DNA of 46,672 bases from a virus. Position numbers and translations under genes: made by a program. The notes under the pieces are model-generated. The model searched no databases and had not been told where the DNA came from. It saw only the letters and a list, made by a program, of their open reading frames with translations. This document shows, piece after piece, positions 1 to 46,672 of the stretch (position 1 is its first letter; each line of letters begins with the position of its first letter). The DNA is taken from positions 1-46,672 of the IMG/VR virus record IMGVR_UViG_3300034190_004734; one strand, written 5' to 3'.

Positions 1-1
1 C

Positions 2-316
2 GAAAGCATTTTTCCAAAGATTAGAGAAATTGGAGAGGAGTTTGGTGCAACAACTGGTCGACCACGTCAATGCAATTGGCTAGATCTAGATGCTCTTAAT
101 AAATCAATTAACATCAACGGAGCAACCCACATGGTGCTTAATAAAATCGATGTGTTAGAAAAAGTCAATCAATGGAAGCTCAGACATAAGGGCAAGCTCA
201 AAAGCTTCGAAAACCAGAACGACATGTTTAGCTATATTTTAAAGAACACTAAATTTAAAAATAAAAAAGTAAACGTTTATTTTTCTGGTAACAAAAACAA
301 CATAGGTGTCAAATGA
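2..316 (+). CDS. Adenylosuccinate synthetase (PurA/PurZ type), C-terminal part, truncated by window start
   Basis: The frame is open from base 2 and reads into the family signature EFGATTGRPRQCNWLDLD at about residues 13-30 of the visible part, followed by LNKIDVLE, which matches the conserved T/N-K-L/I-D-V-L stretch of adenylosuccinate synthetases. The family joins IMP (or dGMP in phage PurZ) to aspartate using a nucleoside triphosphate. The visible tail is short and ends in VYFSGNKNNIGVK, closer to the compact archaeal and phage versions than to the longer bacterial enzyme. The N-terminal residues that separate PurA from PurZ lie outside the window, so the substrate cannot be decided. The stop overlaps the next start (ATGA). 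The family call is firm; the choice between PurA and PurZ is open. Confidence 0.88.
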   Translation, partial: ESIFPKIREIGEEFGATTGRPRQCNWLDLDALNKSININGATHMVLNKIDVLEKVNQWKLRHKGKLKSFENQNDMFSYILKNTKFKNKKVNVYFSGNKNNIGVK

Positions 317-555
317 CTTTCAAGGGCAACAACTTAATATTCTCAAATTACAAAAAAGATAGAATAAAAGGCTACAGGAAAGCGTTTAAAAAGCAAGAAC
401 AATTTTTTAAACCATCTAAAGCTATAGCTAAAAGCTTGGTAGAAGCCATGGAGGCCCAGGGTTACGACGTTACACTAGAAGAGGCTGTAGCTTATCTTAA
501 GGCATCAATCGCTGTACATAATCGTGACTTCTTTATGAATCATAGAAGACGCTAA
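313..555 (+). CDS. Small conserved-type hypothetical protein, 80 aa
   Basis: I do not recognise this protein. It is 80 residues, strongly basic (many Lys and Arg, C-terminus NHRRR), with no membrane segment or cysteine motif. The middle looks alpha-helical (SKAIAKSLVEAMEAQGYDV, then EEAVAYLKASI). Its ATG overlaps the stop of the adenylosuccinate synthetase gene by four bases, and its TAA overlaps the ATG of the methyltransferase gene by one base, so it is translationally coupled on both sides. That packing is the main reason to accept it as real. The basic charge would suit a nucleic-acid-binding role, but nothing proves it. Confidence 0.75.
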   Translation: MTFKGNNLIFSNYKKDRIKGYRKAFKKQEQFFKPSKAIAKSLVEAMEAQGYDVTLEEAVAYLKASIAVHNRDFFMNHRRR

Positions 556-1193
556 TGACAAATCAAGAACGCTGGAGCTTGTGGAAAAGAAATGTTGTCG
601 ACAAATACAAATCGATGACCGACGAGTCGATTAGGCAAGATTTAAAAGAAAATTCAAATAACGTCGCTGTTTGCATGGAACATTGGAACGGCGATTTTAA
701 TATCAGTACACTTATAAGGAACGCCAATGCATTCAATGTTGAAAAGGTTTATTACCTTGGTAAGAAAAAAATTGATCGACGCGGTAGTGTCGGTACACAT
801 CATTACGTTGACATTAACTACCTTGATGGCGGCGTACGCGATGTGGTAAAGCTAAAAGACAAGTATACGTTTATAGCAATTGACAACAACATCAACAAAA
901 CTCACAAACTTCATGAATTTAAGTGGAATAAGCTACAAAAACCACCTCTTATCTTTTTTGGCGAAGAAGGATGCGGCTTAAGCGAAGATATCTTAAATTT
1001 AGCCGATTATAGAATAGAAATTGAGCAATACGGCTCTGTACGCTCTCTTAATGTTGGGACTGCTTCTGGGATTGTATTATTTGAGTGTGTGAAGCATTTA
1101 AGAAATTCCACAAAGTTTGATATGTCGCAGACAACGTTATGTGGTGAAACCGAAAATGCACAGAGTGCACCATACCAATTAGCTCTCCTCTAG
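555..1193 (+). CDS. SpoU/TrmH-family RNA 2'-O-methyltransferase
   Basis: The three SPOUT-family motifs are in order: motif 1 NISTLIRNANAF (about residues 49-60, with the conserved Arg55), motif 2 IFFGEEGCGLS (133-143) and motif 3 SLNVGTASGI (164-173). These build the trefoil-knot SAM site of tRNA/rRNA ribose methyltransferases, which act as dimers. The length of 212 aa is usual for a single-domain TrmH-like enzyme. The target is unknown; tRNA is the common one. The last ~27 residues, after HLRN, do not look like family sequence. They are read from DNA that is antisense to the end of the protease gene, as if the native stop had been lost. The start TAATG is coupled to the upstream gene. Confidence 0.9.
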   Translation: MTNQERWSLWKRNVVDKYKSMTDESIRQDLKENSNNVAVCMEHWNGDFNISTLIRNANAFNVEKVYYLGKKKIDRRGSVGTHHYVDINYLDGGVRDVVKLKDKYTFIAIDNNINKTHKLHEFKWNKLQKPPLIFFGEEGCGLSEDILNLADYRIEIEQYGSVRSLNVGTASGIVLFECVKHLRNSTKFDMSQTTLCGETENAQSAPYQLALL

Positions 1194-1815
1194 CATTAAC
1201 AACAGGTGATCCTGACGATCCTCCAATCGCTGGCATGCCATATACGGCGACTGTATCTCTACCGTACATTGGATCATTAACTATACCAAAGAATCTGCCT
1301 TCAAAGATTGGTACCATTTCTCCGTCGATAATTCCCATAGGAGCCGCTAGGTTGTAACCCATTTCTGCGTACTCTGGTATTTTTCTACTCATTGGAATGA
1401 AGGATGGCTCTAGATGACCGGAGACACTCTCTAGAATGCAGATATCATTTTTTGCATCATATTTTATAATCTTGATGATGTACTCTTTGTCTGTTCTGTC
1501 AACTGCTTTAAAGTAGTGGCCTAGATCTTCTTTTGAAATACCTCGGAACCGATCTTGCACACAAATGTGCGCTGCTGTCAGAACTACTTTTTTGTTTGAA
1601 TACAGAACCACAGCGCCAGTTCCAGTCGCAATAAGCTTTTGCGGTGTACAAGACATATTTGCTTGATCGCACTCGCCTCCGCTAATCCAAGTTTCTATTT
1701 TTAAGATGGATTTTTTAGCATCTGCCATCGACTTAATTACGTTTGTTTGTGCTGCGCAACTATTTAATATTAGAAGCGACAGCATTAAGACAAGAGCATT
1801 TAAAAAATTTTTCAT
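1048..1815 (-). CDS. Secreted trypsin-like serine protease, predicted lipoprotein
   Basis: This is the only gene on the minus strand. A 20-residue signal peptide ends in the lipobox-like LILNSC (Cys20), so the mature protein should be lipid-anchored. The chymotrypsin-fold triad is visible: His83 in LTAAHIC, Asp120 or more likely Asp124 in YDAKNDICIL, and Ser201 in IGGSSGSPVV. The 255 aa match a single protease domain without PDZ. Its 3' end overlaps the methyltransferase gene by 146 bases tail to tail. Its start lies 32 bases from the divergent PhoH gene, so it must have its own promoter in or near that gap. A secreted host-type protease on a phage is accessory cargo. Possible roles are altering the infected cell's surface or degrading periplasmic proteins; the substrate is unknown. 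Confidence 0.87.
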   Translation of the reverse strand: MKNFLNALVLMLSLLILNSCAAQTNVIKSMADAKKSILKIETWISGGECDQANMSCTPQKLIATGTGAVVLYSNKKVVLTAAHICVQDRFRGISKEDLGHYFKAVDRTDKEYIIKIIKYDAKNDICILESVSGHLEPSFIPMSRKIPEYAEMGYNLAAPMGIIDGEMVPIFEGRFFGIVNDPMYGRDTVAVYGMPAIGGSSGSPVVNARGELIGMVHSVHFRFHHITLSATYQTLWNFLNASHTQIIQSQKQSQH

Positions 1816-1847
1816 CCTATGTTAAATAGAAAACAGACAGAGCAAAC

Positions 1848-3155
1848 ATGAAAAAAACTTATATACTTGACACGAACGTGTTTCTAACAAACGCAAATTC
1901 TGTATATGAATTTCGCAACAATGATATAGTAGTTCCACTCAAGGTGCTTGATGAAATCGACAAGCATAAAAAAAGACAAGATGGCGTTGGATTAAACGCT
2001 CGCATGATCATTCGAATACTCGATGATCTCCGCACAAAAGGCAATCTTCACAAAGGTGTGCGCATAGAAAAAGGCAAGGGCATACTTTCAGTAAGAGGGT
2101 ACGACATAGAAGATTTACCTATTGGTTGTGATATTGAAAGCGCCGATAATGAAATCTTGACAACAGCGCTAACGGAAATGAAGCAGAATCCAAAAAGAAA
2201 AGTGATTTTGGTTACACGCGACATTAACATGAGAGTAAAGTGTGACTCTCTAGAGATAAAAACAGAAGATTATGCCCCTAATAAAGTTGTTGACGATGAG
2301 AAGCACTTATTCACCGGGCTTAGAAAACATTTGGTTGACGATCAGCTAATCGATCAATTTTATTCTGGAGAAGAGATATACTTTGAGAAAGACGAAGGTG
2401 ATTTTTTTCCAAATCAGTTTTTAATGCTGGTTTCAAACTCAAACGAAAAAAAATCTGCTCTTGCGAGATTTGTTAATCATGACTCAAAACTAGTAAAGGT
2501 GGTGGAACCAAAGGACGCATGTTGGGGCCTAAAGGCTCGCAACAAAGAGCAAACATTCGCAATGTCCTTGTTGAATGATCCAGATATTCCAATAGTAACT
2601 TTGGTTGGTAAGGCCGGTTGTGGTAAAACCTTGCTAGCAATTGCGGCAGGCCTAGATCAAGTGCTGGAGCAGCAAAGATATAAAAAATTAATTGTTTCTC
2701 GCCCGGTTCAGCCACTCGGCAAAGACATTGGTTATCTGCCGGGGACCATGGAAGAAAAAATGAGACCATGGTTGATGCCAATTCAAGACAATATTGATTT
2801 TCTTTTGAACGGGCGCTCTAAGTCCATGGAAATGTTTTTTGAAGATGGTACAATCCAGATTGAAGCGCTTACATATATTCGAGGAAGATCTATCTCAAAT
2901 GCATATGTAATAATTGATGAAGCACAAAATTTAACAACTCATGAATTAAAAACTATAATTACAAGAGTTGGTGAAAACACCAAGATTATTCTCACAGGAG
3001 ATGTCGAGCAAATTGACAGCGTATATTTAGACGCAACATCGAATGGCCTTTCGTATGCTGTGGAAAAGTTCAAGCATCATGGATTAGCGGGACATGTCAC
3101 ACTTACAAAGGGAGAAAGATCTAAAGTGGCAACACTGGCTTCAAAAATTTTATAA
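1848..3155 (+). CDS. phoH: PIN-PhoH fusion ATPase (PhoH2/YlaK-like)
   Basis: The N-terminal PIN ribonuclease-like domain (about 1-140) starts YILDTNVFL with Asp8 and has further acidic residues at Glu36, Asp100 and Asp125 typical of the metal site. The C-terminal PhoH ATPase domain (about 230-435) shows Walker A GKAGCGKT (254-261), SRPVQPLGKDIGYLPG, Walker B VIIDEAQN (354-361) and LTGDVEQID. PIN-PhoH proteins in bacteria have RNA helicase and RNase activity. PhoH-like genes are common in marine phages, with an unsettled role. The full length of 435 aa is intact. It starts 32 bases from the divergent protease gene, with only a weak ribosome site upstream of the ATG. Confidence 0.93.
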   Translation: MKKTYILDTNVFLTNANSVYEFRNNDIVVPLKVLDEIDKHKKRQDGVGLNARMIIRILDDLRTKGNLHKGVRIEKGKGILSVRGYDIEDLPIGCDIESADNEILTTALTEMKQNPKRKVILVTRDINMRVKCDSLEIKTEDYAPNKVVDDEKHLFTGLRKHLVDDQLIDQFYSGEEIYFEKDEGDFFPNQFLMLVSNSNEKKSALARFVNHDSKLVKVVEPKDACWGLKARNKEQTFAMSLLNDPDIPIVTLVGKAGCGKTLLAIAAGLDQVLEQQRYKKLIVSRPVQPLGKDIGYLPGTMEEKMRPWLMPIQDNIDFLLNGRSKSMEMFFEDGTIQIEALTYIRGRSISNAYVIIDEAQNLTTHELKTIITRVGENTKIILTGDVEQIDSVYLDATSNGLSYAVEKFKHHGLAGHVTLTKGERSKVATLASKIL

Positions 3156-3167
3156 AGGAAATTTATT

Positions 3168-3341
3168 ATGGAAAATGTAAACAGAATTCAAGAAGTACTA
3201 AATAACGTCCAAACAGACGTAGAGAAGTTTGGAAATGGCAACAAGGCCGCCGGAACTAGAATTAGAAAGGCAATGCAAGAAATTAAGACTTTAGCTCAAA
3301 ATGTTCGAACTGAAGTCCAGACTATAAAGAATAGTGGTTGA
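3168..3341 (+). CDS. Histone H1-like (Hc1-type) small basic protein, 57 aa
   Basis: This short gene starts at ATG 3168, twelve bases after the PhoH stop, with AGGAA nearby as a ribosome site. It encodes a helical protein whose core, KFGNGNKAAGTRIRKAMQEI, followed by KTLAQNVRTEVQTIKN, matches the GNKAAGTRxRKxxQEhKKLAQxhRxEVQ pattern of bacterial Hc1/histone-H1-like proteins (Pfam Hc1-like, abundant in Bacteroidota and also in some phages). Such proteins are thought to bind and compact DNA. The protein is basic but less Lys-rich than cellular versions. Its stop (TGA) lies one base before the ATG of the next gene. A possible role is phage DNA condensation or host nucleoid remodelling. Confidence 0.8.
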   Translation: MENVNRIQEVLNNVQTDVEKFGNGNKAAGTRIRKAMQEIKTLAQNVRTEVQTIKNSG

Positions 3342-3342
3342 T

Positions 3343-3633
3343 ATGGAGACAGTAGATAATCCTAATCTCTACGAAGTTGTAGAGCAAGACAATGACTTAA
3401 AGTCTTTTATAGTAGAGCATGTTGGCAACAAATTGTCACCTAAAGACAACAATGTTACCGTGGAAATGATAGTTGAAGTGCTAGCAGAGGAATTTCCAGA
3501 AGTTGTAATGGTGTTGGCAGAAGAAAACTGGATTAGAGGTTACGAGCAAGGCTTGACCGATGTAGATTCAGGAATGTCGTTATTGGAAAGCGAAAATGAA
3601 AAGAAAAAAAGTTGTAAATTATGTGAAGAGTAG
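3343..3633 (+). CDS. Hypothetical acidic protein, 96 aa
   Basis: I do not recognise a family. The chosen start is ATG 3343, just after the Hc1-type stop. A GTG at 3334 in the same frame would add three residues and overlap the upstream gene. The protein is acidic and helical, with a conserved-looking segment VLAEENWIRGYEQGLTD near residues 60-77 and a C-terminal CKLC pair that could bind metal but is only two cysteines. Its 3' end overlaps the metallopeptidase start by 38 bases, which suggests coupled expression. Confidence 0.7.
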   Translation: METVDNPNLYEVVEQDNDLKSFIVEHVGNKLSPKDNNVTVEMIVEVLAEEFPEVVMVLAEENWIRGYEQGLTDVDSGMSLLESENEKKKSCKLCEE

Positions 3634-4285
3634 CAGCAGGCACCTTCCAGAATACAATTTTGGCTCTTTTCAAATGTTTGTGCAGGATCCTCTACCAGAC
3701 TATATCGATGTGCACGAAATATTCTCTGATATAAAAAACGTTATTCCTGATCATATTTTAGAGTCACTAGATGTTATATATGTTGGAGACTTCTCTTTTC
3801 TCAAAGAGAGAGAAATCAACGCTATGTATTCTGATGGTGCTATCTATATCTCTAATGTGCAGGATAACAATGAAGATCTAAAAGATGACATAGTGCACGA
3901 GCTAGCCCATGCAATTGATGAAAAATACCATGATTTCATTTACGCTGATGGCAAGATCGAAGACGAGTTTTTGTTGAAAAGAAATCAGCTGAAAAGAGCC
4001 TTGGCATACAGTGGCCAGGATATATCTAGATATGATTTCTACGAAACAGAGTACAATGAAGAGTTTGACGATTTTTTAAGCAAAGAAATCGGATTTGACG
4101 CACTTCGGCTGTTGGCAGTAGATATCTTCACCAATCCATATGCTGCAACCAGCCTAAAAGAGTATTTTGCCAGTTGTTTTGAGAAGTTTTATTTAGAAGA
4201 ACAGGTTTACTTAAAAGAACTATGTCCTTATGTTTATAAAAAATTATCTTTGTTAAACAACGAAGACTACCTGGAAACATACTAA
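3596..4285 (+). CDS. Putative zinc metallopeptidase (HExxH gluzincin-like)
   Basis: The helix DDIVHELAHAIDEKYHDF carries an HExxH motif at residues 101-105 (HELAH). About 85 residues later, SLKEYFASCFEKFYL gives a candidate glutamate third ligand (Glu189). The spacing and the EYFA-CF-FY helix resemble the anthrax lethal-factor-like (ATLF/M34) and related gluzincin domains. No signal peptide is seen, so it probably acts in the infected cytoplasm or is packaged. The chosen start overlaps the upstream gene; a later Met at residue 27 would also keep the catalytic part. The substrate is unknown. The metallopeptidase fold call is fairly safe; the exact family is not. Confidence 0.75.
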   Translation: MKRKKVVNYVKSSSRHLPEYNFGSFQMFVQDPLPDYIDVHEIFSDIKNVIPDHILESLDVIYVGDFSFLKEREINAMYSDGAIYISNVQDNNEDLKDDIVHELAHAIDEKYHDFIYADGKIEDEFLLKRNQLKRALAYSGQDISRYDFYETEYNEEFDDFLSKEIGFDALRLLAVDIFTNPYAATSLKEYFASCFEKFYLEEQVYLKELCPYVYKKLSLLNNEDYLETY

Positions 4286-4286
4286 A

Positions 4287-5078
4287 ATGAAAAAACATAT
4301 TTCATATTCCGAGCTTAAGACTTGGGACGAATGTGCGTATAAGCACAAGCTCGTTTATCTAGACGAGGTAAAAAAATTTCTTGGTTCTGAACATACTGCT
4401 TTTGGAACTGCCGTACACGAGGTTTGTGAAAAATCTGTGCTTGGTGAGATTGGTCTAGACGATAAATCTCTACACGAATGTTTTGACAACAAGTTTTTGG
4501 AAGAAATAAAAACACTTACAGAAAGCAATGTTGAATTAGACAAGAAGCTCTTAAAAGACATGAGGGGACAAGCAAGAGATTTGCTGCACCATATCGTACC
4601 AGAATTAAAAAATCACTTTACTTTTTATGAAGTTGTGTCCGCAGAAGAAAAGCTGTATGAGCCGATCGATGGATCTGAAAAAAAATACAAAGGCTTCATA
4701 GACTTAGTCATTAAAACAAAAGACGGAAGGCACCATATTATTGACTGGAAGACTTGTTCATGGGGCTGGGACACCAGGCGGAAAAGCGAAAGAATAACAA
4801 CTTATCAGCTGGCCCTGTACAAACATTTCTACAGTCAAAAGCACAATATCGATCCAGCCGACATTGATACACACTTTGCCCTTCTAAAAAGAACCGCAAA
4901 ATCTAACAAAGTGGAAATTTTTAAAGTGACGACTGGAAACAAAAAAGTTGAAAATTCCCTTAAATTACTAAATAAAGCAGTATACAATATAGATAATGGA
5001 AACTTCATCAAGAACAGATTGTCATGCACGGCAAAGTTCGGATGTGAGTTTTATAATACTAAACACTGCAGTAGGTAA
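4287..5078 (+). CDS. PD-(D/E)XK nuclease, RecB/Cas4-like, with candidate Fe-S cysteines
   Basis: It opens with ISYSELKTWDECAYKHKLVY, typical of the PDDEXK_1 superfamily. Catalytic motifs are GTAVHE (His44), GFIDLVIK (Asp139), HIIDWKT (Asp153, Lys155) and the TYQLALY helix (Gln174). Four cysteines are placed as in Cas4/AddB-type enzymes: Cys16 at the N-terminus and Cys247, Cys253 and Cys261 at the C-terminus (SCTAKFGC...KHC), so a 4Fe-4S cluster is plausible. The C-terminal spacing is wider than the usual CxxC. The family acts as 5' or 3' DNA exonucleases in recombination or repair. It is 263 aa and compact, with no helicase partner in view. It sits one base after the metallopeptidase stop. 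Confidence 0.87.
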   Translation: MKKHISYSELKTWDECAYKHKLVYLDEVKKFLGSEHTAFGTAVHEVCEKSVLGEIGLDDKSLHECFDNKFLEEIKTLTESNVELDKKLLKDMRGQARDLLHHIVPELKNHFTFYEVVSAEEKLYEPIDGSEKKYKGFIDLVIKTKDGRHHIIDWKTCSWGWDTRRKSERITTYQLALYKHFYSQKHNIDPADIDTHFALLKRTAKSNKVEIFKVTTGNKKVENSLKLLNKAVYNIDNGNFIKNRLSCTAKFGCEFYNTKHCSR

Positions 5079-5080
5079 AT

Positions 5081-6334
5081 ATGAGTAAGAAACTAAAGGT
5101 TCTGGTACTCTCAGACCACCCTTTTTCACCCTCCGGCGTAGGGACACAAACACGCTATATGGTCGAAGGTTTGTTGCAAACTGGAGGATATTCTTTCGTA
5201 TGTTTTGGCGGAGCTATAAAACATAACGATTATACGCCACAAAAAACCGAAGCTTATGGTGAAGATTTGGTTATTTATCCAGTGGATGGGTATGGCTCAC
5301 AAGAATCGATAAGATCGATCTTGAGAACTGAAAGGCCTGACATGTTATGGTTTATGACCGATCCTAGGTTTTTTGGGTGGCTGTGGGAGATTGAAGATGA
5401 AATTCGCGCACTAGTGCCCATGGTTTATTACCATGTATGGGACAATTATCCTTATCCAACCTTTAACAAGGTTTGGTACGATTCTTGCGATAGCGTGGTG
5501 GCTATTTCTAAAGTAACTCATGATATTGTACAGAACGTGTCTCCAGAAGTTGATTGTCATTACTTGCCGCATGCGGTCACACCATCGTATTTTAAGCCAA
5601 TAGAAGATGATAAAATAAAAGAAATAAGAGAGAAGTCTAACATTAAGGAAGATGAATTTGTTATTTTTTGGAATAACAGAAACGCCAGAAGAAAGCAATC
5701 AGCCACACTAATATATTGGTTTAAAGATTTTGTAGATAGGGTCGGGCATGATAAAGCAAAATTGATTATGCATACTGATCCAAATGACGTTAATGGACCT
5801 AATTTAAATGCAGTGATACAAGACCTCCAGCTGACGTCAGGCCAAGTTATGTTCTCTACTGATCGCCTGGAATTACACCAGTTGGCAGCCTTGTATAATA
5901 TAGCTGATGTAACAGTGAACATCTCCGACGCGGAAGGGTTTGGGCTAGCAACGCTAGAATCTCTTTCTTGTGCCACTCCAATTATTGTCAATATGACTGG
6001 AGGCTTGCAAGAGCAGGTTACAGACGGCAAGGATTGGTTTGGGATTGGTTTAGAACCAGCTTCAAAATCAATTATAGGATCTCAAGAAATTCCTTTTATT
6101 TTTGAAGACCGTCTTAACGGGGAAGAGTTTGTAGATGCTTTAGAGAAAATATACAATATGACCAAAGAAGAGCGAAAAGAGTTAGGACTCAAAGGTCAAG
6201 CACATGTTGAAAAAAATTACAATTTTAACAAGTATGTGCTAGGCTGGGATGATCTTCTGAAAGGTATACATGAAAAATATGGTGCTTGGGAAACTAGAAA
6301 AGGTTATAAAACATGGGATTTATTAGAGGTGTAG
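5081..6334 (+). CDS. Glycosyltransferase, GT-B fold, GT4-like
   Basis: The N-terminal Rossmann half begins LKVLVLSDHPFSPSGVGTQT with the glycine-rich acceptor loop. The C-terminal half has the GT4 E-x7-E signature in DAEGFGLATLESL (about residues 283-294), followed by ATPIIVNMTGGLQEQV, where the donor nucleotide-sugar binds. The 417 aa are normal for a full GT4 enzyme. It opens a block of four transferase genes and is the first gene of the glycan cassette, two bases after the nuclease gene. The donor and acceptor cannot be read from sequence. There is no membrane anchor, so it acts in the cytoplasm or at its inner surface. Confidence 0.92.
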   Translation: MSKKLKVLVLSDHPFSPSGVGTQTRYMVEGLLQTGGYSFVCFGGAIKHNDYTPQKTEAYGEDLVIYPVDGYGSQESIRSILRTERPDMLWFMTDPRFFGWLWEIEDEIRALVPMVYYHVWDNYPYPTFNKVWYDSCDSVVAISKVTHDIVQNVSPEVDCHYLPHAVTPSYFKPIEDDKIKEIREKSNIKEDEFVIFWNNRNARRKQSATLIYWFKDFVDRVGHDKAKLIMHTDPNDVNGPNLNAVIQDLQLTSGQVMFSTDRLELHQLAALYNIADVTVNISDAEGFGLATLESLSCATPIIVNMTGGLQEQVTDGKDWFGIGLEPASKSIIGSQEIPFIFEDRLNGEEFVDALEKIYNMTKEERKELGLKGQAHVEKNYNFNKYVLGWDDLLKGIHEKYGAWETRKGYKTWDLLEV

Positions 6335-6335
6335 C

Positions 6336-8423
6336 ATGATAAAAATTTATTTAAAAGGTCCACTATTAACACAGTCAGGCTATGGACACCACGCCAGGAC
6401 TGTATATAGAGCTTTAAGAACTAGAGAAGACTTGTTTGACATTTATGTTCAGCCAATAGCTTGGGGTAAGACTTCTTGGGAGTGGAGAGACACAGAAGAG
6501 AGGCGTGCCCTTGATGAGTGCTTAAATAAGACAATACAATATATAAATTCAGGTGGAAAGTTTGACGTCTCCATACAGGTAACCATCCCTAATGAGTGGG
6601 AACAGCTAGCTCCTATTAATATTGGTGTTACCGCCGGCATAGAATCTGATAGAATATCTAGCAATTGGCTGCAGAAATCTAATATGATGACTAAGATTGT
6701 CACTATTTCAGAACATGCAATGAGTGGTTTTGTTAACACTGTGTATGACGCTGTAGATAATCAAACAGGGCAACAACTAAAATATTCCCTACAAACTCCA
6801 ATCGAGTATGTCCCCTATCCGGTCTTAAAATCTGATCCCACTGGAATTGATTTAGATTTATCGACTAATTTTAATTTTCTCACTGTTGCTCAAATGGGCC
6901 CTAGAAAAAATTTAGGCGCTACAATTGACGCATTTGTTGACGCGTTTGGGGACAATCCAGACGCAGGTTTAATTATAAAGACTAATATTGGAAAAAACTC
7001 TTTACTTGATAGAGTTAATTCTGCTACTACTTTGCGCTCTGCGATAGAGAAACATGGTGAAAGAAAGTGCAAGATTTATCTATTGCACGGATCTATGACT
7101 GAAGGCGAGATGGCCTCTCTGTATACACATGAAAAGGTAAAATGTATCGTCTCTACTACGCACGGTGAAGGTTATGGTTTGCCACTTTTTGAGGCGGCGT
7201 ATTATGGACTTCCAATTATAGCTACAGATTGGTCTGGGCACGTTGATTTCTTGTATAAGAAGACAAAACAAAAAAATGGAAAAACAAAGTCCAAACACAT
7301 GTTCAGTAGAGTTTCTTATAAATTAGACAACATACCAGAAAAAGCTGTCTGGGGTGATGTCCTTATTAAAGAATCTAGATGGGCATATCCTGATATATCC
7401 TCTGTAAAGAACAATATGATTGAAGTATATAAAGATCATGGCCGTTTTCAAAAAAGAGCTAATGAACTACAAAAATGGGTATGCGAAAAATATGAAAAAG
7501 AAAAGATTTATAAACAGCTTATTAATTCTTTTAATTTAGGGGTTCACTTAGAGCCGCCTGACTATATTTTTGTTAGTGATATGTTTGCGGAGCAGTATGT
7601 GGGCGGCGCAGAATTAAGCTTGCAAGCGATTATCGATGCAACACCAGAAGATAAGAATATTGCCAAGATCAATAGTGCTGGTTTAACAAAGTCAGTGATT
7701 GACAGTAATAAAGACGCAACTTGGATTTTTGGAAACATCGCCCATATGCAAGATGATGTTACAAGGCATATTGTTGCTTCTGGGATGAATTATCATTTTA
7801 TAGAATTTGATTATAAATTTTGTGAATACAGAAACCCAGAACTTTACAAGTTTTTAGAAGACGAAGAATGCGATTATGCTTCGACAGAAAAAGCTAATTT
7901 AATTGTAGATTTTGTTAATAATTCACAAAAAACACACTTTATGTCAGAAGAACAAAAAGACATATACGTCAAAAACTTCCCTAAGCTAAATGCCAAAAAG
8001 TTGTTTGTTCTTTCTTCTGTGTTCGATGACGAGTTTTTTAATAATATTGAGTCTTTGCAAGGAAGCGAAAAGAACGATAAGTGGCTAGTTTTTGGCTCTA
8101 GATCTTGGGTAAAAGGTGCGGCGCAGTCTGAAAAGTGGTGTCAAGAAAATAATTTAGAGTATGAGGTAATTAGCGATCTACCTTATAAAGAAATGCTGCA
8201 AAAATTAGCAATTTCAAAGGGTATTTGCTTTAAACCAACAGGCTTGGACACATGTCCACGCTACGTAATCGAAGCCAAGCTGCTTGGGTGTGAATTAGAG
8301 CTAAACGACAATGTGCAGCATGTGCAAGAAGAATGGTTTTCTACGTCAGACACACAAAAGACCATAAATTATCTAAAAAACCGAAAAGAGGCCTTCTGGG
8401 AGCAAGTATCTAACTGTGCATAA
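6336..8423 (+). CDS. Two-domain glycosyltransferase (tandem GT-B modules)
   Basis: This 695-residue protein is longer than a single GT-B enzyme. Residues 1 to ~405 form a GT4-like unit with GPLLTQSGYGHHART at the N-terminus, the segment LTVAQMGPRKNL, and the donor-site signature HGEGYGLPLFEAAYYGLPI (about 275-293). From about residue 410, YIFVSDMFAEQYVGGAELS starts a second transferase-like module. It has its own VGGAELS acceptor loop and a region KWLVFGSRSWVKGA ... TGLDTCPRYVIEAKLLGC resembling a GT-B donor half, though it lacks a clean E-x7-E. This second half may be a weakly active or divergent transferase. A dual enzyme could add two sugars in sequence. It starts one base after the previous stop. 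Confidence 0.85.
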   Translation: MIKIYLKGPLLTQSGYGHHARTVYRALRTREDLFDIYVQPIAWGKTSWEWRDTEERRALDECLNKTIQYINSGGKFDVSIQVTIPNEWEQLAPINIGVTAGIESDRISSNWLQKSNMMTKIVTISEHAMSGFVNTVYDAVDNQTGQQLKYSLQTPIEYVPYPVLKSDPTGIDLDLSTNFNFLTVAQMGPRKNLGATIDAFVDAFGDNPDAGLIIKTNIGKNSLLDRVNSATTLRSAIEKHGERKCKIYLLHGSMTEGEMASLYTHEKVKCIVSTTHGEGYGLPLFEAAYYGLPIIATDWSGHVDFLYKKTKQKNGKTKSKHMFSRVSYKLDNIPEKAVWGDVLIKESRWAYPDISSVKNNMIEVYKDHGRFQKRANELQKWVCEKYEKEKIYKQLINSFNLGVHLEPPDYIFVSDMFAEQYVGGAELSLQAIIDATPEDKNIAKINSAGLTKSVIDSNKDATWIFGNIAHMQDDVTRHIVASGMNYHFIEFDYKFCEYRNPELYKFLEDEECDYASTEKANLIVDFVNNSQKTHFMSEEQKDIYVKNFPKLNAKKLFVLSSVFDDEFFNNIESLQGSEKNDKWLVFGSRSWVKGAAQSEKWCQENNLEYEVISDLPYKEMLQKLAISKGICFKPTGLDTCPRYVIEAKLLGCELELNDNVQHVQEEWFSTSDTQKTINYLKNRKEAFWEQVSNCA

Positions 8424-9159
8424 CCATTTTACTGTTTTTGTTCCATCATATAACTCAAAAAAGTGGGTAAATAACAATTTATCGTCCATTTTTAGTCAAA
8501 AATACGATAATTACGACCTTTTTTACGTCGACGACTGTTCAGACGATGGGACGTATGAAGAATGCCTAGAATTCTTTAAAAACAACGATTTTAACGGAAA
8601 AAACAAGAAAATAGTCAAAAATTCGTTCAATAAGGGCAAAATGTACAATATTTGTGCTGCAAACGACGAATTTAGAGAAGATACAATTGTTGTGATCGTT
8701 GACGGGGATGATTGGTTGTTTGACGAACATGTTTTGTCAAAACTGAACAGTTATTACACAGAACAAGTGTGGATGACGAACGGCTCCTACATAATAGTGC
8801 CTCAAAACGTTGTAGTAAGTCCAAAGATCTCCGAAAACTACTGGAACGGCAATATAAGAACAAAATCTTGGGAGTTTTCTCATTTAGGCACTTTTAGAAA
8901 AAAATTGTTTGATAAAATTAAGAAAAAAGACTTCATGAACAAGCAAGGTGAGTATTTCTCAACCACTAGCGACCAGGCAATAATGTGGCCACTAGCAGAA
9001 ATGGCCGGGCCCGAGCACTCCTTGTCTCTAACGGATGTTTTGTACTGTTATAACAGAATGAACCCTTTAGCAGATGATTTAGTAAATAGAAAGGACCAAC
9101 TAGACACGGAGAGAGACATTAGAGGTCGCAAGCCTTATGTTCGTTTGGAGGTTTTGTGA
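8416..9159 (+). CDS. Glycosyltransferase family 2 (GT-A fold)
   Basis: The start is GTG 8416, overlapping the previous stop by 8 bases; a GGGAG lies upstream. The sequence shows the GT2 signature: FTVFVPSYNSKKWV, then FYVDDCSDDGTYEE (first Asp pair) and IVDGDDWLFDE with the DxD-like metal and nucleotide site near residues 95-102. A later region, SEFSHLGTFRKKLF to SDQAIMWPLAEMAG, fits the acceptor half. The length of 247 aa is that of a single catalytic domain with no membrane helices, so it is not a processive synthase. The donor is unknown. It overlaps the next GTG by 4 bases. Confidence 0.9.
   Translation: MHNHFTVFVPSYNSKKWVNNNLSSIFSQKYDNYDLFYVDDCSDDGTYEECLEFFKNNDFNGKNKKIVKNSFNKGKMYNICAANDEFREDTIVVIVDGDDWLFDEHVLSKLNSYYTEQVWMTNGSYIIVPQNVVVSPKISENYWNGNIRTKSWEFSHLGTFRKKLFDKIKKKDFMNKQGEYFSTTSDQAIMWPLAEMAGPEHSLSLTDVLYCYNRMNPLADDLVNRKDQLDTERDIRGRKPYVRLEVL
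9147..9151 (+). promoter_or_regulatory. Shine-Dalgarno GGAGG that sets a GTG start
   Basis: GGAGG followed by TTTT and then GTG at 9156. It supports the GTG as the true start of the short GT4-like gene, since no ATG lies nearby in frame. Confidence 0.8.
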
Positions 9160-10067
9160 ACGTACTGCTAGAGAATGTTAATTTAAGTTCAAATTCCGGA
9201 CCTAACTACTTTGCGAGAAAATTAAAAAACTATCTTTCTCTAAGGGGCGTTAGATTTGATTCTTCTAGTGTATATGATGCAAGGCTTTGCTTTATTGAAT
9301 CTCATGCTGCAAAAAACAACACACCATTGGTACAAAGATTAGACGGAATATATTTTAATGCCAATTTCAATTGTGAGCGCATGAATTCAAATATCAAAAG
9401 AACCTATGATATGGCTGATGCTGTTGTCTTTCAAACAGACTTCAACAAAAATTTAATATTTAAATGGTTTGGGCCACACAGCAATTATCAAGTCATAAGA
9501 AACGGTAGTGATAAAATAGCATTAGATAGCTTTGCTGTCGATCAAGACGTGGTAAGCCTTTTATCAAAATATGACAATGTCTGGTCTTGCGCGGCTAGTT
9601 GGCATGCTTTTAAAAGATTGCAGGATAATATAAATTATTTTTTAGAACACTCCGGAGAAAATGATTGTCTTGTGGTTGCGGGTTCAAATCCGGACTATCT
9701 TGTAAACAACAAAAAAATTATATACGCTGGGGATCTCTCAATTGAAAAATTATTGACTGTTTATAAAATGTCAAAGTATTTTATACATCTTGCATATTTA
9801 GATCATTGCCCAAACGTCGTGGTTGACGCTGCAGCGATGGGTTGCAAAGTAATTTGTTCTTCAAGCGGCGGGACAAAAGAGGTTGCCGGCAAAAGCGCCA
9901 TTTTAATTCAAGAAGACGAGTGGGATTTTGGCTTTTTAGATATTAAAATTCCCCCTAAGCTAGACTATAATAAAAAGACAGAAAATTCATATGAAGGCCC
10001 AACTACAATGACAAAAGTAGCAAAAGAATATTATAATATATTAAAGACGGTACAAGTAAATGAGTAA
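9156..10067 (+). CDS. Glycosyltransferase, GT4-like, short
   Basis: GTG start at 9156, preceded by a clear GGAGG with 4-base spacing. The 303-residue protein has the GT-B pattern: an N-terminal VNLSSNSGPNYFARKL loop, a middle AVVFQTDFNKNLI, and the C-terminal donor region DHCPNVVVDAAAMGCKVICSSSGGTKEV (about 215-243). There the usual first Glu of E-x7-E is replaced by His-Cys-Pro and the second by Asp, a pattern seen in many phage and marine GT4-like proteins. It is shorter than typical GT4 enzymes (350-400 aa). It continues the four-gene transferase block. Substrate not predictable. Confidence 0.85.
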   Translation: MNVLLENVNLSSNSGPNYFARKLKNYLSLRGVRFDSSSVYDARLCFIESHAAKNNTPLVQRLDGIYFNANFNCERMNSNIKRTYDMADAVVFQTDFNKNLIFKWFGPHSNYQVIRNGSDKIALDSFAVDQDVVSLLSKYDNVWSCAASWHAFKRLQDNINYFLEHSGENDCLVVAGSNPDYLVNNKKIIYAGDLSIEKLLTVYKMSKYFIHLAYLDHCPNVVVDAAAMGCKVICSSSGGTKEVAGKSAILIQEDEWDFGFLDIKIPPKLDYNKKTENSYEGPTTMTKVAKEYYNILKTVQVNE

Positions 10068-10872
10068 AGAAAAAGAGCGAAAATTTAAAAAAGATGAGTT
10101 TTATGGTTGGCGCGCCGGAGAAGCATGGGCACATGATTATGTGCGCACGTGCCAGCTAGCTGTTGATAATGAAGAAGTTTTCAGCAGATTTAAATCAACG
10201 CCCGCGTTTCAAACTATCTTGGAGCACGTGCCCGTGCAATTAGGGCAAAGTTACTTAACTAACGTTGCTAATAATAACCCAAAACTATTAAAAAACTTGC
10301 AACAGTTTGCTGATGGTAATGATTCTATAGGCACTCCATTAGTTCATAAAATAGATAATAATTTTAATGTTGTCATGTCACCAACTACTGCCCGTTACAT
10401 AAAAGTATTAAGTGATTTAAAGACCACTTTCGGAAGTCTTCAAGGATACAATATAGTGGAAATTGGCGGGGGCTACGGAGGCCTCTGCAAAGTTATATCT
10501 TTAGAAGAAGATTTTGCCAACTATTATGATATCGATCTTGACGAGCCGCTAGCGCTAGCTGCCAAATACACATCAGCAACAGATGTACATAATTTTTGTC
10601 CAGTTAAAATTGGAGAACTAGAAAAGCTAGACAACGTAGAAATAGATCTAGTCATCAGTAATTATGCTTTTTCAGAATGCAACTATGACACACAAGATGT
10701 TTACATAGAGAAAATATTGTCTAAAGCCAAGAGAGGTTACATAACCCACAACACTGCGCCTGAAAGACAGCGCAGAACTGAATCAAAAATATGTGATTAC
10801 AAGAATTTTAAAATATTTGGTGAAGATTTGTGTAGAAAGAAACACAAAATATACACTTGGGGAGGCAAGTAA
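10060..10872 (+). CDS. Putative SAM-dependent sugar O-methyltransferase
   Basis: The central NIVEIGGGYGGLCKVIS (about residues 130-146) is a methyltransferase motif I. It is followed by YYDIDLDEPLALA (motif II acidic residue) and DLVISNYAFSECNYDTQ (motif IV). This order matches the 'putative sugar O-methyltransferase' family common in surface-glycan clusters. The 270 aa are soluble. The N-terminal ~120 residues are helical and likely form the acceptor lid. It overlaps the upstream transferase gene by 8 bases and the dehydrogenase start by one base. It would cap or decorate a sugar in the glycan. The exact position methylated is not predictable. Confidence 0.85.
   Translation: MSKEKERKFKKDEFYGWRAGEAWAHDYVRTCQLAVDNEEVFSRFKSTPAFQTILEHVPVQLGQSYLTNVANNNPKLLKNLQQFADGNDSIGTPLVHKIDNNFNVVMSPTTARYIKVLSDLKTTFGSLQGYNIVEIGGGYGGLCKVISLEEDFANYYDIDLDEPLALAAKYTSATDVHNFCPVKIGELEKLDNVEIDLVISNYAFSECNYDTQDVYIEKILSKAKRGYITHNTAPERQRRTESKICDYKNFKIFGEDLCRKKHKIYTWGGK
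10861..10865 (+). promoter_or_regulatory. Shine-Dalgarno GGAGG that sets the dehydrogenase start
   Basis: GGAGG lies six bases before ATG 10872, inside the end of the methyltransferase gene. It favours ATG 10872 over the upstream in-frame TTG at 10857, which would place this element within the coding start. Confidence 0.8.
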
Positions 10873-11975
10873 TGGATGCTTTATCAGTGATTGGTATTGG
10901 CCGTCTAGGACTATGTTTTTGCCTAACTCTTGAAAGAGCTGGGTACAAAGTTGTAGGGCACGATATCTTAGAAGAATATGTAGATAAAATAAATAATAGA
11001 GATTTCTTTTCACATGAGCCTGGAGTTAATGAAATGCTAGCGCGCGCCAAAAATTTTTTGGCAACCAGCGATATATCTGCAGCAGTTAAACACGCTAATA
11101 TAATTTTTGTTACAGTTGCATCATTTTCAGAGCCTGATGGAAGATACGATGTCTCACAGGTCGATTCAGTAGTTAACTCCTTGATTAGCCTAGGAAAACA
11201 AAAAAATAGAAAACATCTTGTTGTTTGCACGAATGTAAACCCGGGATACTCTGATACTGTTTATGAAAGACTAGCTGACTTTAATTGGGATGTCAGTTTT
11301 AATCCGGAAACAATCGCTCAGGGAACAATATTAAAAAATCAATCTGAGCCCGATTGCGTGTACATCGGAAGTGACACACCTGAATTAGCCAGCCAAATAG
11401 AGGCAGTGTATACTAGAGCATGCGACAACTCGCCTTCTATACATTGTATGGATAGATTAAGTGCTGAATTGACCAAGGTTTCTCTTAACTGCTATTTGAC
11501 GTGTAAAATTTCTTTTGCCAATATGGTCGGCGACCTTGCTCTTAAGATCGGTGCGGATCCTGCAAAGGTTTTAGAAGCTGTTGGGTCTGATAGCAGAATT
11601 AATAACAAGTTCTTTAGATACGGCTTTGGCTGGGGAGGGCCTTGCTTCCCCAGAGATACTAGAGCTATGATCAGATTAGCAGAAAACAATGAGATGCCGC
11701 ACGATCTTTGTGTAGCCTCTAACACCATTAATGAAAAGCACTTAGATTTTCAAGTAGAAACCTTCCTACAGACAGGGCAGAAAAAATATGAGACTGATTC
11801 TGTTACTTACAAAAAGGGTACTGTTATCTTAGAGGAATCTCAACAGTTAAAATACGCAGAAGCCTTGGCAAAGAACGGGATTGAAGTAGACATTGTTGAA
11901 TCAGAAGCAGTTGTAAAAGAACTAGAAAACTCCCACCCAGACTTGTTTAACTTAAAGGTCAGGGAGGAGGATTAA
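10872..11975 (+). CDS. UDP-glucose/GDP-mannose 6-dehydrogenase family protein
   Basis: The NAD-binding Rossmann domain opens SVIGIGRLGLCFCLTLERAG (GxGxxG at residues 8-13). The substrate half has FNPETIAQGTIL, AELTKVSLNCYLTCKISFAN with the conserved Lys, and the catalytic cysteine in GWGGPCFPRDTRA (Cys258). The family oxidises the C6 alcohol of a nucleotide sugar to a uronic acid in two NAD-dependent steps. At 367 aa it is ~60 residues shorter than typical enzymes. The C-terminal domain lacks the usual GLAFKxxTDDxRxS signature and instead has a shortened stretch, TVILEESQQLKYAEALAKNG. Activity is likely but the substrate and oligomer may differ. Start chosen by TAATG coupling and GGAGG. Confidence 0.87.
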   Translation: MDALSVIGIGRLGLCFCLTLERAGYKVVGHDILEEYVDKINNRDFFSHEPGVNEMLARAKNFLATSDISAAVKHANIIFVTVASFSEPDGRYDVSQVDSVVNSLISLGKQKNRKHLVVCTNVNPGYSDTVYERLADFNWDVSFNPETIAQGTILKNQSEPDCVYIGSDTPELASQIEAVYTRACDNSPSIHCMDRLSAELTKVSLNCYLTCKISFANMVGDLALKIGADPAKVLEAVGSDSRINNKFFRYGFGWGGPCFPRDTRAMIRLAENNEMPHDLCVASNTINEKHLDFQVETFLQTGQKKYETDSVTYKKGTVILEESQQLKYAEALAKNGIEVDIVESEAVVKELENSHPDLFNLKVREED

Positions 11976-12886
11976 TGGGCACCGTTGCTATTAATTTTAC
12001 TATAGGCTTTGGAAATAATCTTTTTCAATATGCCTGTGGTCGCTTGTTGGCGCAAAAAAACAATTTGTCGCTTCGACATGCTGCACTAGAGGAAGTTGGA
12101 ATTTCAGCTAAGACGTCGCCTATTGATCCTTCATTGCCTACAGTTTATGTAAACGACAGCAATTATAAGAAAGCACTTTTTACGGAGTCTTTTGAAAACC
12201 AAAATGTAGTCGTTAACGGCTATTTTGAGGATTATAGAATACTTAGGCCACACTTAGATGAGATACGCACATGGTTTACACCTGTAGAAAAAACCAACAA
12301 TAAAGACCTGATTTTACACTTAAGATTGCAAAACAGACTAATACAGGTTAGTCATAACAAAAATCATATAACCGCAGACTCTTTCATAAGCGCTATTCAA
12401 AAATTTGATTATGACAACCTTCACATTGTAACAGACGCTGAAAAATGGACACCCTATAATTTAGAGGACATAGAAAAGATCAGGCATGAAATACAAATTG
12501 GCCCAAATCCTCCAACAAATTCGCCGTGGGTCGACCCCGAGCAATCTCTAGAATACATGAACCACCTTATAGAGGGTTTTTCCGATCTTAAGCCGATTGT
12601 GCACTGCAACAATGCAGAAACCATAAAAGGCTCTGGTGGCTTAAGGGGTGGCTTCATTGACGACTTTAATTTGCTTCGAAGTTTTAACCAGGTTATTGTG
12701 CATAATAGTACTTTTTCTTGGTGGGCAGCGACTCTTTCAGGCGCAGAGCATGTCGCAATATTTAACCCTTGGAAGATTGCCAAGCCAGTGCACCAGCGCA
12801 GAAATCTAGGTGAAACAAATTTTCCCGGCTGGTTTAACTGGGGGTCTGCAAATGATTTATATTTCAAAAAATACGGCGTAGAATGA
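11975..12886 (+). CDS. GT11-like fucosyltransferase (alpha-1,2 type)
   Basis: Family GT11 hallmarks are present: FGNNLFQYACGR at residues 12-23 (the GN-LFQYA motif), a basic LHLRLQNRL near residue 115 in place of the HxRxxD donor loop, and HNSTFSWWAATLSGAEHV near 242-259 (the NSxFSWWxA motif). GT11 enzymes transfer L-fucose, or the related L-galactose, from GDP donors to galactose. The length of 303 aa is normal. In this cassette, GDP-mannose 4,6-dehydratase and GDP-mannose 3,5-epimerase could supply such a donor. It starts at TAATG with a double GGAGG four bases upstream, and its end overlaps the HAD gene by 4 bases. Confidence 0.9.
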   Translation: MGTVAINFTIGFGNNLFQYACGRLLAQKNNLSLRHAALEEVGISAKTSPIDPSLPTVYVNDSNYKKALFTESFENQNVVVNGYFEDYRILRPHLDEIRTWFTPVEKTNNKDLILHLRLQNRLIQVSHNKNHITADSFISAIQKFDYDNLHIVTDAEKWTPYNLEDIEKIRHEIQIGPNPPTNSPWVDPEQSLEYMNHLIEGFSDLKPIVHCNNAETIKGSGGLRGGFIDDFNLLRSFNQVIVHNSTFSWWAATLSGAEHVAIFNPWKIAKPVHQRRNLGETNFPGWFNWGSANDLYFKKYGVE

Positions 12887-13494
12887 AGAAGTTGGTTATA
12901 TTTGATCTTGACGGAGTTTTGGTTGATGCATGCGAGTGGCACAGATTGGCTTTGAACAAGGCGTTAAAAAAAGTTTGCAATTACGAGATATCTTTGCAGG
13001 ATCACTATCGTGACTATAACGGTCTGCCTACCAAGGTTAAATTAGAAAAACTAACAAGATTGGGTGTTGTTAGCCCCATACAACACAAAAAAATCAACAA
13101 TCTAAAGCAAAAATTTACTCTTGAAATTATTAGTGTGGAGGCTAGTCGGCGACCCGAAAAGATAAAAATGATTAATGATTTAAAAGAAAATGATTGTATA
13201 GTCGCATGTTTTACAAACAGTATACGTAAAACCGCGCAGCTAATGCTTGAAAAAACTGGAATATTAGATAGTTTAGATAAGCTGTTAACAAACGAGGACG
13301 TCCAAAATCCGAAGCCTAGTCCGGAGGGGTATGATTTTTTAGTAAATCATTTTAATTTTGATAAAGAAAATGTTATAATAGTAGAGGATTCTCCAAAAGG
13401 TGTACAAGCTGCAATTGCTTCAGGCTGCAAAGTGCTTGTAGTAAAAAATCCGGACGAAGTGAATATATCTTTATTTAAGGAGCATTTAGGATGA
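12883..13494 (+). CDS. HAD-family phosphatase/phosphomutase-like hydrolase
   Basis: The HAD motif I is FDLDGVLVD with Asp8 and Asp10. A C1-type helical cap follows. Motif II is ACFTNSIRKT, motif III is the Lys in NPKPSPEGY, and motif IV is VIIVEDSPKGVQAA. This layout is that of the beta-phosphoglucomutase/phosphoglycolate phosphatase subfamily. The 203 aa are complete. It sits directly before a sugar nucleotidyltransferase and overlaps it by 4 bases, a pair often found in bacterial surface-glycan loci. There the HAD removes or moves a phosphate on a sugar before nucleotide activation. The sugar is unknown. Confidence 0.9.
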   Translation: MKKLVIFDLDGVLVDACEWHRLALNKALKKVCNYEISLQDHYRDYNGLPTKVKLEKLTRLGVVSPIQHKKINNLKQKFTLEIISVEASRRPEKIKMINDLKENDCIVACFTNSIRKTAQLMLEKTGILDSLDKLLTNEDVQNPKPSPEGYDFLVNHFNFDKENVIIVEDSPKGVQAAIASGCKVLVVKNPDEVNISLFKEHLG

Positions 13495-14210
13495 AAGTAC
13501 TAATACCAATGGCCGGCGAAGGCAGTCGTTTTGCGCAAGAAGGATATACCTTTCCTAAGCCTTTAATTAATGTTTTTGGAAAACCCATGGTACAAAGTGT
13601 TGTCGAAAATTTAGACTTTGACTGTGAATATATATTTTTAGTTAGAAAAGAGCATGTGGAGAGATATGACGGACTTTTGGACACACTGCATAGAATAACT
13701 AATGATAGGTGTAAATATATATTGGTTGACGAATTGACAGAGGGGGCCGCTTGCACGGCGCTTCTTGCGGAAGAATTTATTGATAATTCAGAGGATTTAT
13801 TAATTGCTAATTCCGACCAGTGGATAGATTATGAGCCAGAAAATTTTGTAACTTTAAAAAATTTAACCGCTGCTGATTCTATAGTTTTCACCTTCAATGC
13901 AGTTCACCCAAAATGGTCTTTTGTTAAAACTAATTCTCGTGGCTTCGTTACGGAGGTGGCTGAAAAAAAACCAATTTCTAATATCGCTACATGTGGAATA
14001 TACTGGTACCGCCGCGGCGCCGACTTTGTAAAATATGCCAAGCAAATGATCGAAAAGAATGTCAGAGTCAACAATGAGTTTTACATAGCTCCCGTGTATA
14101 ATGAACTAATATCTGATGGAAAAAGTCTGATACCGTTTTACGTACACAAAATGTGGGGCTTGGGCACTCCTGAAGATCTAAAATATTTCTTGGATAACCA
14201 CAGGGATTAA
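13491..14210 (+). CDS. Sugar nucleotidyltransferase (NTP_transferase)
   Basis: The N-terminal signature MAGEGSRFAQEGYTFPKPL gives the G-x-G-x-R-F nucleotide loop and the PKPL Lys. It is followed by INVFGKPMV and, near residue 105, LIANSDQWIDY, where the Asp would bind Mg. The family couples a sugar 1-phosphate to an NTP with release of pyrophosphate. At 239 aa it is a minimal catalytic domain without a hexapeptide-repeat or acyltransferase tail. The base and sugar specificity cannot be read. Adjacent to the HAD phosphatase, it probably finishes one activation branch of the cassette. Confidence 0.9.
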   Translation: MKVLIPMAGEGSRFAQEGYTFPKPLINVFGKPMVQSVVENLDFDCEYIFLVRKEHVERYDGLLDTLHRITNDRCKYILVDELTEGAACTALLAEEFIDNSEDLLIANSDQWIDYEPENFVTLKNLTAADSIVFTFNAVHPKWSFVKTNSRGFVTEVAEKKPISNIATCGIYWYRRGADFVKYAKQMIEKNVRVNNEFYIAPVYNELISDGKSLIPFYVHKMWGLGTPEDLKYFLDNHRD

Positions 14211-14213
14211 AAT

Positions 14214-14903
14214 ATGAAAATTGCCTTATGTTTACATGGTCTTGTTGGAACAGACGATAAATATGGCCATGGCAAAAAAATAATTAACTATAAAATAGGC
14301 TTTAATCACTTTAAAGAAAGAGTGATTGACATCAATGACGAAGTCGACATCTTTTTTCACACATGGAGTGTTGACCAAGAGAACAATTTAGTCTCAACCT
14401 ATAATCCCAAATCTTATAAAGTCGAAGAGCAGCCACAATTTAGTGAGAACCCCAGAAGGCAGGCTATATTTTGTCGGTGGAAATCGACCAAAGAAGTGAT
14501 AGATTTAGTAAAAAATAGTGGTCAAAATTACGATTTTATTTTATTAACTAGATTTGACATCGCGATGCTAGTTGATTTTAAGTTTGATGAGTACGATAAA
14601 GATACCTTTTACGCTCAAGGGCCTCCGGGCCCTAAAAAAGGAGACTTGGAGCTTATAAACGATTTGTGGTTTTTTTCAAATCAGCAGAACATGATACAAT
14701 TTGCTCAACTATACGATAATCTTAATGACAAAGATTATCAACCTCATATTGATAGCAATCATGAGCTAGCTAGAAAGCACTTGCTAAAAACCGGCCTGCA
14801 TCAGTGCTTGGAATATAAATTTAAGAGAGAGTGGACCGGAGCCCCTGGCAAGCTATCTTCTGACACTCCTTTAGTCAGATGGCATTATTTGAATAGAGTT
14901 TAA
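14214..14903 (+). CDS. Possible glycan-processing transferase, family not recognised
   Basis: 229 aa, soluble. It begins KIALCLHGLVGTDDKYGHGK, has VDIFFHTWSVDQENN near residue 45, and has YDFILLTRFDIAMLVDF near residue 105. The HTW segment and the R-x-D element occur in proteins of capsule and phage glycan loci annotated as glycosyltransferase-like, in which the RFD would replace a DxD. I cannot assign a CAZy family. It lies three bases after the nucleotidyltransferase gene and one base before the GDPD-like gene, so it belongs to the same operon. A transferase role is inferred from context and fold-like features only. Confidence 0.65.
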   Translation: MKIALCLHGLVGTDDKYGHGKKIINYKIGFNHFKERVIDINDEVDIFFHTWSVDQENNLVSTYNPKSYKVEEQPQFSENPRRQAIFCRWKSTKEVIDLVKNSGQNYDFILLTRFDIAMLVDFKFDEYDKDTFYAQGPPGPKKGDLELINDLWFFSNQQNMIQFAQLYDNLNDKDYQPHIDSNHELARKHLLKTGLHQCLEYKFKREWTGAPGKLSSDTPLVRWHYLNRV

Positions 14904-14904
14904 A

Positions 14905-15333
14905 ATGATATTGATATCACACAGGGGTAATCTTTCTGGCCCAAAGCCTAGTTTAGAAAATACAGTGGAATATATCGACGCTGCTTTAGCTGCGGGCTAT
15001 CATGTAGAAATAGATGTGTGGCTAGAAGATGGAAAATATTTTCTCGGACACGACAAGCCAGAAACAGAAGTTTCGCTAGAATATCTTAAAAATGAGAAAT
15101 TTTGGTGTCATTGTAAAAGTGTAGATGCGCTCCTGGCGTTGCTATCTGTTGGTGTGCATTGTTTTTTTCACAATGTAGATGATGTAACGTTAACGTCAAA
15201 AAACTATATTTGGACTTTTCCAAACAAAAAGCTTGTAAATGGGTCAGTATGCGTATTGCCGGAGATGGGGTATAATGGAGATCTGTCTGTATGCACTGCA
15301 GTGTGCAGCGACTACATAGAGGATTATAAATGA
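14905..15333 (+). CDS. Mini glycerophosphodiester phosphodiesterase-like (GDPD) protein
   Basis: The first part matches the GDPD TIM-barrel active site: ISHRGN (His6, Arg7), SLENT (Glu18, Asn19), HVEIDVWLEDG (Glu35, Asp37) and the later FLGHD (His49). GDPD enzymes cut glycerophosphodiesters to an alcohol and glycerol 3-phosphate. At 142 aa it is about half the usual length (~240) and has an unusual cysteine-bearing second half (CHCKSV, VCVLPEMGY). It may form a reduced barrel acting on a phosphodiester-linked glycan or nucleotide sugar. Similar short proteins sit in marine surface-glycan loci. The link to GDPD is good; the activity is uncertain. Confidence 0.72.
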   Translation: MILISHRGNLSGPKPSLENTVEYIDAALAAGYHVEIDVWLEDGKYFLGHDKPETEVSLEYLKNEKFWCHCKSVDALLALLSVGVHCFFHNVDDVTLTSKNYIWTFPNKKLVNGSVCVLPEMGYNGDLSVCTAVCSDYIEDYK

Positions 15334-16139
15334 AAAAAGTGGCGTTACTCGGCCGCGGCCCATCAATTTTGCAATTAAAAAATTATGACATGTCTGATGT
15401 AACAGATGTTGTATTAGTTAATGATCACAGCAAAACAGTGGAAGATGCAGAGCTTTTGCCTTTAATTAAGCCAAAAAACACACATATAATTTGCAATATT
15501 AACAATGCTGGATTTGGGCCCCATGTAACACAAGCACTTGGCGTTAAGAAGTGCGTAACTAATCGCTTTAAGCCAGACTGGGATTTATGGCAAAAACATA
15601 AAGATTTGCAAAGAAAACACAACGATGGCGGCCACTTGAATACGCTAGATAGGCTCCCTTATATACCAGAAGATGAGCCATATTTGTTTGCTTGGAGAGG
15701 CCCTAAAGGCAGAAATAAACCAGAAATGCGCACACCTTCAGGCCTAAAAATACATCACATGCCCGAAAGTGCTGAAAAATACTTGCCGGAGGTCTACAAA
15801 GAGAAGCTAGTTTGTAATTGTGGTTATTACGCTACTTTGTATGCACTTTGTAGCTTGCATGCAGACCATATCGTTTATTTTGGAATAGATTTTTACGAAA
15901 ACTTAAAAATTAAAAAAAGTTGGTATGTTGATCCGCCTAAATACCTAACGCCTGAGTGGAAAGACTTGCGGATGAAATACGAAGGAGAGCACATGAAAAT
16001 TTTATGGGATCAATATTTAAGCCAGTATTTTCCGACTAAAAAATTTGAATTTTTTTCTACCGCAGAGTGTAATTTTACTTCTCAAAATATTATTTACAAT
16101 AAAGTAAGCAATCCCCTTTCGGGTAGAACTTATTTATAA
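15330..16139 (+). CDS. GT42-like sialyltransferase (nonulosonic acid transferase)
   Basis: Features follow the Campylobacter CstII plan: VALLGRGPSILQLKNYD at the N-terminus (the GxGPSL nucleotide loop), a later CNCGYYATLYALCSLHADHIVYFGIDFYENL (CstII has a comparable SGVYMCAVAIALG ... YLSGIDFYQ), and GEHMKILWDQYLSQY with His221 in the place of the CstII catalytic His. The end FEFFSTAECNF resembles the CstII end segment. GT42 enzymes move sialic acid from CMP to a galactoside. NeuA-like and NeuB-like genes in the same cassette support the call. Distant similarity only; a DUF115-type relative remains possible. Overlaps the GDPD-like stop by 4 bases. Confidence 0.7.
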   Translation: MKKVALLGRGPSILQLKNYDMSDVTDVVLVNDHSKTVEDAELLPLIKPKNTHIICNINNAGFGPHVTQALGVKKCVTNRFKPDWDLWQKHKDLQRKHNDGGHLNTLDRLPYIPEDEPYLFAWRGPKGRNKPEMRTPSGLKIHHMPESAEKYLPEVYKEKLVCNCGYYATLYALCSLHADHIVYFGIDFYENLKIKKSWYVDPPKYLTPEWKDLRMKYEGEHMKILWDQYLSQYFPTKKFEFFSTAECNFTSQNIIYNKVSNPLSGRTYL

Positions 16140-16164
16140 GTCTTTCAAAAAACACATAAGTTCT
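16125..16164. repeat. AT-rich inverted repeat in the largest glycan-cassette gap
   Basis: AGAACTTAT (16125-16133) and ATAAGTTCT (16156-16164) are perfect 9-base complements with a 22-base loop. The loop contains a further ATAAGT (16136-16141) that could instead pair locally with ACTTAT at 16128-16133. It spans the stop of the GT42-like gene and lies 20 bases before the radical SAM gene. It could be an RNA hairpin for processing or attenuation. It has no T-run, so an intrinsic terminator is unlikely. Confidence 0.4.
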
Positions 16165-16183
16165 TATATTGTAATAAAACACT

Positions 16184-17881
16184 ATGAAAAATATATTTGC
16201 CATAACTAACAAACAGCAGGATCTGTTCAAAAGCAACGAGTTTGCAGGATTAAGCATAACTTTTATTAACATGCCCTTGCGAGAAGCTGCTCGTCCAAAT
16301 GTGCCGCCTGAAGGCCCTGGGCTTCTGGCAGCCATATCAGAAAGATATGGAGCAACTGCACATATTATTGATTTAAATGGCTATAGAATAGTAGATGCCG
16401 ACTCAGAAAAAAGAGGCCTACCAAACGGCCGACACCTAACGTATCAGGAGGCAGAAAACCTTTTTTTGAAGCACTTAAGTAACGTTGGCGAGCAAGATGT
16501 TATTGCTTTTTCTGGCAAAATTACTACTTTAAGATGGCAAGAAGTAATGGCGAAGGTCGTAAAAAAACATTTGCCAAACTGCTTTCTAGTTACCGGTAAC
16601 GGCCTAGCAACTGAAATTAAAACTGGTTTGTTTAAATGGATTCCAGAGCTTGACGCTATTGGCAGATCAGAGGGTGATAACATTGTTCCTCTTATTTTAA
16701 ACGATGCCAAGCTAATAAAAGAGCATGGCTTGTCAAAGGCTTTAAAATCTTCTAAGCTTAGCCCTTATTACATCGGAGAAATCGATGGCCAGTCAAAGTT
16801 TCAATACGAAGGTGATCGTCCGCCAAATTTAAACGATCTTCCATACCCAGCCTGGCATTTGCTTGAGTCTGACCCTTATGGCCACAACTTATTGGAGGAC
16901 TATATTAATACTCCCGTGTGGGGCCTGGCAGCGAATAACAGTTCAGCGACTCCTTTTACAATGAAAAGAAGTCTAACTACAGTGAGTAGCAGAGGTTGTC
17001 CGTATGCTTGTGCTTTCTGTTATAGAGGAGCGCAAGGAGAAAGAAACTATGGCATGAGATCTTGCGAACATATTGCGAAACAGGTGCGAGGCTACGTCGA
17101 TAAATACAACCTAGATTTTATTGGCTTTCCAGACGATAATTTTGCAGTTGATAAAAGACGAATTAAAAGAATGGTCCCTGTTTTTAAGCAATATGGCTTA
17201 GACAAGGTTAGGTGGGGAACTCATACTAGAATGGATGAGGCTGATGATAGAATATATGATATGGCTGAATCGGGCTGCATCTATATAGGTTTCGGAGCAG
17301 AATCAGCAGATCCGAATACGCTGCATTCTATGAAAAAGAAAGGGTTTATTTTAAAAAATGGCCTAACAACAAAAAAAGTTAATGGAAAAAATTATGACTT
17401 TCCTACCACTATGATTACAGCTGTTGAAAACTGCAGGAAAGCTGGGATTCATGGAAACTGTACTTGGATCATGGCGTACCCAGGAGAAACACTAGAACAT
17501 TTAAAGACAAGCGTCGCTTTCATTAAATGGCAGCAAGATTTTTGGACCAACGGTCTGGCTCCAACCAGCGAGCAATACAAAATTAATCATGCTGGAGTAA
17601 ATGCAAAAATGTTTACCGCCACAGCGTACCCAGGTACCGAAATGTGGAATGTTGTGCGCCCAAAACTACAGCACCACTTCGATATATCGTTTGATAAAGC
17701 TGGCCAGCCAGTGTGCGATGACAATTTTCATAATTACGTTCTAGAATTAGACGACGCGACTAAAATTTTAAATGACAAGAACGGAGAGCCAGTTAATTTT
17801 GGTGAGATGGACTTAGACACTTTTTTGAAGGTCAGAGAGCATATCGATAATGATGAGTTAGACAACGTATTGGACATGTAA
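16184..17881 (+). CDS. Radical SAM enzyme with N-terminal B12-binding-like domain
   Basis: The N-terminal ~190 residues look like a cobalamin-binding Rossmann domain: NMPLREAARPNVPPEGPGLLAA is the PP-LGL-like start, and YGATAHIIDLNGYRI and VIAFSGKITTLRWQEVM follow. The radical SAM domain has SSRGCPYACAFCYRG with CxxxCxxC at Cys272, Cys276 and Cys279, which hold the 4Fe-4S cluster. Downstream are FPDDNFAVDKRRI, IYIGFGAESADP and MAYPGETLEHLKTS, usual for the barrel. B12-radical SAM enzymes methylate unactivated carbons or rearrange substrates. The 565 aa are full length. Flanked by GT42-like and NeuA-like genes, a sugar or glycolipid substrate is plausible. It follows the cassette's longest gap (44 bases) and overlaps the next ATG by one base. 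Confidence 0.88.
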   Translation: MKNIFAITNKQQDLFKSNEFAGLSITFINMPLREAARPNVPPEGPGLLAAISERYGATAHIIDLNGYRIVDADSEKRGLPNGRHLTYQEAENLFLKHLSNVGEQDVIAFSGKITTLRWQEVMAKVVKKHLPNCFLVTGNGLATEIKTGLFKWIPELDAIGRSEGDNIVPLILNDAKLIKEHGLSKALKSSKLSPYYIGEIDGQSKFQYEGDRPPNLNDLPYPAWHLLESDPYGHNLLEDYINTPVWGLAANNSSATPFTMKRSLTTVSSRGCPYACAFCYRGAQGERNYGMRSCEHIAKQVRGYVDKYNLDFIGFPDDNFAVDKRRIKRMVPVFKQYGLDKVRWGTHTRMDEADDRIYDMAESGCIYIGFGAESADPNTLHSMKKKGFILKNGLTTKKVNGKNYDFPTTMITAVENCRKAGIHGNCTWIMAYPGETLEHLKTSVAFIKWQQDFWTNGLAPTSEQYKINHAGVNAKMFTATAYPGTEMWNVVRPKLQHHFDISFDKAGQPVCDDNFHNYVLELDDATKILNDKNGEPVNFGEMDLDTFLKVREHIDNDELDNVLDM

Positions 17882-18537
17882 TGAAATTTGAAAATTGTTA
17901 TTTCTTAATCCCAGCGCGTAGAAATTCAAAAGGCTTCCCGTTTAAAAATAGAAAACTTTTTAAACATACAGTTAAGGTATTTCCAGATAATTTAAAACAA
18001 AGAGTGTACGTTTCTACTGATGACGAAGTAATAAAAAAAATAGCTACTGAGCACAAGATTAATGTTTTACACAGACCAGAAAAATTAGGTCGCGACGAAA
18101 CCTCCATGAAAGAGGTGCTGCAGCATTTTAAACACTCTCTAAAAAATGCTGAAAAAGACACAAATATTGTGTTACTATACCTAACATACCCTCAGAGAAC
18201 ATGGCAGGATATTGAGGATATATACACATATTTTTTGTCTAAAGACGAAAAGTCTCTAGTCTGCTGTGAAGATGTAAAAGAGCATCCTTATTTATGTTTT
18301 TACGACGAGGCAAACGAAAAAGCGAGCATGCTAGTAGATCACAAATTATATCGCAGACAGGATTACCCTAAATGCTTAAAACTAAGCATGTTTGTCGGGT
18401 GCTATAGCATTGATATTATTGATAATCTGCATGATCTAATGTTTGAGAAAAACAGTATATTTTATAAACTACAAAATCACAAAGTTGATGTTGATTATTT
18501 AGAACAGTATTTGACAATTGATGAGGTTAATCAATGA
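17881..18537 (+). CDS. NeuA-like cytidylyltransferase (CMP-nonulosonic acid synthetase)
   Basis: The N-terminus IPARRNSKGFPFKNRKLF (residues 10-27) matches the CMP-sialate synthetase loop IPARgGSKGhpxKNhK, with the conserved Arg and Lys that bind CTP. Further family elements are RVYVSTDDEVI, VLHRPEKLGRDETSM, LLYLTYPQRTWQDIE (usual QPTSPLR-like site, here TYPQRTW) and a C-terminal VDVDYLEQYL. It activates a 2-keto-3-deoxy sugar acid to the CMP form. 218 aa is a bare catalytic domain. It is coupled (ATG overlapping a TAA) to the radical SAM gene and overlaps the GMD gene by 4 bases. KDO as substrate is less likely given NeuB nearby. Confidence 0.85.
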   Translation: MKFENCYFLIPARRNSKGFPFKNRKLFKHTVKVFPDNLKQRVYVSTDDEVIKKIATEHKINVLHRPEKLGRDETSMKEVLQHFKHSLKNAEKDTNIVLLYLTYPQRTWQDIEDIYTYFLSKDEKSLVCCEDVKEHPYLCFYDEANEKASMLVDHKLYRRQDYPKCLKLSMFVGCYSIDIIDNLHDLMFEKNSIFYKLQNHKVDVDYLEQYLTIDEVNQ

Positions 18538-19541
18538 AACAAAAAAAAGCTTTAATAACTGGAATAAATGGAATGGACGGGAGCCACCTAGCTGACCTAT
18601 TGTTATCAAAAGGCTACAAGGTGTATGGTCTAGAAAGACGTGCGTCTTCTATTAATAGAGTTAATACAAAACATATTGAAGATGATGTTGTTTTTGTAAC
18701 AGGTGATATGACAGACAAGGGGTCTTTACAGCGCGCTTTGTATGTTTCAGATCCAGACGAGGTTTATAATTTAGCAGCGCAATCTTTTGTTGGCTCTAGC
18801 TGGAATCTTTCAGAGCAGACAACAAAAGTTAACGCCATGGGCACTCTCTATATGCTAGAGTCTATTTTATCACACAACAAAAAAATAAGGTTTTATCAAG
18901 CTAGCACATCAGAAATGTTTGGCAAAGTAGTGTGCACTCCACAAAACGAAATGACTCCTTTTTACCCACGCAGCCCATACGCTGTGTCTAAGTTGTACGC
19001 GCACTGGATAACAAAAAATTATCGTGAGTCTTATGGTTTGTTTGCTTGTAATGGTATATTATTCAACCATGAATCCGAACGCCGCGGCATTGAGTTCGTA
19101 ACTAGAAAAATTACTGATGGAGTCGCTAAAATACACCTTGACATGCAAGATCATATAACACTAGGAAACTTGGATTCTAAAAGAGACTGGGGCTACGCAC
19201 CAGATTATGTTGAGGCCATGTGGATGATGTTGCAGCAAGATGAAGATACGTTTTTTAATAATAAGCACGGAGACTTTGTTGTGGCAACAGGAAAAACACA
19301 CAGTGTTGCTGAATTTTTATCCATAGCATTTGGTAGTATTGGAATTACAGATTGGTCTAAGTATGTGAAACAAGATCCAAAGTTTATGCGTCCTGCCGAA
19401 GTTGATTTATTGAGAGGGGACCCAAGCAAGGCAAAAGAAGTGCTAGGGTGGGAAGCGACCACGCCGCTAGAAGAAACTGTTAGGCTGATGGTTGAAAATG
19501 ATATCAGTATTTTAAAAAGGCAAAAAAATGAAAATATCTGA
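18534..19541 (+). CDS. gmd: GDP-mannose 4,6-dehydratase
   Basis: The NAD(P)-binding SDR start KALITGINGMDGSHLADLLL has the GMD-specific GxxGxDGSxLA. RRASSINRVN near residue 36, NLAAQSFVGSSW, the catalytic STSEMFGKV (Thr and Glu), the YxxxK in SPYAVSKLYAHW, and ILFNHESERRGIEFVTRKI are all diagnostic of GMD. It converts GDP-mannose to GDP-4-keto-6-deoxymannose, the precursor of fucose, rhamnose, perosamine and others. The 335 aa are complete. No separate GDP-fucose synthase is visible, so the next step must be done by one of the cassette epimerases, the host, or a gene outside the window. It overlaps NeuB by 14 bases. Confidence 0.96.
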   Translation: MKQKKALITGINGMDGSHLADLLLSKGYKVYGLERRASSINRVNTKHIEDDVVFVTGDMTDKGSLQRALYVSDPDEVYNLAAQSFVGSSWNLSEQTTKVNAMGTLYMLESILSHNKKIRFYQASTSEMFGKVVCTPQNEMTPFYPRSPYAVSKLYAHWITKNYRESYGLFACNGILFNHESERRGIEFVTRKITDGVAKIHLDMQDHITLGNLDSKRDWGYAPDYVEAMWMMLQQDEDTFFNNKHGDFVVATGKTHSVAEFLSIAFGSIGITDWSKYVKQDPKFMRPAEVDLLRGDPSKAKEVLGWEATTPLEETVRLMVENDISILKRQKNENI

Positions 19542-21435
19542 TCACATAAACAATATCAAAAAAACAAAATCGTACAGAGACACTTATGTCATAGCTGAAA
19601 TTGGAATTAACCACAACGGAAGTTTGCAAACCGCACTAGAATTAGTCGATGCTAGCCACCTAGCCGGAGCCGACGCGGTTAAATTTCAAAAAAGAAATTT
19701 GCGAGATCTTTATACTGAGAAAATATTGGATGATCCTAACAGCGCAGAGTGGACTTTTGAATACCTTATCCCGGTACTAGAAGAAACAGAGCTTACTGAA
19801 AATGATTACTTGGCCATAAAAGACAAGTGTGATAGTTTAGATATAGATTTAATTATCACTCCATTTGATTTAGATTCTGCTAAATTTTGTGATAAGCTTG
19901 GTTTGGCCGCTTTCAAAATAGGTTCGGCTGATATGGTTAATTATGACTTGGTTGAATATTGCTTCTCAACAGGCCGGCCTGTAATAATCTCTACTGGCAT
20001 GTGGACTGAACAAGAAATTAAAGACGCTGTAGCAAAATATAGAACGTTTGGTGCGAATGATTTTTTTATGCTTTTAGCAAATTCAACTTACCCGACTCCT
20101 TTTGAATCTATAAATTTAGAATTTTTGCCAAAGTTAAAATCAATTCACAATTTAATAGGCTACTCTGGCCACGAGAGAGGAACATTTATTCCGGTCGCCG
20201 CTTCTGCCCTGGGCGCTAGAATAGTTGAGAAACATATCACTTTTGACAGAACACAGACAGGGCCAGACCACAAGGCCTCTATGCACCCGGATGAGTTTAA
20301 AGAGATGGTTGATAATTTGAGGTCTTTAAAGTTAGCTTTAGGGGAAGACAAAGTAGTTAACCAGGCAGAAAAATTAGCAAAGGAAACTTTTGCAAAATCT
20401 GCATATGCTAAAAAAGATTTACCAGTTGATCATGTTCTTAAGCCAGAAGACATATATTTTACTTCTCCTGGCAAGGGAATTCATAAACATGAAATAGAAA
20501 AATTTTACAACAAACAATTAAAGTGTGAGGTAACAAAAGATAGTTTTTTGACCAGCCATCATTTTGAAAAAATAGTCAAGGTTGAAGATTGGAAACTGCC
20601 AAAATTTTCGAAAAAATGGGGTGTTAAATGTCGCTTCCATGATTTTGAAGAGTATAAAAGATTAAACTCGCCGGTCATAGAATTTCATTGCTCACAAAGA
20701 GACATGGATGTAAACTTTAAGGGATTCTCAAAAACTAGCCAATTGGTCGTACATGCACCAGAAATATTTGATCGTAAATTGGTTGATATATGCTCGGAAG
20801 ACCCAGAAATTGTAAAGGGTTCAGTTGAGTTATTGCAAAAGGCAATAGACAAAACGCTAGCAATATCCAAAAACTTTCCCTTAAAAAAACCTAAATTTGT
20901 GGTACATTTAGGGGGTATGTCGCTTCAACATGTAATTAATGACGGAAACACGAGCTTAATGATGGAAAGAGCAGTTGATAACTTTAAAAAGTTAAATTTC
21001 AATCCGGACAATATTGATGTATTGCCAGAGAATCTTCCTCCACGGCCGTGGTATCTTGGGGGGCAGTGGTTCCAATATGGCTTTATGCATTCACAAGATA
21101 TGATTGATTTTTGCAATCACTTTGGCTTGATGATGACGTATGATGTCTGCCATGCTGCTTTGCACTGCAATCATGCCAATATCTCCCTAGAAGAGTATAC
21201 CAGCCATGTTCTTCCCTATGTATCGCACTTTCATATCTCTGATGCAATCGGAATTGACGGTGAGGGAGTGCAAATTAATGAGGGGGACGTTAATTTCAAG
21301 AACTTTTTTGATGTCTTGTCTGGCAACAAGAAAGACTTTTCCTGGGTTACAGAAATTTGGAGTGGCCACGTTAATCACGGAGCTGGATGTCGTCACTCCA
21401 TGCACCGATTAGAAAAATATAATAATATTATTTAG
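19528..21435 (+). CDS. neuB: NeuB-like nonulosonic acid synthase fused to a C-terminal TIM-barrel domain
   Basis: Residues 15-280 are a NeuB barrel: VIAEIGINHNGSLQTALELV, GADAVKFQKRN, IITPFDLDSA, FKIGSADMVNYDLV, GYSGHERGTF and EKHITFDRTQTGPDHKAS. Residues ~285-345 form the SAF antifreeze-like domain that caps the active site. NeuB condenses phosphoenolpyruvate with an N-acetylated hexose to a nonulosonic acid. From ~350 to 635 a second barrel follows, with VVHAPEIFDRKL, FVVHLGGMS, VLPENLPP, YDVCHAALHCNH and HFHISDAIGIDGEGVQINEGDVNF. This is the pattern of AP-endonuclease-2/xylose-isomerase-like sugar isomerases, with plausible metal ligands. The fusion doubles the usual ~340 aa. The added barrel may epimerise or isomerise the substrate. 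Confidence 0.92.
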   Translation: MKISDHINNIKKTKSYRDTYVIAEIGINHNGSLQTALELVDASHLAGADAVKFQKRNLRDLYTEKILDDPNSAEWTFEYLIPVLEETELTENDYLAIKDKCDSLDIDLIITPFDLDSAKFCDKLGLAAFKIGSADMVNYDLVEYCFSTGRPVIISTGMWTEQEIKDAVAKYRTFGANDFFMLLANSTYPTPFESINLEFLPKLKSIHNLIGYSGHERGTFIPVAASALGARIVEKHITFDRTQTGPDHKASMHPDEFKEMVDNLRSLKLALGEDKVVNQAEKLAKETFAKSAYAKKDLPVDHVLKPEDIYFTSPGKGIHKHEIEKFYNKQLKCEVTKDSFLTSHHFEKIVKVEDWKLPKFSKKWGVKCRFHDFEEYKRLNSPVIEFHCSQRDMDVNFKGFSKTSQLVVHAPEIFDRKLVDICSEDPEIVKGSVELLQKAIDKTLAISKNFPLKKPKFVVHLGGMSLQHVINDGNTSLMMERAVDNFKKLNFNPDNIDVLPENLPPRPWYLGGQWFQYGFMHSQDMIDFCNHFGLMMTYDVCHAALHCNHANISLEEYTSHVLPYVSHFHISDAIGIDGEGVQINEGDVNFKNFFDVLSGNKKDFSWVTEIWSGHVNHGAGCRHSMHRLEKYNNII

Positions 21436-21438
21436 GAG
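21434..21438 (+). promoter_or_regulatory. Shine-Dalgarno AGGAG that sets a GTG start
   Basis: AGGAG overlaps the NeuB stop and stands six bases before GTG 21445, which begins the epimerase with KRALVCGAGGFIGG. It supports the GTG as the true start. Confidence 0.8.
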
Positions 21439-21444
21439 TTTATT

Positions 21445-22455
21445 GTGAAAAGAGCTTTAGTTTGCGGCGCCGGAGGCTTTATCGGGGGCCATTTAGTTAA
21501 ATTTTTAAAATCCAAGGGTTACTGGGTTAGAGGTGTGGACTTAAAACACAACGAATTCCACAATGTTGCCGAACTAGCAGACGATTTTGTCATCGGTGAC
21601 TTAAGAAATCCAGAAGTAGTCGCTTCTGTTGTTGATGGTCAGGTGGAAGAAATATATCAGTTAGCTGCAGACATGGGCGGCGCTGGGTTTGTGTTTACAG
21701 GCGAAAATGATGCTGATATTATGCATAATTCTGCTTTAATCAATCTAAATATAGCACACGAGGCAGCCAAAAAAAATGTAAAAAGAATATTTTATTCCTC
21801 CTCTGCATGCATGTATCCTGAGCACAATCAATTAGACCCAGATAATCCAAACTGTGTAGAAGACTCTGCGTACCCAGCGAATCCAGATTCTGAGTATGGC
21901 TGGGAAAAACTTTTTTCGGAAAGGCTTTACCTTTCGTTTATGAGGAACAAAGGCATAGAAGTAAGAATTGCTCGCTATCATAATATATTTGGTCCTTTTG
22001 GCACCTGGGAAGGCGGCCGAGAAAAAGCGCCCGCCGCTTTTTGTAGAAAAGTCGCTGAGTGCGCCGACGGCGACTCTGTGGAGGTCTGGGGCCCGGGCTC
22101 TCAAACAAGATCTTTTTTGTATGTCGACGAGTGTGTAGAAGCGACTTATCGACTAATGCAGTCTGATTTTTCTGGACCTGTAAATATTGGGTCTGAAGAG
22201 ATGATTTCCATCAATGATTTTGCAAAAATGGCAATTGATATTTCTGGTAAAGATGTATCAATTCACAATATTGACGGAAAAGAGTTTGAAGACAAGTATG
22301 GCCATAAGTGCCCAATTGGAGTCAATGGAAGAAACTCTGACAATAAATTATACAAAGAAAAAATAGGCTGGGTTGTTTCACAGCCACTTCGCGAAGGAAT
22401 GGAAAAAACGTTTTTGTGGATTCAAAAACAAGTTGAAGCAAAAGATAATGGCTAG
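21445..22455 (+). CDS. GDP-mannose 3,5-epimerase (plant GME-like)
   Basis: It starts RALVCGAGGFIGGHLVKFL. The middle carries GME-specific blocks: LAADMGGAGFVFTGENDADI, SSSACMYPE with the catalytic Cys122, the YGWEK pair Tyr151/Lys155, and RYHNIFGPFGTWEGGREKAP with Lys194. TRSFLYVDECVEATYRL, PVNIGSEEMISI and GVNGRNSDN follow, as in plant enzymes. GME converts GDP-mannose to GDP-L-galactose, with GDP-L-gulose as side product. 336 aa, complete. It could supply the GDP-L-sugar for the GT11-like transferase, or act on the GMD product. The GTG start is backed by AGGAG. The 3' end overlaps the next gene by 8 bases. Confidence 0.94.
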   Translation: MKRALVCGAGGFIGGHLVKFLKSKGYWVRGVDLKHNEFHNVAELADDFVIGDLRNPEVVASVVDGQVEEIYQLAADMGGAGFVFTGENDADIMHNSALINLNIAHEAAKKNVKRIFYSSSACMYPEHNQLDPDNPNCVEDSAYPANPDSEYGWEKLFSERLYLSFMRNKGIEVRIARYHNIFGPFGTWEGGREKAPAAFCRKVAECADGDSVEVWGPGSQTRSFLYVDECVEATYRLMQSDFSGPVNIGSEEMISINDFAKMAIDISGKDVSIHNIDGKEFEDKYGHKCPIGVNGRNSDNKLYKEKIGWVVSQPLREGMEKTFLWIQKQVEAKDNG

Positions 22456-23335
22456 ATGTTTAGTAACAGGACACCAAGGCTACATTGGTTCAAATTTAGT
22501 CAAAAAATTAAGGGAGCAGGGCCACGAAGTCTTAGGCATAGACATTAAAAGCGGCCATGACATAAACTCTCTTCAAGGTTTAAAAGAATCCAACGACGGA
22601 ACTTTCCACCCTGCTTGGTGGAATTTTAGACCAGAATATGTTTTTCATTTAGCATGTTTTCCACGCGTCGGCTATAGCATTGAGCACCCCGTTGTCACTA
22701 TGAAAAACAATGTTTTAGCTGGATCTCATGTTTTAAATTTTGCAAGAAAGGTTGGCGCTAAAAGAGTAATATATTCCAGCTCCTCTTCTATTGTTGGTAA
22801 CGGCCATGGCCCGACTAATCCTTATGCTTTGCAAAAAATGACTACAGAAGTTGAATGTCGTCTGTATTCTGAACTATATGGGCTTGATACTGTCTCTCTT
22901 AGATATTTTAACGTCTACTCTGAGGACCAAGAGGCCAACGGGCCATATTCTACAGCGGTGTGTAACTGGATGGATTACTTAAAAAATAACAAAACACCTT
23001 TTATAACAGGCGATGGAGAGCAGAGAAGAGACATGCTACATGTTTCAGATGCAGTTTCTGCGAATATATTTGCGATGGAAAGCAAGAAAGATTTTTGCGG
23101 ACATTTTTTTGATGTTGGCACCGGTAGGAACATTTCTTTAAATGAGTTAAAAAAAATAACTCAAATATATTTTCCAAATGCGAAATTTAACTATATAGAA
23201 CCAAGACCAAATGAAGTAAAAAACACATTAGCCGATACTGAAAAGTTAAAACAACTTGGTTGGTGTGCTACAATAGACATACAAGAGGGCGTATCTTCTT
23301 GTTTTAAGCAAGCAAAAGAGGTAAAAAATGCTTAA
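22448..23335 (+). CDS. NAD-dependent sugar epimerase/dehydratase (GalE/WbpP-like SDR)
   Basis: Start chosen at ATG 22448 because the family start RCLVTGHQGYIGSNLVKKL follows directly; a longer in-frame extension to 22373 would be antisense-like filler over the GME end. Motifs are GxxGxIG, HLACFPRVGYSIEHP, the catalytic SSSSSIVGN and the NPYALQKMTTE YxxxK, LRYFNVYSEDQ, and RDMLHVSDAVSANIF. At 295 aa it is shorter than GalE (~330), mainly through a trimmed loop before the YxxxK Tyr. It likely epimerises or reduces a nucleotide sugar. It might replace the missing GDP-fucose synthase, but there is no direct evidence. It ends the glycan cassette and overlaps the next small gene by 8 bases. Confidence 0.88.
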   Translation: MARCLVTGHQGYIGSNLVKKLREQGHEVLGIDIKSGHDINSLQGLKESNDGTFHPAWWNFRPEYVFHLACFPRVGYSIEHPVVTMKNNVLAGSHVLNFARKVGAKRVIYSSSSSIVGNGHGPTNPYALQKMTTEVECRLYSELYGLDTVSLRYFNVYSEDQEANGPYSTAVCNWMDYLKNNKTPFITGDGEQRRDMLHVSDAVSANIFAMESKKDFCGHFFDVGTGRNISLNELKKITQIYFPNAKFNYIEPRPNEVKNTLADTEKLKQLGWCATIDIQEGVSSCFKQAKEVKNA

Positions 23336-23528
23336 GTTATCGGACGAAGCTTTGGGTGCAATCATGATGGCTCTACAAAAGTCCTTAATGGAGCAAAGCG
23401 ACATAGTTCCTGTCTTAAAAGGCTTTAATTTTAAACTTAACGAAGAAAAGGAACTTTTTGTTATGAATCCACCAATTTTAAAAATGAAAGAAGAGGATGA
23501 AGAGCATCCTATAGGCTCACTAGATTGA
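23328..23528 (+). CDS. Small hypothetical protein, 66 aa
   Basis: Function not recognised. It is an amphipathic small protein with an N-terminal helix, LSDEALGAIMMALQKSLMEQ, then a beta-like segment IVPVLKGFNFKLNEEKELFVM and an acidic tail. It resembles small proteins that sit near the late sigma or baseplate genes of marine T4-like phages, but I cannot name a family. Starts inside the end of the epimerase gene and ends at a TGATG junction, so it is translationally coupled. Confidence 0.75.
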   Translation: MLKLSDEALGAIMMALQKSLMEQSDIVPVLKGFNFKLNEEKELFVMNPPILKMKEEDEEHPIGSLD

Positions 23529-23791
23529 TGCCTAAATATCTTTATAAGTGCACTTCTTGCGATGTCGTGCTTGGAATGTATCATGCCATGGCAGACACTG
23601 TCAATGATTGCACGCAGTGTGGCGCTGAAAATAGTTTAGTCAAAAAACCATCTTCTTTTAGCTTGAATAGAAACCAAGAAGAAGATAAAAAAGTTGGTTC
23701 TGTCGTGCGTGAGTCGATAGAAGACTTTAAAGAAGACCTAGACAGTCAAAAGAAAGATCTACAAGGGCAAATGTACACAGAAAATGAATAA
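23528..23791 (+). CDS. Zinc-ribbon protein, FmdB-like, 87 aa
   Basis: The start is ATG 23528, at TGATG with the previous stop; a TTG one codon earlier is less likely. The N-terminal PKYLYKCTSCDVVLGMYH and later DCTQCGAENSL give CxxC-x(n)-CxxC, a zinc ribbon like the FmdB/regulatory zinc-ribbon family. The C-terminal half is acidic and helical (EEDKKVGSVVRESIEDFKEDL). Such small ribbons are frequent in phages and may help transcription or assembly, but no role is established. Overlaps the membrane protein gene by 8 bases. Confidence 0.8.
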   Translation: MPKYLYKCTSCDVVLGMYHAMADTVNDCTQCGAENSLVKKPSSFSLNRNQEEDKKVGSVVRESIEDFKEDLDSQKKDLQGQMYTENE

Positions 23792-24146
23792 AATAGTAGT
23801 TCTTACATCACTAGTCCTTAATGGCATATTATTAATGGTTTTATTCGGTATTTTACCTTTTTTGTTTTATGTTAGTGTTTTGCTAAATTTAGGCATGTTG
23901 TGGTTTGTCTTTACGATGGTGTCGAAAAATGCGCAACTTGAAGAAGATATTATAAATATCGTAGAAAAAATAGAAGATTTTTCTAGTCATATTGACGAAA
24001 TACATGGTCTAGAAATGTACTATGGTGACGAAGATCTGCAGGGCATGATTGATCACTCAAGACGCCTAATTAATGATTTCATAGATTTTCAGGCCGAGTA
24101 CTTTGACGTAGAAATAGAAGAGCCGGATGAGGAAGAAGAGAACTAG
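23784..24146 (+). CDS. Small membrane protein with cytoplasmic-type acidic tail, 120 aa
   Basis: Residues ~4-46 are hydrophobic and fit two closely spaced membrane helices (VVLTSLVLNGILLMVLFGI and the following LPFLFYVSVLLNLGMLWFV). A charged, probably coiled region follows: LEEDIINIVEKIEDF, then a conserved-looking MYYGDEDLQGMIDHSRRL and a tail rich in Glu. Similar proteins are found next to gp55 in marine T4-like phages, with unknown function. Its last 20 bases overlap the sigma gene. No holin test can be made from sequence alone, though the size would allow one. Confidence 0.78.
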   Translation: MNKIVVLTSLVLNGILLMVLFGILPFLFYVSVLLNLGMLWFVFTMVSKNAQLEEDIINIVEKIEDFSSHIDEIHGLEMYYGDEDLQGMIDHSRRLINDFIDFQAEYFDVEIEEPDEEEEN

Positions 24147-24816
24147 AAAAAAGAATACGTATTTTACTAAAGTTCATGAGGAGGCAATAATACAATATGC
24201 GTCGACAAATGACAAGCAAGTAAGAACAACGCTGTATATAGAGTTAATTGAACCGGCTTTCAATGAGCTAGTTGATAAAATAGTATACACTTATAAGTTT
24301 AACACGCTTCCAAACATTGATTATTTGAAGGATGACTGCAAACTATGGCTAATAACCATACTTGACAAGTACGACCCAGAGAGAAAATCAAAGGCCTTTT
24401 CTTATTTTAGTGTCATCACAAAAAATTGGTTTATTCACAAAGTAAAACAAAACGCTAAAAGACTAAAGAGAGATGTACAATATGAAGACATAAATAGCGC
24501 CGAAATAAATGATATCTTGGTGACCCACCACACTTATGAAAGCGACAGAGAAAACCATGAGTTTTGGCAACATCTTTTTGCTGAGATTGACAGTTGGGAA
24601 AATTTAAAACTAAAAGACAACGAAAAGAAAGTACTAGAAGCCATTCGCATCCTTTTTAATAGCATCGATGAAGTTGAAATTTTTAATAAAAAAGCTATTT
24701 ACTTGTACATGAGAGAGATCACTGGCTTGAATACGAAACAAATAGTTAATAATTTGAATCGTATGAGGGAAAGATATAGGAATTTTAAAAAGCAATGGGA
24801 AAAGGGAAGCGTTTAA
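24127..24816 (+). CDS. Late transcription sigma factor (T4 gp55-like)
   Basis: A compact sigma factor of 229 aa. After a basic N-terminus (RKKRTRKKNTYFTKVHEEAI), residues 44-60 read AFNELVDKIVYTYKFNT. Residues 83-105, from DPERKSKAFSYF through SVITKNWFIHK, correspond to the sigma region 2 core-binding and melting segment. A C-terminal helical part, GLNTKQIVNNLNRMRERYRNF, could contact DNA or the sliding clamp. T4 gp55 directs host RNA polymerase to late (TATAAATA-type) promoters together with gp33 and gp45. Its place just before the virion genes fits. It overlaps the genes on both sides. Confidence 0.85.
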   Translation: MRKKRTRKKNTYFTKVHEEAIIQYASTNDKQVRTTLYIELIEPAFNELVDKIVYTYKFNTLPNIDYLKDDCKLWLITILDKYDPERKSKAFSYFSVITKNWFIHKVKQNAKRLKRDVQYEDINSAEINDILVTHHTYESDRENHEFWQHLFAEIDSWENLKLKDNEKKVLEAIRILFNSIDEVEIFNKKAIYLYMREITGLNTKQIVNNLNRMRERYRNFKKQWEKGSV

Positions 24817-25103
24817 ATTCAGACCAGTTTGTAGAAGAGGCTATTGATAATGTCAGAAGTGACAGAGCGATGGCCTCTACACTTCTGGTAGAGTTGATGA
24901 AGATACTAAAACAAGATGAAACAAAGCACCAGTATTCTGGCCCTGTCGCTGCAAAATATTTAGAAACCCTCCAGCGCTCAAACGAGCAGTTGGTAAAGCT
25001 AGCTAATCTCCTTAGCAAAAAAGAAACTGTTTCTTCCGGGCTGACTTCACTAGAAAAATCAGACATATATGACATGATTAAGGAAGACAGTGAAGAACAG
25101 TAG
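24795..25103 (+). CDS. Small helical protein following gp55-like sigma, 102 aa
   Basis: Starts at ATG 24795 within the end of the sigma gene. The sequence is helical throughout (SDQFVEEAIDNVRSDRAMA, then VAAKYLETLQRSNEQLVKLA) and ends acidic. The overlap of 22 bases with gp55 and the size recall the late co-activator gp33 of T4, but no gp33 motif is clear. Treat as a hypothetical protein with a possible role beside gp55. The next gene follows 8 bases later with a GGGGA ribosome site. Confidence 0.72.
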   Translation: MGKGKRLNSDQFVEEAIDNVRSDRAMASTLLVELMKILKQDETKHQYSGPVAAKYLETLQRSNEQLVKLANLLSKKETVSSGLTSLEKSDIYDMIKEDSEEQ

Positions 25104-25111
25104 GGGAAAAC

Positions 25112-28100
25112 ATGGCGGAAGAAATAAAATCTAGCTGGGCTTACCACCAGAATCTACCACTAGGTGTTCTTAACAAGCTTAACAACGACATAACAAAGAA
25201 AAGAATTGACGAAGGTCAAAGCTTCTCTTCTTTGCTATCTGACGTATTTAGCTCCGTATACAACTACGACGTAAAGAGAGGCACTGGTCCTTATGCCGCT
25301 GTAGTGTTGGATGTTATAACTGGACCACAAAAAAACAATAGCGCTGCTAGTGGAGACGGACCTAATACAAAATCGTCAGATGCAGCTAGTAGGGATGTAC
25401 GAGAGGAGATCAGAAGGAAAGGCAACAAGCCTCCAGCTGTCCGTGTAATTGCAAAGATACCTGAATTTGACGCTGACATTCCATGGCCAAAAGACGATAA
25501 AGACCAAAAAAGAATTCAGCTGCATGGCGAGTTTGTGCAAATTGAAGAAAACTTACAAGGCGTCAAAGCAATTCAGCCAGGCTCAATTGTGTGGGTTCAG
25601 TATGCTAACGATGATGAGCAAGCTAGCTATAGCGGCGCCCCAACTGGCTACATCATTGGAATACACACAACTGAAGCTTTCAACGCGATTGTTAAAGTAA
25701 CGAAATCGCTAGAGTCTTTTAACCCTGCATGTCAAGCTGCACGCAACTTGTCTAGACCAGCCGGCGGCCTTTATGTCGGCAACACAGAGGAAGATCCTGC
25801 ACCAAATTTGACTGATATGAAGATAAAAAGTCATATCAAAACAGGAATATTTGGCGACGGACACGCAAGAACAAAGGTACACTTTAACCAATCTTTATTC
25901 GAATCTGATGTTTCCCACAAGCACAACATACGCGGACCTGCTCCTGGTAAAGATAATGCATTTATATGGATTGGGCACCTAAAAAACAATGGATATATGG
26001 ACATTTTAGATCGCCCAAACGACAAAGGAAGGGAGACCATCATATACGCGCCGGCAACGCTAGATTTAAACGTTCCTGTGGAAATAAAGTACTACTTTCA
26101 TGATGTTGGTGGTTTTGGTTATGCACATTTAAATGGCCCCAATACTACAATTGATGCGGCTATTGAAAATTCAGAATTACCAGGAAACGATTTTAAAGAA
26201 AAGATAGCACCAGCTATCAAGGATTTAAATGTCGACGGTAGAAATTATATTCTTGTAATTCCAGAAATGGCCTATTCTCTAGGCTATGGTACCGCGACTG
26301 GCCACACTAAAAGAGTGCAAAAGATAGTTGATGGAGAGCCAGTAGACCCCGGTGTTTTTCCCGGCAATGAAACCTCCAACATAAGAAGCAACGTTGATCC
26401 TACTTCTCGTGCTATAGTAAAGGAATATTTATCAAATGTTGACCTGGGCGGAGGAAAAAATTTAGCTCAAAATACTCCGCTAGCGCTTCGTCAATTAGTT
26501 ACGTTCGACGGATCATACACAGGTGGTAACTTTGAATTATTTCACAATGAGGTCCTCGATGTTCTAGAAGCATATATATATGCAGACGTTACGGACCGTC
26601 TAGAATTTGTTTCTTTCCTGGGCGATGGTCTTGGAGCAGTAGCCTTGGCTAGCTCACTTCAAGTCTCAGACGGAATACAAAAGGCAGTGTTTAATCCAAA
26701 TACAAATGTCAGGATAGACTTTATAACCAGCCCAGAAGCTGATTTAGTTTCAGCTTTTTACGGTGGCTATTTTGGCACGTCTGCGCCTTCAACTGTAGTA
26801 TACAATAATCTGCTATTACAAAGAGATTCGGTTGGCTATACAGAGTTTAACTATATAACTCCATCAAGCAACAATACAGAAAATTCTTTTTTTGATAATT
26901 TGGGAAAAATTGAAGATTACAAAAGAAATGTTAAAACCCCTGGAAAAGGTGCTAGCGCTAATAAATTTTCTTTTGTAATTAGCGAATCAGACTCGGATAG
27001 AAGATTTGTTAGTATGCATGTTGTGGATCGTCCCTCCGTTTCAGGCACTAAAAACAAAGTTGGCTACGCTTTCTCAATGATAAACAAAGATCTTCCAAGT
27101 TTTCCAGGATACCCAAAGAAAAACGACAAAAATTCGCAACTTAAAGCGGGGCTAAACAAGGTACCGGATCATGCTTATGCACTGGCGACGAAATCCTCAC
27201 CTAGCGATTTAGAAAGACTAACAAAGCAGCAAACAGAGCTTACGGAAACTGTTAGTTTTTTTCAAGGTGCTTTAGATAAAATACTAGCTGCATCATCTTC
27301 CGGCCTCGGTTTAGGGGGAGGATACCTCGAACTTTGTAAAGACGAGAAATACCAAATATTTTGCAACAAGTACGGCAACGTCGACCAAAATAAAAACTCC
27401 CTGTTTGACAGTGAATATAGAAAGCATCTTAATAACTTAAAAAAACTAGCTGAAATTAATATTCTCTTGCCAAAAGGATCATTCATAGAACTCATAAAAT
27501 CATCAAAGCAGGCATTAGAAGCGGAGAAAAAAGATCTCCAAGATTTACTAACAGCAGCAAAAGAAAATCTAGCTCCACCTGAAGAAGGCGAGGAGTCAAT
27601 AAGAGATGTTTGGGAAGCGCTAAATACTGGAATAGCACAGTACAACGATCGTCTCAAAAAAGCGGATATCGGCGCCGGCGTGCCAGATCTTGGATTATTG
27701 GCTGACTTTATTGTTGCTCCTGAAGCTTATACAAAATTAATTAAGAAGGTGGATTCTTTAATTGGTGTCTTTGACCCGCAAGCAGTTGCTCGACCAGCCG
27801 ATTGTGTGCCTGCTCCACAAACAGTTTCCGAAGCGCAAGCCGGTTCAGCAAATAATGCCAACGACGCGTCCTCGGGCTGTCCACCTGTTGGCCCTGAAAC
27901 TCCCACTACTTTTGCTGGACTAGCTTTCTTGTTGGGGTATGGTGATGATATTGGGACACCACCTGTAAAAGACGATTTTGAATATGTGTCCGGGGTATCA
28001 AAAGGAAAGATAAATAAAGTTCGACTACCAGAAACTTTTAAATTAGATAAATTTAATTACAGTGCACGAGGGCCAAATGGCACTATTGTTAAGAAAGAGG

Positions 28101-28912
28101 GGCCACATATTTGGGGCTGTATGACAAGAATGTTGTCTGATAAGTGGAATGAAGCCTGCGAGCAGACAAAATATTATCCATTTGCAATAACCAACGGCGT
28201 TAAAGGCCATGAGGAACCAAAGACAGCCGGCATCGCGGCGTACGAAAACGGCCTTTCCTTGCATGCACTAGGACTGGCGATCGATATAGATCCACAAATT
28301 ACGGGGTTCAGCTTTGATCCTAGAAAAGCAGTGCATAGTGTTTTCACTGGGGCTTGGAATGTTTTTGGCAACGCCTTGACTGAAGCTAAAATGACGCAAC
28401 GCGGTGTCCTTGAGGGGCTGTACAAACTGGGAGTATACCAGAAAAAAGCAGACAAACTGTACTTAAACTCTCATGAAGGCTTACAGCTCGGAGCGCGCCC
28501 TCGCTCGATAGAAAATTTTGCATCAGCTCCTGATAGCTATCTAGGAAAGACTGATACTTTTCAACCCAGAGACAGGAGGTATTTTAATATTATGACCGAC
28601 GCTCGCGGAGGCCCTATCGTTCCGATGGGAGCAAATCCTGTTAAGTGGGTTGTTTTATTTTGTGAAAAGACTGGTATGAAATGGGGCAATGGCACATTCT
28701 TGAAAAAACGATGGCGAGGCGGCAAAACATGGAATGACACCGAAAAGAAAGAAATTAGCAATTTACTGGGTGTTGAGAATGTTGTTGATCGAATACAGAA
28801 CATCTCTTGGCAAAGTGATTTAGATTCTCACGCTCATTTTCAGTACTTTGCAGGCGATGGTATTATAGCGTGGGAAGAAATAGACAAATATATTGAGGAA
28901 GAGGACCTATAA
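25112..28912 (+). CDS. Baseplate hub protein with OB-fold and C-terminal M15 peptidoglycan peptidase
   Basis: 1266 aa, several modules. (i) Residues ~105-195 look like a gp5/VgrG OB-fold: VRVIAKIPEFDADIPWP ... IQPGSIVWVQYANDD and GYIIGI. (ii) Residues ~310-560 resemble an alpha/beta-hydrolase or esterase: VPVEIKYYFHDVGG, YILVIPEMAYSLG, GGNFELFHNEVLDVLE and FLGDGLGAVALASS near 502, where the GxSxG Ser is replaced by Gly, so it may be inactive. (iii) A helical, coiled linker spans ~695-850. (iv) The last ~250 residues form an M15/VanY-like peptidase: SLHALGLAID (zinc ligands His1051 and Asp1058) and DSHAHFQYF (His1240 or His1242). T4 gp5 uses a lysozyme instead. It probably opens the cell wall during injection. 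Confidence 0.85.
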   Translation: MAEEIKSSWAYHQNLPLGVLNKLNNDITKKRIDEGQSFSSLLSDVFSSVYNYDVKRGTGPYAAVVLDVITGPQKNNSAASGDGPNTKSSDAASRDVREEIRRKGNKPPAVRVIAKIPEFDADIPWPKDDKDQKRIQLHGEFVQIEENLQGVKAIQPGSIVWVQYANDDEQASYSGAPTGYIIGIHTTEAFNAIVKVTKSLESFNPACQAARNLSRPAGGLYVGNTEEDPAPNLTDMKIKSHIKTGIFGDGHARTKVHFNQSLFESDVSHKHNIRGPAPGKDNAFIWIGHLKNNGYMDILDRPNDKGRETIIYAPATLDLNVPVEIKYYFHDVGGFGYAHLNGPNTTIDAAIENSELPGNDFKEKIAPAIKDLNVDGRNYILVIPEMAYSLGYGTATGHTKRVQKIVDGEPVDPGVFPGNETSNIRSNVDPTSRAIVKEYLSNVDLGGGKNLAQNTPLALRQLVTFDGSYTGGNFELFHNEVLDVLEAYIYADVTDRLEFVSFLGDGLGAVALASSLQVSDGIQKAVFNPNTNVRIDFITSPEADLVSAFYGGYFGTSAPSTVVYNNLLLQRDSVGYTEFNYITPSSNNTENSFFDNLGKIEDYKRNVKTPGKGASANKFSFVISESDSDRRFVSMHVVDRPSVSGTKNKVGYAFSMINKDLPSFPGYPKKNDKNSQLKAGLNKVPDHAYALATKSSPSDLERLTKQQTELTETVSFFQGALDKILAASSSGLGLGGGYLELCKDEKYQIFCNKYGNVDQNKNSLFDSEYRKHLNNLKKLAEINILLPKGSFIELIKSSKQALEAEKKDLQDLLTAAKENLAPPEEGEESIRDVWEALNTGIAQYNDRLKKADIGAGVPDLGLLADFIVAPEAYTKLIKKVDSLIGVFDPQAVARPADCVPAPQTVSEAQAGSANNANDASSGCPPVGPETPTTFAGLAFLLGYGDDIGTPPVKDDFEYVSGVSKGKINKVRLPETFKLDKFNYSARGPNGTIVKKEGPHIWGCMTRMLSDKWNEACEQTKYYPFAITNGVKGHEEPKTAGIAAYENGLSLHALGLAIDIDPQITGFSFDPRKAVHSVFTGAWNVFGNALTEAKMTQRGVLEGLYKLGVYQKKADKLYLNSHEGLQLGARPRSIENFASAPDSYLGKTDTFQPRDRRYFNIMTDARGGPIVPMGANPVKWVVLFCEKTGMKWGNGTFLKKRWRGGKTWNDTEKKEISNLLGVENVVDRIQNISWQSDLDSHAHFQYFAGDGIIAWEEIDKYIEEEDL

Positions 28913-28914
28913 CT

Positions 28915-30279
28915 ATGGCAACAGATGTATCAGCTAGTACGACAACAGTAGTAACTTCAAAAGGGGAACAAACGTATTATAGTTTTGATGTTGTAGATCC
29001 TGCAACTGGACAAATCAAAGAGTCGTTTAACACTACAGACCCTACGGATGCAAAAGCAAAATTTGATCAAATTAAGCAGGATTATCCTGAAGCGACGATC
29101 AACGGAGGCGAAGGTGATCCGTTTCAGGACGGCACGTTTTCGTCACAAACCGATTATGAAGTCGGCGGTTTTTCAGGCCCTACTTCTGCAGCTGGCTCTG
29201 ATGGACAGTTTAACCAAGATGATATAAGAAACTTGCCGACACCCGGATCTTCCCCGTACCAAGAAGGCGCCCCTCTGCAGGATACATCAAAGATAACTAA
29301 ATTAGCGAGGGATCGGTCTGGTTTATCGAAAAACAGAAAATATCTGGCTAATTTGAGCAGCAAGCAGCTAGCTAGAAAAAAACTTCTTGGAGTGAATGGA
29401 CAAAAGAGAATCCAAGCTCAAGTTCCAAGAGAGAAACTTTCGTGCGAAAAACAGTACGGCCCTGGCCCAGATAATAACGCATTCATTGTTATTGGTAATG
29501 ACAGGGTTGACAAAGCCAACACTGGTTACGGAGGCAAGGGCCATACGCAGTCTGACGCAATTGATATTGTGGCGGGCATGGGTGGTTTTTCACCTCAAGA
29601 AGAAGACTCCAGTGGCCGAAAAAGAAAACAAAATCCAAGCTTCTTCGTTGACGCCGCTCGCATATACGTATCACAAAAAACAGATGTTGACAAAAACTTT
29701 GGAATTGGAGAGTTTGCCAGATACGACAACACAAAGGCCATGTCTTTGATACCACCGGGTGACGAAGAGATCGGACCTTACGGAGCAAAATCTGCTGTTG
29801 CAATAAAAGCGGACAATGTAAGACTTATCGGCCGCGAAAGCATACGAATTGTTACAGGAACAGATGCTAAAAATTCTCAAGGTGGCGATGTCTTAGCAAA
29901 AAGCGGAATTGAACTAATAGCTAATAATGATATAGAATCGTTGCAGCCAATAGTTTTAGGTGATAATTTGCAGTTAGGATTAATTACTATATTGAACAAT
30001 GTCGAGGCTTTAGCTAAAATTATGCATGGATATATCAAATACCAAATGAAGTATAATCAAGCTCTTCAACAACATACACATGTTTCACCATTTTACGGAA
30101 TTACTACTTTAGCTTCAGAGCCAGCGATAATTGCTGGCATAAAATGTGACATTGAAACAGGCGCGAACACAGAGCTTTCAATTCTAAAACACATCACAAA
30201 CTTACAAGGAGTTAAGCACAACTTCTTGACTGATAGTGGTGAGAGCTTTATTAACAGTAGAAACAACAAGGCTAATTAA
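28915..30279 (+). CDS. Baseplate spike-like protein
   Basis: 454 aa, directly after the hub gene (2-base gap). The first ~140 residues are low-complexity and acidic with Gly, Pro, Gln and Ser. Residues ~185-345 are beta-rich short repeats of the kind found in gp5/VgrG-type spikes: FIVIGNDRV, HTQSDAIDIVAGMGG, FFVDAARIYVSQKT, SAVAIKADNVRLIG, ESIRIVTG and SGIELIANNDIES. A His-rich QQHTHVSPFYG near 385 could bind metal. It probably forms a trimeric needle at the end of the tail, working with the hub protein. The role is inferred from position and repeat character. Confidence 0.7.
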   Translation: MATDVSASTTTVVTSKGEQTYYSFDVVDPATGQIKESFNTTDPTDAKAKFDQIKQDYPEATINGGEGDPFQDGTFSSQTDYEVGGFSGPTSAAGSDGQFNQDDIRNLPTPGSSPYQEGAPLQDTSKITKLARDRSGLSKNRKYLANLSSKQLARKKLLGVNGQKRIQAQVPREKLSCEKQYGPGPDNNAFIVIGNDRVDKANTGYGGKGHTQSDAIDIVAGMGGFSPQEEDSSGRKRKQNPSFFVDAARIYVSQKTDVDKNFGIGEFARYDNTKAMSLIPPGDEEIGPYGAKSAVAIKADNVRLIGRESIRIVTGTDAKNSQGGDVLAKSGIELIANNDIESLQPIVLGDNLQLGLITILNNVEALAKIMHGYIKYQMKYNQALQQHTHVSPFYGITTLASEPAIIAGIKCDIETGANTELSILKHITNLQGVKHNFLTDSGESFINSRNNKAN

Positions 30280-30281
30280 TA

Positions 30282-33200
30282 ATGGCAAGCAAAGTCATAC
30301 CCCCTCCACCATATAGTGAAAACGAGCAAGGTGCTGCTAGCATTTTTTGTGATCCAGAGCTAGAAAGCTCTCTTTCGCTTGTTACAAATCAGAGACATTA
30401 CATTGGCCGTTTAGAGGGCGACGACGGAATATTTTCCAATCCGTATTTACCAGTCAGGCTACAGCCTGCCGAGCAGAATCTAGCTAATGGTTGGGACGAA
30501 GAGGTATTTCCGGCCATCGACGACGATGGCGATCTTGTAACAGATGCACAGGAAAAAAACAAAGTTGGCATTGAAGTGCCTCTTGGTTTTGAAATAACTG
30601 TAACAGAAATAGTGCAAAGCGAGTCTGGTACGTGGGTTGGCTTCATTTCTTTAGACCCCCGAGCAGAAGATCTGGATGACGACGTATTCGCGGATAATAC
30701 GCGCGTTTTGTATACCAAGGCCGAATATGTTAGAATAAAAGAAGTTTACCTTGGTGTTGATCCAGTTTTATCTAGCCGCTCTCAAGTGGGAGATTTGTTA
30801 GCAGAATCTGTGCAAGGCATACCTGGAACAGACACGATCTCGCCGGCAAACAGTGAAAAATGGGTGGAACTAGAGCCAGAAGACGTCAAGCGCCAGTACT
30901 TTAATTTTTATGATTATAATCAAGCCCTGGTAGAAAGAAATCAAATTCCTAGCGAAGACGATCGACCAATATATAACCTGGATACTATACAGAAATTTCA
31001 AACTCTTAAGTATTCAGAGGGCTATTTTTATTTTGTTGTTGGGTCAGCCCCTAGAAAAAGCGAGGCAGACTTAATAAACGAAAGTGGTGGTGATTTAGAA
31101 CTTTCAGAGCAGGCGCTTGAAGAAAGCAAGCTGGTCTCTTCAGAAGAAACTTATCAAACAATTCGTGATAGTGCTTGGAACAATCTTTTAGAATATTTAA
31201 ATCGACCGCGCAACATCTATCAAAATTTAAAAGATGAATATTTTATACAAGTTGCAAGAAAAGTAAACACGCAAAGCCCAGATCCAAATAACGAAAGAAT
31301 ACTATTTGCGATTAGAGCCGATTATATTGATTCTTTGCCTAAAACGCCTGTTTTTTACAAAAACAATTTTCCGGCGGGTTCACAATTTTTACAAGGCAAT
31401 AATTACGCTGTTTCTCTACCTGCTTCTGAAATTGCAAAACGCTGCAATGTAATAGTTCAAAATTTGACTCAACTTAAGCAGAGCATCGGCACCTCAAACA
31501 TTACTGTCCAAAACGCAAATCAGACAGATTACGACATCGACGCGCAGATTGATTTCGTTAAAAAAATACCAGATATTTTTAGAGAGTTTTTTCATAGACA
31601 AGCGTTCCCCCTTTCAGCCAACAAGAGTGAATTATACGAAATAATTAGAGACGCGTCTGCTGCTGTGCTTGATAAAAATATTATTCAAATTGGGGTGAAA
31701 GATAACGGCGAGTTGGGCGGCGATGTAAGAGAGACAATTTCTTATGTTCTTTTCTCTCCTGACCCTGAAAGTATTCGCCCTGCAGGCGTAAATGACAGCG
31801 AGTTTCCCCTACAATATTTTGATCCTTATGCCACCGACCCAACTCCTCGCAGCGCCATCGCTCTAGACGTTGCTCTGCCATGGCTAAGAGAGAAGTTTGA
31901 GGGTGTTTATGGCTCGCGAGCTTTGCATCTTTTGTTGTCATACGAAAGTTCCAATAAGTTTTTTGGCGCAAACGATACTGAAGAAAAATGGATGGAGTAC
32001 CTTTCAAAGTACATGGTACCGCCATTAAGAATATATCTGTCTAAACAGCTTTCTGTTGCAGAAGAACAGCTGGACTGCGATGAGATAATAACGAGACTAA
32101 ACAAGGCCGGTCCTGTGCTAACTTTCGAAGAGCGTCTTCTAGAAGAAAAGCTATACAACAGTGAAGAGTGCATGGCGCTTTACTATGAAAAATACTCCAA
32201 GTCGACCCCCGCCGTTTCTCCTGGTATGAGCAAAAGAGAACTAGAGCTAAAGGCTGAAAAAACTCAATCTGGCGGCAACATATTAGACGACCAATATGTA
32301 AAAATCTTATATACTGGGTTTTTCAATGCTCTTGACACAAACTCAATAACTTCTTTAATTATGGCATGCCTTCAGAAAAAACTGGGCATAGAGTTGACAG
32401 CAGAGGCAATATGTGAAAGGGCAATACTAAAATTAGTGTCGGCAGTTGGTACTGATTCTGTAGAAAAAACAATGCTAGCAAACGCACTATTGGCGCCTAA
32501 TTCAGAATCTAGCGTTATGTTCCTCAATGCATACAACGGAGCGCCTCCATTTGCTCCCGATACCAGTTTTAGCCCGGGCACATTTGCTAGCGATGGAACA
32601 ACCCCCGCTCAAGCGCCGCCAGAATTAGACGAAACATACAATAATGCACCAATTGCCGCGGCCATGCTAATGTCCCAGACGCGTACGCTAGCGCCCGATG
32701 AGGAAGAACGAGTTAACTTTAACGATGAGAAGTGGTGGACTGTTGAGGGTGGTGATATTCGAGTCAACACTGCGGTTATTGAAGCAACCAAGCAGTTAGA
32801 AAAAACAGGCCAAACAATTATATTTAAGCCTGGTATAAAATTTGTAGACCAGGAAAACACTAGTTTTGGACAACCAACACCAATCAAGTACACGCAACAG
32901 GAAATAGAAGCAGAGCGTACTCGACTAAAAACTTTGGGCTACACCAGCGCAGAAACTGATTCTGTGTTGGTTGCTTCTGGTTATTTGATGCCAGATCCTG
33001 ACCAAATACAAATTGTACTGGGCGACGGCCAAGCTAGCCAAACGCCAGCCGGCGGAATGACAGGACCCACAGGACTGCTTCCTTATAATTACACAGCCCA
33101 AGAAGACGCTCGTGTTGTAGAGCAAAACGCAGAGAATTGGCTTAATTATATGAAGCGAACGATTGGGCTAGCTTCCATATGCGAGCTGATTGTCGGTGAT

Positions 33201-36200
33201 ATTTTAGACGGATTACAGAACTTAATCAGGGATCCCGGCGCTTTCTTTAGTGGCGGCGGAGCCGGCTGGTGGGACAACTTTGTCGAGGGCTTAAAAAGAC
33301 AATTTTCTCCACCAGTTCCAACACTAAAGTTTCCAGATTCTTTGTTAACAGATAACCACATGGGTGACTATGGGGAAAGATTGTCCAAAACAATACTTGC
33401 CATGGTCGCTCAGATGTTAGGCCAGATTGTAAATCTGCTGCTAAAAAACGCACTTGAGCAGTGTCTAGAGGAAGATAGTGACGTTGGCACATCCGGACGA
33501 AAACCAGCCCCTGGGCCCGATGTTCCATTTCCGGTATTAGAAGCAGCCGGCCTGCCGAACATAGGCGACCTATCAAATGCAGACGTGCTGGCTTGGATAA
33601 AAGATATATTGGATAACCTATCAACTGGCCAGCTTTGCGCTCTATTAAGAGGAGACGCGACAAGAAAAACCTTACTAGCTTGCGTTTCCAGAACAAGAAA
33701 TAATTGGATTAATGTTTATCAAAATGGAGTCGACTCTCCAGAAGATATAAGGACCATTTTTCAGAAAATAGGTGAGAGCATTGATTTAGATATATGTGAT
33801 GTTATTGAATCACCAACGCTAGTAAACAATCTCTGCGAAGCTGTATACGATCGCGACGCTCGCTGCGCTGCCCTGTTGGAGTCTGGCTTGACACGCGAAG
33901 AGTGCGAAGCTCAAATTAATCAAGAAATAGAAGATTTAAGAACTCGTGTCGCAGGTACCGCAGACTTAAGCCTGTTAGACTTAAACCCACTAGCAAACAG
34001 TCTGCCTCCGATATGTGGTAACGACTTTGTAATCCCCCCAGGTGTAAAAGACACAATGGAGAGGATAACTGATAATATTTTAACAAACGTCAAGGGCTCC
34101 TTGATGATTGATCTTGAAGGTTTAAAATTCTTTTCTGATCCTCCTCGTGCCTTAAAAGCTGCAACGGATCCGGAAGAATTAAAAAAGACACATGCTGCTT
34201 TTCTACAAATAGCACAGAAGCCTTATAAAAGAAAGGCCCTTGCCTTTATTGGCGATCCTACGAACCATTATGCGATTAATAATCTTTCATCTAATCCACC
34301 ATACCCAATTTATACTTTGTGCTATAATGCTACTAAGCACAATGGCAATAAAGTTGTTGTAGACGATGAAATGCAGGAATTAATCCCTCTTCATGCCGGC
34401 CTGCTGATCAACGAACAATCAACGAACCTTACAATTGATGATATGCTTGATAAGGCTCTGCCGGCACAGAAAAAAGCAGACGTTAAAGCATACGCTGAAG
34501 CAAGAATTGGCGGTGAAAGCATTACTGCAGACACTGAAAATGTAAGACAAGAAATAATTTCAGAATACTCTAAAGATATTAAAATTAAATCGCTAGAATC
34601 CCTAACAATCGCAAGCGATCAGCTGTTTACAGCACCTTTGTTTAGGCCCATGAATAATGCGATAACAACATCTGGATTTGCGACCTACTCATACGATGAA
34701 TATAGAGGTTTAGAAGTTTCAGATAATACCAGCACTAATGTATACGCGTCGTTTCCTGGCAATTTTTCTAATCCAATCGGAGACCAAGGCCTAAGATTGA
34801 CACGACCATGGACGCTAGATACTAAATTAAAAGATATTGATAATCGTCCTTGGACTTGGTATTATATGTTGCGAGCTTATACTGGGGTTGATATAACAAT
34901 TGAAGGCGACGACACAGGAAAGCCCAGCCCACGACGCAATTTTCCTTTACATTGGCTGCAAAATTATGATTTTTGGTCCTATGACTTTAATCCTGAAGAC
35001 CCTGATAGTTTATATGCCGGCACCGACTTTGACCCGTATAATGTTGTATCCGACGGCGACCCCCCTACTAAGTTAACTGGCTGGTGGCTCTTGTACACCG
35101 CATCCCCTGGCCTACGCAATTTAGTAAAAATAGCGCAGCGAATAGTCAGGGAATCTGGTTCGACCCCGTTTAAAAGAAAAGATGCAAACGGCAAAGAATT
35201 CCAATTTAATTTGGCGATCGCTTTTATGGAACTTACTTTGGCTGAAGCGACCGGCCTTGAAAGTGCAAGATTGCAAGAACTTTATCCTAATTTACAAGAT
35301 TATGTTTCTAATCCTGAAAATGGAGTGATACTAAGTGTTTACAAAAATCCAAAAGTAAGTGTGGTAAAGTACACGACGAAGCTCCTCTACGCGGCGGAAG
35401 CCGCCGGCGGCAACGAGCTCCTTGAGCTCTTTGTGGCCCTCGACAGCGGAGATTCTTCCTTGTGGAATCAATTTTTAGAACTAAAAACAGAAGAAATATC
35501 AAAAGAGTCTCAAAGGTGGGGCTCGTACGACTTTTATTATCCTCACTTTCTAGTTTTTGATAGATATTTTAGAGACCCGGAAAGTCAACTAAACGCTCCT
35601 CCGCAAGAAATAATTGAAGCTTTTTCCAGCGCAGGACAGAAAGTTAATCAAGAGTTATACGATTACTTAAGCTTTATACCAGAAAGTCTTTTGCCGCAAT
35701 CATTAAGAGCAGCGACAGACCAAAGCACCTCGCAGCTGATTAACGATGATATAGATAAAATTATTAATTCTGCGCAATATAATCCAAATATTTTAAAATA
35801 TGAGCTTCCTTCTCAAGTCTCTAGTGTAAAGCTTTTTGGTAGCGAATCAACTTCGCAACAAATACAAGATGTTATCAATGGAGTAGACCCAGGTGCACAA
35901 GTAGCAACGTTAGCAGACCAAATAGATACAACGAATGTAGAAAAAAGCCTGATACATCAAAACATATTAACTCCTTTAGGGGAAAATGAAAATGTCCAAG
36001 CTAGTCTTATAAGAAACGTATCTAAACTCATTAAGGGCACAGTTACTCCATTTCCAGAATATCCAGTTATAGATCCTGAAATTTTGGGGGTAATCGAAGA
36101 GGTTAGTGTTAATGATCTGACTCCGGAAGAAATGATTACTTTAATTAACAAGCAAGACAAATACGCTGCTGGTCTAGAAAAAGATATTCTAGACTCCGAG

Positions 36201-39200
36201 GAGCTTGATGCTATTGAAGTTACGTTCGGGGGCGTCGATACTATAACCGTGTTTAATATACAAAAAATTCTTGAAATTGCAGAAGATCCTGCTATGTGGA
36301 TAGCTCAGCAAGAAGATGTAGTATTAGCAGCAGAAATGCAGAGCTATCTTATGGGCAGTCCAACAAATTTTGATATAACTAAGTTGGATGATTTTAAAAA
36401 ACAAAGTGATTTTCTTAAGTTTTTGAAATTCTTTAATGATTCCTATTATGAAGCTGTTAATCTTCCCTCAATAATTCTTACTGATACGCAAGCTGAAAAT
36501 CTAATTAAACAGTTAATTGACCAGCCAGAAAATATTGGCGCCCTTATTTTAGATGAAAGCAGCGCTGTGTATCTACCAGCAGATCTTCCAGTACCTCCGC
36601 ATTCTGTTGTTGGTGATGACAGGATTACAAACCAGGTATACAATTTTAATTTTGCCGGCCGCCTAGCGCCCGATGTCCATAAGATAATTGAAGGCCTCTA
36701 CACAAATGACATATCTCTTAACGCTTCATTTGCTAGCGATTACGCTAGTTTATATAGCGATACAGTTCTAGACCAGCAAAACTACAAAGCCCAAATATTT
36801 GGTCAATTTTTAGCTAATAAGCTTGATGATAAGCTAGCGGAACATTCTATTGAGCTAGGGCAAGAAAACCTTAATGATATTAAGAAATTTTTAGCAGTTG
36901 AAGGCTTTTCAGCCTTACAGTATGCCTACTCCACGCAGATGTTTGCAAAGATGAAGTCTTCCAGAATCCAGAATCGTGGATATATGAAGAAAATTTGGAA
37001 AAAAATTCTAAAAAGCCCATTAGTAAGTGACGGCACTGATCCTAGGTGCGAAGCTGTTTTGGCTAAAGCTGGAATTCCCAGCGATGCCTTATCACAAAAC
37101 ACAGAAACAGACTTCTTTAAGGTCGACCGAGTAAAATCTAAAATTATTGAATTCTACGAAAAATCACTTTGTAAAGATGTGTATGAAACAAACCTGCAGG
37201 GCCAAAATGCTACTCGCGTTTCTTTACTAGAGGGTATGGTAAAGCTAGTTGTTAAGATTTACACCCTTGAGATGTGCCTAGCTTCAGTAATAGCGTGGGA
37301 TAGTTTTGATTTGGAAGATGTGTTTAAAGATACATCAATGGCAGCGATCATACTTCAGAATATTTCGCAAGATTTTGACATAGAGTTTTTGTCGTTCTTT
37401 GCAACAGATATGTTAAGAAAAGAAAACAATTTGACAGATATACAGTTGCTAGAACTAAAACTTGGTGTCGACGGGGCTCCTCAAAGTAGTTTAGAATACT
37501 TAATCGGCGTCGAGGGCGAAAATATTGCCGGCATCGTAAAAAGTATGTTTGTCAACAGTTTTCCAATTAGCACCGATCTTAGAGTAAGCTTATTAAAAAA
37601 CACAGATCCAGATTATGTTGAGGACTTTGCAAGAGAAGTTGCCAACCCTTCAGAGTATAACACCGAATTTATTGCTCAAGCCGGCGCATTAACAGGCAGT
37701 ACTGGCCCTCTAGAGATAATTTCTGACGTCAAGATGCCAGACAATATATATACAATGAATTTTGGCTCGGGAAGAAAAAATGAATACGCCGGAATAAGCT
37801 CAGGCATGAATTTTTCTTATGATAAAAATGAAGTGGATGTTTTTGGCCTCTCGGCAGAGCGAGGAGCCAGGTCTCAAAATAATAAAAACTATTTTCATTC
37901 TCTTCCAATGAATTGGTATCACGAACATGCGCCCTACAATTACAATGATTGGAAAGATAAAGCATGGAATTTAAACGCGTCTAATACGCTGTACACTGGA
38001 GAAGGTTTTGCTAGCTTTGTAAATCTTCAAAACACTCTTTTTGGAAGATCGGACGGCTTTTCTTTTGACAACAACGTAGAGACGTCGCATGGCAACAATA
38101 TTAACAGAGTGCTTGGCAATATTGTTTTTGAGCCTTATGTAAAAATTGAAGATTGGGGCGAAGAAGAAAGAGATTTTGAGGCAGAAGTTTTTAGTAATCT
38201 AGACGAAAATGGTGAGCCATGTGACCAAGTTGTGTTAACAGCGGCCTATAATGTAAATGACTATCTAGACCTTATAGATGACACAATAAACACGAAAAGA
38301 AAAGAGGAAAACAACGCTTTCAGAAGTCATATATATGGTTATGTGCCGCTTTCAGCGTGGAGTTATTTTTACAACAATTATTTCTTAAAATCGCTTGAAG
38401 ACTCTCCTGCGCTAACCGCTCTTTTTGACAGCTTTGGTTTAAAGCCATTTTTCAAGAGTGTAAAATTTGGTATGCGTATGAGCTATACCACTGCAAATAC
38501 TAATCTCAACAAGCAACCACTTATCGATAATTTAGACATACAGTCAGCTACAAGCCCTCTTAAGAACGCTAAAACAATTTTAGGGCAGAGACCATATTAT
38601 GTTGAAGATGGCGCTGAGACCGTTTTGTATGAGCTACAAATTCCAATTATTGAGGTAGAAAAAGAAATTGTCTCTGTCGATTATAGCCAGTCATTTACCA
38701 TAGAAAACAGTGATTTGATACCATTTAATGAATTAGGGGTTGGTCCTGGCGGCAACCAAGAACTACACTACACAAAAAATGCACATCAGTTCTACTATGG
38801 TAAACTAGCTAATGCACTTCTGCAAGAGATAAAAAATTCAGCCGAGTTTAAACTTATGTATGATTACCTTTTCCCAATGAGAAGGTACATGGCTCTGGCT
38901 ACAATAATGGCGTCTGATGGCTTGTCAACTTTTATACCTAATCCAACTGATGTTCTGGATAGAACAAAGCAGTCATTAGCAAACATAATTGATAATATTT
39001 CTAATTCTACTGACTACAAGCACTTACCAGATCCAATTGCTAATTTGCTAGCTGAACGCGCTCTCCGAGCAGAGGCCGGCACCGGAGCAAAAGAGCCGGA
39101 TATGACAAAAGAAATCTTGAAAATTGTTCTCCGCACGCCTCTTTTGGTGCTTAAGGGATTTGTTGAGATAACAGATCCAGCGATTATTACAGCAAAGAGA

Positions 39201-39896
39201 ATTATTGATATTTCTAACGCAGTTGCATCTGCTACTTTAGCAGCGGTTAAACAAGGCGTGGCAACAGCAAAGAGAATAGTGCAGTCTGGAATCGATGCCG
39301 CTAGGCAAATACTACAGCAGCTAGAGATACAATTAAATGTGGGGATTGGTTTTGCTAAATCTGCCGCCGCTGCCCTGCCGACTGTAAAAACTCCAGACGG
39401 CGGCACTGAAAAGCTCTCTGATTATGTTATAATAGAAAATACAGGAGAAATAGAAAACTGGAAACTAGAGTTAGTCAGCCCACTTCCGCCTGGCATGTCC
39501 GACGAACAAAACGATCAGTGGGAAGAGTTTGGCATTGAATTTAAAAAACTACAAGATTTATTAGAAGAATACAAAGAGAACAAGAAAAAGCTAGATGATC
39601 TCGAAAGCAAGAAGCAAGAAATTATTCAAGAGGGCGAGATAAAAATCAAGGAAGCAGAAGAGCGGCTTAAGTCACTCTACCAATCACCTTATCTATTACC
39701 AGGGATTTGGTCTGCAATGATGCCATCTGTCATACCATACGGAGGAGGAATAAATCCATTCCCAATGCCTCTTCCATTCGTAAGCACCTTCCCGGGGATG
39801 ATTTATCTCGCTATACTATTTATAGATGCGATAGAAGAAAAAATACACGACGATATACAAAAGACTAAAGATCCAAATTGTGAGGATCAATTGTAA
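30282..39896 (+). CDS. Giant virion-type protein, 3204 aa, function unknown
   Basis: I do not recognise a family. The gene fills 9.6 kb between the spike-like gene and gp25, so a baseplate or tail role is likely. The first ~200 residues are beta-like (HYIGRLEGDDGIFSNPYLPV). Residues ~660-1250 are helical with spaced Cys-Glu motifs (AEAICERAILKL, ASICELIVGDIL, LCEAVYDRDARC, REECEAQI). A Gly-rich segment is near 970-985. Later parts are mixed, with Tyr/Asn-rich blocks near 2500-2580. The C-terminus has a coiled coil (~3075-3135, LQDLLEEYKENKKKLDDL), then a hydrophobic Pro/Met-rich stretch (~3137-3185) that might touch a membrane. No transmembrane bundle or enzyme motif is clear. A GC-rich codon patch lies at residues ~1696-1722. 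The ATG is two bases after the upstream TAA with only a weak AAGG. Confidence 0.85.
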   Translation: MASKVIPPPPYSENEQGAASIFCDPELESSLSLVTNQRHYIGRLEGDDGIFSNPYLPVRLQPAEQNLANGWDEEVFPAIDDDGDLVTDAQEKNKVGIEVPLGFEITVTEIVQSESGTWVGFISLDPRAEDLDDDVFADNTRVLYTKAEYVRIKEVYLGVDPVLSSRSQVGDLLAESVQGIPGTDTISPANSEKWVELEPEDVKRQYFNFYDYNQALVERNQIPSEDDRPIYNLDTIQKFQTLKYSEGYFYFVVGSAPRKSEADLINESGGDLELSEQALEESKLVSSEETYQTIRDSAWNNLLEYLNRPRNIYQNLKDEYFIQVARKVNTQSPDPNNERILFAIRADYIDSLPKTPVFYKNNFPAGSQFLQGNNYAVSLPASEIAKRCNVIVQNLTQLKQSIGTSNITVQNANQTDYDIDAQIDFVKKIPDIFREFFHRQAFPLSANKSELYEIIRDASAAVLDKNIIQIGVKDNGELGGDVRETISYVLFSPDPESIRPAGVNDSEFPLQYFDPYATDPTPRSAIALDVALPWLREKFEGVYGSRALHLLLSYESSNKFFGANDTEEKWMEYLSKYMVPPLRIYLSKQLSVAEEQLDCDEIITRLNKAGPVLTFEERLLEEKLYNSEECMALYYEKYSKSTPAVSPGMSKRELELKAEKTQSGGNILDDQYVKILYTGFFNALDTNSITSLIMACLQKKLGIELTAEAICERAILKLVSAVGTDSVEKTMLANALLAPNSESSVMFLNAYNGAPPFAPDTSFSPGTFASDGTTPAQAPPELDETYNNAPIAAAMLMSQTRTLAPDEEERVNFNDEKWWTVEGGDIRVNTAVIEATKQLEKTGQTIIFKPGIKFVDQENTSFGQPTPIKYTQQEIEAERTRLKTLGYTSAETDSVLVASGYLMPDPDQIQIVLGDGQASQTPAGGMTGPTGLLPYNYTAQEDARVVEQNAENWLNYMKRTIGLASICELIVGDILDGLQNLIRDPGAFFSGGGAGWWDNFVEGLKRQFSPPVPTLKFPDSLLTDNHMGDYGERLSKTILAMVAQMLGQIVNLLLKNALEQCLEEDSDVGTSGRKPAPGPDVPFPVLEAAGLPNIGDLSNADVLAWIKDILDNLSTGQLCALLRGDATRKTLLACVSRTRNNWINVYQNGVDSPEDIRTIFQKIGESIDLDICDVIESPTLVNNLCEAVYDRDARCAALLESGLTREECEAQINQEIEDLRTRVAGTADLSLLDLNPLANSLPPICGNDFVIPPGVKDTMERITDNILTNVKGSLMIDLEGLKFFSDPPRALKAATDPEELKKTHAAFLQIAQKPYKRKALAFIGDPTNHYAINNLSSNPPYPIYTLCYNATKHNGNKVVVDDEMQELIPLHAGLLINEQSTNLTIDDMLDKALPAQKKADVKAYAEARIGGESITADTENVRQEIISEYSKDIKIKSLESLTIASDQLFTAPLFRPMNNAITTSGFATYSYDEYRGLEVSDNTSTNVYASFPGNFSNPIGDQGLRLTRPWTLDTKLKDIDNRPWTWYYMLRAYTGVDITIEGDDTGKPSPRRNFPLHWLQNYDFWSYDFNPEDPDSLYAGTDFDPYNVVSDGDPPTKLTGWWLLYTASPGLRNLVKIAQRIVRESGSTPFKRKDANGKEFQFNLAIAFMELTLAEATGLESARLQELYPNLQDYVSNPENGVILSVYKNPKVSVVKYTTKLLYAAEAAGGNELLELFVALDSGDSSLWNQFLELKTEEISKESQRWGSYDFYYPHFLVFDRYFRDPESQLNAPPQEIIEAFSSAGQKVNQELYDYLSFIPESLLPQSLRAATDQSTSQLINDDIDKIINSAQYNPNILKYELPSQVSSVKLFGSESTSQQIQDVINGVDPGAQVATLADQIDTTNVEKSLIHQNILTPLGENENVQASLIRNVSKLIKGTVTPFPEYPVIDPEILGVIEEVSVNDLTPEEMITLINKQDKYAAGLEKDILDSEELDAIEVTFGGVDTITVFNIQKILEIAEDPAMWIAQQEDVVLAAEMQSYLMGSPTNFDITKLDDFKKQSDFLKFLKFFNDSYYEAVNLPSIILTDTQAENLIKQLIDQPENIGALILDESSAVYLPADLPVPPHSVVGDDRITNQVYNFNFAGRLAPDVHKIIEGLYTNDISLNASFASDYASLYSDTVLDQQNYKAQIFGQFLANKLDDKLAEHSIELGQENLNDIKKFLAVEGFSALQYAYSTQMFAKMKSSRIQNRGYMKKIWKKILKSPLVSDGTDPRCEAVLAKAGIPSDALSQNTETDFFKVDRVKSKIIEFYEKSLCKDVYETNLQGQNATRVSLLEGMVKLVVKIYTLEMCLASVIAWDSFDLEDVFKDTSMAAIILQNISQDFDIEFLSFFATDMLRKENNLTDIQLLELKLGVDGAPQSSLEYLIGVEGENIAGIVKSMFVNSFPISTDLRVSLLKNTDPDYVEDFAREVANPSEYNTEFIAQAGALTGSTGPLEIISDVKMPDNIYTMNFGSGRKNEYAGISSGMNFSYDKNEVDVFGLSAERGARSQNNKNYFHSLPMNWYHEHAPYNYNDWKDKAWNLNASNTLYTGEGFASFVNLQNTLFGRSDGFSFDNNVETSHGNNINRVLGNIVFEPYVKIEDWGEEERDFEAEVFSNLDENGEPCDQVVLTAAYNVNDYLDLIDDTINTKRKEENNAFRSHIYGYVPLSAWSYFYNNYFLKSLEDSPALTALFDSFGLKPFFKSVKFGMRMSYTTANTNLNKQPLIDNLDIQSATSPLKNAKTILGQRPYYVEDGAETVLYELQIPIIEVEKEIVSVDYSQSFTIENSDLIPFNELGVGPGGNQELHYTKNAHQFYYGKLANALLQEIKNSAEFKLMYDYLFPMRRYMALATIMASDGLSTFIPNPTDVLDRTKQSLANIIDNISNSTDYKHLPDPIANLLAERALRAEAGTGAKEPDMTKEILKIVLRTPLLVLKGFVEITDPAIITAKRIIDISNAVASATLAAVKQGVATAKRIVQSGIDAARQILQQLEIQLNVGIGFAKSAAAALPTVKTPDGGTEKLSDYVIIENTGEIENWKLELVSPLPPGMSDEQNDQWEEFGIEFKKLQDLLEEYKENKKKLDDLESKKQEIIQEGEIKIKEAEERLKSLYQSPYLLPGIWSAMMPSVIPYGGGINPFPMPLPFVSTFPGMIYLAILFIDAIEEKIHDDIQKTKDPNCEDQL
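35367..35450. other. Short GC-rich, palindrome-dense patch inside the giant gene
   Basis: Bases 35371-35450 hold 53 G or C of 80 (about 66%) in a gene that is mostly AT-rich. Five of six Leu codons are CTC and Ala is GCG/GCC, unlike the TTA/CTA/GCT/GCA use on both sides. It contains the 12-base perfect palindrome GCCGCCGGCGGC (35400-35411), the inverted repeat GAGCTC-CTT-GAGCTC (35415-35429) and GCGGC-GGAA-GCCGC (35391-35404), a stem with a GNRA-type loop. The reading frame stays open. Confidence 0.75.
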
Positions 39897-39908
39897 GGGG
39901 CTGACTGG

Positions 39909-40304
39909 ATGAACGGTATTGGACCAAAATTACCGCTGCAAAGAGACGATGTATACGGAAACTATACCCTAATTTCTAGCTATGCTGAAGAAATAAAGCA
40001 AAATTTTAAAAATCTACTCTTGACTGCCCCTGGCGAAAGAATGATGAACCCGGACTTTGGTGTTGGCTTAAGAAATTTTCTTTTTGAGCCAGAGCAAAGA
40101 GTCTCTGGTATGATACGGCAAAGAATAACAAATCAGGCAAGCAAGTATATGCCGTTTATTAGAATCAACAAAATACTCTTTAATCATGGGATTGATCCAA
40201 AAGATTCAGTAGACTCTAATGTTCTTTCAATAATTATCGAGTTTGACGTTCCCAGCATGAACTTGCAAACTGAAATACAAATACAAGCCGAGGATGTTAA
40301 CTAA
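39909..40304 (+). CDS. Baseplate wedge protein, T4 gp25-like (GPW/gp25 family)
   Basis: 131 aa. The family core NFKNLLLTAPGERMMNPDFGVGLRNFLFEP (residues ~33-62) is the classic gp25/GPW signature (LLT-PGER-M-P-FG-GL---LFEP). It is followed by IRQRITNQASKYMPFIRINKI and the beta ending IIIEFDVP. In T4, gp25 is a baseplate wedge piece that joins gp6 and resembles a sheath-like initiator. The length is normal. It is followed directly by the gp6-like gene, with its TAA touching the next ATG. Confidence 0.94.
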   Translation: MNGIGPKLPLQRDDVYGNYTLISSYAEEIKQNFKNLLLTAPGERMMNPDFGVGLRNFLFEPEQRVSGMIRQRITNQASKYMPFIRINKILFNHGIDPKDSVDSNVLSIIIEFDVPSMNLQTEIQIQAEDVN

Positions 40305-42101
40305 ATGCCAAAGAAAAATAAAAAACTCATTAAATATACGGACAGAGAATTCAACGATATTAAAGAAAGCCTAGTAAACTATGCACGCCGGTATTATCCG
40401 GATATTTACAAAGATTTTTCAGAGGCATCCTTTGGCTCTTTAATGCTCGACACTGTAGCGTATGTCGGCGATATGCTTTCATTTTATTTAGATTATCAAG
40501 CAAACGAGTCTTTTCTCGACACAGCAATAGAATACAATAATATTTTAAGATTAGGAGAACAAGTCGGTTATAAACAACAATTGCGTTCTAATTCTTTTGG
40601 GCTTTTGTCAATGTACATTATCGCACCCGCCACAGACGGAGGGTCTGCGCCAGATACAAATTACATGCCTGTGTTAGCAAAAGGCAGCAAGTTCGCCACT
40701 CCAGCCGGCCGCGTTTTCAGCTTGACGGAAGATGTCGATTTTGCCAACCCAGACAATGAAGTTGTCGTAGCTACAACAAACGCTGCTGACGGCAAACCGA
40801 CTTCGTTTGCTGTTAAAACAACTGGGCAAATTATTTCTGGGGAAGTTAAGACTGAGACAGTAAGTGTCGGAGATTTTGCAAGATTTCTAACAATTCCGCT
40901 TTCTGATCCAAATATTAGCGAGATTGTTTCTATTGTGGACTCAGAGGGCCACGAGTATTTTGAAGTTGAGTATCTTTCGCAAGATACAATTTTTCGTTCG
41001 GTGGTAAATAAAGATCCAGAAACAAGAAGGTACGTGCCAGATGTTATGGTTGCCACTTCGGTACCAAGAAGATTCACAGTTTTTAATAGTTTTGGAACAA
41101 CAAACATAAAATTTGGCTACGGCTCAGAAGAAAATTTAAAAACTGACAATACAATCCATCCATCTGAAGTTGTGTTAAAAATGCACGGTCGAGATTATGA
41201 GACAGACGCTACTTTTGATCCATCGAAGCTAGTAGAGACTAGCAAGTTTGGCATTGCGCCAGCAAATACAAATCTTACCATAACATATAGGACTAATTCT
41301 ATAGACAATGTTAATGTTGCAACTAGAGCTTTAAGTGAGATAGTGCAACCTATTTTTATTTTTGGCTCAAATGCTACAAATTCATCAAAGATAAACACTG
41401 TCAGAGATAGCATAGAAGTAATAAATGAAGAACCAATTGTCGGCGACGTGTCAATCCCAACGGTCTCAGAGCTTAAACAAAGAGTCAACGACGTGTTTTC
41501 TTCGCAAAATAGAGCCGTTACAGCAGGCGATTATGAAGCACTGGTCTACAGGATGCCTTCAAAATTTGGCAGTGCCAAAAGAGCAAAAATATATAGAGAC
41601 CAAGATTCATTTAAGAGAAATTTAAACCTCTATGTTTTGTCTGAGGATGCTGACGGCAATTTCATGACCAGCAACCAGGTGCTTAAAAACAATATTAAAA
41701 CCTGGCTTAACCACTACAGGATGATTAACGATACAATAGACATTTTAGATGCTCGAATAATAAACATAAAAATTAATTTCACCGCAGTTGTTAATTATGA
41801 TCAAGATAAGGTCGAAGCACTTTCCGCAGCAATAACAGAAATTGAAAGTATGTTTGAACAAAAGCTTGATATAGGCCAGCCGGTTTATATATCAAAGATT
41901 TATGATGTTTTAAACAATTTGGATGAAATAGTAGACGTAACCGATGTAAAGATTACAAATGAATCAGGAGGTCTCTATTCTGATCAGGCGCTAAATCTAG
42001 ATCAGTATATCTCTGCCGATGGTAGGATATTGTATGCTCCACAAAACACAGTATATGAAATAAAATATCCGAATCTAGATATTAAGGGAACTATCAGATA
42101 A
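40305..42101 (+). CDS. Baseplate wedge protein, T4 gp6-like (baseplate J-type)
   Basis: 598 aa. The N-terminal KYTDREFNDIKESLVNYARRYYPDIYKDF and SFGSLMLDTVAYVGDMLSFYLDYQANESFLDTA are typical of the T4 gp6 / baseplate-J N-terminal helical bundle. The middle is beta-rich. The C-terminal half, LKQRVNDVFSSQNRAVTAGDYEALVYRMPSKFGSAKRAKIYRDQD, is the conserved gp6/J region, ending in the RIINIKINFTAVVNYDQDKVEAL domain. In T4, gp6 makes the iris-like ring that links wedges. It lies between gp25 and the DNRLRE-type gene, with a TAATG junction downstream. Confidence 0.93.
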   Translation: MPKKNKKLIKYTDREFNDIKESLVNYARRYYPDIYKDFSEASFGSLMLDTVAYVGDMLSFYLDYQANESFLDTAIEYNNILRLGEQVGYKQQLRSNSFGLLSMYIIAPATDGGSAPDTNYMPVLAKGSKFATPAGRVFSLTEDVDFANPDNEVVVATTNAADGKPTSFAVKTTGQIISGEVKTETVSVGDFARFLTIPLSDPNISEIVSIVDSEGHEYFEVEYLSQDTIFRSVVNKDPETRRYVPDVMVATSVPRRFTVFNSFGTTNIKFGYGSEENLKTDNTIHPSEVVLKMHGRDYETDATFDPSKLVETSKFGIAPANTNLTITYRTNSIDNVNVATRALSEIVQPIFIFGSNATNSSKINTVRDSIEVINEEPIVGDVSIPTVSELKQRVNDVFSSQNRAVTAGDYEALVYRMPSKFGSAKRAKIYRDQDSFKRNLNLYVLSEDADGNFMTSNQVLKNNIKTWLNHYRMINDTIDILDARIINIKINFTAVVNYDQDKVEALSAAITEIESMFEQKLDIGQPVYISKIYDVLNNLDEIVDVTDVKITNESGGLYSDQALNLDQYISADGRILYAPQNTVYEIKYPNLDIKGTIR

Positions 42102-43651
42102 TGGCGATTAAAAAGTATAAAGCTACAAAAGATAACACTATAACCAACGCGTTCAAGTTAGATCTGAATACACGCGCCACAGGCTCAAACATGGGTGCTT
42201 CTGATATATTGGAGGTATTTTCAATATATGGACAGCAGACCACCAGCTCTACAGAATTATCGAGAGTTTTGTTAGAGTTTCCTATTTCTACGATATCCTC
42301 CGACAGAACAGCTGGCACTATTCCAGCCTCTGGTAACGTAAATTTTTATTTAAAAGTCTATAACGCTAGGCATTCTGAACAATTACCTTCCAATTTTACG
42401 GTCAATGTAATGGCCATTTCACAATCATGGCAAGAAGGAACTGGCCTAGATATGGAGTCTTATAAGGATGAAAACAAAGATTCTATTGAAGGCTCAAACT
42501 GGACCAATCGCTTAAAAACAACTGCCTGGTCAAAACCAGGTGGAGAATTCCATTCGTCGTCGTACGTCAAAGACCAGACAATGCCAAACTACACCTTCAC
42601 CTTTGACGAGGGATATGAGGATATAGAACTAGATGTTACTGCGATGGTAGAAGAATGGATATCTGGCACCCAACCGAATTATGGTCTGGGCGTATTTCTT
42701 ACAGCTAGTCAGGAGGCATATTTTTCAAATTCTTCTGGGCTGGATTCAGGATCAGTTCTTCACAATCCAGATGGGCAAGAGAGAAGCTATTACACAAAAA
42801 GATTTTTTTCAAGAAGTAGCGAGTTCTTCTTTAAAGTACCTGCGATTGAAGCGAGGTGGGACTCTACCACAAAAGATGATAGAGGTTATTTCTTCTTTAG
42901 CAGTTCGATTGCTCCTGCTGCTGATAATTTAAACACGATCTATCTTTATAACTACATTAGGGGCGAGCTAAAAAACATACCCGGAGTTGGAACTGGGACA
43001 CTTTTGGTCAGCATTTATTCAGGCTCTTCAAACGACACGGCCCCAAGTGGATCAAAGCTTAAGCTTTCAAAAGGCGGTGGCGTTGTTGCAGCTGGCGATA
43101 CTAATATTACTGGTGGGTATGTATCGACGGGTATTTATTCATGCTCTTTTGCCTTTACTGGCTCCTCGACCTTAAAAACTATTTACGACGTATGGCACAA
43201 TGGCACTGTGGAGTATGATACAGGCTCTATAAGACCAAAAACTTTTGATTCTTCAAACTGGAATGCTTATGATCAATATGTTAGCAAAGTAACTAATTTA
43301 AAACCAAAGTATGTTAAAAACGAGCAGGCTAGATTTAGGGTCTTCACAAGACCTAAAAACTTCACACCAACAATCTATACGGTGGCTTCGCAAGACATAG
43401 AGAAAGAAATTATTCCAAGTGCGTCATTTGAAATTTTAAGAATGGTAGACGAAAGGACCGTTATAAATAATTCTACGGGAAGCACGACTAACCACACTTA
43501 TTTGTCTTACGATAATTCTGGAAGTTATTTTGATTTAGATATGTCTTTACTAGAACCTGGCTACATGTACGGTATTAAATTAAGCTACTATGTCGCTGGC
43601 CAGTGGAGAGACCAAGAAGAAGTGTTTAAATTTAGAGTTGAAGATAATTAA
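42101..43651 (+). CDS. DNRLRE-type virion protein, likely baseplate or tail
   Basis: 516 aa, coupled by TAATG to the gp6-like gene. The first ~200 residues match the DNRLRE domain style seen in phage and extracellular proteins: KYKATKDNTITNAF, SRVLLEFPISTISSD, VNVMAISQSWQEGTGL and DIELDVTAMVEEWISG. The rest is Ser, Thr and Asn rich and beta-like (SSSIAPAADNLNTIYLYNY, GSGSTTNHTYLSYDN). No enzyme motif is seen. Position after gp6 suggests a wedge-periphery or adhesin part, where T4 has gp7 and gp8. Its surface-type composition makes it a candidate for the glycan cassette's activity (speculative). Confidence 0.75.
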   Translation: MAIKKYKATKDNTITNAFKLDLNTRATGSNMGASDILEVFSIYGQQTTSSTELSRVLLEFPISTISSDRTAGTIPASGNVNFYLKVYNARHSEQLPSNFTVNVMAISQSWQEGTGLDMESYKDENKDSIEGSNWTNRLKTTAWSKPGGEFHSSSYVKDQTMPNYTFTFDEGYEDIELDVTAMVEEWISGTQPNYGLGVFLTASQEAYFSNSSGLDSGSVLHNPDGQERSYYTKRFFSRSSEFFFKVPAIEARWDSTTKDDRGYFFFSSSIAPAADNLNTIYLYNYIRGELKNIPGVGTGTLLVSIYSGSSNDTAPSGSKLKLSKGGGVVAAGDTNITGGYVSTGIYSCSFAFTGSSTLKTIYDVWHNGTVEYDTGSIRPKTFDSSNWNAYDQYVSKVTNLKPKYVKNEQARFRVFTRPKNFTPTIYTVASQDIEKEIIPSASFEILRMVDERTVINNSTGSTTNHTYLSYDNSGSYFDLDMSLLEPGYMYGIKLSYYVAGQWRDQEEVFKFRVEDN

Positions 43652-43676
43652 TTATGGGATAAAGTTGGACTAGCAC

Positions 43677-46672
43677 ATGAGCATTAAAGATCTATTTGAC
43701 AAAGGACAGTCTTTAAAATTTCTTAAGAATAAGAGCAAGAATGACCTGGCTAAATCAGTAGAATCCTATCGTTACGTTGATGTTTACAATCAAAGAAAGG
43801 ACTCTTTCCGTCCAGATGTGGATTTTGCTACTGCGTCGAACTTTGCGCGATTTGGCCTAGCAGAAGAATACTACGATGCCGCAATAAAAAGGATCTATGA
43901 AACATATCCTTATGATGGTTCGCAAACAGAAAAAATAGAATGGGAGAATCAAAGCACCTACTTAGATCTTTTTGTTTTTGAAAATGAATACCCAAGAACA
44001 AATGGGTACGTTGTCATGGGCACTGTGTCGTCGTTTGACGGTTCAAAAGACGCAAATAACAATGTTTATATTTCGACCAGCCCAGAGTATATATTTCTAA
44101 AAGGCGGCCCAAATGCAGATCCAGATGGTGATTACAAGAGTGATCACGTGGCCGGCCCTTCTGGCAAAGGCGTGTCAAAAGCCAACATATACGACACTTC
44201 ATATCAAAGAACTAATAATCTAGAGCTAGATCTGGCCAAGGGCGTCACTGTCGAGTTCTGGTTAAAAAAAGACGGCTGGGCCTCTACCAGCGAGGCACAT
44301 CATGAATATGTTTTTCATTCATGGAATTCTGGATCTTCACCAAGTTCCGGTTCGTTGAGAGCATACGTATACGGTGAAACTGCCGATTCAAAAGGAATCA
44401 TGCACCTTGCTATCGTATCTGGGTCGACAGAGTTAAGTTTTGACCATGATACTGGAATTAGCGACATCGCTGATAGCAAGTGGCATCACTATGCGCTCAC
44501 AGCAAAAACAAAAGGAGCGGACACTCTTTCTAATTTATATGTTGATGGTGTGCACAAGTCTGGGAAGCTAATAGCTAGTTCTACGTTAAATGCTGTGACA
44601 GGCACGATGATCGCCGCTATCGGAGGCCTTGTTGGCCCCCTCTCCGGATCCTCTACAATAGGAAAAGGCTGGGGTAATATCGTTTCGTCGTCCTTTGACG
44701 AATTTAGATATTGGAAAACAGAGCGCGATTCGGAACAAATAGGACGATTTTATATTGATCATGTCGGCGGCGGCACCAACACTGATAACGATAAGCATGA
44801 TGACATTGATAACAAAGTCTCTTTAGGTGTTTACTATAAGTTTAATGAAGGGATAACTGGCAGAACATCAACAGACGCCACTATTTTAGATTACTCTGGT
44901 AGAATTAGTAACGGTACATTTGTAAATTATAGTGCCTCCTCTAGAAATACCGGCTCCGCCATAGTGTCTTCCTCCGCCGCAACAAAAGAGTTTTTAGATC
45001 CAATCATTTACAGCCACCACCCAAGCGTCGAGGCGCTCATATCAGACAAGAAAACTTCCGGATCAATGCACGATCATGAGAATGCTTCTTCTTTGTATAA
45101 ATCAATGCCTGCGTGGATAGCAGAACAAGACGAAGAGCAGTCAAAAAATTTAAAATATTTAACTCAAATTATGGCCAGTTTTTTTGATGACCTGTATCTT
45201 CAAATAGAAAAGTTACCCAGACTAAAAGATATCAATTACCCTGATGATAACAATTATGAAAAACCACTACCTTTTGCAGAAAGGCTTTTAAGTTCTAGAG
45301 GATATGACGCCCCGGAGCTTTTTGCTGATGTGGCAGAGTTAGGAAAATATTTAGATAGAGATGAAAAGAAATTATTTGAGAAAAAATTATATGAAGTAAA
45401 GAACATTATTTATCAAAACATTTATAATAATCTTTCTTATATACAAAAATCGAAAGGTACGTTTAAGTCTTTAAGAAACTTTTTGAGATGTTTTGGAGTT
45501 GACGAAGAGCTAATAAAATTAAACGTTTATTCTAACAACGACACATACAAACTAAAAGACAATACGACTAACACTAGTGTAAAAAAATCATATATTGATT
45601 TTGATGATATCGAGACTAGACTTTCTTCCAGCGGTGGTATTGCTGGTTCTTATAGCGCAACAGCTTACCAATATTACGATTCCACAGACTCTAATTCTTT
45701 GTCTTATATCCCCGGTGCTACGGAGTCTTTGCTAACTGGCGCTATGATGACAGTCGAAACTGAAGTAATTTTTCCTAGAAGGCACATGCCAGAGGACAAA
45801 AACTACAAAAACTTTCCGTCTGTTACGTCATCTATATTTGGTCTTCACGCAGTAACAGCTTCCAACACTGATTTGACATTTGCGTCTTCGAACACCATAG
45901 ATTTTAATGTTCATGTAGCAAAAACTGATGATGATTTAAGGAACGTAAAATTCATATTGTCTGGCTCAAATGTTTTTACCCCAATAGAAACAACAGGTAG
46001 TTACGCAGGAGTATACGACAATGAAAAGTGGAATTTAGCTTTCCGTTTGCGTCCAACAAAAGCACCAACAAATACAGCGCCAGCTTTAAACACCAGCACC
46101 GGATTTTTATTGCCTACAGCATCAGCGTACACTTATGAGCTATATGGTGTAAATTACGTTTCTAATATATTGCAAAACGAATTTACTATTTCTGGCACAA
46201 TGAGTTTAGCAAATGCATTGACTTTTTTCAAAGAACCAAAAAGAGTATTTCTGGGCGCAGAAAGAACTAACTTTACAGGTTCTGTGCGCAAATATTCAGA
46301 TGTCAAGGTGTCCTCGACCCGTGTTTGGTTAGATTATCTAACAAATGAAACAATACAAGCTCACGCCCGCGACGCCTCTTCCTATGGTGCATTTCAGCCG
46401 TACAGAAACAGCAATGATTCGTTAAACAGTAATTTTGTCCCGCAGATCTCAACTTTAATTCTAAACTGGACTATGGATAATTTGACAGGCTCTAACGCTT
46501 CCGGCCAGTTCTTAATAGAGGACTTTGCATCCGGCTCAACAGACCAGAAATTAAAGTTTGGTGATTATTGGGCTTCTCCGATATCAAAATATAACTATTC
46601 TGGCCGCGGCGACAAATTTTCTACTGACGCAAATTTGCTAAATCAAGCTATAGATATTGAATTTGTACAATC
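43677..46672 (+). CDS. LamG-containing baseplate/tail protein, truncated by window end
   Basis: The frame is open from ATG 43677 to the window end, at least 998 codons. Residues ~185-360 form a concanavalin/LamG-like jelly roll (VTVEFWLKKDG, SKWHHYALTAK, NLYVDGVHK and FDEFRYWKTERD), a fold that often binds glycans. Residues ~475-625 are helical with AWIAEQDEEQSKNLKYL and IQKSKGTFKSLRNFLRCFGVDE, which recall phage tail protein I and large wedge proteins such as T4 gp7. More Ser/Thr-rich beta sequence follows. The gene starts 25 bases after the DNRLRE-type gene. A mixed baseplate wedge and receptor-binding role is plausible; the missing C-terminus could change that. Confidence 0.8.
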   Translation, partial: MSIKDLFDKGQSLKFLKNKSKNDLAKSVESYRYVDVYNQRKDSFRPDVDFATASNFARFGLAEEYYDAAIKRIYETYPYDGSQTEKIEWENQSTYLDLFVFENEYPRTNGYVVMGTVSSFDGSKDANNNVYISTSPEYIFLKGGPNADPDGDYKSDHVAGPSGKGVSKANIYDTSYQRTNNLELDLAKGVTVEFWLKKDGWASTSEAHHEYVFHSWNSGSSPSSGSLRAYVYGETADSKGIMHLAIVSGSTELSFDHDTGISDIADSKWHHYALTAKTKGADTLSNLYVDGVHKSGKLIASSTLNAVTGTMIAAIGGLVGPLSGSSTIGKGWGNIVSSSFDEFRYWKTERDSEQIGRFYIDHVGGGTNTDNDKHDDIDNKVSLGVYYKFNEGITGRTSTDATILDYSGRISNGTFVNYSASSRNTGSAIVSSSAATKEFLDPIIYSHHPSVEALISDKKTSGSMHDHENASSLYKSMPAWIAEQDEEQSKNLKYLTQIMASFFDDLYLQIEKLPRLKDINYPDDNNYEKPLPFAERLLSSRGYDAPELFADVAELGKYLDRDEKKLFEKKLYEVKNIIYQNIYNNLSYIQKSKGTFKSLRNFLRCFGVDEELIKLNVYSNNDTYKLKDNTTNTSVKKSYIDFDDIETRLSSSGGIAGSYSATAYQYYDSTDSNSLSYIPGATESLLTGAMMTVETEVIFPRRHMPEDKNYKNFPSVTSSIFGLHAVTASNTDLTFASSNTIDFNVHVAKTDDDLRNVKFILSGSNVFTPIETTGSYAGVYDNEKWNLAFRLRPTKAPTNTAPALNTSTGFLLPTASAYTYELYGVNYVSNILQNEFTISGTMSLANALTFFKEPKRVFLGAERTNFTGSVRKYSDVKVSSTRVWLDYLTNETIQAHARDASSYGAFQPYRNSNDSLNSNFVPQISTLILNWTMDNLTGSNASGQFLIEDFASGSTDQKLKFGDYWASPISKYNYSGRGDKFSTDANLLNQAIDIEFVQ

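Follow-up and report, generated by a model that had tools for sequence, protein, structure and literature searches.

The window analysed here, a viral stretch of 46,672 nucleotides (positions 1 to 46,672 of IMG/VR record IMGVR_UViG_3300034190_004734), contains an open reading frame that most plausibly encodes the lysin half of a tail tip like that of T4 gp5. We consider it fairly probable that this protein is the enzyme half of such a tip, in which an M15-like peptidase cuts the wall and a former esterase has been kept in a non-catalytic role. A previous interpretation of this DNA, made without database searches (the sequence-only reading), had called the protein a tail hub. Its gp5-like character was upheld, but the spike is a separate gene and the protein is better called a gp5*-like lysin, since the T4 protein that forms the hub is gp27. 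The limits of the ORF are as that reading had given them, and the three motifs that it had singled out, GDGLG, SLHALGLAID and DSHAHF, are present, starting at residues 504, 1049 and 1238. The lysin comprises the following features:

25112..28912, + strand: whole lysin ORF, ATG start, 1266 aa
25214..25681, + strand: OB-like N-terminal domain, residues ~35-190 (profile family at this gene place; model)
25958..27091, + strand: esterase-like (alpha/beta-hydrolase type) module, residues ~283-660 (alignment, model, fold searches)
26099..26104, + strand: His330-Asp331 at the oxyanion position, where four relatives have His-Gly
26621..26635, + strand: nucleophile elbow GDGLG, residues 504-508, with Gly506 where 4/17 aligned rows have Ser
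27182..27751, + strand: linker, residues ~691-880, modelled as helical at low confidence (pLDDT mostly <60)
27947..28909, + strand: M15-like peptidase region, residues ~946-1266 (hhalign E 5.4e-5), conserved in relatives L171 and L174
28256..28285, + strand: SLHALGLAID, putative zinc ligands His1051 and Asp1058
28823..28840, + strand: DSHAHF, with His1240 and His1242 (HxH)

The best Pfam match of the lysin was M15_4 (E 0.031; score 15.3 bits, cut-off 25), and the only PHROG match was a family of unknown function (E 0.33). NCBIfam profiles gave nothing close to any cut-off, the PDB sequences gave no match at E 1, and tblastn against 50,697 phage records gave none at E 0.01. No relative was found in viral_contigs using the single lysin protein, nor in the phage collection using the whole lysin, its C-terminal part and its middle part as queries; one of these searches returned four matches, at E 2-6. 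Because these lysin-only searches gave no relative, synteny anchors were needed to find related loci, 2/165 of which were matched by tblastn with the lysin. The phage of the window belongs to an apparently uncultivated group. Both the GDGLG-type and the M15-type motif sets were found again in the lysin homologues.

The C-terminus matched the M15/VanY profile of the syntenic relatives (hhalign probability 66%, E 5.4e-5) over a span of only ~80 residues, while the controls, nine other profiles including two reversed ones, gave E values of 0.079-0.5. The motifs HxxGxAxD (residues 1051-1058) and HxH (1240-1242) are separated by ~180 residues and are invariant in three homologues. The acidic residue beside HxH does not occupy the same place in the window protein (-4) as in its relatives L171 and L174 (-3 and -4). 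When the lysin was shuffled 20,000 times, the pattern H..G.[AS].D with an H.H no more than 250 residues after it appeared in 25 shuffles, and H..G.[AS].D alone in 425. These data support the VanY/M15 assignment proposed in the sequence-only reading, with a zinc site that is putative. The peptidase profile matched no PDB sequence at E 10. No lysozyme (muramidase) family was detected in the window lysin at E 1 (Pfam) or E 0.01, and the M15-like region is found instead. An M74 (MepA) C-terminus was also considered because the relatives with two hydrolase copies bear M74-like ends, but it was rejected, since the comparison with those ends gave an hhalign probability of 0.3% (E 0.19).

It could be argued that the peptidase, too, has no activity or acts only by binding, and that the protein is wholly structural, the tip piercing the envelope by force. 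The structure model of the peptidase half has a pLDDT of 35.3, two proteins of the related M74 group (L181 and L182), as judged by eye, have lost HxH, and a report on phage phiCD508 describes it as lacking tail enzymes (PMC11948020). However, three homologues with 42-43% identity all keep His1051, Asp1058, His1240 and His1242, and M15-type motifs occur more often than any others at this gene place, so that we regard a wholly structural protein as unlikely and retain the reading as an M15-like peptidase.

The middle of the protein had been described as hydrolase-like between residues 310 and 560; this character stands, but the limits are rather ~283 and 660. The best structural matches of residues ~248-660 were CE1 feruloyl esterases, glucuronoyl esterases and kynurenine formamidase, and the model shows the topology of a nucleophile elbow (strand 497-505, turn 506, helix 507-518). 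Thus, structure prediction agrees with an alpha/beta-hydrolase fold in topology and in the kind of matches, but with modest scores (Foldseek E no better than 7.8e-3, top Z 7.6 with no match reaching Z 8, mean pLDDT 49.7). No named family matched this module above its cut-off. The sole PDB sequence matched by the hydrolase profile, a vapE-like protein (E 0.0058), was taken as a chance match.

The sequence-only reading had also proposed that this region has no nucleophile, and the alignment of 17 rows bears this out. In the window module the elbow residue is Gly506, the oxyanion His-Gly is replaced by His-Asp, and there is no His at the aligned place of the catalytic one. Relatives that keep Ser, Asp and His (all three in 3/17 rows) reveal that this is a loss, which extends beyond the window phage, since in 13/17 rows the elbow residue is neither Ser nor Cys nor Asp. 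The elbow residue is Ser in L174, the nearest full-length relative, and Gly in L171. A search of genome_contigs for a bacterial source of the intact esterase yielded 23 pattern-matching stretches, none of them encoding a relative. The search for further intact modules in viral_contigs returned three loci, all on already known contigs, and the modules of L174 and L186 had no match at E 1 in the phage collection.

Compared with L174, the window protein is 58% identical in the hydrolase module, 43% in the peptidase and 41% in the OB domain; compared with L171, it is 47% identical in the hydrolase module (130 columns) and 45% in the peptidase. The esterase-like module thus seems to be conserved at least as well as the peptidase, with a clear excess only against L174. 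In the M74 group the best-conserved part is the OB domain. This conservation suggests that the middle module has a non-catalytic role. Four near-identical contig pairs, which differ at 0, 0, 2 (both synonymous) and 0 codons, were too similar to be used for a selection test.

If instead the hydrolase module were still catalytic through an unusually placed nucleophile or His, the lysin would be a two-enzyme protein. The Ser retained in L174, the good conservation of the module and a histidine common to the window, L171 and L174 (His636 of the window, in V-S-[MF]-H-V) could be taken in this sense. We judge it quite improbable, given the Gly at the elbow of both the window and L171, the His-Asp in place of His-Gly, the aligned place without His, and the prevalence of rows without any Ser, Cys or Asp at the elbow.

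The assignment of this presumably dead esterase and of the peptidase to the tail comes from the genes that surround the lysin:

24127..24816, + strand: late-sigma-like gene, synteny anchor (phrog_234 E 7.7e-4, alignment)
24795..25103, + strand: 102-aa gene before the lysin, at the same place in many relatives
28915..30279, + strand: spike gene, 454 aa; single-gene proteins carry its homologue as their C-terminal part
30282..39896, + strand: 3204-aa gene (one weak match, to a PHROG of unknown function)
39909..40304, + strand: gp25 baseplate wedge (Pfam GPW_gp25 E 4.5e-12)
40305..42101, + strand: gp6-like baseplate wedge (phrog_219 E 9e-19, tblastn)

The lysin is therefore placed in a baseplate gene set, adjoining the spike. 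The same order, i.e., late-sigma-like gene, a gene of ~100 aa, lysin, spike, long gene, gp25 and gp6, is found in many loci, and the spike adjoins the lysin in 91/106 loci having the sigma-like gene. Some loci carry two or three tandem lysin genes. The 3204-aa gene matched nothing in Pfam at E 0.05. Spike and lysin are not joined in one polypeptide with maturation cleavage, the spike being a gene of its own. The spike matched the C-terminal part of the single-gene proteins found at this place (hhalign 97.6%, E 2.6e-12), while the lysin OB domain had no counterpart at their N-terminus (prob 0.3%); an origin of lysin and spike from the two halves of a single ancestral gp5 is thus only half supported by these profiles. 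The protein L032:10709 appeared to link both halves, but it is part of the seed alignment and its match proves nothing.

The N-terminus had been proposed to be a gp5-like OB-fold, and it does look OB-like, with model strands at 61-184 and OB-fold structural matches at 53-186 (Z 6.5-7.2), at moderate pLDDT. Its family is common to 80/94 other ORFs at the lysin gene place, and the ORFs having it bear VanY, M23, amidase, tail-lysozyme and other modules; the VIA list says nothing against families that it does not contain. Peptidase and esterase modules are also found in endolysins and depolymerases, but a free lysis enzyme or depolymerase of this kind, lying here by chance and not belonging to the tail, is hardly credible for an ORF inside a baseplate gene run, adjoining the spike gene and with the N-terminal family that marks this place.

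In the proposed mechanism, the OB-like N-terminus would most likely dock the lysin in the baseplate beside the spike encoded by the next gene. On tail contraction the C-terminal M15-like peptidase would be carried into the periplasm and would cut a peptide bond of peptidoglycan, as its family and position lead us to infer, at the step where T4 uses a muramidase. The middle module would be a former alpha/beta-hydrolase-type esterase. According to the alignment, its nucleophile and its oxyanion glycine are gone and no catalytic His can be identified in it; being conserved, it probably has a structural, binding or gating role. A broader proposal, which we put forward only tentatively and consider rather doubtful, is that in this uncultivated myophage group the tail-tip esterase has become a pseudoenzyme more than once and has been kept as the binding or gating domain of the peptidase, with lysin and spike as separate genes. 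If this were true, the loci with two or three lysin genes in tandem would give a hetero-oligomeric tip armed with different enzymes.

In this group of phages, which is apparently uncultivated, a single N-terminal domain is joined to wall-cutting modules of very different kinds, and one esterase is present at the same gene place both dead and apparently intact, a comparison that allows asking what use a tail tip makes of a dead enzyme. The entry enzymes would be tied to the wall chemistry of their hosts.

Among known systems, the middle module resembles alpha/beta-hydrolase esterases in its structural matches and elbow topology, but it differs in lacking the nucleophile and the oxyanion Gly. 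The C-terminus shares HxxGxAxD, HxH and a profile match (E 5.4e-5) with VanY/M15 peptidases, although ~180 residues separate its motifs and Pfam M15_4 remains under its cut-off. VgrG2b, a T6SS spike, is a metallopeptidase. Such VgrG spikes also fuse a spike-type protein to a C-terminal enzyme (PMC6899460), but the VgrG effector serves a secretion system and not phage entry. Like T4 gp5 with its N-terminal OB domain, the window lysin has an OB-like N-terminus ahead of a probable wall hydrolase and lies beside the spike in the baseplate gene set; T4 has a muramidase in a single chain that is cut between Ser351 and Ala352 (PMC3004832), whereas in the window an M15-like peptidase follows a presumably dead esterase and a separate gene encodes the spike. 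The gp5 of pelagimyophages and cyanomyophages is reportedly far more divergent than VrlC, which the authors assume to reflect adaptation to the host wall (PMC7029224); the passages on gp5 in that paper name neither enzyme classes nor a pseudoenzyme, unlike the case of the window lysin. Among the papers found in searches of the open-licence PMC literature, no title or abstract opening mentions a phage tail lysin with a dead esterase. A close case is Anabaena phage A-1(L), a myophage whose tail-tip protein also has several hydrolase domains including a peptidase, the endoglucanase and peptidase domains of its hub gp15 being reported as active on Anabaena cells (PMC10966104). The OB part of the window model matches the A-1(L) baseplate chain 8kea_D as well as it matches ribosomal OB folds (Z 6.6). 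In A-1(L) the enzymes belong to the barrel hub and the OB fold to the separate spike gp25, and the section on them mentions no esterase-like module (PMC10966104), whereas in the window the enzymes come after the OB-like domain. Multi-enzyme tail hubs are therefore already known, and on this comparison the window lysin is a variant with a predicted peptidase and a seemingly dead esterase.

The gene that the sequence-only reading proposed as a tail hub was confirmed at 25112-28912 on the + strand as an ORF of 1266 aa, as were its three motifs GDGLG, SLHALGLAID, and DSHAHF, which start at residues 504, 1049, and 1238, respectively. The window corresponds to a 46,672-base virus record of IMG/VR. 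The best Pfam match of this protein, hereafter the lysin, was M15_4 (E 0.031), under the family cut-off, and no Pfam family was matched at E ≤ 0.01. A PHROG search gave nothing useful, a PDB sequence search gave zero matches, and tblastn found none among 50,697 phage records, a collection that may omit records very close to that of the window. The lysin gene lies among the following genes:

24127-24816, late-sigma-like gene upstream of the lysin (phrog_234, E 7.7e-4)
upstream of the lysin, a 102-aa gene
25112-28912, + strand, the lysin gene
28915-30279, downstream of the lysin, a 454-aa gene, the spike
30282-39896, 3204-aa gene between the spike and gp25
downstream of the lysin, gp25 and gp6

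A gene frame that starts with the sigma-like gene and ends with gp25 and gp6 is also found in Microcystis phage Mel-JY01, Flavobacterium phage immuto, and the uncultured phage LR756508, with anchor identities of 25-34%. When viral contigs were scanned with alignments of the sigma-like protein and of gp6, at least 160 loci were recovered (at least 80 per alignment), and in many of them the order is sigma-like gene, a protein of about 100 aa, a variable gene, a spike of about 320 aa, a long gene, gp25, and gp6, the lysin occupying the place of the variable gene. A phmmer match (E < 1e-3) to the spike of the window lies downstream in 91 of the 106 loci having the sigma-like gene, and the spike family resembles the C-terminal part of single-gene proteins that other phages encode at the same position (hhalign 97.6%, E 2.6e-12). 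The phage group seems to be uncultivated, since at E 0.01 the phage collection contained no match to the spike of the window or to that of locus L010. The 3204-aa ORF had no Pfam match at E 0.05, and relatives carry long genes of differing lengths at its place. Upstream of the tail genes, the region 5081-22455 encodes glycosyltransferases, a UDP-glucose dehydrogenase, and nucleotide-sugar epimerases.

To describe the variable gene we have aligned 95 ORFs of the lysin position, i.e., that of the window and 94 from 85 other loci, leaving out 8 near-copies and one 157-aa ORF and adding by hand 4 ORFs where the spike went unrecognised. An N-terminal-domain profile (seed of 20 sequences, four rounds, cut-off E < 0.01, 599 ORFs searched) matches 80 of the 94 ORFs besides that of the window, and 70 of 84 beyond the seed. 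All the matches at E < 0.01 among the 599 ORFs are lysin genes of this place, except a spike gene (in L032) that was included in the seed. The 14 unmatched ORFs include four with M23, two with Amidase_2, and a COX2 gene that is not a lysin. The latter (L083:9700-10704) encodes COX2 (E 6.7e-20) fused to Cytochrom_C (E 1.9e-8) and is located on a viral contig between the sigma-like and lysin genes.

At E ≤ 0.01, with members allowed to count under several families, the Pfam tally over the 95 ORFs was VanY 21, M23 12, Amidase_2 7, M15_4 7, Phage_lysozyme2 5, and M15_3, tyrosine-phosphatase-like, and DUF5715 2 each; Phage_lysozyme, SLT, GDSL lipase, M15_2, M74, and DUF2272 appeared once, together with some further singles that include Tubulin (E 5.5e-7) and the families of the COX2 gene. 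The motif HxxGxxxD was found in 38 of the 95 ORFs, against a mean of 3.9 and a maximum of 10 in 200 rounds of shuffling. Therefore, a single N-terminal domain is joined to many wall hydrolases, most frequently of the M15 type.

Five of the 86 sampled loci carry two or three adjacent lysin genes with the N-terminal domain:

L019:1262-5189, three lysin genes in a row
L044:9952-13947, three lysin genes in a row
L021:4377-7592, two lysin genes in a row
L046:4863-8077, two lysin genes in a row
L057:9958-12710, two lysin genes in a row

Where they can be named, the C-terminal modules of a tandem differ: L057 has a phosphatase-like module (under the Pfam cut-off) beside Phage_lysozyme2, and L044 has VanY flanked by two unnamed modules. 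Such tandems could be read as forming a hetero-oligomeric tip, which we offer as a reading and not as a result. A tyrosine-phosphatase-like motif, HCTHGADRT, is present in the lysin-position proteins L046:4863-6602 and L057:9958-11454, with Pfam matches under the cut-offs.

The M15-like character proposed for the C-terminus was borne out at the sequence level. The alignment of the window with loci L171 and L174 matched an M15/VanY profile built from 22 syntenic lysin sequences (probability 66%, E 5.4e-5) over about 80 residues around HxxGxAxD, whereas nine control profiles (two reversed, M74, OB, hydrolase, spike, gp6, sigma-like, and single-gene spike proteins) gave E values of 0.079-0.5. The motif set is conserved, H1051, D1058, H1240, and H1242 being invariant in the three proteins; L171 and L174 have an acid three residues before H1242, and the window has Ser there and Asp at -4. 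The spacing between HxxGxAxD and HxH, about 180 residues, is far above that of the aligned VanY domains. The model of residues 690-1266, built on three sequences, had a pLDDT of 35.3, too low to judge the putative zinc site by structure.

Structure prediction of the hydrolase-like region agreed in topology with an alpha/beta hydrolase, at modest scores. The model of residues 1-690 (mean pLDDT 49.7, better core blocks 65-81) places a strand at 497-505, a turn at 506, and a helix at 507-518, i.e., the strand-elbow-helix of alpha/beta hydrolases. Foldseek against the PDB gave 901 matches at E ≤ 10 and 0 at 0.001, headed by kynurenine formamidase (7.8e-3) and glucuronoyl esterase; among the best 50 of the 901, 47 are, judging by their titles, alpha/beta hydrolases and the other 3 M17 aminopeptidases. 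Three viral models, all unnamed, were matched at E ≤ 0.001. In VIA, residues 273-660 reached Z 7.6 to a CE1 feruloyl esterase (179 aligned, rmsd 5.0), with zero rows at Z 8 for this model, and the OB part reached Z 6.6 to 8kea_D, a baseplate chain of cyanophage A-1(L), tied with ribosomal OB folds. Since Z values of 7 to 8 are common, the putative alpha/beta-hydrolase fold relies on the agreement of the topology, the kind of match, and the elbow sequences of relatives (GHSNGG, AHSAGG, AWSAGG). The single PDB sequence match of the hydrolase profile, a vapE-like protein (E 0.0058), was taken as chance.

Record G003 supplied a closer relative, 42% identical over residues 460-1264 and the sole match this strong among 37 records searched; other closer relatives came from scans with two further alignments (A4 and A5). 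Two contigs, L172 and L174, encode an identical 1233-aa protein. A wider group shares the OB-hydrolase start with different C-terminal ends: VanY plus amidase in L033 (amidase by eye), L185, and L186 (amidase slightly below the Pfam cut-off). L177 ends in VanY and L178 in an amidase, and nine members have M74-like ends (two by Pfam, E 2.7e-4 and 0.0036, under the cut-off; others by eye). By eye, the HxH zinc motif of the M74-like end is apparently gone in L182:5194-9747 and L181:5179-9171, and therefore the peptidase may be dead there too.

The proposal that the module lacks its nucleophile holds: the elbow is Gly in the window, L171, L063, L181, and L182 (5 of 17 aligned rows) versus Ser in L033, L185, L186, and L174 (4/17), the other rows having Arg (4), Lys (2), His (1), and Asn (1). 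Three rows (L033, L185, L186) combine all of Ser, Asp, and His. The oxyanion Gly is lost as well: of the 16 rows covering the site, 4 retain His-Gly and 12, including L174, have His-Asp or His-Asn. The nine M74-type proteins carry a second module copy (hhalign 99.1%, E 1.1e-18 to the first), whose elbow, by eye, is without Ser in 9/9. On a tree of 16 rows, with the elbow and Asp columns removed, the window pairs with L174 (100/99), and the non-Ser state takes 3 changes, at least 2 of them forced by well-supported branches. Shuffled labels required 3.6 changes on average and did as well as observed in 162 of 500 rounds, and thus the non-Ser label is not clustered. The forced changes and the unclustered label together indicate that the elbow Ser was probably lost more than once.

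The dead module of the window is as well conserved as the peptidase. Between the window and L174 the identity is 178/309 (58%) in the module, 130/302 (43%) in the M15 region, 61/149 (41%) in the OB domain, and 60/168 (36%) in the helical part; against L171, which covers the module in part, it is 61/130 (47%) in the module and 133/298 (45%) in the M15 region. In the M74 group (L063 versus L045, L170, and L187) the values are 46% and 44-52% for the first and second copies, 65-73% for the OB domain, and 36-49% for the M74 end. In the intact-site group (L033 versus L185 and L186), they are 35-42% for the module and 48-52% for VanY. Module conservation on a par with the peptidase, and higher against L174, would speak against mere decay.

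We propose that the lysin would be part of the virion and reach the periplasm upon contraction, like T4 gp5, where its M15-like end may cut a peptide bond and the dead module may bind or gate. A tail-tip peptidase combined with a conserved dead esterase, or a comparable module set behind one N-terminal domain, was not found in the literature searched. Within the excerpts of the papers cited here, phage phiCD508 is reported without such tail enzymes (PMC11948020), a comparison of T4-like cyanophages names gp5 as a landmark only (PMC3037559), and the fast divergence of pelagimyophage gp5 was supposed to reflect host-wall adaptation (PMC7029224). The excerpt on the A-1(L) hub gp15 describes lysozyme, endoglucanase, and peptidase domains, the latter two reported active (PMC10966104), and therefore a tail-tip peptidase is in itself not new. 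T4 gp5, as excerpted, is made as one chain cleaved between Ser351 and Ala352, with 10% of lysozyme activity while gp5C is attached (PMC3004832), whereas the window encodes lysin and spike as separate genes. This separation would make a T4-type cut unnecessary, which we infer rather than observe, because the OB half is unmatched to the single-gene proteins.
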